DNA of 64,000 bases, from assembly GCA_036874045.1 (NCBI GenBank), contig JAZBRI010000011.1, forward strand, positions 10,097,501 through 10,161,500, in the 5' to 3' direction. A model generated the notes under the pieces. It made no database searches and was not told the DNA's origin. It saw only the letters and a list, made by a program, of their open reading frames with translations. Within the stretch, counting starts at the first letter, position 1. Each line of letters begins with the position of its first letter. This DNA comes from Cymodocea nodosa (Eukaryota > Streptophyta > Magnoliopsida > Alismatales > Cymodoceaceae). The translations under genes were made by a program, and so were the position numbers. Positions 1 through 64,000 of this stretch are shown piece by piece.

Positions 1-13
1 TGCACGTTCTAAA

Positions 14-238
14 CTAACCATTAGTTGGGTAAACTATAAGATTCTCATACTTAGTTCTATTATATTGAATATAATTCATTTGTTGTTCATGTGATCTAAC
101 TATCTGCAATCGTCTTAGTTTCAAACAATCAGAGATGTCACGACCTTCCAAATTGCAGAATTCACATATGCTAACTATAGGTTTTAGAAATCTTTGAGCA
201 TAAGCATATGCCATATTCTCAATTATAAAATACAACAC
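14..238 (-). pseudogene. Zinc-knuckle gag-like fragment of a gypsy element
   Basis: This open stretch of 74 codons is homologous to the first ORF of G1 (25172 onward). The knuckle pattern C-x2-C-x4-H-x4-C is recognisable as CEFC....R....C, but the histidine is replaced by arginine, so the metal site is broken. In G1 the complementary lesion is seen: its second Cys is Tyr and the His is kept. Gag zinc knuckles bind the genomic RNA during packaging. The segment follows directly after the primer-binding site, where the capsid part of gag would be expected, so this subfamily appears to lack a capsid domain ahead of the knuckle. Truncated by the window edge. Confidence 0.6.
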
Positions 239-292
239 ACTACACTCTTAATATTAAAACAAAACAACACTCATAGTTGCTTAGCTTCTCAA

Positions 293-310
293 TCCCTAGC
301 AACAGCGCTT
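293..310 (-). other. Primer-binding site, tRNA-Asp type (degenerate)
   Basis: On the minus strand this reads AGCGCTGTTGCTAGGGA, a degenerate form of the TGGCGCCGTTGCCGGGGA site complementary to the 3' end of plant tRNA-Asp, used by Athila/Tat gypsy elements. It lies a few bases inside the LTR end. Confidence 0.65.
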
Positions 311-488
311 GGAAACTTGTTTGGGGTTCTTAAGTTAAATCATAAACTTGTTTGATTTATTTTTATGCTTATATTAATAAATTCTTTTAAAAGTAAACAA
401 ACAATCTTTCACATAAATTAGATATTAAGTTCAATTTGTATTTTTAACTGCAAGTGCACAGTGTATATTGTATTTGTGTGCAAGTACA

Positions 489-646
489 CCATATTAGTTA
501 TTACACTACAAGCATGAAAATAAAACTACACTACATTATTCTAAACTAGCTACTCTAGATCTAGCATACATGGCCTTATAACCATACGTCTATGGCCATG
601 TAAGCCTTGATCTACTAAATGCAAGCAAGGAACATTAAGTTCTAAG
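489..646. other. Ancestral (pre-insertion) DNA, leftmost piece
   Basis: No retroelement similarity and no convincing ORF. It lies between the truncated gypsy LTR and the left end of copia-1. Because copia-1 has a 5-bp TSD (ctaag), this piece was once contiguous with 7341-7526. It contains a short hairpin at 567-602. Confidence 0.55.
567..602. repeat. Short inverted repeat (9-bp stem, 18-nt loop)
   Basis: TACATGGCC at 567-575 pairs perfectly with GGCCATGTA at 594-602. It lies in the ancestral DNA just left of copia-1. A palindrome CTAGATCTAG lies shortly before it. No function can be assigned. Confidence 0.5.
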
Positions 647-811
647 TGTTAGGACCCTAGTATTTTGATAATGCAAAACCTATGTGAGGAAACATATTGT
701 ATTTCACATTTAAGTCAATACTGCATTAGATCAAAAGGCTGTTAGAACTATTTCCAAGCAGATGAAAAGATCAAGAAGGTTCCAGATGAACAGATCAAGA
801 AGAGTCAGCAA

Positions 812-1690
812 AATCGGACAGTTACAGGTCTAAGTATCCGAAGAGCAAGTTTAAAGCAGTAGCAATGCTATCGGACAGTTAAAAGAATAACTATCCGATT
901 TTACAAAGCCTTTGGAGAGTTATTTAATCAGACAGTTAAAGGGATTGAATGATCGGATAGTTAAGAAGATAACTATCCGGAAGCTTAAAGGATTTTTCAG
1001 AGAGTTACAAGTATAACTATCCAAAAGTTAAGTTATTCAATAAACCACGTGCAGAAATACAGAACGGAAGCTTAAAAGACTTGTTGGAGAGTTATATAAC
1101 TATCTGAGTTTTCTTTTTGGAGAGTTAGACAACTATTCGAGTTTTTCGGTAAGTTACAGACATAACTTTTCAGAACTTAAGTCATTTTATTACGCACGTG
1201 CAAAATGGAGAAAGCCGGCAGTTGAAAGTTTAAATGGGAAAATCGGAGAGTTAGATAACTATCCGAAATTTAAAAGAGAGTTTCGGTAAATTATAGTTTA
1301 ACTATCCGAAACTTAAGTTATTGAATTTCCCACGTGTAGAAATCCAGACAGATGCTCAAATAGGTCTTCGGAGAGTTAGAATGATAACTATCCAGAATTT
1401 CAAAAGAGTTTCGGTGAGTTACAGTTTAACCATCCGAAACTTAAGTCATTGAATTTCCCATGTGCAGAATTCCAAACAGTGGCTCAAATAAGTTTTCAGA
1501 GAGTTAGAAATATAACTATCCAAAATCCTAAAGAATTTCGGTGAGTTACAGGATAACCTTCCAAAACTTAAGTCAGTCTTTTATGCATGTGCTAAATCGG
1601 AAAGTTGACAGAGTCAAGTATTTAACTGTTCGGTGAGTTACAGTTACTCTTCAGAGAGTTGCATAGCTAATTATCCGAAAGAACAGGAAA
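812..1690 (+). repeat. Tandem box array in the copia-1 LTR (CGG...TAACTATCCG + CACGTG)
   Basis: Repeated units of about 125-146 bp each contain a CGGnnAGTTA half, a TAACTATCCG half, AACTTAAGT, then a CACGTG G-box or decayed form (near 1046, 1192, 1329, 1457, 1582). The two halves are inverted repeats and can form hairpins. This fits the repeated motif with CGG-CCG core reported for Sirevirus LTRs. The same array occurs at about 5705-6590 in the 3' LTR. G-boxes are classical bZIP/bHLH binding sites; a regulatory role here is inference. Confidence 0.8.
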
Positions 1691-1811
1691 ATTGGTAAGG
1701 TTGACTTGAAACATTTTTCTGAACGGACACTTGCCGTATTGGGACTTGATCCTAATCAAGTACAGAAGAATACATCTGTTGGAGGAAAATATGATCGTTG
1801 CACATATCAAG

Positions 1812-1820
1812 TATATATAC
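1812..1820 (+). promoter_or_regulatory. Candidate TATA box of copia-1 LTR
   Basis: TATATATAC lies downstream of the box array and is conserved in the other LTR at about 6703-6711. It is called by motif and position only. Confidence 0.4.
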
Positions 1821-2446
1821 AAAATGCAGACAACAGATATACGGTAGAGCTTACAAGTGAGATTACAGATACAATTACATACAGAGATACAGTATACATT
1901 GCAGATCAATTACTAATATAGAAGAAAGCTCAAATTCAGTTCAACAAAGAATCGATTGAAAGATGGATTTACAAGAAGATTCTTAAAGCTCTCCATGCGC
2001 TGAAAGTCTGATCCAAGAAGGATCATTTGGTTCGTGGCTTCAACCTGAAAGCTACATTCAGTTGTTGGTTTGAGTTTCGACCTGAAAACTCAAGAAGTTG
2101 GTTTTCTGGAGTTTATACTTGAAAACTTCTAAGTGTTGGTTTTCTGGAGTTTATACCTGAAAACTTTTGTGTGGTTGGTTCTTGCTTCGACTTGAAAGCA
2201 AGTGTATAAATGTTGAGACACTTAGTGAAGCTCAAGTGACCCTTGGGGGTGGACTAGCCGAGTTGGTGAACCACTTAAAATTCTCTTGTGTTTCTTACCT
2301 TTATTTCCGCTGTGTATGATATTTTTATCTGATTATTACTTGTGCAAACTGATTAATCAAATTAGTTCGTAAAGTGAAAAATAGACATAAATTCACACTG
2401 TTCTCCATTCACCCCCCCTCTGGTGAAGCCATTCGTTCCTAACAAT

Positions 2447-2457
2447 TGGTATCAGAG
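2447..2457 (+). other. Primer-binding site, initiator-Met tRNA type
   Basis: TGGTATCAGAG, two bases after the LTR end, is the standard Ty1/copia plant primer-binding site complementary to the 3' end of tRNA-iMet. Confidence 0.85.
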
Positions 2458-2496
2458 AAGGTTGATCTCTTTTTATAGATTTAACCATCTGAGATC

Positions 2497-4026
2497 ATGG
2501 CATCTTTTCACAGAGAGGGTCAGAACATCCATCGTCCTCCCCTGTTTGATGGTATTAATTATAATTATTGGAAAAACAGGATGGAATGTTTCCTTAGAAG
2601 CTCAGATGTGAGTTTATGAAAAATGGTTGTTCTAGGAACACCTATTCCACCTAGTCATGAGGATGATTGGACTGAGGAGGATGAGAGAATCATCTAAATA
2701 GATGCTCGAGGGCTAAATATTATTTATTATGCCTTATCTACTGAACAATATAATAAAGTTTTAGCTTGTAAATCTGCTCACGAGGCTTGGAACACTCTTC
2801 AAATAACCTTTGAAGGAACCAGCCAAGTGAAAGACACTAAAATAAGCATTTTACTTAGAAAGCTTGTATTATTTAAAATGCTTGATGATGAAACTATCAC
2901 TGATATGTTTTCAAGATTCACTGAGATTATTAATGGCTTAAGAGGTTTGGGAAAGGAATTTTCTGTCCGTGAACAAGTATAGAAAATCCTCAGAAGCTTA
3001 ACTGTGGAATGGAAGCAAAAGTCCACATTAATACAAGATTCCAAAGACCTCAACAAATACTTAGTAGAGGATCTAATGGGCAACCTGTTGGCCCATGAAG
3101 TTCAAATGAAGGAATGGAAAGTTGAGGAAGGTAATGGTAAAAAGAAAACTGAAACAAAGAAAGAACTAGCCTTTCCATCAACACAGGAACTTCAAAGCTC
3201 GGATGATGATGAAGTTGTGCTATTGGCTAGAAAATTCAGAAAATAGATGAAGAAAAAGAATCATGCTAGCACATCAAAAAGCAATGCACCAATATGCTTT
3301 AAATGCAAGAAGCAGGGACATATACAACCTGATTGTCCACTGCAACAAGAAGAAGAAAAAGAAATGAAGAAGAAGAAGAGGAGCTACAAAATGAAAAAGG
3401 CATTAAAGGTTGCTTGGGATGAGAGTAGTTCTTCTAGTAGCTCATCTAGTTCAGATGAAGAGGTACCAGTAAATGTGTGCTATACAACACAAGAGGTATG
3501 TTCCACTTCATCTCAAAGAGATTCTGATGTAGACAATGATAATCTAGATGTAAATATTCTTTTGTCTACTGTTGATAGTTTATATGTTAAATGCAAAAAG
3601 TATAAAAAGGAAATTAAGCATTTAACTGCATGTTTAAAAGAAGCACATACTGAACTTGAAAATCTGCATGTTGAAGATAGGAAATGCTATAATGATGAAC
3701 TGATAATTGAAAATGAAAAATTGAAATCTGAAATCACTGATCTGAAAAATACTATGCATAAATTTACCAATGGACAGAAAGGATTAGATCAAATCATTGG
3801 TTCTTAAAGATACAATTCTAATAAACTTGGCCTAGGGTATGCTACTCCACATGAAATACCCTACTATGGTGGTGTTATCTGATCTTATAGAGATGGTACA
3901 ACAGTGTTTGCTATCAAAAGAAGATCTGGTTCAATGTGGCTGCCAAAAGGAAATAAACTAAATATTGTCAAGACTAACACTTATGGACCCAAGAAAGTAT
4001 GGGTACCAAAATCTATTTCTATTTGA
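2497..4026 (+). pseudogene. Copia-1 gag (broken by in-frame stops)
   Basis: One reading frame runs from the ATG at 2497 to the TGA at 4024-4026, interrupted by TGA 2617, TAA 2695, TAG 2980, TAG 3244, TAA 3805 and one more TGA, with no frameshift. The N-terminus (GQNIHRPPLFDGINYNYWK) and the following 200 residues match the copia gag (DUF4219/UBN2) family. A zinc knuckle CFKCKKQGHIQPDC, C-x2-C-x4-H-x4-C, lies at 3295-3336. After it come a lysine-rich segment, a run of ten serines and a coiled-coil-like stretch. The C-terminus WVPKS matches the gag end of copia-2. Gag forms the particle and binds RNA. Protease does not follow: the frame ends in non-coding PPT-rich DNA, so pol was deleted exactly after gag. 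Confidence 0.85.
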
Positions 4027-5538
4027 ATTGCAGGATTATGTGGTTTAGGGGGAGTAGTTGATCTATAGCTCCAAACCAGTTATGACAATAAAATTTTGGT
4101 ATTACAAGAGGCACCATAAATTGGTAGAAAGTGCTCACTTAGACTGAGTGAAAATTGTGCCTAAAATCTTGATGCTCAAGGAGAGAAATATGTGAAATAG
4201 TTATAAACAAGTGTTATCAGAATAAGTAGAATCTCGTGAAGAGAAAATTTTTTTTGAAGCCAAATAGTTGATAACTAGTTAAGAATCAGTTATGATATTC
4301 TGAAATTAACAATTGGCATCAAAAGTAGCATCAATAATTGAATCATGTTCTTTAAAGGAAACAAGGCTTGCACGAGCCAAGTTGAATGACTACAAATGCA
4401 GGGAAATCAGATTCATCAAAGGACAACCAAAATCTGTAGTAGAAGATTACAGTCTTCAAATTATCTTCTACAAATAGAAGAACCACTTGAAACAAAGATC
4501 CAAGAGAAGATAAACAAATTGGAGTCAGAAGCAAATTGATTGAAAATCTTTTATGATATTTTTGATTAACAATTGGTATTTAGTTCAATTGGTATCATAT
4601 ATGACATTCATTTTGCAGAACAGGTGCAACAAATTTGTCTTCAATGAAAAACATATAAGTAGGGGGAGAACCTACTATATGAAGAGAAATCAAAATGTTA
4701 CTTCAGTACAAAATAAAAGTGTTTAAAGAGGGCATGCATATAGGGGGAGAGCCTATAGCTTGCTATTATAAATCAGAGAACCTCCATACAGATAGGGGGA
4801 GAGCATGTGGTAGAAATTACATATATTAACTGCATATTTATAAATTGCTACATTAACTATTGGCATTTCACTATTTTTAGTTTTTATAGATGATGCAGTA
4901 ATTACACGAAAACAAAGGAAGAAATATCACAAATCAGGAGAGCAATTATTGATTTCTCAGATGATAGAATGTCAACAACTAGCATCAGACAAGGATTAAG
5001 GGAATTGACACTTCAATTGATACTATGCTCGAATAAGAAAGAAGAAAGGCAGCACAAATCAAAGGAAAAGAAGAAAATAGACTGCAATGATAAAAATAGA
5101 CTGCAAATCAACAATTGAGATCTACACATCAACAGTCTTCATTTGATGGAAAATCAAAAATTGGTATTTGAAGATATTGATGCATTTGATTCATTTCACA
5201 ACTTGATATCTGACGGGAATACAAAGATCAGAAAATTGGTATATCATTAGATACAAATTTAATGACAAAACGGGGAGAAGAAAATTCAGCAAAAGAAAAT
5301 TGGTATTTAACTTCTTTTATCTAATGACAAAAAGGGGGAGAAGAATATAGAAAATTACATAGAAGGTAGGGGGAGCTTTCTCAGCATACAGACAAGGCAA
5401 GAAATTAACTTCATTGTATTTATTGTAATTCTTTGCTTTACTTAGTTTCTATGTGATTGAATGTATAGCAATAATTTAGGGAGTGAAATACATGTAATTT
5501 AATGTAAAGGTTTTTGTCATTATTAAAAAGGGGGAGAT
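4027..5538 (+). other. Copia-1 3' non-coding region with multiple polypurine tracts
   Basis: No gene is seen. The tract AGGGGGAG(A) occurs at 4047, 4661, 4742, 4794, 5333, 5368 and, as the terminal primer tract next to the 3' LTR, at 5529-5537; a variant lies at 5271. Two internal copies sit in small hairpins (AGTAGG...CCTACT at 4659-4674; TATAGG...CCTATA around 4740-4757). Second-strand DNA synthesis starts at the terminal PPT. Multiple PPTs are a published Sirevirus trait. Confidence 0.8.
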
Positions 5539-7335
5539 TGTTAGGACCCTAGTATTTTGATAATGCAAAACCTATGTGAGGAAACATATTGTATTTCACA
5601 GTTAAGTCAATACTGCATTAGATCAAAAGGCTATTAGAACTATTTCTAGGCAGATGAAAAGATCAAAAAGGTTCCAAATGAACATATCAAGAAGAGTCAG
5701 CAAAATCGGACAGTTACAGGTCTAAGTATCTGAAGAGCAAATTTAAAGCAGCAGTAATGCTATCGGACAGTTAAAAGAATAACTATCCGATTTTACAAAG
5801 CCTTTGGAGAGTTATTTAATCAGACAGTTAAAGGGATTGAATGATCAGATAGTTAAGGAGATAACTATTCGGAAGCTTAAAGGATTTTTCGGAGAGTTAC
5901 AGGTATAACTATCTGAAAGTTAAGTCATTCAATAAACCACGTGCAGAAATACAGAACGGAAGCTTAAAAGACTTGTCGGAGAGTTAGATAACTATCCGAG
6001 TTTTCTTTTTGAAGAGTTAGATAAGTATTCGAGTTTTTCAGTAAGCTACAAACATAACTTTTCGGAACTTAAGTTATTTTATTACGCACGTGCAAAATGG
6101 AGAAAGCCGGTAGTTGAAAGTTTAAATGGGAAAATCGGAGAGTTAGATAACTATCTGAAATTTAAAAGAGAGTTTCGGTAAGTTACAATTTAACTATCCG
6201 AAACTTACGTTATTGAATTTCCCACGTGCAAAAATCTAGACAGATGCTCAAATAGGTCTTCGGAGAGTTAGAAGGATAACTATCTGAAATTTCAAAAGAG
6301 TTTCGGTGAGTTACAGTTTAACCATCCGAAACTTAAGTCATTGAATTTCCCACGTGCAGAATTCCAAACAGTGGCTCAAATAAGTTTTCGGAGAGTTAGA
6401 AATATAACTATCTAAAATCTTAAAGAATTTCGGTGAGTTACAAGATAACCTTCCGAAACTTAAGTCAGTCTTTTATGCATGTGCTAAATCGAAAAGTTGA
6501 TAGAGTCAAGTATTTAACTGTTCGGTGAGTTACAGTTACTCTTTGGAGAGTTGCATAGCTAATTATCTGAAAGAACAGGAAAATTGGTAAGTTGACTTGA
6601 AACGTTTTTCTAAACGGACACTTATCATATTGGGACTTGATCTTAATCAAGTACAGAAGAATACATCTGTTGGAGGAAAATATGATCGTTGCACATATCA
6701 AGTATATATACAAAATGCAGACAATAGATATACGGCAGAGCTTACAAGTGAGATTACAGATACAATTACATACAAAGATACAGTATACATTGCAGATCAA
6801 TTACTAATATAGAAGAAAGCTCAAATTCAGTTCAACAAAGAATCGATTGAAAGCTGGATTTACAAGAAGATTCTTAAAGCTCTCTATGTGCTGAAAGTCT
6901 GATCCAAGAAGGATCATTTGGTTCATGGCTTCAACCTGAAAGCTACATTCAGTTGTTGGTTTGAGTTTTGACCTGAAAACTCAAGAGGTTGGTTTTCTGG
7001 AGTTTATACTTGAAAACTTCTAAGTGTTAGTTTTTTGGAGTTTATACCTGAAAACTTCTGTGTGGTTGGTTCTTGCTTCAACCTGAAAGCAAGTGTATAA
7101 GTGTTGAGACACTTAGTGAAGCCCAAGTGACCCTTGGGGGTGGACTAGCCGAGTTGGCGAACCACCTAAAATTCTCTTGTGTTTCTTACCTTTATTTCCA
7201 CTGTGCATGATATTTTTATCTGATTATTACTTGTGCAAACTGATTAATCAAATTAGTTAGTAAAGTGAAAAATAGACATAAATTCACACTATTCTCCATT
7301 CACCCCCCCTCTGGTGAAGCCATTCGTTCCTAACA
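5539..7335 (+). repeat. Copia-1 3' LTR
   Basis: 1797 bp, TGTTAGGACC...TTCCTAACA, collinear with 647-2444, preceded directly by the PPT and followed by the TSD ctaag. It contains the same box array (about 5705-6590) with G-boxes near 5938, 6085, 6221 and 6349; some boxes intact here are mutated in the 5' LTR and the reverse. Confidence 0.92.
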
Positions 7336-7526
7336 CTAAGGAAATCAAGGGAGTTAGAGTTAAGTGAAAACACATCTAAGCTATGTTAGAATTAGAGGAA
7401 CAAAGAATGAAGTGAATCAATCCATAAAAGCAAAGAATCAAACACATGAGAAGTAAGATAACTAAATCTAATCTTAACGTTGAATAGCATTAAGAGAGCA
7501 ACCAGAATTCAACATTACAAGACATG
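7336..7526. other. Ancestral DNA between copia-1 and copia-2A
   Basis: 7336-7340 is the copia-1 TSD and 7522-7526 (acatg) the copia-2A TSD. Between them nothing resembles a retroelement. On the minus strand the first part continues the reading frame described at 34600-34800 and reaches its stop here, once the insertions are discounted. Confidence 0.55.
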
Positions 7527-7557
7527 TGTTGAACATTTTGTTTTGATGATGTGTGCT

Positions 7558-9649
7558 TGTTTGGATCTCCAACACGGCACCAGAAAAACTTGATTGGTTA
7601 CCCAGCAACGCACCAGAAAAACTTGAATTTGTTAACTTCTATTTTTACCTAGTTAATTTATCTTTATGCCTATTCCTTTTTAGAAGTAAACAAACAACCT
7701 TTCACACAAATTAGATATTAATTCCAATTTGTATTTTAATTGCAAGTGCACAGTGTCTATTTTATTAGTGTGCAAGTACAGGTCAATCCCACAAGGAATT
7801 GCTTAAGAATTGCGAACTGTTCTATTTTTAACAATGAAATTTATATATTCAATAAACTCTCTGTTGAGTTACAATTAACTCAATGGACTAAGTTCGTTGA
7901 GTTATGGCTAACTCAACGGACTAACCTTGTAGACTTAAGTTAACTCCACGAGCCTACCTTTCCTATTTAATACTGCTATTTACAGAGGAATTCGGTCAAC
8001 CATTGGGCGGTTCTATAGATTGTAAATAACATCAATTAAGCTCTTTAATGTTAGTAAACACTGGATTTATCATTAGGCAATACTAACATTCAGATAATTC
8101 AAACAATAACCATTAAAATCTTTAAGTCTTTTGAACGAACCAACTTCAGTAAACTGTAAAACTAAAACAAACATAAAACAATCACAACACTAACAAAGAT
8201 AACATTAATCACGATACAAAACAAACAATACAACACTCAAATACAAAATATAAACACAGATAAGTTGTTTTTTGTATTTTTGTTTTGATATGAGCATGGA
8301 AATGGGCAAAAGGTGAAATGTAAAGTAATCTCAGTCGACAATAAATACTTCTGTCACTACATGCGATGCGATTACACCACTAAAAATTAAACCACTTACA
8401 ATTTTGTCTCCTCTCCCTATAGAATCACGAGTCTAGAATTGCAAAATGATCTCCTCTTCAGCATACAGGCATCAACCCGAAGCCAAGGCTAGAAGCTTTA
8501 CGATCTCTTGAGATATGAGTCGGCGCTTGGTGAAAATGGCTTCCCTTCCTACAACACGATCACTCCTCACAGTGGTTATTAGGCACTGTGTTTGGCTCAG
8601 AATCGACCCGACATCAGGAAAGTATCCTCATAGACCTTTGATGGTTGGTGATTATGGTGGTGGTGATGATGGTTGGTGTGGTACTTCAGAGAATTATTGA
8701 CGCTGATCCTCTGCACACACTGGCCACACCCATCGATCACACACCCCGCTACTTTTTTTCTTCTTTTCTTTTATATTTCTTCAGTGGTAACTACTTCTGC
8801 TTGAATGATCAGTTGGATTTCCTTCATTCATATCAACGACAATGATTTCTTCTTCCTTCGACAAGTGAATTCCTGCGTAATACGTGCGATCGTGGTTTTT
8901 TTCTTCCGACTGTCCTGTTTCTGCAACCGTATAGTGGCATATTAGAAAATAAATGGTCCATGGAGTTACAGATAACTCAACGAACTTGCTTCATTGATTT
9001 AACTATAAAACACGTGCATAAATTTAACTATCCGATGCTTAAGTGCATTTCGAATACTTACAAACTTAATTATCCGATGCCTAGATGCATTTCGGATAGT
9101 TACAGACTTAACTATCCGATGCTCAGATGCATTTCGGATAGTTACAGATAACTCACCAATATATAACTTAAGTCAATCTTCCAAATCACGACACGTGTCA
9201 TCAGTAGTTTTATCATAAAGAAATATTTCGAAGGGTTACAAGTCTAACTATCCAATGCCTAGATACATTTCGGATACTTAGAGATAACTCACCGAAAGTC
9301 CACTTAAGTCATGCATTATGGTTTCGACACGTGTACTTCAAGAAATAATAAAATATTCTTTTAAAACATAACTGTTCGGTAATTTAAACATAACTCTTCG
9401 GTACATTAAACATAACTATCCGAAATAACAAAAAATTTAGATACTTAAGAATTTCACAACCTATAATTTACCGATAGTTCAGAAATGTACTAAATTAACA
9501 TTAATTCCCTGGAATTATGCAGATTCTTTCATTAAAGCATATAATAATGCAATTATAACATAATGACTTAATTCTCATATGATAAGCTAAATATTATGCA
9601 ATTAACCATCATTTAACCGTTAATATTATGAACTTTTTCATTCTAAACA
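7558..9649 (-). mobile_element. Solo LTR of an Athila-like gypsy element nested in copia-2A
   Basis: On plus it begins TGTTTGG and ends CTAAACA, i.e. TGTTTAG...CCAAACA on the minus strand. It aligns along its length with the G1 LTRs. The TSD is gtgct at 7553-7557 and gtgtt at 9650-9654 (one mismatch), and the copia LTR resumes directly after it. It has no internal region, so it arose by LTR-LTR recombination. TATAAAAG (minus) lies at 8768-8775. Class I boxes with CACGTG fill about 8935-9430. Confidence 0.88.
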
Positions 9650-10634
9650 GTGTTGAATGAAAGTAATCATATTTGCTCAATTACTATTGCTTGTGAAAGG
9701 AAATTAAGAACATCAATTAATACAAAAATGTCTACTGATATAAATACTTGTCTGTATTGGATCTGAAATTATACTAAGTTAAATAACTAGTCGTTTCATT
9801 GCATTAATTTCTCATTTAACTAAACATTAAGTTAATGTGTGTTTTTATTGAAAAGCATGATATGTTTCAATGTTATATTTTCTGTATCATGAACAGTGCT
9901 CGTTTAGACAACTCGTTAAGTTAGAGTTTTATTCGTATAGAGGTCACGTGAGAACTCGTTAAGTTAGTGAGTAAAAGAAGTGACGAACTCGTTAAGTTAG
10001 TGTTGTACACATGGTGAAATTAAAGGTTACGAATGTTATATTGTATCACGTGAGTTGCACATGTTTAACTCGTTAAGTTAACATAACTAAACACGTTGAG
10101 TTACTATATTGAACACTAAGGCAATACGTTAGGTTAGCGTTATAAACTTAAGTTGTTATTATTGCACGTGGTAAAATTCTTATTATAAAAGCATTTGTTT
10201 ATTACTGGTTCATTGAGTTATTTGTAACACAACGGAGTTGGTTCGTTGAGTTATCATAATACCACGAATTTGGTTCGTTGAGTTAGCGTAACACTACAAA
10301 CTTAGTTCGTTGAGTTAGCTACAATATTTGTTACGTGAGTTAGCACATAAGGAACTCATTAAATTAGAAACGTTAAGTTATATATCTACTTGTGTTACTC
10401 ATTTAGTTAACATTAAAGTAATGACTTCTTATTACACTTGATGAAAAATTTTAGATGAGAAAGCTTATTTTGCAGGAAATTTTTCAGAGATCCAGGATTG
10501 ATGATTAAAGAAAATTTGAAATGTAAACGTGGGCCAGAATGTGTGTACTTCGATGAAGGAAAAAGAGAAGATGTGAAGAAGGGGAAAACTGATAGTGATT
10601 AAACGTGGAGGATATGCATGAAATGAAGATATAG

Positions 10635-10643
10635 TATAAAAGG
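10635..10643 (+). promoter_or_regulatory. TATA box of copia-2A 5' LTR
   Basis: TATAAAAGG lies downstream of the box array and is conserved at 22196, 40407 and 51969 in the other copia-2 LTRs; in the solo LTR (near 33370) the first T is C. Confidence 0.6.
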
Positions 10644-11160
10644 CATAAAATTATCGTTGATCAGTTATCCCTGCACACCAAATGAAATATTTTTTTAGGG
10701 ATCAAAAACACCTTTCGGGGAAAAGCTCTTAGATGAAAGAAAATTCAGTGAAGCAAAAAAGGTCAGATTTATGTCACTAAAGATCTGAAGTATCAAAAGA
10801 AAGCAAATTCGGTGAAGCAGAGAAAGTCAGATATTTGTCACTAAAGAATTGCTGAAGAAGAAAAAGAAGAAGAAGAAGAAGAAGAAAGATCTCAAACAGG
10901 GAGAAATGTTTTAAATTCCACAAATTAGTTTTCTCTATTTGTAGTTATGAAATTGTATAGATGAAACGTGGTATCGTTATATAATTGCATCTACAATTTC
11001 TGAGGAGAATTGAATTATATATTGTAATTGAAACCTTGAATAAAATGATTTTATGAAAATAGTGTCTCAACTTGTTTTTAATTTTGAAGTTTCAATTATA
11101 ATCGAAAAAGTTGAAAAACACAATTCACCCCCCTCTTGTGTAAGCATACGATCCTACAAG

Positions 11161-11172
11161 TGGTATCAAAGC
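11161..11172 (+). other. Primer-binding site, initiator-Met tRNA type
   Basis: TGGTATCAAAGC, two bases after the LTR end. One G to A change relative to copia-2B (TGGTATCAGAGC at 40957-40968). Confidence 0.8.
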
Positions 11173-11358
11173 TGATTTATAATCTTTGATATAAAATCGA
11201 TATCAAATTAATTAATATCATTGCTTATTCTGCCTTCTTTGTTTTTAAACAAAAATTAATATTTGAGTATACTTTTAACTTTCTTAATTTAAGGCTCAAA
11301 TCGTTTTTATTGTTTTAGACTGTTTTAAAATCAAATAGGTTGAAAAGTCTAAGGTAAG

Positions 11359-13624
11359 ATGGCTACTGGAAATGGTAATTTTTCTTTGTATGAAGGCCAA
11401 AATCTTAATTGTCCTCCTTTATTTGATGAAATACATTTTGAATATTGGAAATATAGGATGATAGTTTTTCTTCAAAGTATAGATCATAAGTTGTGGTTCA
11501 TGATTTCTAAACCATATACTTCGTTAACTACCCCTTATAATACTTGGACAATTACTGAAAAAGAAAATGAAACTCTGAATGCTAAAGGCTTAAATATTTT
11601 ATTTTGTGCATTGAGTTATGAACAGTTTAGTAAAGTGTTGGCATATAAATCTTCTTATAAGGTGTGGCATGCATTAGAAGTTTCACATGAAGGCACTTCT
11701 CAAGTTAAAGAGACTAAGACTAATATGTTAATTCATAAGTATGAACTCTTTAAGATGTATGAAGACGAAAGTATTTCTAAGATGTTTTCCAGATTCCTTG
11801 ATATCATAAACTCTTTAAAATGCTTAGGAAAGAATTTTGAATAGAAGGATTTGGTGAGGAAAATTCTCAGATCCCTAAGTTCTAAATGGTCTCAAAAAGT
11901 AACATCAATTGAGGAATCACGAGATTTAAATGTTTATACCTTAAATGAACTTATAGGAAACTTAACTGCTTATGAAGTTTAATTAAATGATTCACTAAGT
12001 CACAACAAATTAAAACTGAAGAAAGAAATAGCCTTTAAAATTAATTCAGATTCTGAAATATCTACTGATTCTGATGAGGATTTGATTTTGCTGACTAGGA
12101 AATTCAAAAAGCATCGAAAGCTAGGAAACAACAAAGGAACAAAAATGATAATCCCTCAACGTCAAAATCACTAAATGACAAGAATTTTTTATCTAGAAAG
12201 TATGTATGTTATAACTGCAAGAAACTTGGACATCTTTCTCCAGATTGTCCTATAAGGAAAAATGAAAAGCATAGTAGGACAAATCAGAAGAAGACGGCTC
12301 AGAAAACTTAGAAAAAGTTTTACAAGAAAAAGGCTTTGAAGGTCACTTGGGATGACACGTCAGAAGAGTCAGAATTTGAGGAATTATCATCAAAATCTTC
12401 ACATTCAAAAGAAGAACAAGAATTAGAAGACGTTACTCATGTGTGCTTCATGGTAGATGAGTCTAAGGTAATATCTGATCCTGAAAGTCATTTAGATTTT
12501 AACTTTGATGAATTATTATGTGCTTATCATGCATTATTACAAACACTTAAAGTTTGTAAATTAGAAAATAAGAATATTAGAAACTCTTTGTCCTTTTTGG
12601 AAGAAAAAAATTGTTTCTTGTCTACTACTTTAGAAAAGTTTAAATGTGATAATGAAAATCATGCTAGAGATTTTCATAAATTTAAATTTAATGAATGTGT
12701 CTTGCATGAACAAAAATAGAATACAAATGTTGAAAAATTAAAGATAGAATCTAAAAATGAAATGTTGAGAAACAATATAAATGATCTTGATTTAGAGATT
12801 GATAGATTAAAAATGAGAGAGCTAGATTTAAATTCCACCATTGAGAAATGGAATTTAAGTCAAACTAAGTTAGACAAACTAACTAATACCCCTGCGATGT
12901 CATATAAATTTGGCTTAGGATTTGATTATCCTGAATATCTTGAATCTCAAGCCTTTGATTATCCTGAAAAGGATTTATTATTTGTAGTTCAAGTAAATAT
13001 AAGACTAAAATTCCTTTTAACATGAAACAAGGTAAAAAATATGTAGAGGTAGGTACTTCAAGGGATGAATCATGCAACAATAATATAAACCAATGTGATT
13101 TATCTAAATGTACTTCTAACATGACTATTAATATTTCTAAAAATCTTGTTTCTTGTTCTGGAAATTCAGTCACTAATGTTTCAAAAATGTCAAACAATTG
13201 TAGTAAGTTGAAAATTCAAAAACCTAAGCATGAAATTCAAAACTCTAGTGTTAGACCAATTACTCTTTCTACATGTTCTTTATCTAAAAATTCTTGTGTA
13301 GAAAAAGATTTTGTATGTACTAACAATTCAAATACAAGTACAAAATCTTGGTATGAACTTACTGAAATGTATGAGCATGACCAAAATAAATTAACATATG
13401 ATAAAAATCGATTTGGTCTTGGTTATACTACATCTGAAAACCAAAAGAATGATTATAAGAGCAATAATGTTATAAGTAAGTATGATACTAATGATAAATC
13501 ATTAGTACTTATAACTAATAAGAATGTAAATGATAATGTTAAACTATTTTTAAACAAAAAGAAGAAATATGCATTTAATGAACTTGGTCCTCAACAACAT
13601 TGGGTACCAAGGAACAGTTCTTAA
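11359..13624 (+). pseudogene. Copia-2A gag (broken)
   Basis: It starts at ATG 11359 (GQNLNCPPLFDEIHFEYWK, copia gag family) and ends at TAA 13622-13624 after WVPRNSS. The zinc knuckle CYNCKKLGHLSPDC is intact at 12207-12248. Lesions: TAG 11842 (CAG in copia-2B); TAA 11980, shared with copia-2B; a one-A deletion near 12110 shifting the frame; TAG near 12717; and a short duplication containing TTTGATTATCCTGAA (near 12918 and 12955) that shifts the frame again. The second half is rich in Asn, Lys and Ser and coiled-coil-like. The final frame (13022-13624) is the same as that of pol, which follows after one stop. Confidence 0.85.
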
Positions 13625-16600
13625 TTTGTTTTGTAAGAGGAAACAACATCAAAATGGATCTTGGATAGTGGAGCATCAAGTCACATGACCAGACAGAAAA
13701 TTCTATTGAAAAATTTTACAAATACCAAGAAAGGAAATGTTACATTTGGAAACAAAAGCAAGGATAAAATCATAGGTATGGGCAATGTTCAAATAACTCC
13801 TACTTGTGTTATTTCGAATGTACTATATGTAGAAAACCTAGGATTTAATTTGCTGAGTGTTATAAAACTAATTGATAATGGATATTATGTATTATTTGAA
13901 AATGATGTATGCAAAATTATTGATAAAAGTATAGATGAACTTAAGTTTATTACTAAAAGAAAAGGTTCTGTATGTATTTTATCTTTACCTTCTAGTATAG
14001 TTGATTTAAATTCATGTTTGCTAGTTGAAACTAGTGATGCATATCTGTGGCATAGAAGGATCAGACATATAAATATGAAATTATTGCATAAATTATCTAG
14101 AAAACATTTAGTGAGAGGTTTACCAAAGATTAAATACTTATAGGACTTTATGTGTAATGCATGTGAGTTATGTAAACTTCACAAAAACTCTTTTAAATCC
14201 AAAATTGATATATCAAGCAAGAGAGTCTTAAAACTTACACATATGGATCTATTTGGACCAACAAGAATCATGAGTCTTGGTGGTAAACAGTATGTATTTG
14301 TTTTAGTAGATGATTTCTCTAGATACACTTGGGTATATTTTCTAGCATCTAAGACAGAAGTTTTTGAAAAGTTTAAAATGTTTTGCAATCTTGTTCAAAA
14401 TGAGCAAAGTGTCTCTATTCAAAAACTTAGGAGTGATCATGGTACTGAATTTGATAATGATCAAATGGATAATTACTATAAAGATCATGGCATTGATCAT
14501 AGATTTTCTTTTCCAAGAGCACCGTCTCAAAATGGTGTTGTTGAGAGAAAGAATCGATCACTTTAGGAAATGGCCAGAACTATGTTAAATGAACATAATT
14601 TACCTCAAAATCTTTGGGTTGAAGTAGTGAATACAGGTTGTTATGTTATTAACAAAAGTCACTTAAGACCTCTTGTTAATAAAACTCCTTTTGAAATTAT
14701 GTTTGATAGGGTTCCAAAAATTTCCTATATGAAACCATTTGGTTGTAAGTGTTTTATTCTTAACACTAAGGATAAAAGGAATAAATTTCAAGCCAAAGTG
14801 GATGAAAGAATTTTTGTAGGTTACTCTACTAGAAGTAAAGCCTATAGAGTATATAACAAGACTTCTAGAACTATTGAAGAAACCCTCTATGTAAGCTTCA
14901 ATGAAAATCCTTTTAGAGAATCTCAATCTAAAGCTAATAATGATGATATGATCAATTTCCCAAAAGAATTAGAGATCAATAGAGAGATTGAAGATTTATT
15001 TGAGAAAATCAAAAATATGACCTTAAGTGATCAAACTAATGATGAAAGTGATGTACCTCCCGATGTTGATGAGAATATTGAGGAAAATCAGAGAAATTGG
15101 CGTTATTCTTCATCACATCCCATCACTCAAGTCATTGGTAATATTAATGAGGGAATTAAATCTAGAGCTTCAGTAAATATAAATAGTATGTGTATGTTTG
15201 TTTCTATGGTGAAACCAAAGAATATAGAAGAGGCATTATCTGATGAAAATTGGATAGTGGCAATGCAAGAAGAACTAAATCAATTCATCAGGAATGATGT
15301 TTGGGAATTACTTTCTCCACTCGAAAATCAGTCCATAATAGATACAAAGTGGATCTTTAGAAACAAAACTAATGAGATGGGTCAAGTTATAAGAAACCAA
15401 GCTAGATTAGTTGCACAAGGGTATACACAGGTAGAAGGGCTAGATTATGATGAAACATTTGCTCCTGTGGCTAGGTTAAAAAGTATTATAATATTATTAG
15501 CCTATGCTTGTTATATAGATTTTAAACTATATCAAATGGATGTTAAGAGTGCATTTCTAAATGGTTTAATTAATGAAGAAGTTTATGTGAAATAACCACC
15601 TAGATTTGAAGATATTAAAAATCCTAACTGTGTGTATAAATTGAAGAAAGCCTTATATGGTTTGAAGCAAGCACCTAGATCGTGGTATGAAAGGTTATCT
15701 ACTTTTTTAATAGAACAAAGATATATCATGGGAAAAGTAGACCATACTCTATTTATCAAGAAAGATGATAAAGATCAGATTGTTATTCAAATATATGTGG
15801 ATGATATAATCTTTGGAGTAACTTATGATAAACTGATAAAAATATTTTTTGAAGAGATGACTAGTCAGTTTGAAATGAGTATGATAGGAGAACTTTCATA
15901 TTTTCTAGGACTTCAAATTAAGCAAATGGATAAAGGTATATTTTTAAATCAGGAAAAATATGCAGATGAAATGCTTAAGAAATTTAATTTTAGTGATACA
16001 AGGATTCGAGAAACTCTTATGAGTACTTCTTTAAAGTTAGATATTGATGACATAGGAAAATCCATAGATCAAAGAAAATACAAAAGTATGATTGGTTCTT
16101 TACTTTATTTGACAGCTAGTAGACCTGATATTATGTTTGTTGTGTGTGCTTGTGTTAGATTTCAATCTAATCCTAAAGAATCACACTCAATTGCTGTTAA
16201 AAGAATATTTAGATATATACAAGGAACTAAAAATTTTGGACTGTATTATTCTAAGGATAGTTCAATAGATCTTGTAGGATATACTGATGTTAATTACGTA
16301 GGATCTAAATCGGATAGAAAAAGTACCAGTGGCACATGTCAATTATTGGGAAATAATTTGGTGTCATAGTTTAGTAAAAAGCAAAACTGTGTAGCACTTT
16401 CAACTACTAAAGCTAAATATGTTGCTACTACATTGTGTTGCACTCAGATTCTGTGGATAAGGCAAACTTTAGAAGATTTTGGATTATCTTATGATACAAC
16501 TGAGATTTATTGTTATAGTAGTTCTGCAATAAATCTTTCCAAAAATCCTATATTGCATTCTAGAGCAAAGCATATAGAGGTTAGACGTCATTTTCTAAGA

Positions 16601-16744
16601 GATAACATAATTAAAAGAAAAATTAAATTAGGATTTGTGTCTAATAAAAATCAATTAGCTGATATATTTACAAAACCTATAGATGAAAATACATTCTGCA
16701 ACATAAGATTAAATTTGGGTATTTGTAGGCTATGTGATGTGTAA
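13625..16744 (+). pseudogene. Copia-2A pol: protease, integrase, RT, RNase H (nonsense-broken)
   Basis: One frame throughout with no frameshift. Protease: DSGASSHMT at about 13661. Integrase: an H-H-C-C zinc region (LWHRRIRH...CNACELC), then catalytic Asp 14246, Asp 14435 (SDHGTEF) and Glu 14543 (VVERKN). Reverse transcriptase: starts near 15230, with the YVDD box at 15794-15805. RNase H follows to 16744, ending LADIFTKPIDENTF...LGICRL. Stops: TAG 14141, TAG 14564 (CAG in 2B), TAA 15593 (CAA in 2B), TAG 16367 (TGG in 2B), plus TAA in the gag-pol linker. RNase H has also lost two acidic residues: Lys where 2B has Glu (AEYVA) and Tyr where 2B has Asp (YCDSSS). It is therefore inactive. Confidence 0.93.
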
Positions 16745-18346
16745 AATGCTTAGACTCCACAAAAAGATAAATATTATTGATGATATTGTTTACCTCATAG
16801 ATATTATATACTTATCATAAATATCTAAGTAATATCTAAACTGCTACATAAGATACTATGTATTTATTGTAAAATTATAGTAGTATCTTATTGATTTTAC
16901 GTATTTTATCAAGTTTAATGGTTTTTCAAAATTTTAAGTGGAAGTGTCAATGAAAAACATTAAATACCTCTAAAATCCTGAAATTTTGATGAAATGTTTT
17001 CTTTGGATCAATGAAAGTGCATATGATCATGCATGAATTTGACTTGATTAATTAAACTTGCAGAATAATTTATATGTAAATCATTTTAAACTATTAATCA
17101 AAAGTATGAGCTTATTGAAACTGATTCATATTTTCAGTAAAATCATAAGCATAAAAATTGTATGAGATTTGTGTTTTATTACATTTGTATTAATGGAATA
17201 CATATATATATTGTGCTTAAAATGAAAAGTGCTTACAAAGTGAAAATCTTTGAGAGTTTATTGATCAGTTTGATCACGAACCTTTTGTACTTGAGTAGAT
17301 AGGTATGTAAGAATTGTTGTCTTGAAAAAGGATTCTTTAAATCTGGCAACCTAAGGTCTTGATCAGACCTGGGATTATTGATTGAAAGCTCATTACACGG
17401 GTACATTAGAAAGCTCTTGGATGATTCAAGCTTTTCAAACTAACTTTTTAAAAAAATTATCAATATTTACTATTTTGAAAAGATAAAAGTTGTTTCATTA
17501 ACTATAGATATCTTTGAATCGAATATAGTTTCTACCAATATGACTGCTGATTTATTGAATCAACATTAGTACTTTTGAAAATGTTTATTTGAGATACATT
17601 CTTTTATTCTCCTTGAGTTAATCATATTAAGTTGAAAGTTATGTTTTGATTCATATACGAATGAAGTTGATTCTTGAAATCATTTTTGATGAATTCAGGA
17701 TGAGAAAAATCTTCTAAAAAGAAAATTTAAAGTATAGTTATAATTAACATCTATTTTTATACAAGTATATTTTGTATGTTATTGAATATATTTGAAGTAT
17801 ATTTGTAGGGGGAGGAATAATAATGTCCAAAATAGATTAATATGATTCAGAATATAAATCTTGGTTAATCTGATTTTAGTCCTCTAAAGATCTTGATGAA
17901 ACAATTTAAAAGACAAACAAACTATTTTTAGATTCATAAAAAGAATATTAGAATAGTTTACAATCCTCTCAAGATGATGTTTTATATATGTTAAGTTTTA
18001 GCTTGTGTGTTGTCTTCGGAAGGTTTCAATTGAAAGCATCCGAAACTTGTGTTTGGTAAAGTGTATTAACTAAACGTTATGTTATGTAAGGTAACATGTA
18101 AAACTGCCTCTAGACAACATTTTACCTGTTAGGTTAGTTAACTCAACGAGTTATGCTTAAATATTTCGGGTACCTTGGTTGAATAAATTGTATTCAATAT
18201 TCATTTAAAATCTAAACCCGACTTTTATACTAGTTGAGTTAGTCACCTAAAATCCTATTTAAACACTTATTTTACGGGCACTTAGGTTATTCGTAAACTT
18301 TGTGTCTGAAAATATTTCCCACTTATTCTTGTTACAACCTACGACG
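16745..18346 (+). other. Copia-2A post-pol non-coding block
   Basis: No ORF of note. 17252-17815 is the module shared with the gypsy elements G1 (29912-30482) and G2 (36958-37225). It ends in TTTGTAG followed by an AGGGGGAGG tract at 17807. The matching block in copia-2B is 46530-48124. The last 220 bases are the promoter-like segment of the accessory ORF. Confidence 0.75.
18125..18346 (+). promoter_or_regulatory. Promoter-like segment upstream of the accessory ORF
   Basis: It contains a TTAACTCAACGAG box, a GTTGAGTTA half-box, then CCTATTTAAAC (a TATA-like TATTTAAA) and GGGCACTTAGGTTATTCG before the ORF start. A homologous arrangement precedes the accessory ORF of G3 (58905-59191) and of copia-2B (47910-48124). 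Promoter activity is inferred from position and conservation only. Confidence 0.4.
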
Positions 18347-20592
18347 ATAGTCTCCATGTTCTTCAAAGGGTGTGACAGAGGAAAAGGAAAAGGCAGAGGA
18401 AATGGAAAAGGAAAAGAAATAGACAATGATGAAGTTCCACAAGCTTGGTTTAAGAAAATACTTCAAGTGGACAAAAGGTTAGCAAAAATATATAGTGAAC
18501 ACTTCTTTCCTAAAGGAATATTGAATGAAGTTAGACTAGAACTTCAAAATACTGATAAATGTATAAAATACATGGGTATCAAAAGTAAATTTGATAGAGA
18601 ATATATAATGAAGTGTGCTGAAATTGCATTTTTGGAATAGTATGCTAAATATATGAAAAAAGGTGTAGGTTCATCAACTAGAATTCCTCAAACACCCATA
18701 AACGATATAAGATTACATGCATTTGAGGAAGAACATGAATCTGCTATTCCTACTCCTTTGTATTCAAAAGAAAAACAAACAAATATTGTTGTTGATCAAA
18801 AGAAAGTTGAAGGTCTTCGAAAGGCAATAGTAATAGAAAGTGCCTTAGAAGAATTAAACCAAAAAACTTTTATGGAACAAATTTAGAAGAAAACAGCAAT
18901 ACTTGAAGAAGAGAAGCTGACTTGTTATAGAAGAAAAATCAGGAAAATTATGTTTAAGGAAACAAAGTCTATTGGAAATGAAAAATCAGATGAGTATTTA
19001 CTTCCAAAGGACAATGTATGTCTAGACATTGTACCTTACAATGCATCTGAAAATCTCATCAGTTTCGAGCATATTGCAACAAATGAAGATAATGAGAGTT
19101 TATTTTATCTTATTAGAAAACTAGAAAAGAAATCCAAGTTAAATATAAGTTTAAGTTTTTCTATTAGTTCAAGCCTTGATGATGCAGTAATTGAACAATC
19201 AGAGCATCAAGCAACTGACATAGAACAAGTTATTGTAGATATAATTGAAAATGTTGAGGCAGTAACTAGTTCATAGGCTGAATTGTCTAGAGTAGCGGAT
19301 ATTGAAAAAGTTAAGACTCCAGAAGAGCTTAATGTTAATCAGCCTTCTTCAGAATCTATAGAAATAGAGTTTGAGAATTCATAGCATGTATCAATGGAGA
19401 TATCTGTTGAACAAAATGAACAATTACAAACAGATACACCGACTGTAGAATTTGTGGAACAATTGAACTTTGAACATTCTATAGAGACTGAACTAATGAA
19501 TGTAGAAGATATTCAAAATGTTCCTTACAATGTTAAAGCTAGAGAATCAAGCTTACATATGCAGCTTCAAGAAAATAATTTCTTAGAGGAACAACATGAC
19601 ATTCATTTTGAAGAAGAGGTTCCTAAAGATGAATTAAATTCTGAATCAAGGCTTCAGGTATCACCTTCGTTGTATAGAGTATTACACATTCAAGGTAATT
19701 CAATTCATTTTAGATCTAAGGAAGCATTGCAGAAATACAATAATTTGATTACTTGTCAGATTTTGCATGCTCGTCCAATAAAGTTCAAAAATTTGATGGA
19801 AATAAGAGATCTATTTGAGTTTCAAGGTCTAATTCAATTCTTGCTAGTTGGAACAATATGGAAACAATATAAAGAGCTTATTGCATCTTTTTATAGCAAT
19901 CTGGTCAAGAAAGACAATATATTGACAACTCAAATAAATCAATAGGAGTTCACATTGTCTCCTGAATTAATTTTTGAAGTTTTGGGATTAAAAAATGAAG
20001 GTGTTGTTGTTACAAATAGATTTGACATGATCAGATAGTTGGAATGGGACATTCACTCGCTATCAAAGATTCTAGGTGTATATAGTGAAATGAGGTTAAT
20101 GGAAAATCTGAATGCAGAGGCAAGGTTTATTGCAAATATCCTACATGCCAATTTATTTCAGAGAGTCGAACACAATATGGAAGTCTGCAGAAGCGATTTA
20201 TATGAAACTTATGATTTGATGTTTTCATTTCTCATCTACAACATAATAGTTCAAAGTTATTTTTTGGTGATGCTGTATGTAGACTCCTTGCAAACCAATA
20301 AAATTTATCTGACTGGCCTTCTGAAAATAAAGGCATGAGAGCTTTTAGTATAACAGATTTGCAAAGATTCTATGCCATGCATCAACCTCAACCTCATCAT
20401 CAACAACAACAACTAGAATGTACAGAACAGATACAATCACCTATATAGCCAAGTTATTCAGTTCGAGCAAAACAGCAACCCCAACTACCTCCTTCCCTAG
20501 ATAATGTGCTTAACGAAATCAAAAATGATATTAGGCATCTAGGAGATAAAATATGTAATGCTATTAGTGATATCCTTAGGAGGAATAGATAA
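18347..20592 (+). pseudogene. Copia-2A accessory ORF (broken)
   Basis: Homolog of the copia-2B ORF at 48125-50399. The start codon has become ATA (18347-18349). The frame is kept with TAG stops at 18638, 18884, 19274, 19382, 19943 and 20036, then a deletion-frameshift near 20225; the homologous end is TAA 20590-20592. N-terminus basic (repeated GKGKG-type residues), middle acidic, and a C-terminal region of about 300 residues with DLFEFQGL, GLKNEGV and a Gln-rich tail. This C-terminal region matches the gypsy accessory ORFs at 60600-61230 and 53840-54650. It resembles the family annotated in plant genomes as 'putative plant transposon protein' (PF20167, from memory, unverified). Function unknown; no signal peptide or membrane segment is seen, so an envelope role is not supported. 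Confidence 0.75.
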
Positions 20593-21138
20593 ATGTCAAG
20601 TTATTTGTCTATTTGCTTGTATCTTAATACAAAATGTAATGTTTGTATTTATTGTTTGATTATTTAAATAATAAATTTTTCTATAAATGGTTCAATTCTT
20701 ATTTATGTTTACAGAAAGTTTAGTTGTAAATATATCTCTCGATTTATATACTGTGTAATCGTCTTTTTGATTAATGACAAAAAGGGGGAGATTATGTTAT
20801 AAATTCAAAAGAAGAAAATGATTATGATTTTAATTGCATATATTATAAAGGGAGATGATATTTAAGTAGTTATTGTAATCTGATAGATGATAATGTAATC
20901 TGAAAAGATAATTATATGGTTATTAAAATCTGAAAGATACTTATGTAATTATTGACATCTGAAAGTTTTATTTTTGAGAGGTGAATTTTACACAAATAAT
21001 AGAAATAAGTTTAAGTCAACTTAAGTCAACAAACTTGTTTGTTGAATTAAAAGTTAACTCAACGAAGGTGCTTTGTTGAGTTAAATATATTTCATAATTG
21101 ATTTAATATGGTTTTGTCATCATCAAAAAGGGGGAGAT
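20593..21138 (+). other. Copia-2A 3' non-coding region with polypurine tracts
   Basis: AAAAAGGGGGAGAT occurs twice, near 20779-20791 (internal copy) and at 21125-21138 (terminal, primes plus-strand synthesis). A box pair GTTAACTCAACGAAGG...TTTGTTGAGTTAA lies at about 21050-21085. No gene. Confidence 0.75.
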
Positions 21139-22718
21139 TGTTGAGTATTTTGTTTTGATGATGTATGCTGAATGAAAGTAATCATGTTTGCTCAATTACT
21201 ATTGCTTGTGAAAGGAAATTAAGAACATCAATTAATACAGAAAAAGTTTATTGACATAAATACTTGTCTATATTAGATTTGAAATTATACTAAGTTAAAT
21301 AACTAGTCGTTTCGTTGCATTAATTTCTCATTTAACTAAACGTTAAGTTAACGTGTGTATTTATTGAAAAGCATGATATGTTTCAATGTTATATTTTTTA
21401 TATCATGAATAGTGCACGTTTAGACAACTCGTTAAGTTAGAGTTTTATTCATATAGAGGTCACGTGAGAACTCATTGAGTTAGAGGCTTAAAGGTTAAAA
21501 TAGGTCACGTGAGAAGTCGTTAAGTTAGTGAGTAAAAGAAGAGACAAACTCATTAAGTTAGTGTTGTACACGTGGTGAAATTAAAGGTTACGAATGTTAT
21601 ATTATATCACGTGAGTTGCACATGTTTAACTCATTAAGTTAACATAATTAAACGCGTTGAGCTGCTATATTGAACACTAAGGCAACACGTTAGGTTAGTG
21701 TTATAAACTTAAGTTGTTATTATTGCATGTGGAAAAATTCTTATTATAAAAACATTTGTTTATTACTGGTTTGTTGAGTTATCTGTAATACAATGGAGTT
21801 GGTTCATTGAGTTATAGTAACACCACAAATCTGGTTCGTTGAGTTAGCGTAACACCATAGACTTAGTTTGTTGAGTTAGCTACAGTACTTGTCACGTGAG
21901 TTGACACATGAGGAACTCGTTAAGTTAGAAATGATAAGTTATATATCTACTTGTGTTACTCGTTTAGTTAACATTAAAGTAACGACTTCTTATTACACTT
22001 GATGAAAAATTTTGGATGAGAAAGTTTATTTTGCAGGAAATTTTTCAGAGATCCAAGATTGATGATTAAAGAAAATTCGAAATGTAAATGTGGGTCAGAA
22101 CGTGTGTATTTCGATGAAGGAAAAAGAGAAGACGTGAAGAAGTGGAAAACTGGTAGTGACTAAATGTGGAGGATATGCATGAAATGAAGATATAGTATAA
22201 AAGGCATAGAATTCTTGTTGATCAATTATCCTTGCACACCAAACGGAATATCTTTTTAGGGATCAAAAACACCTTTCGAGGAAAAGCTCTCAGATGGAAG
22301 AAAATTTAGTGAAGCAAAAAAGGTCAGATTTATGTCACTGAAGATCTGAAGTATCAGAAGAAAGCAAATTCAGTGAAGTAGAGAAAGTCAAATATTCGTC
22401 ACTGAAGAATTGCTGAAGAAGAAAAGAAGAAGAAGAAGAAGAAGAAAGATCTCAAATAGGGAGAAATGTTTTAAATTCCGCAAATTAGTTTTCTCTGTTT
22501 GTAGTTATGAAATTGTATAGATGAAACATGGTATCGTTATATAATTGTATCTACAATTTTTGAGGAGAATTGAATTGTATATTGTAATTGAAACCTTGAA
22601 TAAAATGATTTTATGAAAATAGTGTCTCAACTTGTTTTTAATTTTGAAGTTTCAATTATAATCGAAAAAGTTGAAAAACACAATTCACCCCTCTCTTGTG
22701 TAGCCATATGATCCTACA
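21139..22718 (+). repeat. Copia-2A 3' LTR
   Basis: 1580 bp, TGTTGAGT...CCTACA, followed by the TSD acatg. It keeps a box unit (near 21480-21530) that the 5' LTR lacks. TATAAAAGG at 22196; GAA microsatellite about 22425-22447. Confidence 0.92.
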
Positions 22719-22862
22719 ACATGAAAACACTTGTATGACATTTAATCAAAATACAACAAACATATAACCTGAAAGCTGAAAATACAAAACTCCATCTCAA
22801 CTCATAGTCCATCTCCTCGTACCTTAAAGCCACACCTCCAATGACATGAGCACAAGGGGCAT
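22719..22862. other. Ancestral DNA between copia-2A and G1
   Basis: 22719-22723 is the copia-2A TSD, 22858-22862 (ggcat) the G1 TSD. On the minus strand this piece is open and in frame with the ORF at 34600-34800 when G1 is discounted. Confidence 0.55.
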
Positions 22863-23030
22863 TGTTTAGAATGAAAAAGTGCATATTATTAATGGTTAAA
22901 TGATGGTTAATTGCATAATATTTAGCTTATCATATGAGAATTAAGTCATTATGTCATAATTACACTGTTATATGCTTTAATTAGAATTACTACTTAAATT
23001 GGGAGAATTAATGTTAATTTAGTACATTTC

Positions 23031-23690
23031 TGAACTGTCGGTAAGTTGCAGGCTATGAAATTCTTAAGTATCCGAATTTTCTGATATTTCGGACAGTTAT
23101 GTTTAACAGACCGAACATGTTGGATAGTTATGTTTAAATTGCCGAACATTTATGTTTTGAAAGAATATTTTATTATTTCCTGAAGTACACGTGTCAAAAC
23201 CATAATGCATGACTTAAGTGAACTTTCGGTGAGTTATCTATAACTATCTGAAATTGCAGCTAGGCATCAGATAGTTATATGTGTAACTCTCCAAAATCTC
23301 TTTTTATTTATAAAATAGCTGTGGACATGTGTCATGTTCTGGTAAAGTGACTTAAGTGGATTTTCAGTGAGTTATCTATAACTATCCGAAATGCATCTAA
23401 GCATCAGATAGTTAGACTTGTAACTCTCTGAAATGTGTATTTTATTATTAAATCGCTACTAACACGTGTCGAGATCTTGTAGATTTACTTAAAGTTATAT
23501 ATCAGTGAGTTATTTGTAAGTATCCGAAATGCATCTGAGCATCTGAGCATCAGATAGTTAAGTTTGTAAGTATCCAAAATGCACCTAAGCATCGAATAGT
23601 TAAATTTATACACGTGTTTTATAGTTAAATCAACGAAGAAAGTCCGTTGAGTTATCTATAATTCCACGGACTATTTATTTTCTAATATGC
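23031..23690 (+). repeat. Box array in the G1 gypsy LTR
   Basis: Repeated pairs of TCGGTGAGTTA and TAACTATCCGAAATG, GCATC(A/G)GATAGTTA, ACTTAAG and CACGTG (near 23189, 23463, 23610). These are nearly the same words as the copia-1 LTR array at 812-1690, though the two elements belong to different superfamilies. Equivalent arrays: 30790-31440, 56410-56800 and, on minus, 8935-9430. Confidence 0.8.
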
Positions 23691-23833
23691 CACTGTAACG
23701 GTTGTAGAAAGAAGACAGTTGGAAGAAAAACCACGACTACACGTATCGCGTAGGGGGAAGAAAGCATCGCCGTTGATATGAATGAAGGAAATCCAACCGA
23801 CCATTCAAGAAAAAGTAGTTACTACTGAAGAAA

Positions 23834-23841
23834 TATAAAAG
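23834..23841 (+). promoter_or_regulatory. TATA box of G1 5' LTR
   Basis: TATAAAAG, conserved at 31596, 57214 and, on minus, at 8768-8775 and 36226-36233, always shortly after the box array. Confidence 0.6.
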
Positions 23842-25093
23842 AAAAGAAGAAAAAGAAGTAAAGTGTGCGTGTGTGATCGATGGACGACCAATATGTACAG
23901 AGGAGGAACACCAAGCTTTCTGCAGACGGTATCGGCAATTCTCCAAAGTACCACACCAACCATCATTACCACCATGTTACCACCACCATAATCACCAACC
24001 ATTGGAGGTCTGTGAGAATACTTTCTTGATGTCGGGTCGATTCCGAGCCAAACACGGTGCCTGACAACCATTGTGAGGAGTGATCGCGTCGTGGGAAGGG
24101 AAGCCATTTTCACCAAGTGCTGACTCATATTTCAGGAGATCGTAAAGCTTCTAGCCTTGGCTTCGGGTTGATGCCTGTATGCTGAAGAGGAGATCATCTT
24201 GCAATTCTGGACTCGCGATTCTATAGGGAGAGGAGACAGAATTGTAAGTGGTTTAATTTTCAGTGGTGTAATCGCGTTGCAAGTAGTGACAGAAGTATTT
24301 ACTATCGAGTGAGATTACTTTACATTTCACCTTTCACCCATTTCCTTGTTCATATTAAAACAAAAATACCAAAAACAATTTATCTGTGTTTGTATGTTGA
24401 ATTTGAGTGTTGTATTGTTTGTGTTGTATCATGATTAATGCTATCTTTATCAGTGTTGTGATTGTTTTATGTTAGTTTTAGTTTTACAGTTTATTGAAAT
24501 TGGTTCGTTCAAAAGACTTAAAGATTTTAATGGTTACTGTTTGAATTATATAAATGTTAGTATGCTTAATGATAAATCCAGTGTTTACTAACATTCAAGA
24601 GCTTAATTGATGTTATTTACGATCTATGGAATTGCCTAATGGTTGGCCGAATTCCTTTATAAATAACAGTATTAAAAAGCAGAGACAGGCTCGTGGAGTT
24701 AATAAAGTTCATGAGGTTAGTCCGTTGAGTTAGCCATAACTCAACGAACTTTGTCTGTTGAGTTAACTATAATTCAACAGAGGGCTTATTGAAGATATAA
24801 ATTTGATTGTTAACAAACTAACAGTTCTAAACTCTTAAGCAATTCCCTATGGGATCGACCTGTACTTGCACATTGATACAATAGACACTATGCACTTGCA
24901 GTTAAAGTACAAATTGGAATTAATATCTAAATTGTATTAAAGGTTGTTTGTTTACTTCTTAAAGAAAAGAATAGGCATAAAGATAAATTAATTAAGTAAA
25001 AATAGAAGTAACAAATCCAAGTTTTTCTAGTATGTTATTGGAGATCTAATTAGATATTCTGGTGTCGTGTTGGGAAAACGCAAACAAGTTTTA

Positions 25094-25111
25094 TGGTGCC
25101 ATTGCCGAGGA
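25094..25111 (+). other. Primer-binding site, tRNA-Asp type (degenerate)
   Basis: TGGTGCCATTGCCGAGGA, two or three changes from the Athila consensus TGGCGCCGTTGCCGGGGA, seven bases after the LTR end. Confidence 0.8.
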
Positions 25112-25171
25112 ATTAATATAAGCAATTGTTAGAGCTCTTTTGTTTTAATAGCTAGAGTTGTGTTTTCTTCT

Positions 25172-26104
25172 ATGATTGAGAATACGGCATATGCTTATGC
25201 TCAAAGATTTCTGAAACCTGTAATTAGCATATGTGAATTCTACAATTCCAGAGGACACGACATTTCTGATTGTTTGAAACTGAGAGGTTTACAGATGGTT
25301 AGATCCCATGAACAACAAATGAATTATCCTTAGTATAATAGAGCCGAGTATGAGAATCCTATAGTTTACCCAACTAATGGTCAGTATAGAATGTGTAATA
25401 TGTTGAGAGACACTGAAGTTTGGGATAGGTGGGATAGGTATGACAGACTAGAGCGTAGTATAGGGCAAAACCTTGACAAACTAGAATACTTTATGTGTCA
25501 GCAACAAGAAGTCAACCAATTAAACTATAAGGAAGCAAATTCAGAACCTAAAAAGGATATAATTTACGAAATTGAAAAAACCATAATGAAAATTGATCAA
25601 AAATTGAATGCAATGAGATTAAATGATCTGGAAAGAAAATTAAAAGCATTAGACGAATATACAATGAAAATACAAGTTATGCAGCAGGACAATGAAAATT
25701 ATAATGTTATAAACCTGCATAATTTGCAAAATATACAGCAAACAGAAAATAATAATGCAAGAGAATTTAAAGAATGCACTTTAAAACTAAAAACAATTGA
25801 AGATCATAATCACAAAAATGACATACAAAAACATCATGAGAGTAATGAAAATTTGGAAGATGTATGTGTAACATTAAGATCTAGAACTGATATACCACCA
25901 AGAACTCAAAATGAAAATAATATGAAGGTGGATAAGAGTAAAAATCAAAATGATAACGAAAATGTAATAGTTGAAAATCTAGAAATCACTGAAGAACAAT
26001 CTGAATCTGCTAATGAAGCTAAAAATGATCAAACAAATCAAGCGAAAGAAAAAGAACCTTTTAAATCACAATCTTTAGCACCCTATCCTGAAAGATTACA
26101 ATAA
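25172..26104 (+). pseudogene. G1 N-terminal gag-like region (zinc knuckle, no capsid domain)
   Basis: The frame opens at ATG 25172 shortly after the primer site, has one TAG near 25331, and runs to TAA 26102-26104; protease continues in the same frame. Near residue 21 is a knuckle-like CEFY....H....C, in which the second Cys has become Tyr. The rest is Asn/Glu/Lys-rich and coiled-coil-like. The Retrotrans_gag capsid domain that precedes the knuckle in Athila gag, and is visible in G2 and G3, is absent. The result looks like an internal deletion fusing the leader to the knuckle. The same structure at 1-238 and in G3 suggests it is a subfamily trait. Confidence 0.7.
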
Positions 26105-26608
26105 ACAATACCTGAAAAACAAGAAAAAATCAGAGAAATTTTTGAAAAAGTACAAGTTAACATTCCTTTGTTAGATCTATTGTAGAAAATGTCACCTTGT
26201 GCTAAATTTCTGAAGGATTGGTGTACTAAGAAAAGAGAGCGAAAAGTTCTTAGAAAGGTCTTTTTAGCTGAGCAAAGTAGTTCCCTATTTCTGCCACAAA
26301 TTCCTAAAAAGTTATCTGATCCTAGAATCCCTGTTATATCATGCACCATAGGAAATACCATTCTAGAAAGAACCTTAATAGACTTAGGTGCAGGTATAAA
26401 TGTTATGCCAAGTGATATATTTGCATCCTTAGGATTAGAAGGCTTAACTCCTACTAGTACGGTTATTCAATTAGCTGATAGAAGTATGAGATACCCTAGA
26501 GGAAAAATAGAGGATGTTCTAATTAAAATCAAAAATTTTATATATCCTATTGATATTGTAATTTTGGATTCCCAACAAATTAAGCATAAAAATAGTGATA
26601 CATCTTGA
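26105..26608 (+). pseudogene. G1 aspartic protease region
   Basis: In frame with the preceding segment, with TAG near 26186 and TGA at 26606. KFLKDW...KRERKVL, LPQIPKKLSDP and CTIGN lead into the active site DLGAGINVMP (Asp codon near 26381), followed by LADRSMRYPRGKIEDVL, all typical of Athila protease. Family members usually have DLGASIN; the Gly here is a change next to the catalytic triad. Retroviral-type proteases cut the polyprotein in the particle. Confidence 0.85.
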
Positions 26609-28438
26609 ATTTTGGGAAGGCCATTTTTAGCAACATCAAGGGCTGTTATAAATTGTAAGACTGGAGAAATGAAGTTAGCATATGGTAATGAGGATACTCA
26701 ATTAAATATTTTCAAACTAGAAAGGTTTGAGGAGTTAGAAATGTCCTTACATACCATAGACTTTTTAGAGGATGAAAGAGATATGTTAGATGATGTGATT
26801 CAAGAAGAATTAAATAGGCAAATCAATTCTGAAACTTTAGAGGAAAGTGAAAGCATAAACATAGAAGGAGATCTAGAAGAAATTAATTTAGAAAATGATG
26901 ATGTTCAATTAGGAGCTCTAGCTTCTGATGGGCAACATTTAGAATTAAAACCTTTACCTCCTGAATTAACCTATATATTTCTAGAAGATAAACGAACCTA
27001 TCCAATCATTATTGCTTCAAATTTAAAAGAGGATCAAATAGCTGAATTAAAAGATGTAGTAAAAAGTTATAAAGAAGAAATAGGATGGACTATGACTGAT
27101 ATAAAAGGGTTAAGTTCAACTTTATGCTGTCACCACATATATTTAGAAGAGAATGCTAAACCTGTTAGAATTCCTGAGAGGAAATTAAATCCAAACCTTA
27201 AAAAAGTAGTTAGGAAGGAAATAGTGAAATGGTTAGATAATGACATAATTTATCCGATTTCTGATAGCTTGTGGGTTAGTCCAATCCATGTAGTTCCCAA
27301 GAAATCAGGATTACCAGTTATTAGGAATGAAAGTCAAGACTTGATACCTACTAGAATTCAATCAGGCTGGAGAGTATGTATAGACTATAGAAAGCTGAAT
27401 GTTGTGACTAGGAAAGATCATTTTCCCTTACCTTTAATAGATCAAATGCTGGAAAGATTAGCTGGGCAAGAATATTTCTGTTTCTTAGACGGGTATTCAG
27501 GTTATAATCAAATTCCAGTAGCATTAGAGGATCAAGAGAAAACAACTTTCACCTGTCGTAATGGAACTTATTCTTTTAAGAGAATGCCATTCGGATTATG
27601 CAATGCACCAGCTACCTTTCAAAGGTGTATGTAGGGCATATTTACTGGAATGACTGAAGATTTTTTAGAAATATTTATGGATGCTTTTACTGTATATGGC
27701 AACTCATATGAAGTCTGTTTAAAAAATTTAGACTTAATATGAAAACGTTGTGTGGAAAAAAATATGGTTTTAAATTGGGAAAAATGTCACTTCATGGTTA
27801 AACAAGGAATAGTCTTAGGGCATGTTGTTTCTAAGAAAGGGTTGGAAGTAGATAAAGTTAAAATAGAAGTAATTTCTAATCTATCAGAACCTAAATCAGT
27901 AAAAGATATTAGATCATTTCTAGGACATGCTAGTTTTTATAGAAGATTTATTAAAGACTTTAGCAAGATAGCTAGACCTTTAACTAATCTATTAAAAGAT
28001 GTTCCATTTAACTTTGATAAAAATTGCAAGGAAGCATTTTTTAGACTTAAAACTAGCTTAATTTCAACTCCTATAATTCAAGCATCTCATTGGATCCATC
28101 CATTTGAATTAATGTGCGATGCTTCTGATTTTGCTGTAAGAGTAGTGTTGGGACAGAAGATAGAAAAATCTCCTAGAGTGATTCATTATGCAAGCAAAAC
28201 CTTAAATGATGCTCAAATTAATTACACAACTACTAAAAAAGAATTATTAGCTGTTGTTTTTGCTTTAGAAAAGTTTAGACCATATTTGATTGGAGCTAAA
28301 GTAATAGTATACATGGATCATTCAACTCTAAAACATCTAATAAAGAAAAAAGAGACTAAGTCTAGATTGATCCGATGGATATTATTATTACAAAAATTTG
28401 ATCTAGAAATTAAAGATAAAAAGGTTGTGAGAATGTAG
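26609..28438 (+). pseudogene. G1 reverse transcriptase and RNase H
   Basis: ILGRPFLATSRAVI links protease to RT. RT motifs in order: PVRIPERKLNP, VCIDYRKLN, FCFLDGYSGYNQI, FKRMPFGLCNAPATFQ, then FMDA at 27674-27685 where gypsy RTs have the catalytic (Y/F)xDD; the second Asp is Ala, so RT is inactive even without the stops (TAG 27632, TGA near 27740). RNase H: Asp in [10 protein letters not shown], Glu in [13 protein letters not shown], Asp in [11 protein letters not shown]. The frame is lost near 28424 inside the typical ...[11 protein letters not shown] linker, by a one-base change that yields TAG at 28436. Confidence 0.92.
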
Positions 28439-29837
28439 TAGCAGATCATTTATCAAGATTACAAATAGAAAAATCAAATATTGAAATTAAGGATAATTTT
28501 CTTGTTGAACAATTAATGACCATCAACACAATACCTTGGCATGTAAACATAGTTAATTACTTAGTTACTGGTTTAACACCTAAGGATTGGAATAGACAGG
28601 ATAAGAAAGTGTTTTTCTCAAGAGTAAATATTACTATTGGGAAGACCCATACTTATTTAAGAAATGTCCTAACCTGGTCTTAAAGAGGTGTGTTCTAGAA
28701 ACTGAATATCCGAGCATATTGTCTTTCTGTCATGATCAAGCTTGTGGAGGGCATTTTGGTTCAGGGAAAACTGCTGCAAAAATTCTACAATGTGGGTTTT
28801 ATTAGCCAACACTATTCAAAGATGCTCATAAATATTGCTTAAGTTGTTTAAGATGTCAACAAATAGGAAGAATATCAAAGAGGAATATGATGCCTCTTAA
28901 TCCTATTATTGAGGTTGAAATCTTTGATGTGTGGGGAATAGATTTTATGGGTCCATTTCCTATGTCTAATCAATTTAATTACATATTGTTGGGGGTGGAT
29001 TATGTATCTAAATGGGTAGAAGCTATTCCTACAAAAACTAATGACAACAAAGTGGTAATACAATTTATAAGAACAAATATATTTGCTAGATTTGGAATAC
29101 CTAAAGCTATTATCAATGATAGAGGAACTCATTTCTGTAATAGAAATTTTGAAGCCTTAATGAAGAAATATGGAGTAAACCACAAAATTGCAACATCATA
29201 TCATCCACAAACAAGTGGACAAGTAGAAAGTGCAAACAAACAAATTAAGTTAATCTTAGAAAAAGTAGTAAATCCTACTAGAACAGATTGGGTTAATAGA
29301 TTGATAGATATACTATGGGCTTATAGAACTGCTTATAAGACGAGCTTAGGTATGTCACCTTTTAGGCTAGTATATGGAAAAAGTTGTCATTTACCTGTTG
29401 AAATAGAACATAAAGCTTATTGGGCATTAAAAACTCTGAATACTAATTTAAATCAAACTACTGAAAATAGAAAAATGCAATTAATTGAATTAGAAGAATT
29501 TAGAAATGAAGCTTATTCGAAGACTGTAAGAGAAAAAGAGAAAATGAAATTCTAGCATGATAGAAAAATTATTCCAAAAAACTTTGAAATAGGACAAGAA
29601 GTATATCTTTATATGGCTAGACTCCGTAAACATCTAGGAAAATTAAGATCTAGATGGGCAGGACCTTACATAGTTCGAAATATTTATCCTTATGGAGCTA
29701 TTGAAATTGAAAATCTTAAAAATCAGAATATATTTAAAGTAAATGGACAAAGACTTAGACCAATTCTGAAAACACCAAAAAGCTCCTTTGGAATTATAGA
29801 AGAAGTTAGAGTAGAGGACTACTCGAGCTTTACTTAG
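28439..29837 (+). pseudogene. G1 integrase
   Basis: It continues in a shifted frame. H2C2 zinc domain (CHDQACGGHFG...CLSCLRCQ), with TAG near 28802 replacing the Trp of FYWP. Catalytic core from 28887: Asp in GIDFMGP, Asp in NDRGTHF, Glu in GQVESANK, all kept. TAG at 29553 interrupts the C-terminal part, then 29613-29837 gives GKLRSRWAGPYIV...GQRLRP, the usual Athila integrase end. No chromodomain and no envelope-like ORF follow. It inserts the cDNA into host DNA. Confidence 0.92.
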
Positions 29838-30637
29838 TAAGAAATCAGTTTTTATGTTTATATATATAAAATTAAAAATTAAAAAAAAAAAAAGAAAAAA
29901 GAAAAAAATTTGAGAGTTTATTGACTTGTTTGATCACGAGCCTTTTGTACTTGAGTAGATAAGTATGTAAGGATTGTTGACTTGAAAAAGGACTCTTGAA
30001 ATCTGGCAACTTAAGATCCTGATTAGATCTGTGATTGTTGACTGAATGCTCGTTACATGGGTACATTAGAAAGCTCTTGTATGATTCAAGTTTGTCAAAT
30101 TAACTTTTGAAGTAAAAAAAGAAAAGAAAAAAATATATATATATATACATACACTGTTCTGAAAAGATACAAGTGTTTTGTAAAATACAGATATCTTATG
30201 AATCAAGTATATTTTCTGTTATCTAGAATTGTTGTAATATGAATCTAGAATTGACTTTTGAAGTTGTTTAATGAAGATACAATTCTTTATTCTACTTGTC
30301 TTAATCATATTTAATTGGATTGTACTTTGATTTGTATGTTGTTGAAATTTCTTCTAGAAATCTTATTGGAAAATTCAAGATGGCAGATGATGAAAAGAAG
30401 AACAAACGATAATATAATTAACACCTATGTGATGATGATATACTTTGTATGTAATTTACATATATTCTAAGTATATTTGCAGGTTGATTACTGAAACATA
30501 TAGAATATATATTCTTATGCTGAACAGAAAAAAAAAGAAAGAAAGAGGGAGAAGAATTAATTCTAGCACTTTTAGAAAGACCAAGTAATTAGATCTTAGT
30601 TTGCTAAGGGACTAGCAAAATTTAGGTATGGGGGAAG
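29838..30637 (+). other. G1 3' non-coding region with the copia-shared module
   Basis: A-rich tract at 29877-29908, then 29912-30482 is clearly homologous to the post-pol block of copia-2 (17252-17815), with long near-identical stretches such as CCTTTTGTACTTGAGTAGAT. It ends at TTTGCAG (30482). A TA microsatellite lies near 30138. The PPT TATGGGGGAAG is at 30628-30637, next to the 3' LTR. No gene. Confidence 0.85.
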
Positions 30638-33600
30638 TGTTTAGAATGAAAAAGTGCATATTATTAATGGTTAAATGATGGTTAATTGCATAATATTTAG
30701 CTTATCATATGAGAATTAAGCCATTATGTTATAATTGCACTATTATATGCTTTAATTAGAATTACTACTTAAATTAGGGGAATTAATGTTAATTTAGTAC
30801 ATTTCTGAATTGTCGATAAGTTGCAGGCTGTGAAATTCTTAAGTATCCGATTTTTCTGATATTTCAGACAGTTATGTTTAACATACCGAACATATTTCAG
30901 ACAGTTATGTTTAACAGACCAAACATGTCAGATAGTTGCCGAACAGTTATGTTTTGAAAGAATATTTTATTATTTCCTGAAGTACATGTGTCAAAACCAT
31001 AATGCATGACTTAAGTGAACTTTCGGTGAGTTGGGCATCGGACAGTTATATGTGTAGCTCTCCAAAATCTCTTTTTATTTATAAAATAGTTGTGGACACG
31101 TGTTATGTTCTGGTAAAGTGACTTAAGTGAATTTTCGGTGAGTTATCTATAACTATCTGAAATGCATCTAAGCATCGGATAGTTAGACCTATAACTCTCC
31201 AAAATGTGTATTTTATTATTAAACTACTGCTGACACGTGTCGAGATCTTGTAGATTTACTTAAGTTATATATCGGTGAGTTATTTGTAAGTATCCGAAAT
31301 GCATCTGAGCATCAGATAGTTAAGTTTGTAAGTATCCAAAATGCACCTAAGCATCAGATAGTTAAATTTATGCATGTGTTTTATAGTTAAATCAACGAAG
31401 AAAGTCCGTTGAGTTATCTGTAATTCCACGGACTATTTATTTTCTAGTATGCCACTATAGCGGTTGCAGAAACATGACAGTTGGAAGAAAAACCACGACT
31501 ACATGTATTGCGCAGGGAGAAGAAAGCATCGCTGTTGATATGAATGAAGGAAATCCAACCGACCATTCAAGCAGAAGTAGTTACTACTGAAGAAATATAA
31601 AAGAAAAGAAGAAAAAGAAGTAAAGTGTATGTGTGTGATTGATGGATGGTCAGTATGTACAAAGGAGGAACACCAAGTTTTCTGTAGACGGTATCGGCAA
31701 TTCTCTAAAGTACCACACCAACCATCGTTACCACCATGTCACCACCACCATAATCACCAACCATCGGAGGTCTGTGAGAATACTTTCTTGATGTCAGGTC
31801 GATTTCAAGCCAAACATGGTGCTTGACAACCACTGTGAAGTGATTGCGTCGCGGGAAGGGAAGCCATTTTCACCAAGCGTCGACTCATATTTCAGGAGAT
31901 CGTAAAGCTTCTAACCTTGGCTTCGGGTTGATGCCTATATGCTGAAGAGGAGATCATCTTGTAATTCTGGACTCGCGATTCTATAGGGAGAGGAGACAGA
32001 ATTGTAAGTGGTTTAATTTTCAGTGGTGTAATCGCGTTGCAAGTAGTGACGGAAGTATTTACTATCGAGTGAGATTACTTTACATTTCACCTTTCGCCCA
32101 TTTCCATGTTCATATTAAAACAAAAATACCAAAAACAATTTATCTATGTTAGTATGTTGAATTTGAGTGTTGTATTGTTTGTGTTGTGTTGAGTATTTTG
32201 TTTTGATGATGTGTGCTGAATGAAAATAATCATATTTGCTCAATTACTATTGCTTGTGAAAAGAAATTAAAATCATCAATTAATACAGAAAAAGCTTACT
32301 AGCATAAATACTTGTTTGTATTGGATCTGAAGTTAATAACTAGTCATTTCATTGCATTAATTTCTCATTTAAGTAAACGTTAAGTTAACGTGTGTTTTTA
32401 TTGAAAAGCATGATATGTTTTAAAGTTATATCTTCTGTATCGTGAATAGTGCACGTTTAGACAACTCGTTAAGTTAGAGTTTTGTTTGTATAGAGGTCAC
32501 GTGAGAACTCGTTAAGTTAGAGGCTAAAAGGTTAAAATAGGTCACGTGATAACTCGTTAAGTTAGTGAGTAAAAGAAGAGACGAACTCGTTAAGTTAGTG
32601 TTATACACGTGGTGAAATTATAAGTTACGAATGTTATATTTTATCACGTGAGGTGCACATGTTTAACTCGTTAAGTTAACATAATTAAACGCGTTGAGTT
32701 GATATATTGAACACTAAGACAACATGTTAGGTTAGCGTTATAAACTTAAGTTGTTATTTTTGCACGTGGTAAAATTCTTATTACAAAAACATTTGTGTAT
32801 TACTAAATTGGTGAGTTAAAGTTTTTTTGGAGACTTACAGTCGTAACTATCTAAAAGGTAACTTAAGTCATGTTTTCAGGTCTTGACACGTGTCTCACTA
32901 GTTTTATGGTATAAAGAGTTTTTCGGTGACTTACAACCGTAACTATTTGAAACTTAAACTGTTTTCGGTGAGTTATCGTTTAACCTTCCGAAAGAAAGGT
33001 TAAGCTGGTTTGTTGAGTTAGCATAACACCACAGACTTAGTTCGTTGAGTTAGCTACAGTACTTGTCACGTGAAATGGCACAAGAGGAACTCGTTAAGCT
33101 AGAAATGTTAAGTTATATATATACTTGTGTTACTCGTTTAGTTAACATTAAAGTAATGACTTCTTATTACACTTGATGGAAAATTTTTTGGACGAGAAAG
33201 TTTATTTTGCAGGAAATTTTTCAGAGATCCAGGACTGATGATTAAAGAAAAATTCGAAATATAAACGTGGGTTAGAATGTGTGTTTCGATGAAGGAAAAA
33301 GAAAAGACATGGAGAAATGGAAAACTAGTAGTGGTTAAACGTGAAGGATATGCATGAAATGAAGATACAGCATAAAAGGCATAGAATTCTCGTTGATCAA
33401 ATTATCCTTGCACACAAAAAGAAAAATCTTTTCAAGGATCAAACCATCCCTACACACCAAAAGAAAATTTTTTTAGGGATCAAAAACACCTCTTCGGGGA
33501 AAATCTCTCAAGTGGAAGAAAATTCAGTGAAGCAGAAAAGGTTAAATTTGTCGCTGAAGATTTGAAGTATCAAGTGAAAGCAAATTCAGTGAAGTAGAGA

Positions 33601-34599
33601 AAGACAAGATATTCATCACTGAAGAATTGCTGAAGAAGAAAAAGAAGAAGAAGAAAGATCTCAAACAGGGAGAAAAGTTTTAAATTCCGTAAATTAGTTT
33701 TCTCTGTTTGTAGTTATGAAATTGTTTAGATGATACATGGTATTGAGTTATAATTTCATCTACAATTTCTAAGGAGATTGAATTGTATATTGTAATTGAA
33801 ACCGTGAATAAAAATGATCTTATGAAAAACAATGTCTCGACTTGTTTTTGAGTTTTAAAGTTTCAATTATATTTTAGAAAATATTAAAGATACACAATTC
33901 ACCCCCCCTCTTGTGTAGCCATACGATCCTACATGTTGTATCGTGATTAATGTTATCTTTGTCAGTGTTGTGATTGTTTTATGTTAGTTTTAGTTTTACA
34001 ATTTACTGAAATTGGTTCGTTCAAAAGACTTAAAGATTTTAATGGTTATTGTTTGAATTATCTAAATGTTAGTATGCTTAATGATAAATCTAGTGTTTAC
34101 TAACATTAAAGAACTTAATTGATGTTATTTACAATCTGTGGAATCACCCAATGGTTGGCCGAATTCCTTTGTAAATAACAGTATTGAAAAGTAGAGACTG
34201 GCTCGTGGAGTTAACTTAAGTCCACGAGGTTAGTCCGTTGAGTTAGCCATAACTCAACGAACTTTGTCCGTTGAGTTAACTGTAATTCAATGGAGGGCTT
34301 ATTGAAGATATAAATTTGATTGTTAACAAACGGACAGTTCTAAACTCTTAAGCAATTCCTTGTGGGATCGACCTATACTTGCACACTGATACAATAGACA
34401 CTATGCACTTGCAGTTAAAGTACAAATTGGAATTAATATCTAAATTGTATTAAAGGTTGTTTGTTTACTTCTTAAAGAAAAGAATAGGCATAAAGATAAA
34501 TTAACTAAGTAAAAACAGAAGTAACAAATCCAAGTTTTTTTGGTACGTTATTGGAGATCTAATCAGATATTCTGGTGTCGTACTGGGAAAATGCAAACA
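30638..34599 (+). repeat. G1 3' LTR, split by a copia-2 solo LTR
   Basis: Parts 30638-32186 and 33939-34599 together give about 2.2 kb, matching the 5' LTR. It ends AAATGCAAACA followed by the TSD ggcat. Boxes at 30790-31440 and 34200-34300; TATAAAAG at 31596-31603. Confidence 0.9.
32187..33933 (+). mobile_element. Copia-2 solo LTR nested in the G1 3' LTR
   Basis: TGTTGAGT...CCTACA, 1747 bp, flanked by a perfect TSD tgttg (32182-32186, 33934-33938). No internal sequence. Unlike the copia-2A LTRs, at 32813-33005 it has class I boxes (GGTGAGTTA, CCGAAAG, ACTTAAGTCA, CACGTG) where 2A has class II boxes; copia-2B shares a shorter form of this insert. Confidence 0.92.
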
Positions 34600-34800
34600 G
34601 GCATTACTTCCTTGCTTCAAGACAAATGAGATGTTTACCTTCTCCACTACTTCTCCCACATCTAAATGTAGCTTGTTCCCTCCATAGATTGGAATTCCAA
34701 TGCCGAAGGGAATGCAACAACATGTAGGAACAATGGAGTGCACTCTTGAAGACAATTCCCAACATTTCCTCAAGTATCTCCAAGGCTTCCTCTCCTCCAT
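34600..34800 (-). pseudogene. Unknown ORF cut by the G1 insertion
   Basis: ATG at 34800 on minus opens 67 codons of ancestral sequence (N-terminus MEERKPWRYL; a Cys-Cys-Cys cluster near residue 27; GGNKLHLDVGEVVEKVN). Beyond 34600 the open frame continues only as G1 LTR sequence. If G1 and copia-2A are discounted, the frame continues through 22857-22724 and then 7521 leftwards to a stop in 7341-7526, giving a frame of about 120 codons. I do not recognise the product. It could be a host exon, or part of an older element; the upstream TATA at 35025 fits a promoter but is weak evidence. Confidence 0.35.
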
Positions 34801-35082
34801 GAATTCAGCACCTCAAAGAGGAATTGCAACAACAATCAACTTCCCTGAGATGGAGAATGTCGAAGGAAGGAGTGAAGAATCCAAGAGAAGGAAGAGTCCT
34901 ACCTTCAAGAGCCATGTGTGGAGTGGATAGCAAGAGAAGAGCTTGGCCTTCTCCTTGCTTGCACACCCAAGGGAGACTTTCGAAACAATGGAGGGGAAGA
35001 GGAGAAATTTGTAGATCAAAGGCCTATTTATAGGCATTGTATTATTGTGAAAAGTTAAATAAGAAACTTGTCTATTAGGCAA
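34600..35082. other. Ancestral DNA right of G1, candidate host gene fragment on minus
   Basis: It is more GC-rich than its surroundings and has no match to the elements here. On minus it shows a TATA-like TATAAATA (35025-35032), a pyrimidine-rich leader and an ORF starting at 34800. It ends where the G2 LTR begins. Confidence 0.5.
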
Positions 35083-36772
35083 TGCCAAAAAACTTTGATT
35101 TGTTTTTGTGCTTATATTAATAAATTCTTTTAGGAGTAAACAAACAACTTTTCACACAAATTAGATATTAAGTCCAATTTGTATTTTTAACTGCTAGTAC
35201 ATAGTGTATATTGTATTTGTGTGCAAGTACAGGTCGATCCCATAGAGATTGAGTAAGAATTGTGTACTATTTTTACTTTTATATTGGAGTTTATATGTGT
35301 TCAATTAAGCACTTCGTTGAGTTACAGTTAACTCAACAGACTTAATTCGTGGAGTTATGGTGAACTCAACGGACTAACCTTGTGGACTTAAGTTAACTCC
35401 ACGAGCCTACCTTTCCAATTAAATACTGTTATTCACAAACGAATTCAGCCAACCATTGGGTGGTTCCACAGAATGTAAATAACATCAATTAAGCTTTTTA
35501 ATGTTAGTTAATCTAAGATTTATCATTAAGCAACACTAACATTCAGATATTTCAAATAGTAACCATTAAAATATTTAAGTATTCTGTACAAATCAAGTTA
35601 AGTAAACAATAAAACTATTTTCTATTTTCTAAATCAAATAAACATAAAACATTCACAATACTGACAATGATAACATTAATCACGATACAAAACAAACAAT
35701 ACAATACTTTAATACTAAATGTAAACATTGATAATTAATTATCTTTGATATTTTTGTTTTGATATGTTCCTGAAGATGAGCGAAGGGTGAAATGTAAAAA
35801 TCTCTATCAATAGTAAAAACTTTTGTCACTACATGCGACGTGATTACACCATTGAAAACTTAATCACTTACAATCTTGCCTCCTCTCCCTATAGAATCGC
35901 GAATCAAGAATTGTAAGTTGATCTCCTCTTTAGCATACTGGCATCAACTCGAAACCAAGGCTAGAAGCTTTATAATCTCCTAAGATATGAGTCGGTGCTT
36001 GGTGAAAATGGGTTCTCTTCCTACGATATGATCACTCCTCATAGTGGTTGTCAATCACCGTATTTGGCTTGGAATTGACCTGACATCTGAAAAGTATCTT
36101 CACAGACCTTCGATGGTTGGTGATTTTGGTGGTGGTGTTGAGCTTTAGGGAACTTTTGACGCTTCCTACAATTAGCGCGATTCTCCACCTCTCTCCGCAC
36201 ACACTTTCTTTGTCTTTCTCCTCTTCTTTTATATTTTTTCAATAATAACTATTTCTGCTTAAATGATCGGTTGGATTTCCTTCATTCATATCAATGATGG
36301 TGATTTCTTCTTCATTCCATGAGTGAATTCTTGCGTGATATGTGCAATTGTGGTTTTCCTTCGAATTTCTTGTTTCTATAACTACTATAGTGGCATGTTA
36401 GAAAACAAATGGTCTATGGAGTTAATGTAACTCAACAGGCTTACTTCGTTGATTTAACTATAAAACACATGTACTCTAAGAAATAATAAAATATTCTTTA
36501 AGCATTTAAAATATAATTGTCCAGTACATAAAATATAACTCTCCGAAATAACAGAAAATTCAGAGACTTAGGAATTAAAAAACTTGTAATTCACCGACAG
36601 TTCAGAAATGCACTTAATTAACACTAATTCCCTAAAATTATGCAGATTCTTTCATTAAAGCATATAATAGCGTAATTATAACATAATGACTTAATTCTCA
36701 TATGATTAGCTAAATATTATGCAATTAACCATCATTTAACCATTAATATTATGCACTTTTTCATTCTAAATA
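35083..36772 (-). repeat. G2 3' LTR
   Basis: It starts (minus) TATTTAG, a one-base change from TGTTTAG, immediately after the PPT at 36784-36773. TATAAAAG (minus) at 36226-36233. The outer end near 35083-35092 does not match the AAACA terminus of other copies, so it is diverged or slightly truncated. The class I array is much shorter than in G1 (36420-36600); class II boxes lie at 35320-35405. Confidence 0.8.
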
Positions 36773-37207
36773 CTTCCCCCATGCTTAACTTTAGCTAGTC
36801 CCTTAGCAAACTATTAAGATCTAATTAGTTGGTTTTTCTAATGTACTAGAATTAATTCTTCATTTTGTATCTTCAGAATACATAGATTAGATTAATGTAA
36901 AGATATTCTATATTAATTCAATAATCTAATTTAACATTGTTTTCTCCTCTCTAACTTGCAAATATATTTAAACATATGTAAATTACATACAAAATATACT
37001 AGCATCACATAGGTGGTAGTTATATTATCATTTTTTTCTTTTTTCTTTTCAAACATCTATTATCTTGAATTTTCCAATATGATTTTCAGAATAAATTTCA
37101 ACTGCATACGAATCAAAACACAATCCAACTTAATATGATTAAAACAAGAAGGATAATGAATTGTATCTCAAATAAACAACTTCAAAAGTCTAATCTATAT
37201 TCATACT
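36773..37207 (-). other. G2 3' non-coding block with PPT
   Basis: The PPT (minus GCATGGGGGAAG) is at 36773-36784. 36958-37225 corresponds to the 3' half of the module shared by G1 and copia-2; its terminal TTTGCAG is TTTGCAA here. Its presence directly after the F-box stop shows that the F-box gene is inside the element. Confidence 0.75.
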
Positions 37208-38068
37208 TCAGTAATCATAAATAACAGAAAATATACCCAATTCATCCCACCATCTTACTAAACATACAGTAAGATCATCATATTCATTATACCATACTCC
37301 TAATTGAATTTTATCATATTCTATAGATGGTTGTTTAGCTATATCATTAGGTATAGGCAATATTTATATAAAGTCATCATCATAACTATCTATACTTACT
37401 ATGCATAAATCAGATCTAAATGCAACTGATATATCTATGACTAGATATATATATCCATCATGTATGACATGTGTGTTGTTAATTAATGTTTTCTGTCTTA
37501 GATATATCATAGTATTTTAAGTCCAAGATCTATTCAGAAAATTATATATACTTAAGCATAAATCCTCATCCCAATTTCTAGTTGGTCTCCAATAATACAA
37601 TTTTTTAGGAATGGTCAAATTTTTATCAAAAAATGTTAACACTGACCCACAATTTTTAGTTAGTACTTCAAATCTATCAAGCCTTCCTATATTCCATTCT
37701 TCTCTAGTAATAGAATTTCTAATCAAAATATCGGGTAATAGAATTGCATACCTTGGTTTGGTTTTGTAAATAATTAATCCTTCATCTATTCCTATAATAT
37801 GATCTATTCCTTCTAATGTATTGGGTGGAATTCTAGAAGTTTCTTCTATATTCAGATATTCATAGCTGATTGAACTATGATTAAATGACTTCCATAAAAA
37901 TCCGTCTCTAATATTAGTCATCTTTGTAGCTTGTAGTCCATGAAAATATTTTTCTCTAACACATTCTTTAATTTCCTTTAACACACAACATAATCTGCAC
38001 AGATCTTTAACTGATAAGTTACTCAGTACTTCTCTCATTACATCTAGTGGTAATTTCATCAATTTCAT
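37208..38068 (-). pseudogene. F-box protein with F-box-associated (FBA) region, captured by G2
   Basis: An intron-less frame of 286 codons from ATG 38068 to TGA 37208-37210, with two in-frame TAA stops (37517-37519, 37364-37366) and no frameshift. Residues 6-42 form an F-box (LPLDVMREVLSNLSVKDLCRL). GLIIYKTK and IRNSITREEW resemble the start of an FBA domain. After the first stop the frame still encodes the later FBA repeats: HDGYIYLV, DLCIVSIDSYDDDFI, ILPIPND, LGVWYNEYD. F-box proteins bind SKP1 and bring substrates to SCF ubiquitin ligases; the FBA part binds the substrate. It lies between gag and the PPT/LTR, in the place of pol and in the element's orientation. A box pair lies about 70-140 bases upstream. 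Short for the family (usually 350-400 residues). Confidence 0.85.
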
Positions 38069-38298
38069 TTGTTGTGATTCTGTATAACATAAACAAGATT
38101 TTGTAGAGATAAAATTAACATAACTACTTACATATCCTCATGGAGTTAGGTCATAACTCAACGACCTCAACAGACTAAGTTCGTTGAGTTAGGTAATAAC
38201 TCTATGATACTACTAACTACAATTAAACTTTCATTTTTTTTTATTATATTTTTTTACTTACTATATTATACATAGTTGCTTCAGTTATACTACTTCAT
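38069..38298 (-). promoter_or_regulatory. Box-containing segment upstream of the F-box gene
   Basis: On plus, 38140-38210 holds GGAGTTAGGTCATAACTCAA and CGTTGAGTTAGGTAATAACTC, inverted class II boxes of the kind found in the LTRs and near the accessory ORFs. The rest is AT-rich linker between gag and the F-box start. Regulatory function is inference. Confidence 0.4.
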
Positions 38299-39358
38299 TC
38301 AGTTTCCCTCCCAAAGGAGGTATTAATTTCATTAACAACTCTATTGACAAGGTTAGACACTACTTACATTGGCAATCCTCTAGTAGGTTTAACTTCTATT
38401 GATTTCTTCTATCTAGGGGGTATATTTCTATTCATATTATGATTCTAAATGGCAGCATTTCCACATACATGATCTAGACAATTGTTTAATTGTTGAATTA
38501 TCTTTTCTAACTTCTCTATTCTAGATCCTTGTTCAATTAATGCTTCATAACTTATATTTTTGTCATTTATATTTTCTCCTCCCTGAAAATTGTTATTTCT
38601 CTAAGATAAGTTTGGGTGATTTCTTTAATTAGGGTTATAAGAATTTCCAAAGTTATCTTTCTGGTTTCTAGCATAAATAATATCTAAGTCATTAATATTT
38701 GCATTCTTTCTGCTAGCTTTTGATTTAATGATAAATCTTCTATTTTCTCTGTTAGCTCAGTTAATTTAACTTCAAGCATAGTTCTTGAATTTATTTCATG
38801 CATTCCCCTTGACAATATTCTTTTATCTGTAATAAATTCAACCGAGTTTTCTCACTAAGTAGTTCTTTTTGCAAAGTTTTCTATGTATGCCCATGCTTCC
38901 TCACTACATAGTTTCAAAAATCCATTCTAACAAGTAGATTCTAATAAAGATTTAGTTGAAACATCTATGCCTTTGTAAATTATACTTGTTAATTGTGCTT
39001 TGCTCATTGCATGATGTGGACATTTAGTTAGTAAATCTTTAAATCATTCAAAATATTTCCAAAATAATTCTCCTTGTTTTTGGCTTCACATTAATATTTC
39101 CTTTTTGTTTTTACTCATTTGATGTGTTGGATAATATTTTTCTAGAAAAATAGAGCAAAATTCAATCCATGTAGAAATTTAATCAAGCAACAGAGTATAT
39201 AACCATCTCTTAGCTGTCTTTTAAAGCAAAAGGAATATATCTAAGTTTAATAGCATCAATACTCATGTTCGACATTTTCATCATTTGACAAACTTCGCTA
39301 AATTCTCTAGGGAAATAATAGGCATCTTCTCTTTCTAATCCATGAAAGTGTGGCAATT
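38299..39358 (-). pseudogene. G2 gag, main part (broken)
   Basis: It continues the gag started at 52661, separated by copia-2B (TSD caatt). Retrotrans_gag domain: LPHFHGLEREDAYYF, SEVCQMMKMSNMS, LRYIPFALKD, then a two-base deletion relative to G3 (around 39225) destroys the frame, and several stops follow. The C-terminal part matches the G3 region with SYNPSWRNH. The last bases before 38299 are open to a TGA. It formed the particle capsid; dead here. Confidence 0.8.
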
Positions 39359-40954
39359 TGTTGAGTATTTTGTTTTGATGATGTGTGCTGAATGAAAATA
39401 ATCATATTTGCTCAATTACTATTACTTGTGAAAAGAAATTGAAATCATCAATTAATATAGAAAAAGCTTACTGACATAAATACTTATCTGTATTGGATCT
39501 GAAGTTAATAAGTAGTCGTTTCGTTGCATTAATTTCTCATTTAACTAAACGTTAAGTTAATGTGTGTTTTTATTGAAAAGCATGATATGTTTTAAAGTTA
39601 TATCTTCTGTATCATGAATAGTGCACGTTTAGACAACTCGTTAAGTTAGAGGCTTAAAGGTTAAAATAGGTCACGTGAGAATTTGTTAAGTTAGTGAGTA
39701 AAATAAGAGACGAACTCGTTAAGTTAGTGTTATACACATGGTGAAATTATAAGTTACAAATGTTGTATTGTATCACGTGAGGTGCACATGTTTAACTTGT
39801 TAAGTTAGCATAACTAAACGCGTTGAGTTGCTATATTGAACACTAAGGCAACGCGTTAGGTTAGCGTTATAAACTTAAATTGTTATTTTTGCACGTGGTA
39901 AAATTCTTATTATAAAAACATTTGTTTATTGCTGAATTGGTGAGTTAAAGTTTTTCAAAGACTTACAACCGTAACTATCCGAAACTTAAACTGTTTTCGG
40001 TGAGTTATCGTTTAACCTTTCGAAAGAAAGATTAAGCTGGTTCGTTGAGTTAGCGTAACACCACAGACTTAGTTCGTTGAGTTAGCTACAGTACTTGTCA
40101 TGTGAAATGACACATGAGGAACTTGTTAAGTTAGAAACGTTAAGTTATATATATATATACTTGTGTTACTCGTTTAGTTAAAATTAAAGTTACGACTTTT
40201 TATTACACTTGATGAAAATTTTTTGGACGAGAAAGTTTATTTTGCAGGAAATTTTTCAGAGATCCAAGACTGATGATTAAAGAAAATTCGAAATGTAAAC
40301 GTGGGTCAAAACGTGTGTGTTTCGATAAAGGAAAAAAAAAAGACGTGGAGAAGTGGAAAACTAGTAGTGGTTAATCATGAAGGATATGCATGAAATGAAA
40401 ATTCAGTATAAAAGGCATAGAGTTCTCGTTGATCAAATGAATCCTTGCACACAAAATAAAAAATCTTTTCAAGGATCAAACTATCCTTGCACACCAAAAG
40501 AAAAATCTTTTTCAAGGATAAAAAACACCTCTTCGGGAAAAATCTCTCAGGTGGAAGAAAGTTCAGTGAAGCATAAAAAGGTAAGATTTATGTTACTGAA
40601 GATTTGAAGTATCAGAAGAAAGCAAATTCAATGAAGCATAAAAAGACAAGATATTCGTCATTGAAGAAGAAGAAGAAAGATCTCAAACAGGGAGAAATGT
40701 TTTAAATTCCGCAAATTAGTTTTCTCTGTTTGTAGTTATGAAATTGTTTAGATGATACATGGTATCGAGATATAATTGCATCTACAATTTCTGAGGAGAA
40801 TTGAATTGTATATTGTAATTGAAACCTTGAATAAAAATGATTTTATGAAAACAATGTCTCGACTTGTTTTTGAGTTTTAAAGTTTCAATTATATTTCAGA
40901 AAATATTGAAAAAACACAATTCACCCCCCTCTTGTGTAGCCATACGATCCTATA
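39359..40954 (+). repeat. Copia-2B 5' LTR
   Basis: 1596 bp, TGTTGAGT...CCTATA (the last C is T). It lacks about 56 bp present in its own 3' LTR (one CACGTG plus GTTAAGTTAGAG unit, near 39650). TATAAAAGG at 40407. Confidence 0.92.
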
Positions 40955-40956
40955 AG

Positions 40957-40968
40957 TGGTATCAGAGC
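40957..40968 (+). other. Primer-binding site, initiator-Met tRNA type
   Basis: TGGTATCAGAGC, a perfect plant Ty1/copia consensus. Confidence 0.88.
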
Positions 40969-41154
40969 TTTCTTAATAATCTTTGATATAAAATCGATAC
41001 CAACTTATTAAATATCATTGCTTATTCTACCTTCCTTGTTTTTAAACAGAAATTAATATCTAAGCATACGTTTAACTTTCTTGATTTAAGGCTCAAGTTG
41101 TTTTAAAGTTTTTAGATTGTTTAAAATCAAATAGGTTGAAAAATCTAAGGTAAG

Positions 41155-43410
41155 ATGGCTACTGGAAATGGTAATTTTTCTTTATATGAAGGCCAAAATC
41201 TTAATCGTCCTCCTTTATTTGATGAAATACATTTTGAATATTGGAAATATAGGATGACTATTTTTCTTCAAAGTATAGATCATAAGTTGTGGTTCATGAT
41301 TTCTAAACCATATACTCCGTTAACTACCCTTATAAAACTTGGACAATTACTGAAAAAGAAAATGAAACTCTGAATGCTAAGGGCTTAAATATTTTATTTT
41401 GTGCATTGAGTTATGAACAATTCAATAAAGTGCCGGCATATAAATCTGCTTATGAGGTGTGGCATGCATTAGAAGTTTCACATGAAGCTACTTCTCAAGT
41501 TAAAGAGACTAAAATAAACATGTTGATTCATAAGTATGAACTCTTTAAGATGCATGAAGACGAAAGTATTTCTAAGATGTTTTCCAGATTTCTTGACATC
41601 ATAAACTCTTTAAAATGCTTAGGAAAGAATTTTGAACAGAAGGATTTGGTGAGGAAAATTCTCAGATCCGTAAGTTCTAAATGGTCTCAGAAAGTAACAT
41701 CAATTGAGGAATCATGAGATTTAAATGTTTACACTATGAATGAATTTATAGGAAATTTAACAGCTTATGAAGTTTAATTAAATGAATCACTTAGTCACAA
41801 CAAACTAAAAATGAAGAAAGAAATAGCCTTCGAAATTAATTCGGATTTTGATATATCTACTAATTCTGATGAGGATTTGATTTTGCTGACTAGGAAATTC
41901 AAAAAAGCATGGAAAGCTAGGAAACATCAAAGGAACAAAAATGATAAACCCTCAACGCCAAAATCACTGAATGACAAGAATTCTTCATTCAAAAAGTATG
42001 TATGTTACAACTGTAAGAAACCTGGACATCTTTCTCCAAACTATCCTATGAGGAAAAATGAAAAGCAAAGTAGGACAAATCAAAAGAAGACAGCTTAGAA
42101 AACTCAGAAAAAGTTTTACAAGAAAAAGGCTTTGAAGGTCACTTAGGATGACACGTCTAAAGAGTCTGAATCTGAGGAATTATCATCAAAATCTTCACAT
42201 TCAGAAGGAGAACAGAGTTAGAAGACGTTGCTCATGTGTGCTTCATGGTAGATGAGTTTGAGGTAATATCTGATACTGAAAGTCATTCAGAATTCAACTT
42301 TGATGAATTACTATTGCTTATCATGCATTATTACAAAAACTTAAAGTATGTAAACTAGAAAATAAGAATATTAGAAAATCTTCATCCATTATGGAAGAAG
42401 AAAATTGTTTCCTGTCTACTACTTTAGAAAGTTTAAATGTGATAATGAAAATCATGCTAGAGATTTGCAAAAATTTAGATTTAATGAATGTATCTTGCAT
42501 GAACAAATACAGAATATAAATGCTGAAAAATTAAAGATAGAATCTAAAAATGAAATGTTGAGAAACAATATAAATGAACTTGAATTAGAGATAGATAAAT
42601 TAAAACTGAGAGTGCTAGATTTAAATTCTACCATTGAGAAATGGAATTTAAGTCAAACTAAGTTAGACAAACTAACTAGTACCCTTGTAGTGTCTTATAA
42701 ATTTGGCGTAGGATTTGATTATCCTGAATATCCTGAATCTCAAGCCAATAAAGGATTTATTAGTTGTAGTTCAAGTAAATCTAAGACTAAAATTCCTTTT
42801 ATTATGAAACAAGGTAATAAATATATAGAAGTAGGAACTTCAAGGGATGAATCATGTAGTAATAATATAAATCAATGTGATTTGTCAAATTGTACTTCTA
42901 ACATGACTATTAATGTTTCTAAAAATCTTGTTTCTTGTTCTGGAAATTCAGTTTCTAATGTTTCTAAAATTTCAAACAATTGTAGTAAATTGAAAATTTA
43001 GAAACCTAAGCATGTAATTCAATACACTAGTATTAGACCAATTACTCATTCTACATGTGATAAATCTGAAAATTTTTGTGTAGAAAAAGATTTTGTATGC
43101 ACTGAAAATTCAAATACAAGTACAAAATCTTGGTATGAACTTACTGAAATGTATGAGCATGACCAAAATAAATTAACATCTGATAAAAATCGATTTGGTC
43201 TTGGTTATACTACATCTGAAAACAAAAAGAATGATTATAAGAGCAATAATGCTATAAGTAAGTATGATGTTAAAAATAAGTCTATAGTACTTACAACTAA
43301 TAAGAATGTAAATGATAATGTTAAACTATTTTTAAACAAAAAGAAGAAATATGCGTTTAATGAACTTGGTCCTCAACAACTTTGGGTACCAAGAAAAAGT
43401 TTTTCTTAAT
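41155..43410 (+). pseudogene. Copia-2B gag (broken)
   Basis: Starts at ATG 41155, same N-terminus as copia-2A. A one-base deletion near 41330 shifts the frame; TGA 41715; TAA 41775 at exactly the position of TAA 11980 in 2A; further lesions in 42095-42400. The zinc knuckle at about 42004-42045 reads CYNCKKPGHLSPNY, its last Cys being Tyr. It ends with QLWVPRKSFS and TAA near 43408, in frame with pol. Confidence 0.85.
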
Positions 43411-46400
43411 TTGTGTTGCAGAAGGAAACAACATCAAAATGGATCTTGGACAATGGAGCGTCAAGTCACATGACCAGATAGAAAAGTCTATTACAAAATT
43501 TTACAAATACTATGAAAGGAAGTGTAACATTTGGAAACAAAAGCAAAGATAAAATCATAGGTATGGGCAATGTTCAAATAACTCTAACTTGTGTTATTTC
43601 GAATGTACTATATGTAGAAAACTTGGGATTTAATTTGCTGAGTGTCATAAAACTAACTAAAAATGGATATTATGTAGTGTTTGAAGAAAATGTATGCAAA
43701 ATAATTGATAAAAATACAGATGAAATTAAGTTTATTGCTAAAAGAAAAGGTTCTGTATGTATTTTATCTTTACCTTCTAGTGTAGTTGATTTAAATTCAT
43801 GTTTGCTAGTTGAAACTAGTGATGCATATCTGTGGCATAGAAGGATTGGGCATATAAATATGATACTGTTACATAAACTATCAAAAAAACATTTAGTGAG
43901 AGGTTTACCAAAGATTAAATACTCAAGGGACTTTATGTGTGATGCATGTGAGTTAGGTAAACTTCATAAAAACTCTTTTAAATCCAAAACTGATATTTCA
44001 AGCAAGAGAGTCTTAGAACTTATACATATGGATCTATTTGGACCAACAAGAATCATGAGTCTTGGTGGTAAATGGTATGTATTTGTTTTAGTAGATGACT
44101 TCTCTAGATACACTTGGGTATATTTTCTAGCATCTAAGATAGAAGTTTTTGAAAAGTTTAAAATGTTTTGCATTTTTGTTCAAAATGAATAGAGTGTCTC
44201 TATTCAAAAACTTAGAAGTGATCATGGAACTGAATTTGATAATGATCAAATGGATAATTATTGTAATGAGCATGACATTTATTACAGATTTTCTTTTCCA
44301 AGAGCACTATGTCAAAATGGTGTTGTTGAGAGAAAGAATAGATCACTTCAGGAAATGGCTAGAACTATGTTGAATGAACATAAGTTACCTCAAAATCTTT
44401 AGGCTGAAGCAGTAAATATAGCTTGTTATGTTATTAACAGAAGTCATTTAAGACCTCATGTTAATAAAACTCCTTTTGAAATTATGTTTAATAGGGTTCC
44501 AAAAATTTCCTATATGAAATCATTTGGCTGCAAGTGTTTTATTCTTAATACTAAGGATAAAAGGGATAAATTTCAAGCCAAATCGAATGAAGGAATTTTT
44601 GTAGGTTACTCTACTAGAAGTAAAGCCTATAGAGTATATAACAAGACTTCAAGGACTATTGAAGAAACCCTCCATGTAAGCTTCAATGAAAATTCTTTTA
44701 GAGAATCTCAATCTAAAGTTGATAATGATGATTTGATCAATCTTCCAAAAGAGTTAGAGATCAATAGAGAGATTGATGATTTATTTGAGAAAATCAAAAA
44801 TATGAACTTAAATGATCAAACTAATGATGAAAGTGATGTACCTTCAGATGTTGATGAGAATATTAAGGAAAATCAGAGAAATTGGCGTTATTCTTCATCA
44901 CATCCCATTACTCAAGTCATTGGTAATATTAATGAGGGAGTTAAAACTAGAGCTTCGGTAAATTTAAATAGTATGTGTATGTTTGTTTCTATGGTGGAAC
45001 CAAGGAATATACAAGAAGCATTATCTAATGAAAATTGGATAGTGGCAATGCAAGAAGAACTAAATCAATTCATCAGGAATGATGTTTGGGAATTAGTTTC
45101 TCCACTCGAAAATCAGTCCATAATAGATACAAAGTGGATCTTTAGAAACAAAACTAATGAGATGGGTCAAGTTATAAGAAACCAAGCTAGATTAGTTGCA
45201 GAAGGGTATACGTAGGAAGAAGGATTAGATTATGATGAAACATTTGCTCCTGTGGCTAGGTTAGAAAGTATTAGAATATTATTGGCCTATGCTTGTTATA
45301 TGGATTTTAAATTATATCAAATGGATGTAAAGAGTTCATTTCTAAATGGTTTAATTAATGAAGAAGTCTATGTAAAACAACCACCTGGATTTGAAGATAT
45401 TAAAAATCCTGACTTTGTCTATAAATTGAAGAAAACCTTATATGGTTTGAAGCAAGCACTTAGATCATGGTATGAAAGATTGTCTACCTTTTTAATAGAA
45501 AAAGGCTATATCATGGGAAAAGTGGATCATAGTCTATTTATTAAGAGAGATGGTAAAGATCAGATTGTTGTTCAAATATACGTGGATGATATAATCTTTG
45601 GAGCAACCTCTGATAAGTTGATAAAAATATTCTCTGAAGAGATGACTAATCAGTTTGAAATGAGTACGATAGGAGAACTTTCATATTTTCTAGGACTTCA
45701 AATTAAGCAAATGGATAAAGGTATATTTTTAAATCAGGAAAAATATGCAGATGAAATGCTTAAGAAATTTAATTTTAATGATATAAGGATTCGAGGAACT
45801 CCTATGAGTACTTCTTTAAAGTTAGATATTGATGACATAGGAAAATCCATAGATCAAAGAAAATACAGAAGTATGATTGGTTCTTTACTTTATTTGACTA
45901 CTAGTAGACCTAATATTATGTTTGCTATGTGTGTTTGTGCTAGATTTCAATCTAATCCTAAAGAATCACACTTAATTGCAGTTAAAAGAATATTTAGATA
46001 TATACAAGGAACTAAAAATTTCAGACTGTATTATTCTAAGGATAGTTCAATAGATCTTATAGGATATACTAATGCTAATTATGCAGGATCTAAATCTGAT
46101 AGAAAGAGTACCAGTGGCACATGTCAATTATTGGGAAATAATTTGGTGTCATGGTTTAGTAAAAAGCAAAACTGTGTAGCACTTTCTACTACAAAAGCTG
46201 AATATGTTGCTATTGCACTGTGTTGCACTCAGATTCTGTGGATAAGGCAAACCCTAGAAGATTTTGGATTATCTTATGATACAACTATGATTTATTGTGA
46301 TAGTAGTTCTACAATAAATCTTTCCAAAAATCCTGTATTACATTCAAGAGCAAAGCATATAGAGGTTAGACATCATTTTCTAAGAGATAACGTAATTAAA

Positions 46401-46529
46401 GGAAAAATTAAATTAGAATTTATGTCTAGTAAAAATTAATTAGCTGATATATTTACAAAACCTCTAAACGAAAATACATTCTGCAACATTATATTAAATT
46501 TAGGTATTTGTAGGCTATATGATGTGTAA
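43411..46529 (+). pseudogene. Copia-2B pol: protease, integrase, RT, RNase H (few stops)
   Basis: One frame, no frameshift. Protease active site is DNGASSHMT (Ser to Asn, one G to A), followed by TAG for CAG near 43480. Integrase zinc region LWHRRIGH...CDACELG; Asp in HMDLFGP, Asp in SDHGTEF, Glu in VVERKN all kept; TAG 44190, TAG 44401 (TGG in 2A). RT from about 45020: TAG near 45213 (CAG in 2A), YVDD intact at 45579-45590. RNase H: the first Asp is Asn (YTNANYAG); AEYVA and YCDSSS are kept, the reverse of 2A. TAA 46437 (CAA in 2A); end at TAA 46527. It encodes the enzymes for cDNA synthesis and integration. Confidence 0.94.
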
Positions 46530-48124
46530 AATGCTTAAACTCCACATAAAAAGATAAATTTTATTGATGATGTTGTTCACCTCATAGATATTATATACTT
46601 ATCATAAATATCTAAAGTAATATCTAAACTACTGCTTAAGATACTATGTATTTATTGTAAAATCATAGAAGTATCTTATTGATTTTAAGTAGTTTATCAA
46701 TTTTAAGGGTTTTTACAATTTTAAGTGGAAGTGTAAATGAAAAACATTAAATACTTCTAACATTCTGAAATTTTGATTAAATGTTTTCTTTGAATCAAGG
46801 AAAATGCATATGATCATGCATAAATTTGACTTAATTGATTAAACTTGTAGAATAAGTTATATGTAACTCATCTTAAACTACTAATCAAAAGTATAAGCTT
46901 ATTAAAACTGATTCATATTCTCAATACAATCATAGAAGTAAAAATTGTATGAGATTTGTGTTTTATTGCATCTGTATTAATGGAATACATATATACTGTG
47001 CTTAAAATGAAAAGTGCTTATAAAGTGAAAATCTTTAAGAGTTTATTGATCAGTTTGATCATGAGCCTTTTGTACTTGAGTAGATAGATATGTAAGGTTT
47101 GTTGTCCTGAAAATGGATTCTTTAAATCTGGCAACTTAAGGTCCTGATCAGATCTGGGATTGTTGACTGAAAGCTCATTACACAAGTACATTAGAAAGCT
47201 CTTGTATGATTCAAGCTTTTAAAACTAACTTTTAAAGGAAATTATCAATATTTACTATTTTGAAAAATAAAAATAAAAATTGTTTCATTAATTACAAATA
47301 TCTTTGAATCGCATATAGTTTCTACCAAATATGACTACTGATTTATTGAATCAACATTAGTACTTTTGAAAACGTTTATTTGAGATACATTCTTTTATTC
47401 TCCTTGAATTAATCATATTGAGTTCAAAGTTGTGTTTTGATTCATGTATAGTAGGAATTGATTCTGGAAATCATTTTTGATGATGTCAGAATAACGGAAG
47501 TCTCTGAAAAGATAATTTAAAAGTATAGTTATACTTAACATCTATTGTCACTACAAGTATATTTTGTATTTTAATTGAATATATTTGAAGTATATTTGTA
47601 GGGGGAGGATTAACAATGTCGAAAACAGATTAATATAATTCAGAATACAAATCTTGGTTAATTTGAATTAATGTTCTCTTAAAATCTTGATGAAATAATT
47701 TAAAAAGACAAACAAACTATTTTAGATTCAAAGGACAAAAATGTTGGAATAGTTTACAATGTTCTCAAGATAATGTTAAGTTTATCATGTGTGTTGTTTT
47801 CGGAACATTTCAGTTGGAAGCATCTGAAAATTGTTTTTAGTGTACTAACTAGACGTTATATTAGATAAGGTAATGTGTAAAACTACCTCTAGACAACATT
47901 TTACTCATTAAGTAAGTTAACTCAACGAGTTCTACTTGAATATTTCGGGTACCTTGATTGAATAAACTTTATTCAATATTTAGTTAATATCTAAACCCAA
48001 CTTCTATCACGTTGTGTTACTCACCTAAAAGCCCTATTTAAACACTTATTACACGGGCACTTAGGTTATTTGTAAACTTTGTCAAGAAAATCTTTCCTGC
48101 TTGTTGCTGTTACAACCTGCAACG
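46530..48124 (+). other. Copia-2B post-pol non-coding block
   Basis: Collinear with 16745-18346. The gypsy-shared module spans about 47036-47608 and ends TTTGTAG then an AGGGGGAGG tract. 47910-48124 is the promoter-like segment (TTAACTCAACGAG box, CCTATTTAAAC, GGGCACTTAGG) before the accessory ORF. No gene. Confidence 0.75.
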
Positions 48125-50399
48125 ATGGTCTCCAAGTTCTACAAAGGTCGTGGCAAAGGAAAAGGCAAAAGTAGAGGAGATGCAAAAGAAAAAGAAATAG
48201 AGAATGTTGAAGTTCCACGCACTTGGTTCAAGAAAATATTTCGAGTAGACAAAAGGTTAGTAGAAATTTATTATGAATATTTCTTTCCTGAAGGTATACT
48301 GAATGAAGTTAGACAAGAACTTCAAAATACTAATGCAAATATTACATACATGGGTATTCGTAGTAAATTTGATAGAGAATACAGAATGAAATGTGCTGAG
48401 ATTGCATTTCTCGAGTAGTATGCAAAATATTTGGAAAAATGTGTAGGTACTTCAATTAGAACTCCTCAAATACCAATAAACGGTACTAGACTACATGCAT
48501 TTGAGGAAGAGCATGAATTTGCTATCCCTACTCCTTTATATTCAAAACAAGTAGAATCAAATATTGTTGTAGACAAAACAAAAGTTGACAATCTTCGAAA
48601 GGCCGTAGCAATGGAGAGTGCCTTAGAAGAATTAAAGCAAAAAACTTTTATGGAACAATTTCAGAAGAAAACAGCAATACTTCAAGAAGAGCAATTCACT
48701 TGTTATAGAAGAAAAAAAATCAGAAAAATTATGTCTAAGGAAACAAAGTCTATTGAAAAAGGAAAATCAAATGAAAATTTATTTCCAAAGGACAATGTAT
48801 GTCTAGACGTTGTACCTTATTGTGCATCTGATAAACTCATCAGTTCCAAACACACTGAATCTAATGAAGATAATGAGACTTTATTTTCCCTTGCTAGAAA
48901 GCTTGAGAAGAAATACAAGTCAAATATGAGTTCAAGTTTTTCTATTAGTACAAGTCCTGATGATGTAGAAATTGACAAATCAGAGTATCAGGCACCTAAC
49001 ATTGAACAAGTTATTGCAGATATAATTGAAAATGCTGAGGCAGTAACTAGTTCACAGGCTGAATTGTCTAGAGTAGCAGATATTGAAAATGTTAAGACTC
49101 CAAAAGAGCTAAAAGTTAACCAGCATTCTACAGAATCTATAGAAGCAAAGTTTGAGAATTCACAGCATGAATTAATGGAAATATTTGTTGAACAAAATGA
49201 ACAATTACAAACAGATACACCAATTGTAGAATTTATGGAAACATTGAACTCTGATCATTCTATAGAGACTGAACAGATGAATGTTGAGCATATTGAACAT
49301 GTTCCTAACACTGTTGAAGCTGAAGAATCAAGCTTACCTGAGCAGCTTCAAGATAATATTTTGGAAAAGGAACAACATGACATTCATTTTGAAGAAGAGG
49401 TTCCTGAAGATGAATTAAAATTCTAAATCACGGCTTCAGGTATCACCTTCTTTGTGTACAGTATTACAAATTCAAGGTAATTCAATTCATTTTAGATTTA
49501 AAGAAGCATTGCATAAATACAATAATCTGATTACATGTCAGATTCTGCATGCTCGTCCAATAAAGTTCAGAAATTTGATGGAAATAAGAGATCTATTTGA
49601 GTTTCAATGCCTCATTCAATTCTTGCCAGTAGGAACGAAATGGAAGCAATACACAGAGCTTATTGCAGCTTTTTATAGCAATCTGGTCAAGAATGGAAAT
49701 TTTCTGAAAACTCAAATAAATCAATAGGAGTTTATATTGTCTCTTGAGTTAATTTTTGAAGTTTTGGGATTAAAGAATGAAGGTGTTGTTGTTACAAACA
49801 GATTTGACATGATTAGACAACTGGAATGGAACATTCAGTCTTTATCAAAAATTCCAGATGTATATTCTAAAATGAGATTAATGGAAAATCTGAATGCAGA
49901 GGCAAGGTTTATTGCAAATATATTGCATGCAATTTTATTTTAGAGAGTTGGACACAATTTGGAAGTCAGCAGAAGCTGTTTATATGCAACTTATGGCCTG
50001 TTGAATAGAATTCAAATCAATTGGTTTGATGTTTTTACTTCTCAACTACAGCATATGAGTTCAAAGTTATTTTATGGTGATGCTGTATGTAGAATTCTTG
50101 CAAGTCAATTGAATTTATCCGACTGGCCCTCTGAAACTAAAGGCATGAGAGCATTTAGTGTTAAAGATTTACAAAAATTCCAGGCCATGCATAAACCTCA
50201 AAGACAACAACAACAACAACAACCTGATTGTATAGATCATATACAACAACAACAACAAAGTCATTCAGTTCAAGCAGAACAGCAAACCCAGCTACCTCTT
50301 GACTTAGATGCAGTGCTTAACGACATCAGAAATGATATTAGGCATCTAGGAGATAAAATATGTAATGCTATAAGTGATATACTTAGGAGGGCTCGATAA
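48125..50399 (+). pseudogene. Copia-2B accessory ORF (best copia copy)
   Basis: ATG 48125 to TAA 50397-50399, about 758 codons, broken by TAG 48416 (shared with 2A), one extra base near 49417, TAG 49725 (shared with 2A) and TAG 49941. N-terminus strongly basic (YKGRGKGKGKSRG); a middle part of about 300 residues rich in Glu, Ser and Asn; then a conserved region of about 280 residues with DLFEF, GLKNEG, NRIQINW and KLFYGD; a poly-Gln stretch near 50200 and a short helical C-terminus. No signal peptide or membrane helix. The conserved region is homologous to the ORF upstream of gag in G2 and G3. It resembles the 'putative plant transposon protein' family (recalled, unverified). Function unknown; DNA or RNA binding is possible from its charge. 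Confidence 0.78.
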
Positions 50400-50877
50400 C
50401 TATTTTTGTTTGTTTCTGAATACAAAATGTAATGTTTGTATTTTTTTGTTTAACTCATTGAATAATACATTTTTCTATAAATGTGTTCAATTATTATTCT
50501 TGTTTACAGAAATCGTTGTTGTAAATATATCTCTTACTATATATATATATATATTCTCTATAATTATCTTTTTGATTAATGACAAAAAGGGGGAGAAATA
50601 TTAATTGCATATATTATAAAGGGAGATGATATTTAAATGGTTATTGTAATATGACAGATGATAATTAGAAAACTGATACTTATATAATTATTGACATTTG
50701 AGAGTTTTAGTTTTGAGAGGTGAAATTTACACAAACAATAGAAATAAGCTTAAGTGAACTTAAGTCAACAAATAAGTTTGTTAAATTAAAAGTTAACCCA
50801 ACAAAGGTGCTTTGTTGAGTTAAATATATTTCATAATTGAATTAATATGGTTTTGTCATCATCAAAAAGGGGGAGAT
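50400..50877 (+). other. Copia-2B 3' non-coding region with polypurine tracts
   Basis: AAAAAGGGGGAGA at about 50584 (internal) and 50864-50877 (terminal). A TA microsatellite lies near 50540-50556, and a decayed box pair near 50785-50820. No gene. Confidence 0.75.
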
Positions 50878-52529
50878 TGTTGAGTATTTTGTTTTGATGA
50901 TGTGTGCTGAATGAAAATAATCATATTTGCTCAATTACTATTGCTTGTGAAAAGAAATTGAAATTATCAATTAATATAGAAAAAGCTTACTGACATAAAT
51001 ACTTGTCTGTATTGGATCTGAAGTTAATAACTAGTCGTTTTGTTTCATTAATTTCTCATTTAACTAAACGTTAAGTTAACGTGTGTTTTTATTGAAAAGC
51101 ATGATATGTTTTAAAGTTATATCTTCTGTATCATGAATAGTGCACGTTTAGACAACTCGTTAAGTTAGAGTTTTGTTTGTATAGAGGTCACGTGAGAACT
51201 TGTTAAGTTAGAGGCTTAAAGGTTAAAATAGGTCACGTGAGAACTCGTTAAGTTAGTGAGTAAAAGAAGAGACAAACTCCTTAAGTTAGTGTTATACACG
51301 TGGTGAAATTATAAGTTACGAATGTTATATTGTATCACGTGAGGTGCACATGTTTAACTCGTTAAGTTAGCATAACTAAACGCGTTGAGTTGCTATATTG
51401 AACACTAAGGCAACGCGTTAGGTTAGCGTTATAAACTTAAGTTGTTATTTTTGCACGTGGTAAAATTCTTATTATAAAAACATTTGTTTATTGCTGAATC
51501 GATGAGTTAAAGTTTTTCGGAGACTTACAACCGTAACTATCTGATACTTAAACTGTTTTCGGTGAGTTATCGTTTAACCTTCCGAAAGAAAGGTTAAGCT
51601 GGTTTGTTGAGTTAGCGTAACACCACACACTTAGTTCGTTGAGTTAGCTACAGTACTTGTCATGTGAAATGGCACATGAGGAACTCGTTAAGTTAGAAAC
51701 GTTAAGTTATATATATATATACTTGTGTTACTCGTTTAGTTAACATTAAAGTAATGACTTCTTATTACACTTGATGAAAATTTTTTGGACGAGAAAGTTT
51801 ATTTTGTAGGAAATTTTTCAGAGATCTAAGACTGATGATTAAAGAAAATTCGAAATGTAAACGTGGGTTAGAACGCGTGTGTTTCGATGAAGGAAAAAAA
51901 AAAGATGTGGAGAAGTGGAAAATTGGTAGTGGTTAAATGTGAAGGATATGCATGAAATGAAGATACAGTATAAAAGGCATAGAGTTCTCGTTGATTAAAT
52001 GAATCCTTGCACACAAAATGAAAAATCTTTTCAAGGATCAAACTATCCCTACACACCAAAAGAAAAATCTTTTTCAGGGATCAAAAACACCTCTTCGGGG
52101 AAAATCTCTCAGGTGGAAGAAAGTTCAGTGAAGCATAAAAAGGTAAGATTTACGTCACTAAAGATTTGAAGTATCAAAAGAAAGCAAATTCAGTGAAGCA
52201 TAAAAAGACAAGATATTCGTCACTAAAGAATTGTTGAAGAAGAAGAAGAAAGATCTCAAACAGGGAGAAATGTTTTAAATTTCGCAAATTAGTTTTCTTT
52301 GTTTGTAGTTATGAAATTGTTTAGAGATGATACATGGTATCGAGATATAATTACATCTACAATTTCTAAGGAGAATTGAATTGTATATTGTAATTGAAAC
52401 CTTGAATAAAAATGATTTTATGAAAACAATGTCTCGACTTGTTTTTGAGTTTTAAAGTTTCAATTATATTTCAGAAAATATTTAAAAAACACAATTCACC
52501 CCCCTCTTGTGTAGCCATACGATCCTACA
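50878..52529 (+). repeat. Copia-2B 3' LTR
   Basis: 1652 bp, TGTTGAGT...CCTACA, followed by TSD caatt. It keeps the box unit lost from the 5' LTR. TATAAAAGG at 51969. Confidence 0.93.
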
Positions 52530-52534
52530 CAATT

Positions 52535-52661
52535 GACTAATATAATTAGATTTCAGTTCAAACTTATCTCCCTCAAAGTTTGGCAATCGAATACATGAAG
52601 GGTCATCAACTAATTCGGGATACAAAATTTCCCTTAATGGTTTTTCTACTAGAGTAGTCAT
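52535..52661 (-). pseudogene. G2 gag, N-terminal part
   Basis: ATG at 52661 on minus. It encodes the gag start homologous to G3 62530-62655 (LREILYPELVDDPSCIRLP, then NFEGDKFELKSN). It is cut by copia-2B at the TSD caatt and resumes at 39358. Confidence 0.8.
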
Positions 52662-53808
52662 ATCTTCGTTCTCCTCTAAAAAAGGTTAGCTACACCCCTA
52701 AGGATTTCGTTAAAGTTCAATACAGAAAGTATTTTAGTACACCTCTATGTTGAATAATCCTATGTAGGTGTTCTTACTAATCGTTTAGTGCTAGGAGAAC
52801 AAGTCCATGTGCTCATAAACTCTTAACATAAAGTAATATTGCAGAAGATTAATTACATACTAGTCTAATGCTTTGTTCTCAGTAAATAGTTGTTGACAAA
52901 TGAAGTTGAATCAGCTGCATCTCCTACAATTCCCCAATGAATTTTCTTTTCTCTCCTTAAGTACTAGTAACTCGTAAATAACATTCTGTTCTATATTTAT
53001 AATGCATGTCCATAAGGCAAATGAATCTTGTTGCAAGAACATGTCTTGTAGCATGCAGTATGGTTCCTATTTTTATGGATGCGTGTTCCACTTCTAATTT
53101 TTAAATTTCAGTAACTGCTAAACCCACGAAGTTTCGTTTGTGGCTAAAAGAATAACTATTACACTAACTCCACGAACTAACCTTATTGAGTTACAGATAA
53201 CTCAACGAACTAGCCTTGGCTACTATTTCTAACTCAATGAACTAATCTCGTTGAGTTACAGCTAACTCAATAGACTAGCTTCGTTACCTATTTGCTAACT
53301 CCATAGACTAACTTCGTCAAGTTACAGATAACTCAACGAAGTGACCTTGTATTTTATTATTGACCTTGTGGAGTTATGGTTAACTCAATAGACTAACTTC
53401 GTTGAGTTAACACTTAGCAAATTTCTCTAAAAACTTACTCTTCATCTTAACTTCTATATTTCATTTCCTACATGTCATCAACTCAAATAAAGTTAAATAC
53501 ATTACATTAATGTAGTGTTCTAATGTAAGCTCATTTAAATCTAAACATTATATGCATATTTAACTTACAGTTCATTTCCTATTATGAAGAAATATTTAGA
53601 CATTATCTAATCATCGTGCATTTAACCATGTCATTAATAAAATTATAAAACAGTTTTGCAAATCTTTAAACAACTTTATAATATTCAATTCAGCTTAAAA
53701 TCATTCATTCACAAATTTAGAAACATCTAATGTTCAAACATTCATATATATATTGTTTACAATACATATAATCAAACATTTTTCAGTACAAGTAGATGAA
53801 TAATACAT
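52662..53808 (-). other. G2 spacer between accessory ORF and gag, with class II boxes
   Basis: Homologous to G3 61427-62529. At 53165-53405 (plus) it has at least six box halves such as TAACTCAACGAACTAG, CGTTGAGTTACAG and GTTGAGTTAAC. No ORF. Confidence 0.7.
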
Positions 53809-56057
53809 TTAGTCTTTCTTACTTAGTTCATCTACTTCCTTTTGGAGTTTTTCTAATTTTGTTCTAATTGGTTTATACGTTCTATAGCTCCTCTAAAGTC
53901 TCTAGAAGGTCTAGCAATAGAAACAATAGCTACAACATTATAATTTCTATATTCCTTCATTGAAATGGCTCTAAATCTTATCCTCTTGGATGTCCATTTC
54001 GTGAAGTCAATTCCTTCTTCCATTAATACTAGTATCAAATCCCCAAAAAATAGTTTCTTCTTTGTAAACATTATCTTTGCCAAGAAGACTTGACACTAGT
54101 TAACTTGAATTTTATTTACAACTACATACGTGGTCCACTTAACAAATTGACTCAATTCAATGTCGTGGTCATGCCTCTAATAGATAGTTTTAACTAAAAT
54201 GTTTGTCACCATGTGTGCCTTTCCATTTAAGGACTTCATTCTATTAAGTATTGGCACACTAAGGTCGATGGCCAAACATTGCTTAATTGCTTGTTCTGTC
54301 CATTCAATTGTAGTTGTATTTTCTAGAATTGCATTGCCTTCATTTTTCAGTCCAAAAATGTTGTGGAGAAGCTCAGGTGTTATTTGAATATTAACTTCTT
54401 CCACGTTTGCAATTAAATTTCTTTTTTCCTCTGACAAATTTGCATAAAATTAGGGCACTAAATTTTCATAAACTACATGCCCTTTTTCTTTTGAAATAAA
54501 GTTCAGTAGGCCTTGGAATTTGAATAACTCTTTAATCTCCCCCATTCCAGTCCAATCTACTGGCCTACTATAAATAATATCATACCCCTTTATCTCTTGA
54601 TACTTGTTGTATGCTTCTTGACTCCAAAAGTGAACTTCATTTAGAATAGTCACTTCAGCTAGGTTAGGAATTTAGATTTGTTGCTCTAGAGGGGTTTGTT
54701 CTTGAATTTCTTCTTCAAGTTGCTAAGCTTGTTGTTGTATTTCTTGTTGATAATAATCCAGAGATTCCTGCTCTTCTACTCTGAATTATTGTGGAGAGCC
54801 TGCAGAACCTTCCACATTTTTATCTTGAATTTTCTCCATAAGTTGCTGAAGAGTTTCATTTTCTTCAAAGGAATCTATCGAATTCTTTTCTTCTTGTTCA
54901 ACTTCCTACTCAGCTTCTTTTGTTTCTTCTTCCTATTAACTGCCAATCTTCATTGTTACTATTCTTTTTGATTCTGTGGCAGATTGGGATGGAGTCACAG
55001 GCATAGTATATTCTGCCCTAACTTCAATTTCTAATTCCTTAGGCTATAGACTAATTTTAGCCTATTTTTCTTGTTTTTTTGCTCTTGTTGTTGCTACTCC
55101 TACTCCTCTTCTTCAGGTTCCAATAATAAATCCACAAAATGGGCTCTTTATGCCCTACTGTAGACATTATAGGTTCAAATTTAATTATCTTCTAAGCCTC
55201 AAACACTTTTTCTTTTCCTTTTCTTCTAATTAGTTGTGCTTACTCTTCCTCTTCTTCCTTTGAGACTAAGTCTACAAAACTAGGCTCTCCAAGCCCTTGA
55301 GCCATAGGTACTAGCTCTTCCTATTTCACTATTTCTATAATTACTGGTCTTGAAGGACCAACCTCAGTTTCTCTTGTAGCTAGTGATCTAACTACTTCAG
55401 AATGTTGTTCTACTTTAATTTTATATTGGGCCTTCAACTTATCTTCGACCATTTTCTTGTAGAGTGCATCATATAGTAAATGTATCTTAGCCACAACCAT
55501 ATCTTTAGAATTTCCTTGGCTCTTGGAAACTTTTACAAGCTCTGTGAATTCTCTCCATTGCTCTAGCATCGATGGCTCCAAAAATGCTGCTCTTTCTAAT
55601 GGCCTTAGCGATGGAATGGATGGTCCTAACTGCTATTCCTCAGTAATAGTTTTTTCAGCAACTGGCTCTTCAACTACAGGTTCTTTAGTTGCTTTCTTTT
55701 GTTGCTTCTAGATTTCCCACCAGGCATGTCCAGCAATATGTCTCACAAACCACAGTCGTGACTTGCACTAGATCAATTCTAGGTCAACCTCATTATTTGG
55801 TCTTATTCTCCTTTCTCTATTCACAACCACTTCTATTACTACTTTGATTCTCGTTTCTACTATTTGAGGTATTCTAATATCTAAATCAACCAAAACTTTT
55901 CTCCAATAGAAAATATCAGATTCTACCTTTTCTAATTCTTTCTCCCATGTTGTGTTCCTGATTTTTTGTCATGTATGTCATTCCTCTAACTCCTTGAGAA
56001 ATCTTATAGTGTCCACTACTTCTCAGAATTCTGGCATCATCTTTGTCTTCGTTGCGT
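53809..56057 (-). pseudogene. G2 accessory ORF (broken)
   Basis: Minus-strand homolog of the G3 ORF at 59192-61426, end at TAA 53809-53811. The start ATG is AAG here. Many stops and small indels. Recognisable blocks: LNEVHFWSQEAYNKYQ, ELFKFQGLLNFIS, TPELLHNIFGLKNEG, and a C-terminal coiled-coil-like region. Same conserved region as the copia-2 accessory ORFs. It lies upstream of gag, as the extra ORF1 of Ogre/Tat elements does, but the gag is Athila-like. Confidence 0.75.
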
Positions 56058-56165
56058 TACAGAATGGAATGAAATGATTTTGATCTCTACCGTTCTAAGT
56101 TCTAAATGATTTTGTGGATAATGCCCTTAAATCCTAAGTTTTAGTATAAATAAATCCTAAAAGAT

Positions 56166-56247
56166 TTTGGAATACATTCAAAACAAACTAAAATTCTGTG
56201 TGATAGTAGCTCTACTATCAGTCTTTCTAAAAATCTTATATTGTACT
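56166..56247 (+). pseudogene. Fragment of a divergent copia RNase H
   Basis: About 80 bases resemble the RNase H end of copia-2 pol (46235-46325): CTAAAAGATTTTGG, then TGTGATAGTAGCTCTAC, encoding a CDSSS-like motif followed by SLSKN. It is more diverged than copia-2A/B. It sits between the truncated 5' end of G2 and the G3 LTR; the left boundary is approximate. Confidence 0.5.
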
Positions 56248-58365
56248 TGTTTAGAATGAAAAAGTACATAATATTAACAGTTAAATAATGGTTAATTGCA
56301 TAATATTTAGCTTATCATATGAGAATTAAGCCATTATGTTATAATTGCACTATTATATGCCTTAATGAAAGAATCTACATAATTCCATGACATTAATGTT
56401 AATTAAGTACATTTCTGAATTGTCGGTGAGTTATAGGCTTTGAAATTCTTAAGTATCTGAATTTTCTGTTATTTCGGAGAGTTACATTTCATGCACTAGA
56501 TAGTTATGTTTTAAATGCTTAAAGAATATTTTATTATTTCCTAGAGTACACGTGTTGTAACCTTAATACATGACTTAAGTGGATTTTCGGTAAGTTATCT
56601 ACTAACTATTCGAAATGTGTCTGAGCATCGGATAGTTAGATTTGCAACTATCTGAAATATCTTTTTATCATAAAAGTTACCGAGAACACATGTCGTGTTT
56701 TGGAAACTTTACTTAAGTTATCTTTTGGAAGGTTAGGTGCTAACTATCCAAAATGCATAAAAGTTTCAAATACTTATAGTTGTAAGTATTTGAAACATCT
56801 GAACTCATTAAGTTAGAATTATGCACGTGTTGAATTTAAATATTTACTATGTCACGTGAGCTGCACATGTTTAACTCGTTAAATTATCATAACTATATGC
56901 ATTGAGTTACTTGAATATACACTAAGTTAATGTGTTGTGTTAGTGTTATAAGCTTATAAGTTACTTCTTTACTGCACATGTGTTTTAGTTAAATCAATGA
57001 AGTAAGTTCGTTGAGTTATACTAACTCCACGGACCATTTATTTTCTAACATGCCACTATAGCAGTTGCAGAAATAGGAAATTCGAAGGAGAACCACGATT
57101 GCATGCATCACGTAGGAATTCACTCATGGAATGAAGAAGAAATCACTAACGTTGATATGATTGAAGGAAATCCAGTTGATCATTTAGGCAGAAATAGTTA
57201 TTACTGAAAGAAATATAAAAGAAGAGGAGAAAGGTGAAGAAAGTGTGGGGAGAGAGATGGAGAACCGTGCTAACTGTAGGAAGCATCAGAAGTTCACTAA
57301 AGCTCCACACCACCACCAAAATCACCAACCATCGGAGGTCTATGAGGATACTTCTTATATGTTGGGTTAACCATATATATTATAATATAACCGTGCTAAC
57401 CATGGTGACTGACAACTACTGTGAGAAGTGATCGCGTTGTAGGAAGGGAAGCTATTTTCACCAAACACTAACTCATATCTTAGGAGATTGTAAAGCTTCT
57501 AACATTGGTTTCAGGTTGATGCCAATATACTGAAGAGGAGATCAACTTACAAGTCTTGGTTCGCAATTCTACAAAAAATAAGTTTTTAGTAGTGTAATCG
57601 TGTCTCATTTAGTGACGAAAGTTTTTACTATCAAGAGAGATTTTTACATTTCACCTTTCGCTCATCTTTAGGAACATATCAAAACAAAAAATACAAAAAA
57701 TAATTAATTATCTGTGTTTACATTTAGTATTAAAGTGTTGTATTATTTGTTTTGTATCGTGATTAATGTTATTATTGTTAGTAATGTGAATGTTTTATGT
57801 TTGTTTGATTTAGAGAAAAGAAAATAGTTTTATTATTTACTGAACTTGATTCGTATAAAATACTAAAAATCTTAATGGTTACTGTTTGAAATATCTGAAT
57901 GTTAGTGTTGCTTAATGATAAATCTCAGATTAACTAACATTAACAAGCTTAATTGATGTTATTTACATTCTGTGGAACCGCCCAATGGTTGGCCGAATTC
58001 CTTAGTGAATAGCAGTATTTAACTAGAAAGGTAGGCTCGTGGAGTTAACTTAAGTCTACGAGGTTATTCCGTTGAGTTAACCATAACTTCACGAACCAAG
58101 TCCGTTGAGTTAACTATAACTCAACGAAGTGCTTAACTAAACACATATAAACTCTAATATAAAAATAAACATAATACACATTTCTTACTCAATCTCTATG
58201 GGATCGACCTATACTTGCATACAAATACTATATACATTGTGCACCTGCAGTTAAAATACAAATTGGACTTAATATTTAATTTGTGTGAAAAGTTGTTTAT
58301 TTACTTCTAAAAGAATTTATTAATATAAGCATAAAAATAAATCAAATAGATTTTCACACCAAACA
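56248..58365 (+). repeat. G3 5' LTR
   Basis: TGTTTAG...CACCAAACA, about 2.1 kb. Class I boxes at 56410-56800, further CACGTG-type boxes at 56800-57010, TATAAAAG at 57214-57221, class II boxes at 58035-58130 close to the 3' end. Confidence 0.88.
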
Positions 58366-58372
58366 AGTTTTC

Positions 58373-58390
58373 TAGCGTCATTGCTAGGAA
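58373..58390 (+). other. Primer-binding site, tRNA-Asp type (degenerate)
   Basis: TAGCGTCATTGCTAGGAA, a decayed TGGCGCCGTTGCCGGGGA, shortly after the LTR end. Confidence 0.65.
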
Positions 58391-58471
58391 TTGAGAAGCT
58401 AAGCAACTATGAGAGTTGTTTTGTTTTAATATCAGAGGGAGTGTTGTGTGTTTTATTGTATAATTGAGAAT

Positions 58472-58551
58472 ATGGCATATACTTATGATCAAAGATTTCT
58501 AAAACTTGTAGTTAGCATATGTGAATTCCGTAATTTGGAAGGTCATGATAG
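58472..58551 (+). pseudogene. G3 zinc-knuckle ORF, 5' stub
   Basis: Same start as in G1 (25172) and 1-238 (MAYTYDQRF...ICEF). It is cut after the sequence for GHD by the copia LTR fragment. Only 26 codons remain. Confidence 0.55.
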
Positions 58552-58876
58552 ACAAGATATTCGTCACTGAAGAATTGCTGAAGAAGAAAAAGGAGAAGAA
58601 AGATCTCAAATAGGGAGAAATGTTTTAAATTCCGCAAATTAGTTTTCTCTATTTGTAGTTATGAAATTGTTTAGATGATACATGGTATCGAGTTATAATT
58701 GCATCTACAATTTCTGAGGAGAATTGAATTGTATATTGTAATTGAAACCTTGAATAAAAATGATTTTATGAAAACAATGTCTCGACTTGTTTTTGAGAAT
58801 TAAAGTTTCAATTATATTTCATAAAATATTAAAAATACACAATTCACCCCCCTCTTGTGTAGTCATACGATCCTAC
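58552..58876 (+). mobile_element. Truncated copia-2 LTR (3' part only)
   Basis: It matches the last 330 bases of the copia-2 LTRs (compare 33600-33933) and ends CCTACA. The 5' 1.3 kb is missing and no TSD is found, which suggests a deletion between this LTR and G3 internal sequence. Confidence 0.8.
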
Positions 58877-59191
58877 ATAAATGTTTTTATTATTATATCT
58901 GCTTGTACGGGAAGTCCATTGAGTTATGCCTAACTCAACGAGCTTACTCCGTTGAGTCTTGAGTTAGTCAACGAGCTTATTCCGTTGAGTTAACTGTAAC
59001 TCAATGGAGTACTATATCTAAGACCGCAAATGAGAGAGCAATAGTTGGTTTGGGAAATGACTCGATTACTCGCCTAAACTTAGGGCTTATTTAAACTAAA
59101 ACCTAGGGTTTTGGGGGCATTATTCGGCAAATCATTTAGAATCTAGAATAGTAGAAATCAAAGTGATTCCATGCTGTTGTGTAACTCCACG
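58877..59191 (+). promoter_or_regulatory. Promoter-like segment upstream of the G3 accessory ORF
   Basis: Class II boxes at 58915-59010 (e.g. GCCTAACTCAACGAGC and CCGTTGAGTTAACTGTAACT), then CTTATTTAAAC near 59088, GGGGGCATTATTCGG, and the ORF start at 59192. The order and several words match 18125-18346 of copia-2A, upstream of its accessory ORF. Promoter activity is inferred. Confidence 0.4.
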
Positions 59192-61426
59192 ATGAGGAAG
59201 ATAACACCTAAATTATGGGAAGATGCAGTTGACACGGCATAGTTTCTGAAGGAATCAGAAGAATGACACATGCGGCAAAAGATTCAGAATACGACAAGAG
59301 AAAAAGAGTTACAGAAGGTAGAATCTGAACTTTTTAAATTAAGAAAAATATTAGTAGATTGTGGTATACAAATACCTCATATAATGGAGACACGAATCAG
59401 AGTAGCAACAGAAATTGCAGTTAGTAAAGAAAGAAAAATAAGGCTAAACAATGAAGTTGCCCTAGAATTAATCCAATGTATGTCCCAGCTCTAGTTCAAA
59501 AGACGAATCTGTAGATGAGCTAGATTGGCGATCTGGGAGCAAGAAAGGAAAGAAAATGAAGAAGAGGCAATTGAAGAACGAGAGGAACCAACTGCTGAAA
59601 GACCTGTTCCTAAGGAACAACAGTTAGGACCTCTAGTTCAGCCAACAGAGCCATTGTCACAAGTAGCATTTGCTTGGCCGAGAACTGAAGAAGAAGAGAA
59701 AGAATTTACTAGCTTGGTCAAAATAGCAAGAGACCAAGGTGATAACGAAGAAATAGCTACAGCTAAGGCACATATTTTATATGATGCCATTAAGAAAAAA
59801 AGGGTCGAAGAAAAGTTGAGGGCCTAGTACAGAATAAAGGTTGAACAACATCAAGCAGCAACTAAATCAAGTGCTGCAAGAGAAGCTGAGGCTGGTCCTT
59901 CAAGACCAGTAATTATAGAGAGAATTAAATAGGAAGAGCCAGTACCTGTGGCTCGAAGGCCTGCAAAGCCTACTTTTGTAGATTTAATTTCAGAAGAAGA
60001 GGAAGAATAGACACAATTAATCAGAAAAAGGAAAGGAAAAGAGAAACTACCTAACTATCAAAAAGAGATTAAATTTGAAGTACCAATTTCAACAAGGCCT
60101 ATGGAGCCAATATTTATAAACTTGCTCTTTGATTCTGAGGAGGAGCAGGAGCTGTAGCAGTAGGAGCAAAGACAAGAAGAAAAACAGGCTGAAATTAATC
60201 TACAGCCTATACAAGAAGAAAGGACAGAAATTAGGGCAGAAACTGAATTGCTTGTGACTCCATCCCAATCTGTTATAGAATCAGAAAGAATAGTGATAGA
60301 GTAGATTGGTAGTCAGGAGGAAGAAAAAAGAGCAAAAAATGAAGAGGCTGAAAGAAGCCATTTGGACAAAAATAACTTTACAGATTCCATTGAAGAGCAA
60401 GAAACTCTTCAGCAATTTATGGAAAGAATTCAAGACAGAGTGGAGAGTTCTGCTGGCTCACCACCATAGATAGAAATAGAAACGAAAATTTAGGAATTTG
60501 TAGAGAATGTTCAGATGCAGCCTATAGAAGAGGAAGATCAAGAACAAACCCCTTTGGAACAACAAAGTCACATTCCTAACCCAACTGAAACAACAGTTCT
60601 GAATGAGGTACATTTTTGGAGTCAAGAAGCTTATATCAAATATCAAAAAATTAGGGGTTATGATATTATTTACAGTGGACCAGTGAATTGGGATGGAATG
60701 CAAGAAATCAAAGATTTATTTGAATTCCAAGGTCTACTGAAGTTCATTTCTCAAGAAAGAGGGCATGCAGTTTATAAGAATTTAGTGCCTTGTTTCTATG
60801 CAAATTTAAGAGAAGGAGAAGGAGGATTAATTTCCAACGTGGAGGAAGCTGATGTACAGATAACACCAGAGCTTCTCCACAACATTTTTGGATTAAAGAA
60901 TGAAGGACTAAAAATTTTGGAAAGTACAACTAGCGTTGAATGGACTGAACAAGAAATCAAGGATAGTTTGGCTATCAATCCTGGTGTGCCTTTATTAAAT
61001 AGATTGAAGCATTTAAATGGTAAAGCACCCATGGTAGCCAACATTTTGATTAAGAATGTCTATCAACGACAAGGCCATGACATAGAATTAAGTCAATTTG
61101 TCAAATGGGCGACATTTGCAGTTGTAAATAGAATTCAAATAAATTGGTCTGTAGTTTTTATCTCCAAGCTGAAAACAGTAAAGAAGAAATTGTTTTATGG
61201 AGATTTGATTCCATTACTGATGGTGGACTGTATTGATTTCACGAAATGGGCATCAAAAAGGATTAGATCAAGAACCATTTTAGTGAAAGAATACAGAAAT
61301 TTTATAGCTGTAGAGATAGCTGTACCTTTTAGAGGAATTACAGGAGTAGTAGAAAGAATTAATCAATTAGAGCTTCAATTAGAAAAACTTCAAAAGGAAG
61401 TAGATGAACTTAGGAATAGAGATTAA
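59192..61426 (+). pseudogene. G3 accessory ORF upstream of gag (one frame, nonsense only)
   Basis: ATG 59192 (MRKITPKLWEDAV) to TAA 61424, 745 codons in one frame without any frameshift, broken only by stops (among them TAG 59240, TGA 59264, TAG 59492, TGA 59516, TAG 59825 and several between 59930 and 60500, mostly TAG). The N-terminal third is coiled-coil-like, the middle very rich in Glu. The last 300 residues (from 60515) are uninterrupted: LNEVHFWSQEAY, DLFEFQGLLKF, TPELLHNIFGLKNEG, NRIQINW, KKLFYGD, and a final coiled coil (RINQLELQLEKLQKEVDEL). The conserved part matches the copia-2 accessory ORFs. The uninterrupted 303 codons are notable beside the stops upstream. Function unknown. 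Confidence 0.8.
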
Positions 61427-62529
61427 ATTGTATTGTTCATCTACTTGTATAGAATTGTATGAAAATTGTATGATGTATTTAGAATGTAAATTGATTCATA
61501 TTAATGAATATAAATTTTTCAAAGATACTTTTCATACGTGTTTTGAATGTGAAATGAATGGAATTTATTGAATGTTATATAATTTATGGAACTTTATGAA
61601 TGAATGTTTAACAGATTTACAATTTGCTGAATGATAGGATAAATGCTTAAAAATTTCTGCATGTTGCAAGGTAAAATGTAAATTCTGCATAACATAAAAT
61701 GACCTGCAAGTTAAATCTTTATATAATGTTTAGATTTAAACAAATTTTAATTAGAATGATGCATTAATGACATAGATTTAACTTTATTTCAGTTAGTAGA
61801 ATGAAAAAGAAAAAAAGCAGAGAGGAACTTACAAGAATAAAACTTAGAGGTTGCTAAGTGTTAACTCAATGAAGTACGTTCGTTGAGTTAAACGTAACTC
61901 TACGAGTTCAGTAATATAATATAAGGTCACTCCGTTGAGTTATCTGTAATTCAACAAAGTTAGTTCGTAGAGTTAGCAATAGTAACCGACTGTGTTCTGT
62001 TGAGTTATCTGTATCTCAATGAGGTTAGTTTGTGGATTAAGCAGAACAGTTATTCTTTTAACCACGAACGAAACTTCATCGGTTTAGCGGTTACTAAAAT
62101 TTGAAATTAGTAGTGGTACACGTACCCATAAAAATAGGAACCACGATGGACGGTGTAAGACACATTCTTGCAACGAGATTTATTCACTTTATGGATGCGC
62201 ATTATATATATAAAACAGAATGTTATTTATGAGTTACCAACACTTTTAAAAGAAAGGAGAATGTGTTGGAGGAACTGAAAGGAGAAGCAATTGATTCAAC
62301 TTCATCCGACAACAAATATTTATTGAATGGAAAGCTTCAGACTGGTATGTAATTAATCTTCTGCTATTTATTTATGAGCACATGGACCCGTTCTCTAAGC
62401 ACTAAACGATTAGTAAGAACACCTACCTAGGAATTTTCATCGCAGAGGAGTACTGAAAAATTTTCTGAACTGAACTTTAATGAAATTCTTTGGGGTGTAG
62501 CTAGCCTTTCTTTAAAAGAGAACGCAGAG
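61427..62529 (+). other. G3 spacer between accessory ORF and gag, with class II boxes
   Basis: No ORF. Boxes cluster at 61858-62035 (GTTCGTTGAGTTAAACG, CCGTTGAGTTATCTG, CTGTTGAGTTATCTG and partners). A CACGTGTC-like box is absent. A similar cluster is in G2 at 53165-53405. Confidence 0.7.
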
Positions 62530-63691
62530 ATGGCTGGTCTAGTAGAGAAGTCATTAGGAGAAATTCTGTATCCTGAATTAGTTGATGAACCTTCATGTAT
62601 TCGATTGCCAAACTTTGAGGGAGATAGGTTTGAACTGAAATCTAATTATATTAGTCAATTGCCACATTTTCATGAATTAGAAAGAGAGGATGCCTATTAT
62701 TTCCTTAGAGAATTTAATGAAGTTTGTCAAATGATGAAAATGCCGAACATGAGTATAGTGCAATTAAACTTAGATATATTCCTTTTTCTTTAAAAGACAC
62801 AGCTAATAGATGGTTATATACTTTGTTGCCTGATTAAATTTCTACATGGACTGAATTTTGCTCTATTTTTCTGGAAAAATATTATCCAACACATCAAACG
62901 ATTAAAAAGAAGAAAGAAATATTAATGTGTAGCCAAAAACAGGGTGAATCATTCTGGAAATATTTTGAAAGATTTAAAGATTTACTAACTCAATGCTCGC
63001 ATCATGCAATGATTAAGGTACAATTAATAGGTATAATTTATGAAGGCATAGATGTTTCAACGAAATCTTTATTAGAATCTACTTGTCAAAATGGATTTTT
63101 AAAGTTATGTAGTGAAGAAGCATGGGCATATTTAGAAAACTTTGCAAAAAGTACTACACAGTGGGAAAACTCAGCTGAAGCTATTACAGAAAAAAAAATA
63201 TTCCCAAGAGGAATGCATGAAATAGATTCAAGTACTATGCTTGAGGTGAAATTAACTGAATTAACAAAGAAAATAGAAGAGTTATCATTAAATGAAAAGC
63301 TAGCAGAAAAGAATGCAAACATAAATGATTTAGATATTATTTATGCTAGAAACCAAAGAGATAACTTGGGAAATTCTTATAATCCTAGTTGGAGAAATCA
63401 CCTGAATTTATCTTGGAGAAACAACAATTTCCAGGGAGGAGAAAATATAAATAAGAAGAATATAAGTTATGAAGCATTACTAGAACAAGGATCTAGAATA
63501 GAGAAATTAGAAAAGATAATCCAACAATTAAACAATTGTCTAGATTTTGTATTTGGAAATGCTGCAATTCAAAATCAGAATAGAAATATACCACTTATAC
63601 AGAAGGAACCAATGGAAGTTAGACCTACTAGTGGATTGCCAATAAAAGCAATACCTAACCCTGCCAATAGAACGGTTAATGAAATTGATAC
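62530..63691 (+). pseudogene. G3 Athila-type gag (frameshifted, interrupted)
   Basis: ATG 62530 (MAGLVEKSLGEILYP). Retrotrans_gag domain: LPHFHELEREDAYYFLREFN, then a one-base deletion near 62757, then TLLPD, FLEKYYPTHQ, QGESFWKYFERFKDLLTQC, VQLIGIIYEGID, with one TAA near 62838. 62925-63691 is open and ends in the SYNPSWRNH/LSWRNN region typical of Athila gag. Compared with G2 the same domain order is seen. The frame runs into a copia-1 LTR at 63692. No zinc knuckle is seen before the break. Confidence 0.85.
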
Positions 63692-64000
63692 TGTTAGAAC
63701 CCGAGTATTTTGATAATGCAAAACCTATGTGAGGAAACATATTGTATTTCACAGTTAAGTCTGTACTACATTAGATCAGAAGACTGTTAGAACAATTTCC
63801 AAGCAGATGAACAGATCAAGAAGGTTCCAGATGAACAGATGAAGAAGATACAGCAAAATCGAACAATTACAGGACTAAGTATCTGAAGAGCAAGTTTAAA
63901 GCAGCAGCAATACTATCAGATAGTTAGAAGAATAACTATCCAATTTTACAAAACCTTCGGAGAGTTATTTAATCAGACAATTAAGGGGATTGAATGATCG
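63692..64000 (+). mobile_element. Copia-1 family LTR, partial at window end
   Basis: It begins TGTTAGAACC and follows the copia-1 LTR sequence of 647-955 with scattered differences. The left TSD would be gatac (63687-63691); the right side is outside the window. Whether it is solo or part of an element cannot be told. Confidence 0.85.

Follow-up and report, generated by a model that had tools for sequence, protein, structure and literature searches.

A linker block of about 1 kb shared by a Sirevirus-like copia family and an Athila-like gypsy family in Cymodocea nodosa

LTR retrotransposons of two superfamilies lie next to each other in the window, by which we mean the whole 64,000-nucleotide stretch of Cymodocea nodosa DNA analysed here. 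Three elements are central to this report:

9650..22718, + strand: copia element c2A; 5' LTR without its first ~30 nt, LTR pair 90.3% identical
39359..52529, + strand: copia element c2B; LTR pair 92.7% identical, flanks giving the duplication CAATT
22863..34599, + strand: gypsy element G1; LTR halves 90.6% and 93.7% identical, duplication GGCAT

The 3' LTR of G1 is split by a copia solo LTR at about 32187-33934. A domain search found a copia-type reverse transcriptase (RT; PF07727) in both c2A and c2B, and G1 has the gypsy-type order protease, RT, RNase H, integrase (PF13650, a weak match under its cut-off, PF00078, PF17917/PF17919, and PF00665). In both copia elements the Sirevirus octamer AGGGGGAG stands 10 bp before the 3' LTR, the junction reading AAAAAGGGGGAGAT and then, on the LTR side, TGTTGAG. 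Each element holds three copies of the octamer, this terminal one counted, the rest being inside the linker. Their primer-binding site (PBS) is one that we take to be of the initiator-Met type. Athila elements have a PBS complementary to tRNA-Asp, and TGGTGCCATTGCCGAGGA, which follows the 5' LTR of G1, may be of this Asp type, with three mismatches to the expected complement. Judged from domains and motifs, the families would be a Sirevirus-like copia (c2) and an Athila-like gypsy (G1), which we use as working names. Two LTR junctions may also be recorded: at 9649-9650 the end of a minus-strand gypsy LTR abuts the copia 5' LTR that is without its first ~30 nt, and at 58550-58877 a piece of the 3' end of a copia LTR stands immediately after a gypsy LTR.

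Both families carry a common stretch of internal DNA, found also in part in a further gypsy element, G2. Its components in the window are the following:

16829..17215, + strand: prelink, upstream part of the block in c2A; begins 85 nt past the pol stop, outside the interval first reported
17243..17815, + strand: module of c2A, from alignment and self-comparison
17255..17459, + strand: core of the c2A module, with low copia-gypsy divergence
17233..17439, - strand: putative antisense open stretch across the c2A core; 68 codons stop to stop, 57 from ATG
17807..17814, + strand: AGGGGGAG, a polypurine octamer of Sirevirus type on the 3' edge of the c2A block
47028..47608, + strand: module of c2B, with the same octamer at 47600-47607
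29903..30483, + strand: module of G1, joined to the integrase end between A-rich tracts
30484..30637, + strand: tail of G1, from module to 3' LTR, with a polypurine tract at its end; 86-92% identical in 20/20 non-window gypsy places
36957..37245, - strand: 3' half of the module in G2, from alignment and self-comparison
36785..36956, - strand: tail of G2, with a weak likeness to copia past the octamer

The original prediction described a 570-bp module in four intervals (17252-17815, 47036-47608, 29912-30482, and, on the minus strand, 36958-37225), and pairwise alignment shows that these do align. Over the first ~200 nt, which had been called close to identical, identity is 90.5% between c2A and c2B and 87.1% between c2 and G1. 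The two LTRs of each element are themselves 90.3% (c2A), 92.7% (c2B), and 90.6% and 93.7% (the two halves in G1) identical, so most of the difference in these 200 nt is of the size that post-insertion decay would produce. Further downstream, identity is 88.4% between c2A and c2B, 68-71% between c2 and G1, and 83% between G1 and G2, which was rightly said to carry the 3' part alone. The homology is real, but the size given for it was too small: the module is the downstream part of a block of ~980 nt (c2A 16829-17809), in which homology begins ~410 nt upstream of the reported start, at 16829 in copia and likewise in all six gypsy loci of ten kb. In these six loci the block is 69-72% identical over 1,039-1,102 aligned columns, and a counterpart of the prelink lies just upstream of the module in 20/20 non-window gypsy places, at 69-72% and over partial length in some.

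The 2-kb bins that contain the modules are 67-74% AT and hold A-rich tracts, which could favour chance similarity of AT-rich or simple-repeat DNA. Similarity was measured against 200 dinucleotide shuffles each for the whole block, the prelink, the 3' part (mod3), and the module. The block of c2A (16829-17809) scored 2552 against gypsy locus L032 (top shuffle 1169), the prelink 887 (top shuffle 497), and the c2A module 1548 against that of G1 (top shuffle 648); all four real scores exceeded 200/200 shuffles. Chance is refuted by these scores and keeps a negligible probability, and the similarity is not limited to short simple-sequence stretches. A separate mobile element inserted into both families would be expected to show its own target-site duplications; read by eye, the block edges showed neither these nor element ends, and the two families match colinearly from one end of the block to the other. 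Where the block ends on the right is less certain, because similarity past the octamer was seen for the G2 tail (a score reached by 0 to 2 of 300 shuffles) and not for the G1 tail or four other gypsy tails; in L034, similarity to c2A extends to 17844. Comparison of the module with plasmids, and an exact 20-mer search against viral and prokaryote contigs, gave nothing informative.

The 374.6-Mb assembly (28 contigs) was then the source of further copies. The G1 module yielded 4,272 first-look candidates, which are not copy counts; the best 40 were scored, all listed at an identity of at least 93%, and 21 gypsy places were read, namely G1 and 20 others (loci L002-L008 duplicate seven of the 20). 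With the c2A module, 4,184 candidates were obtained, the best 40 were scored, and 30 loci were read, c2A of the window included. As both sets were retrieved by module similarity, they show the settings of the block, not the fraction of a family that carries it, nor third contexts. On the copia side, copia linker follows the module and copia sequence (prelink) precedes it in 30/30 loci. A match to RNase H is present in 27/30 (partial in several, non-adjacent in L063) and an env-like region in 26/30. An F-box match also occurs in copia loci L040 and L051, and a 54-nt match to the gypsy LTR in L043.

On the gypsy side, the tail and the LTR follow the module in 20/20 non-window places, and the integrase is beside the module in G1 only, one of the 21 places read. 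The six ten-kb loci give a fuller picture. In five of them the order is integrase end, 210-300 nt, ~3.1 kb with a PF20167-like ORF, a gag-like stretch, and an F-box ORF; then come ~900 nt past the end of the G2 F-box match, into which the frame continues, followed by block, tail, and LTR. The remaining locus, L030, has suffered a deletion, and L034 has a copia fragment inside the F-box. The original prediction placed the module after the pol stop in each element. This is correct for the c2 elements and for G1, but in the five loci the module lies ~7.5 kb past the integrase, behind the F-box ORF. G1 is without ~7.4 kb between two A-rich tracts when compared with these fuller copies and is hence a deletion copy, so that the name "post-pol module" fits the copia copies and G1, and does not fit the fuller gypsy copies. 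For the half that G2 lacks, the best account is a deletion that runs from the C-terminus of the F-box into the middle of the module, and the junctions of G1 and G2 indicate that this gypsy region readily recombines or deletes. Besides its 5' coding region, the gypsy family has a gag-like ORF (PF03732) downstream of pol, seen at 62838-63713 and in L029 and L031-L034.

The F-box ORF is represented in the window by one truncated copy:

37246..38068, - strand: F-box reading frame of G2, truncated; PF00646 at 1.3e-6, two in-frame stops

It sits between pol and the 3' LTR of gypsy elements (G2; L029-L034), and an F-box match was found in all eight distinct gypsy places whose locus reached far enough. 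A genome search, in which 150 of 5,455 candidates were scored, found five of the 150 without a stop in the match, with an open frame of 398-416 aa. Values of dN/dS of 0.24-0.32 (G2 against six copies, 125-183 codons) suggest that the ORF is probably maintained as a gene; comparison with PDB gave nothing informative. An F-box ORF kept in a gypsy element is a possible host-interaction gene, and a role against silencing would be a guess. G2 alone had given the idea that the 3' half of the module is a captured 3' UTR of the F-box gene, which was rejected since the F-box frame ends ahead of the block in L031-L033.

Outside the block, self-comparison of the window (hits of at least 100 nt) found copia-gypsy sharing only in a ~160-nt LTR stretch, a ~120-nt match between LTRs (9132-9251 and 32825-32946), and repeats that contain the box described below. 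The longer of these LTR stretches, found in copia at c2 9985-10150 and in other c2 LTR copies, is ~74% identical to 56801-56956, inside the gypsy LTR 56247-58548, where it is apparently an insertion relative to other gypsy LTRs; it would be either one more piece that copia and gypsy have in common or a small element present in each. The palindromic box TAACTCAACGAACT occurs 57 times at no more than two mismatches against 0.67 expected, many occurrences being repeat copies of the same LTRs. Copies lie in copia as well as gypsy LTRs and close to post-pol ORFs (10207-10317, 24719-24750, 38154-38191, 53165-53409, 58913-58992, and others), and directly upstream of the F-box ORF in 6/6 ten-kb gypsy loci. 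In c2A and c2B it stands in the LTRs and ahead of the env-like ORF, its CGG-CCG core not being constant, and one or more boxes occur in 16 of the 30 copia loci, with positions for six only. Finally, the copia env-like and gypsy PF20167-like ORFs (19385-19945, 49944-50399, 60494-61426) are distantly homologous, with 37% identity in an alignment of 83 residues (E 3e-19) and 36% in one of 80 residues (E 3e-16), these being two-sequence E-values. The gypsy post-pol ORF weakly matches Transposase_32 (PF20167) at 6.3e-5, under the curated cut-off.

Divergence between the families is uneven along the block. We aligned 29 copia blocks (28 of the 30 loci plus c2B, with L041 and L042 left out as short) and 20 gypsy blocks, and counted as fixed a difference whose state reaches 80% or more in each family. 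Fixed differences number 93/379 upstream, 12/205 in the core, 11/72 in the next stretch, and 68/264 in the 3' part, so that the core compares with 161/643 for its flanks (prelink and mod3); net divergence is 0.062 in the core against 0.248 and 0.254 in the flanks. This valley is lowest at 17340-17419 and intermediate upstream at 17020-17219, and its edges look graded. Within families, diversity over the same four parts is 0.072, 0.081, 0.056, and 0.058 for copia and 0.055, 0.044, 0.038, and 0.035 for gypsy, and shared copia variants amount to 23/205 in the core and 57/643 in the flanks. When each family is taken by itself, the core shows no consistent reduction in variation; this is an argument against simple purifying selection, but one blurred by C-to-T decay. 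Fixed and informative transitions number 7 and 26 in the core against 84 and 57 in the flanks (p 8e-5), a contrast that C-to-T decay could drive; the same contrast for transversions is not significant (p 0.21). The other transversion contrasts also lack significance (p 0.25 and 0.61); among copia transversion variants, shared and single-copy ones number 2 and 33 for the core as against 17 and 95 for its flanks, a difference that is likewise not significant. Trees of the three partitions all separate copia from gypsy, with support of 0.42 for the core, 0.75 for the prelink, and 1.0 for mod3, and no recombinant copy was caught in them among the 29 copia and 20 gypsy blocks.

The block was first described as non-coding. 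This is largely so, but not secure, as on the opposite strand a frame of 68 codons runs through the c2A core without a stop. In G1 the same frame has 75 codons stop to stop. Over 61 alignable codons it is intact, with neither stop nor length change, in 16/20 gypsy and 7/29 copia copies; 14 of the 29 copia copies have a length change and eight of the remaining 15 have stops, while the antisense ATG is present in 48/49 copies. Its third codon positions hold 8 of the 11 fixed copia-gypsy differences (17255-17447), and between families pN is 0.088 against a pS of 0.216. The frame was noticed only after inspection of the data; an equally long open stretch arises in 119/2,000 shuffles of the core and 615/2,000 of the whole block. 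Searches of Pfam and NCBIfam with a limit of E 10 gave no match, and PDB matches are no better than E 1.2. The frame may be genuine in the gypsy family and in decay in copia, or may be due to chance.

Folding of single copies of the core gave z of -0.6 to -1.5 against shuffles, i.e., a weak signal, and six windows of 148-149 nt gave -1.3 to 0.6. In an alignment fold test (24 of the 49 sequences, 60 crude column shuffles), z was -1.6 on the plus and -1.8 on the minus strand for the core, and 0.3 and 0.9 for mod3. The stretch 16829-17029 reached -6.0 (plus) and -2.5 (minus), which is a lead only. Fixed compensatory changes affect 3/29 pairs upstream and 0/38 in the next stretch. An AT-rich hairpin of 11 pairs at 16848-16891 is kept in both families, without compensatory changes. 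Several known identities were considered and rejected. The top match to an RNA family, snoR22, is sub-threshold at E 0.19, with 26.8 bits where the gathering score is 50; identity with a tRNA was likewise rejected on search. An intron is countered by the 5' splice-like site, which is good in c2A by a scoring matrix that we take to be adequate, but poor in G1 and altered in c2B, and also by the G2 tail, whose similarity continues past the 3' edge.

The block is homologous over its extent, exists in many copies in each family, has different neighbours on each side in the two families, and carries separate fixed family states. We consider it rather probable that a linker of ~1 kb passed between the Sirevirus-like copia and the Athila-like gypsy, likely by template switching, and was then amplified in both. 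Recombination between superfamilies, as originally proposed, is the best available reading, since the families have little else in common outside the block; the event itself is one that we infer. Parasitism of one packaging system, the other route originally proposed, would be a candidate at most, and the RNA fold of the core is weak. Reverse transcriptase would have switched templates between two co-packaged or chimeric RNAs, one copia and one gypsy, and the block would have been amplified afterwards along with both families. Copia may be the donor and gypsy the recipient: the Sirevirus-type octamer that borders the block on its 3' side and the position of this octamer before ENV in some Sireviruses weakly favour this direction, which rests on one octamer and one G2 tail. 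The core would then have been kept by selection, as a cis-acting signal or a short antisense ORF, or have been exchanged again later.

Independent capture by both families from a third source, for instance a transcript of the host or some other mobile element, would also explain why the neighbours differ, and the gypsy family already holds a host-derived-looking F-box ORF. We find such a capture unlikely: the 20 gypsy and 30 copia loci read apart from G1 included no third context, although this sample of 50 is biased, having been picked by likeness to the two known forms; the F-box frame stops before the block start in L031-L033; and no element ends are visible by eye at the borders. As for the core, it may be a cis-acting signal, a short antisense ORF, or an exchange hot spot. 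A second exchange between families, later than the rest of the block, deserves serious attention while falling short of probable. It accounts for low fixed divergence together with ordinary within-family variation and for the contrast in transitions, but the core tree, at its low support, parts all 29 copia from all 20 gypsy blocks, transversions show no significant contrast, and the edges are graded. Constraint alone on a cis-acting element (RNA export, stability, 3' processing, dimerisation, or packaging) would suit the graded valley and, without significance, the scarcity of shared copia transversions in the core; with no clear RNA fold and no consistent drop in within-family variation, we hold it to be somewhat doubtful. 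Maintenance of the antisense ORF in both families seems quite improbable. The frames open in c2A, G1, and most gypsy copies, the conserved ATG, and the third-position bias argue for it, as do the antisense post-pol ORFs described in plant LTR elements (PMC7264820, in excerpt), against which stand the disrupted copia copies, the frequency of such lengths by chance, its post hoc recognition, and the lack of a family match. A broader idea, to which we give an equally low probability, is that block or core is a shared signal (cis-acting or an antisense gene) letting both superfamilies use the same host factor or particle, with a common pool of modules comprising the core, the palindromic box, and related post-pol ORFs.

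If the transfer between copia and gypsy is true, their RNAs must have come together in the course of reverse transcription, and linker DNA passes from one superfamily to another in much the same way as ORFs. In the core, low divergence from family to family is combined with ordinary variation inside each, so that selection can be tested there against repeated exchange.

At the level of titles and abstracts, the literature yielded no non-coding block common to copia and gypsy and no F-box ORF throughout an Athila family, which is no proof of absence. Several known systems can nevertheless be compared, as far as excerpts of the published accounts describe them. The linker of Sireviruses contains multiple AGGGGGAG octamers, and palindromic repeats with a CGG-CCG core occur in the LTR and upstream of ENV (PMC2829016); the octamer lies before ENV in some Sireviruses (PMC2829016, table 2). 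Similarly, c2A and c2B have an octamer 10 bp before the 3' LTR, two more in the linker, and a repeated box both in the LTR and ahead of the env-like ORF. Unlike those motifs, described there within Sireviruses, a 1-kb stretch of linker and the box are here also found in a gypsy family, and the box is without a constant CGG-CCG core. Chimeras produced by template switching are known in plant LTR elements, for example complex elements of Triticeae (PMC1950507) and BARE/Wis-2 and Veju (PMC13317346). There too, foreign sequence was gained in reverse transcription and sometimes amplified later; here the partners are a copia and a gypsy and the piece is an internal linker. Sharing across unrelated classes of retroelements, with RT template switches proposed, has been reported in bdelloid rotifers (PMC5408684), but there protein-coding ORFs are shared, and here it is mainly a block without a secure ORF. 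Finally, additional post-pol ORFs are found in plant LTR elements (PMC7264820; PMC11963269), including a sunflower Athila ORF with partial similarity to Transposase_32 (PMC11728184). The Cymodocea families resemble these in their long post-pol region, in the weak PF20167 match in gypsy, and in a possible antisense ORF, and differ from them in that the copia env-like ORF is a distant relative of the PF20167-like ORF and in that the gypsy family adds gag-like and F-box ORFs.
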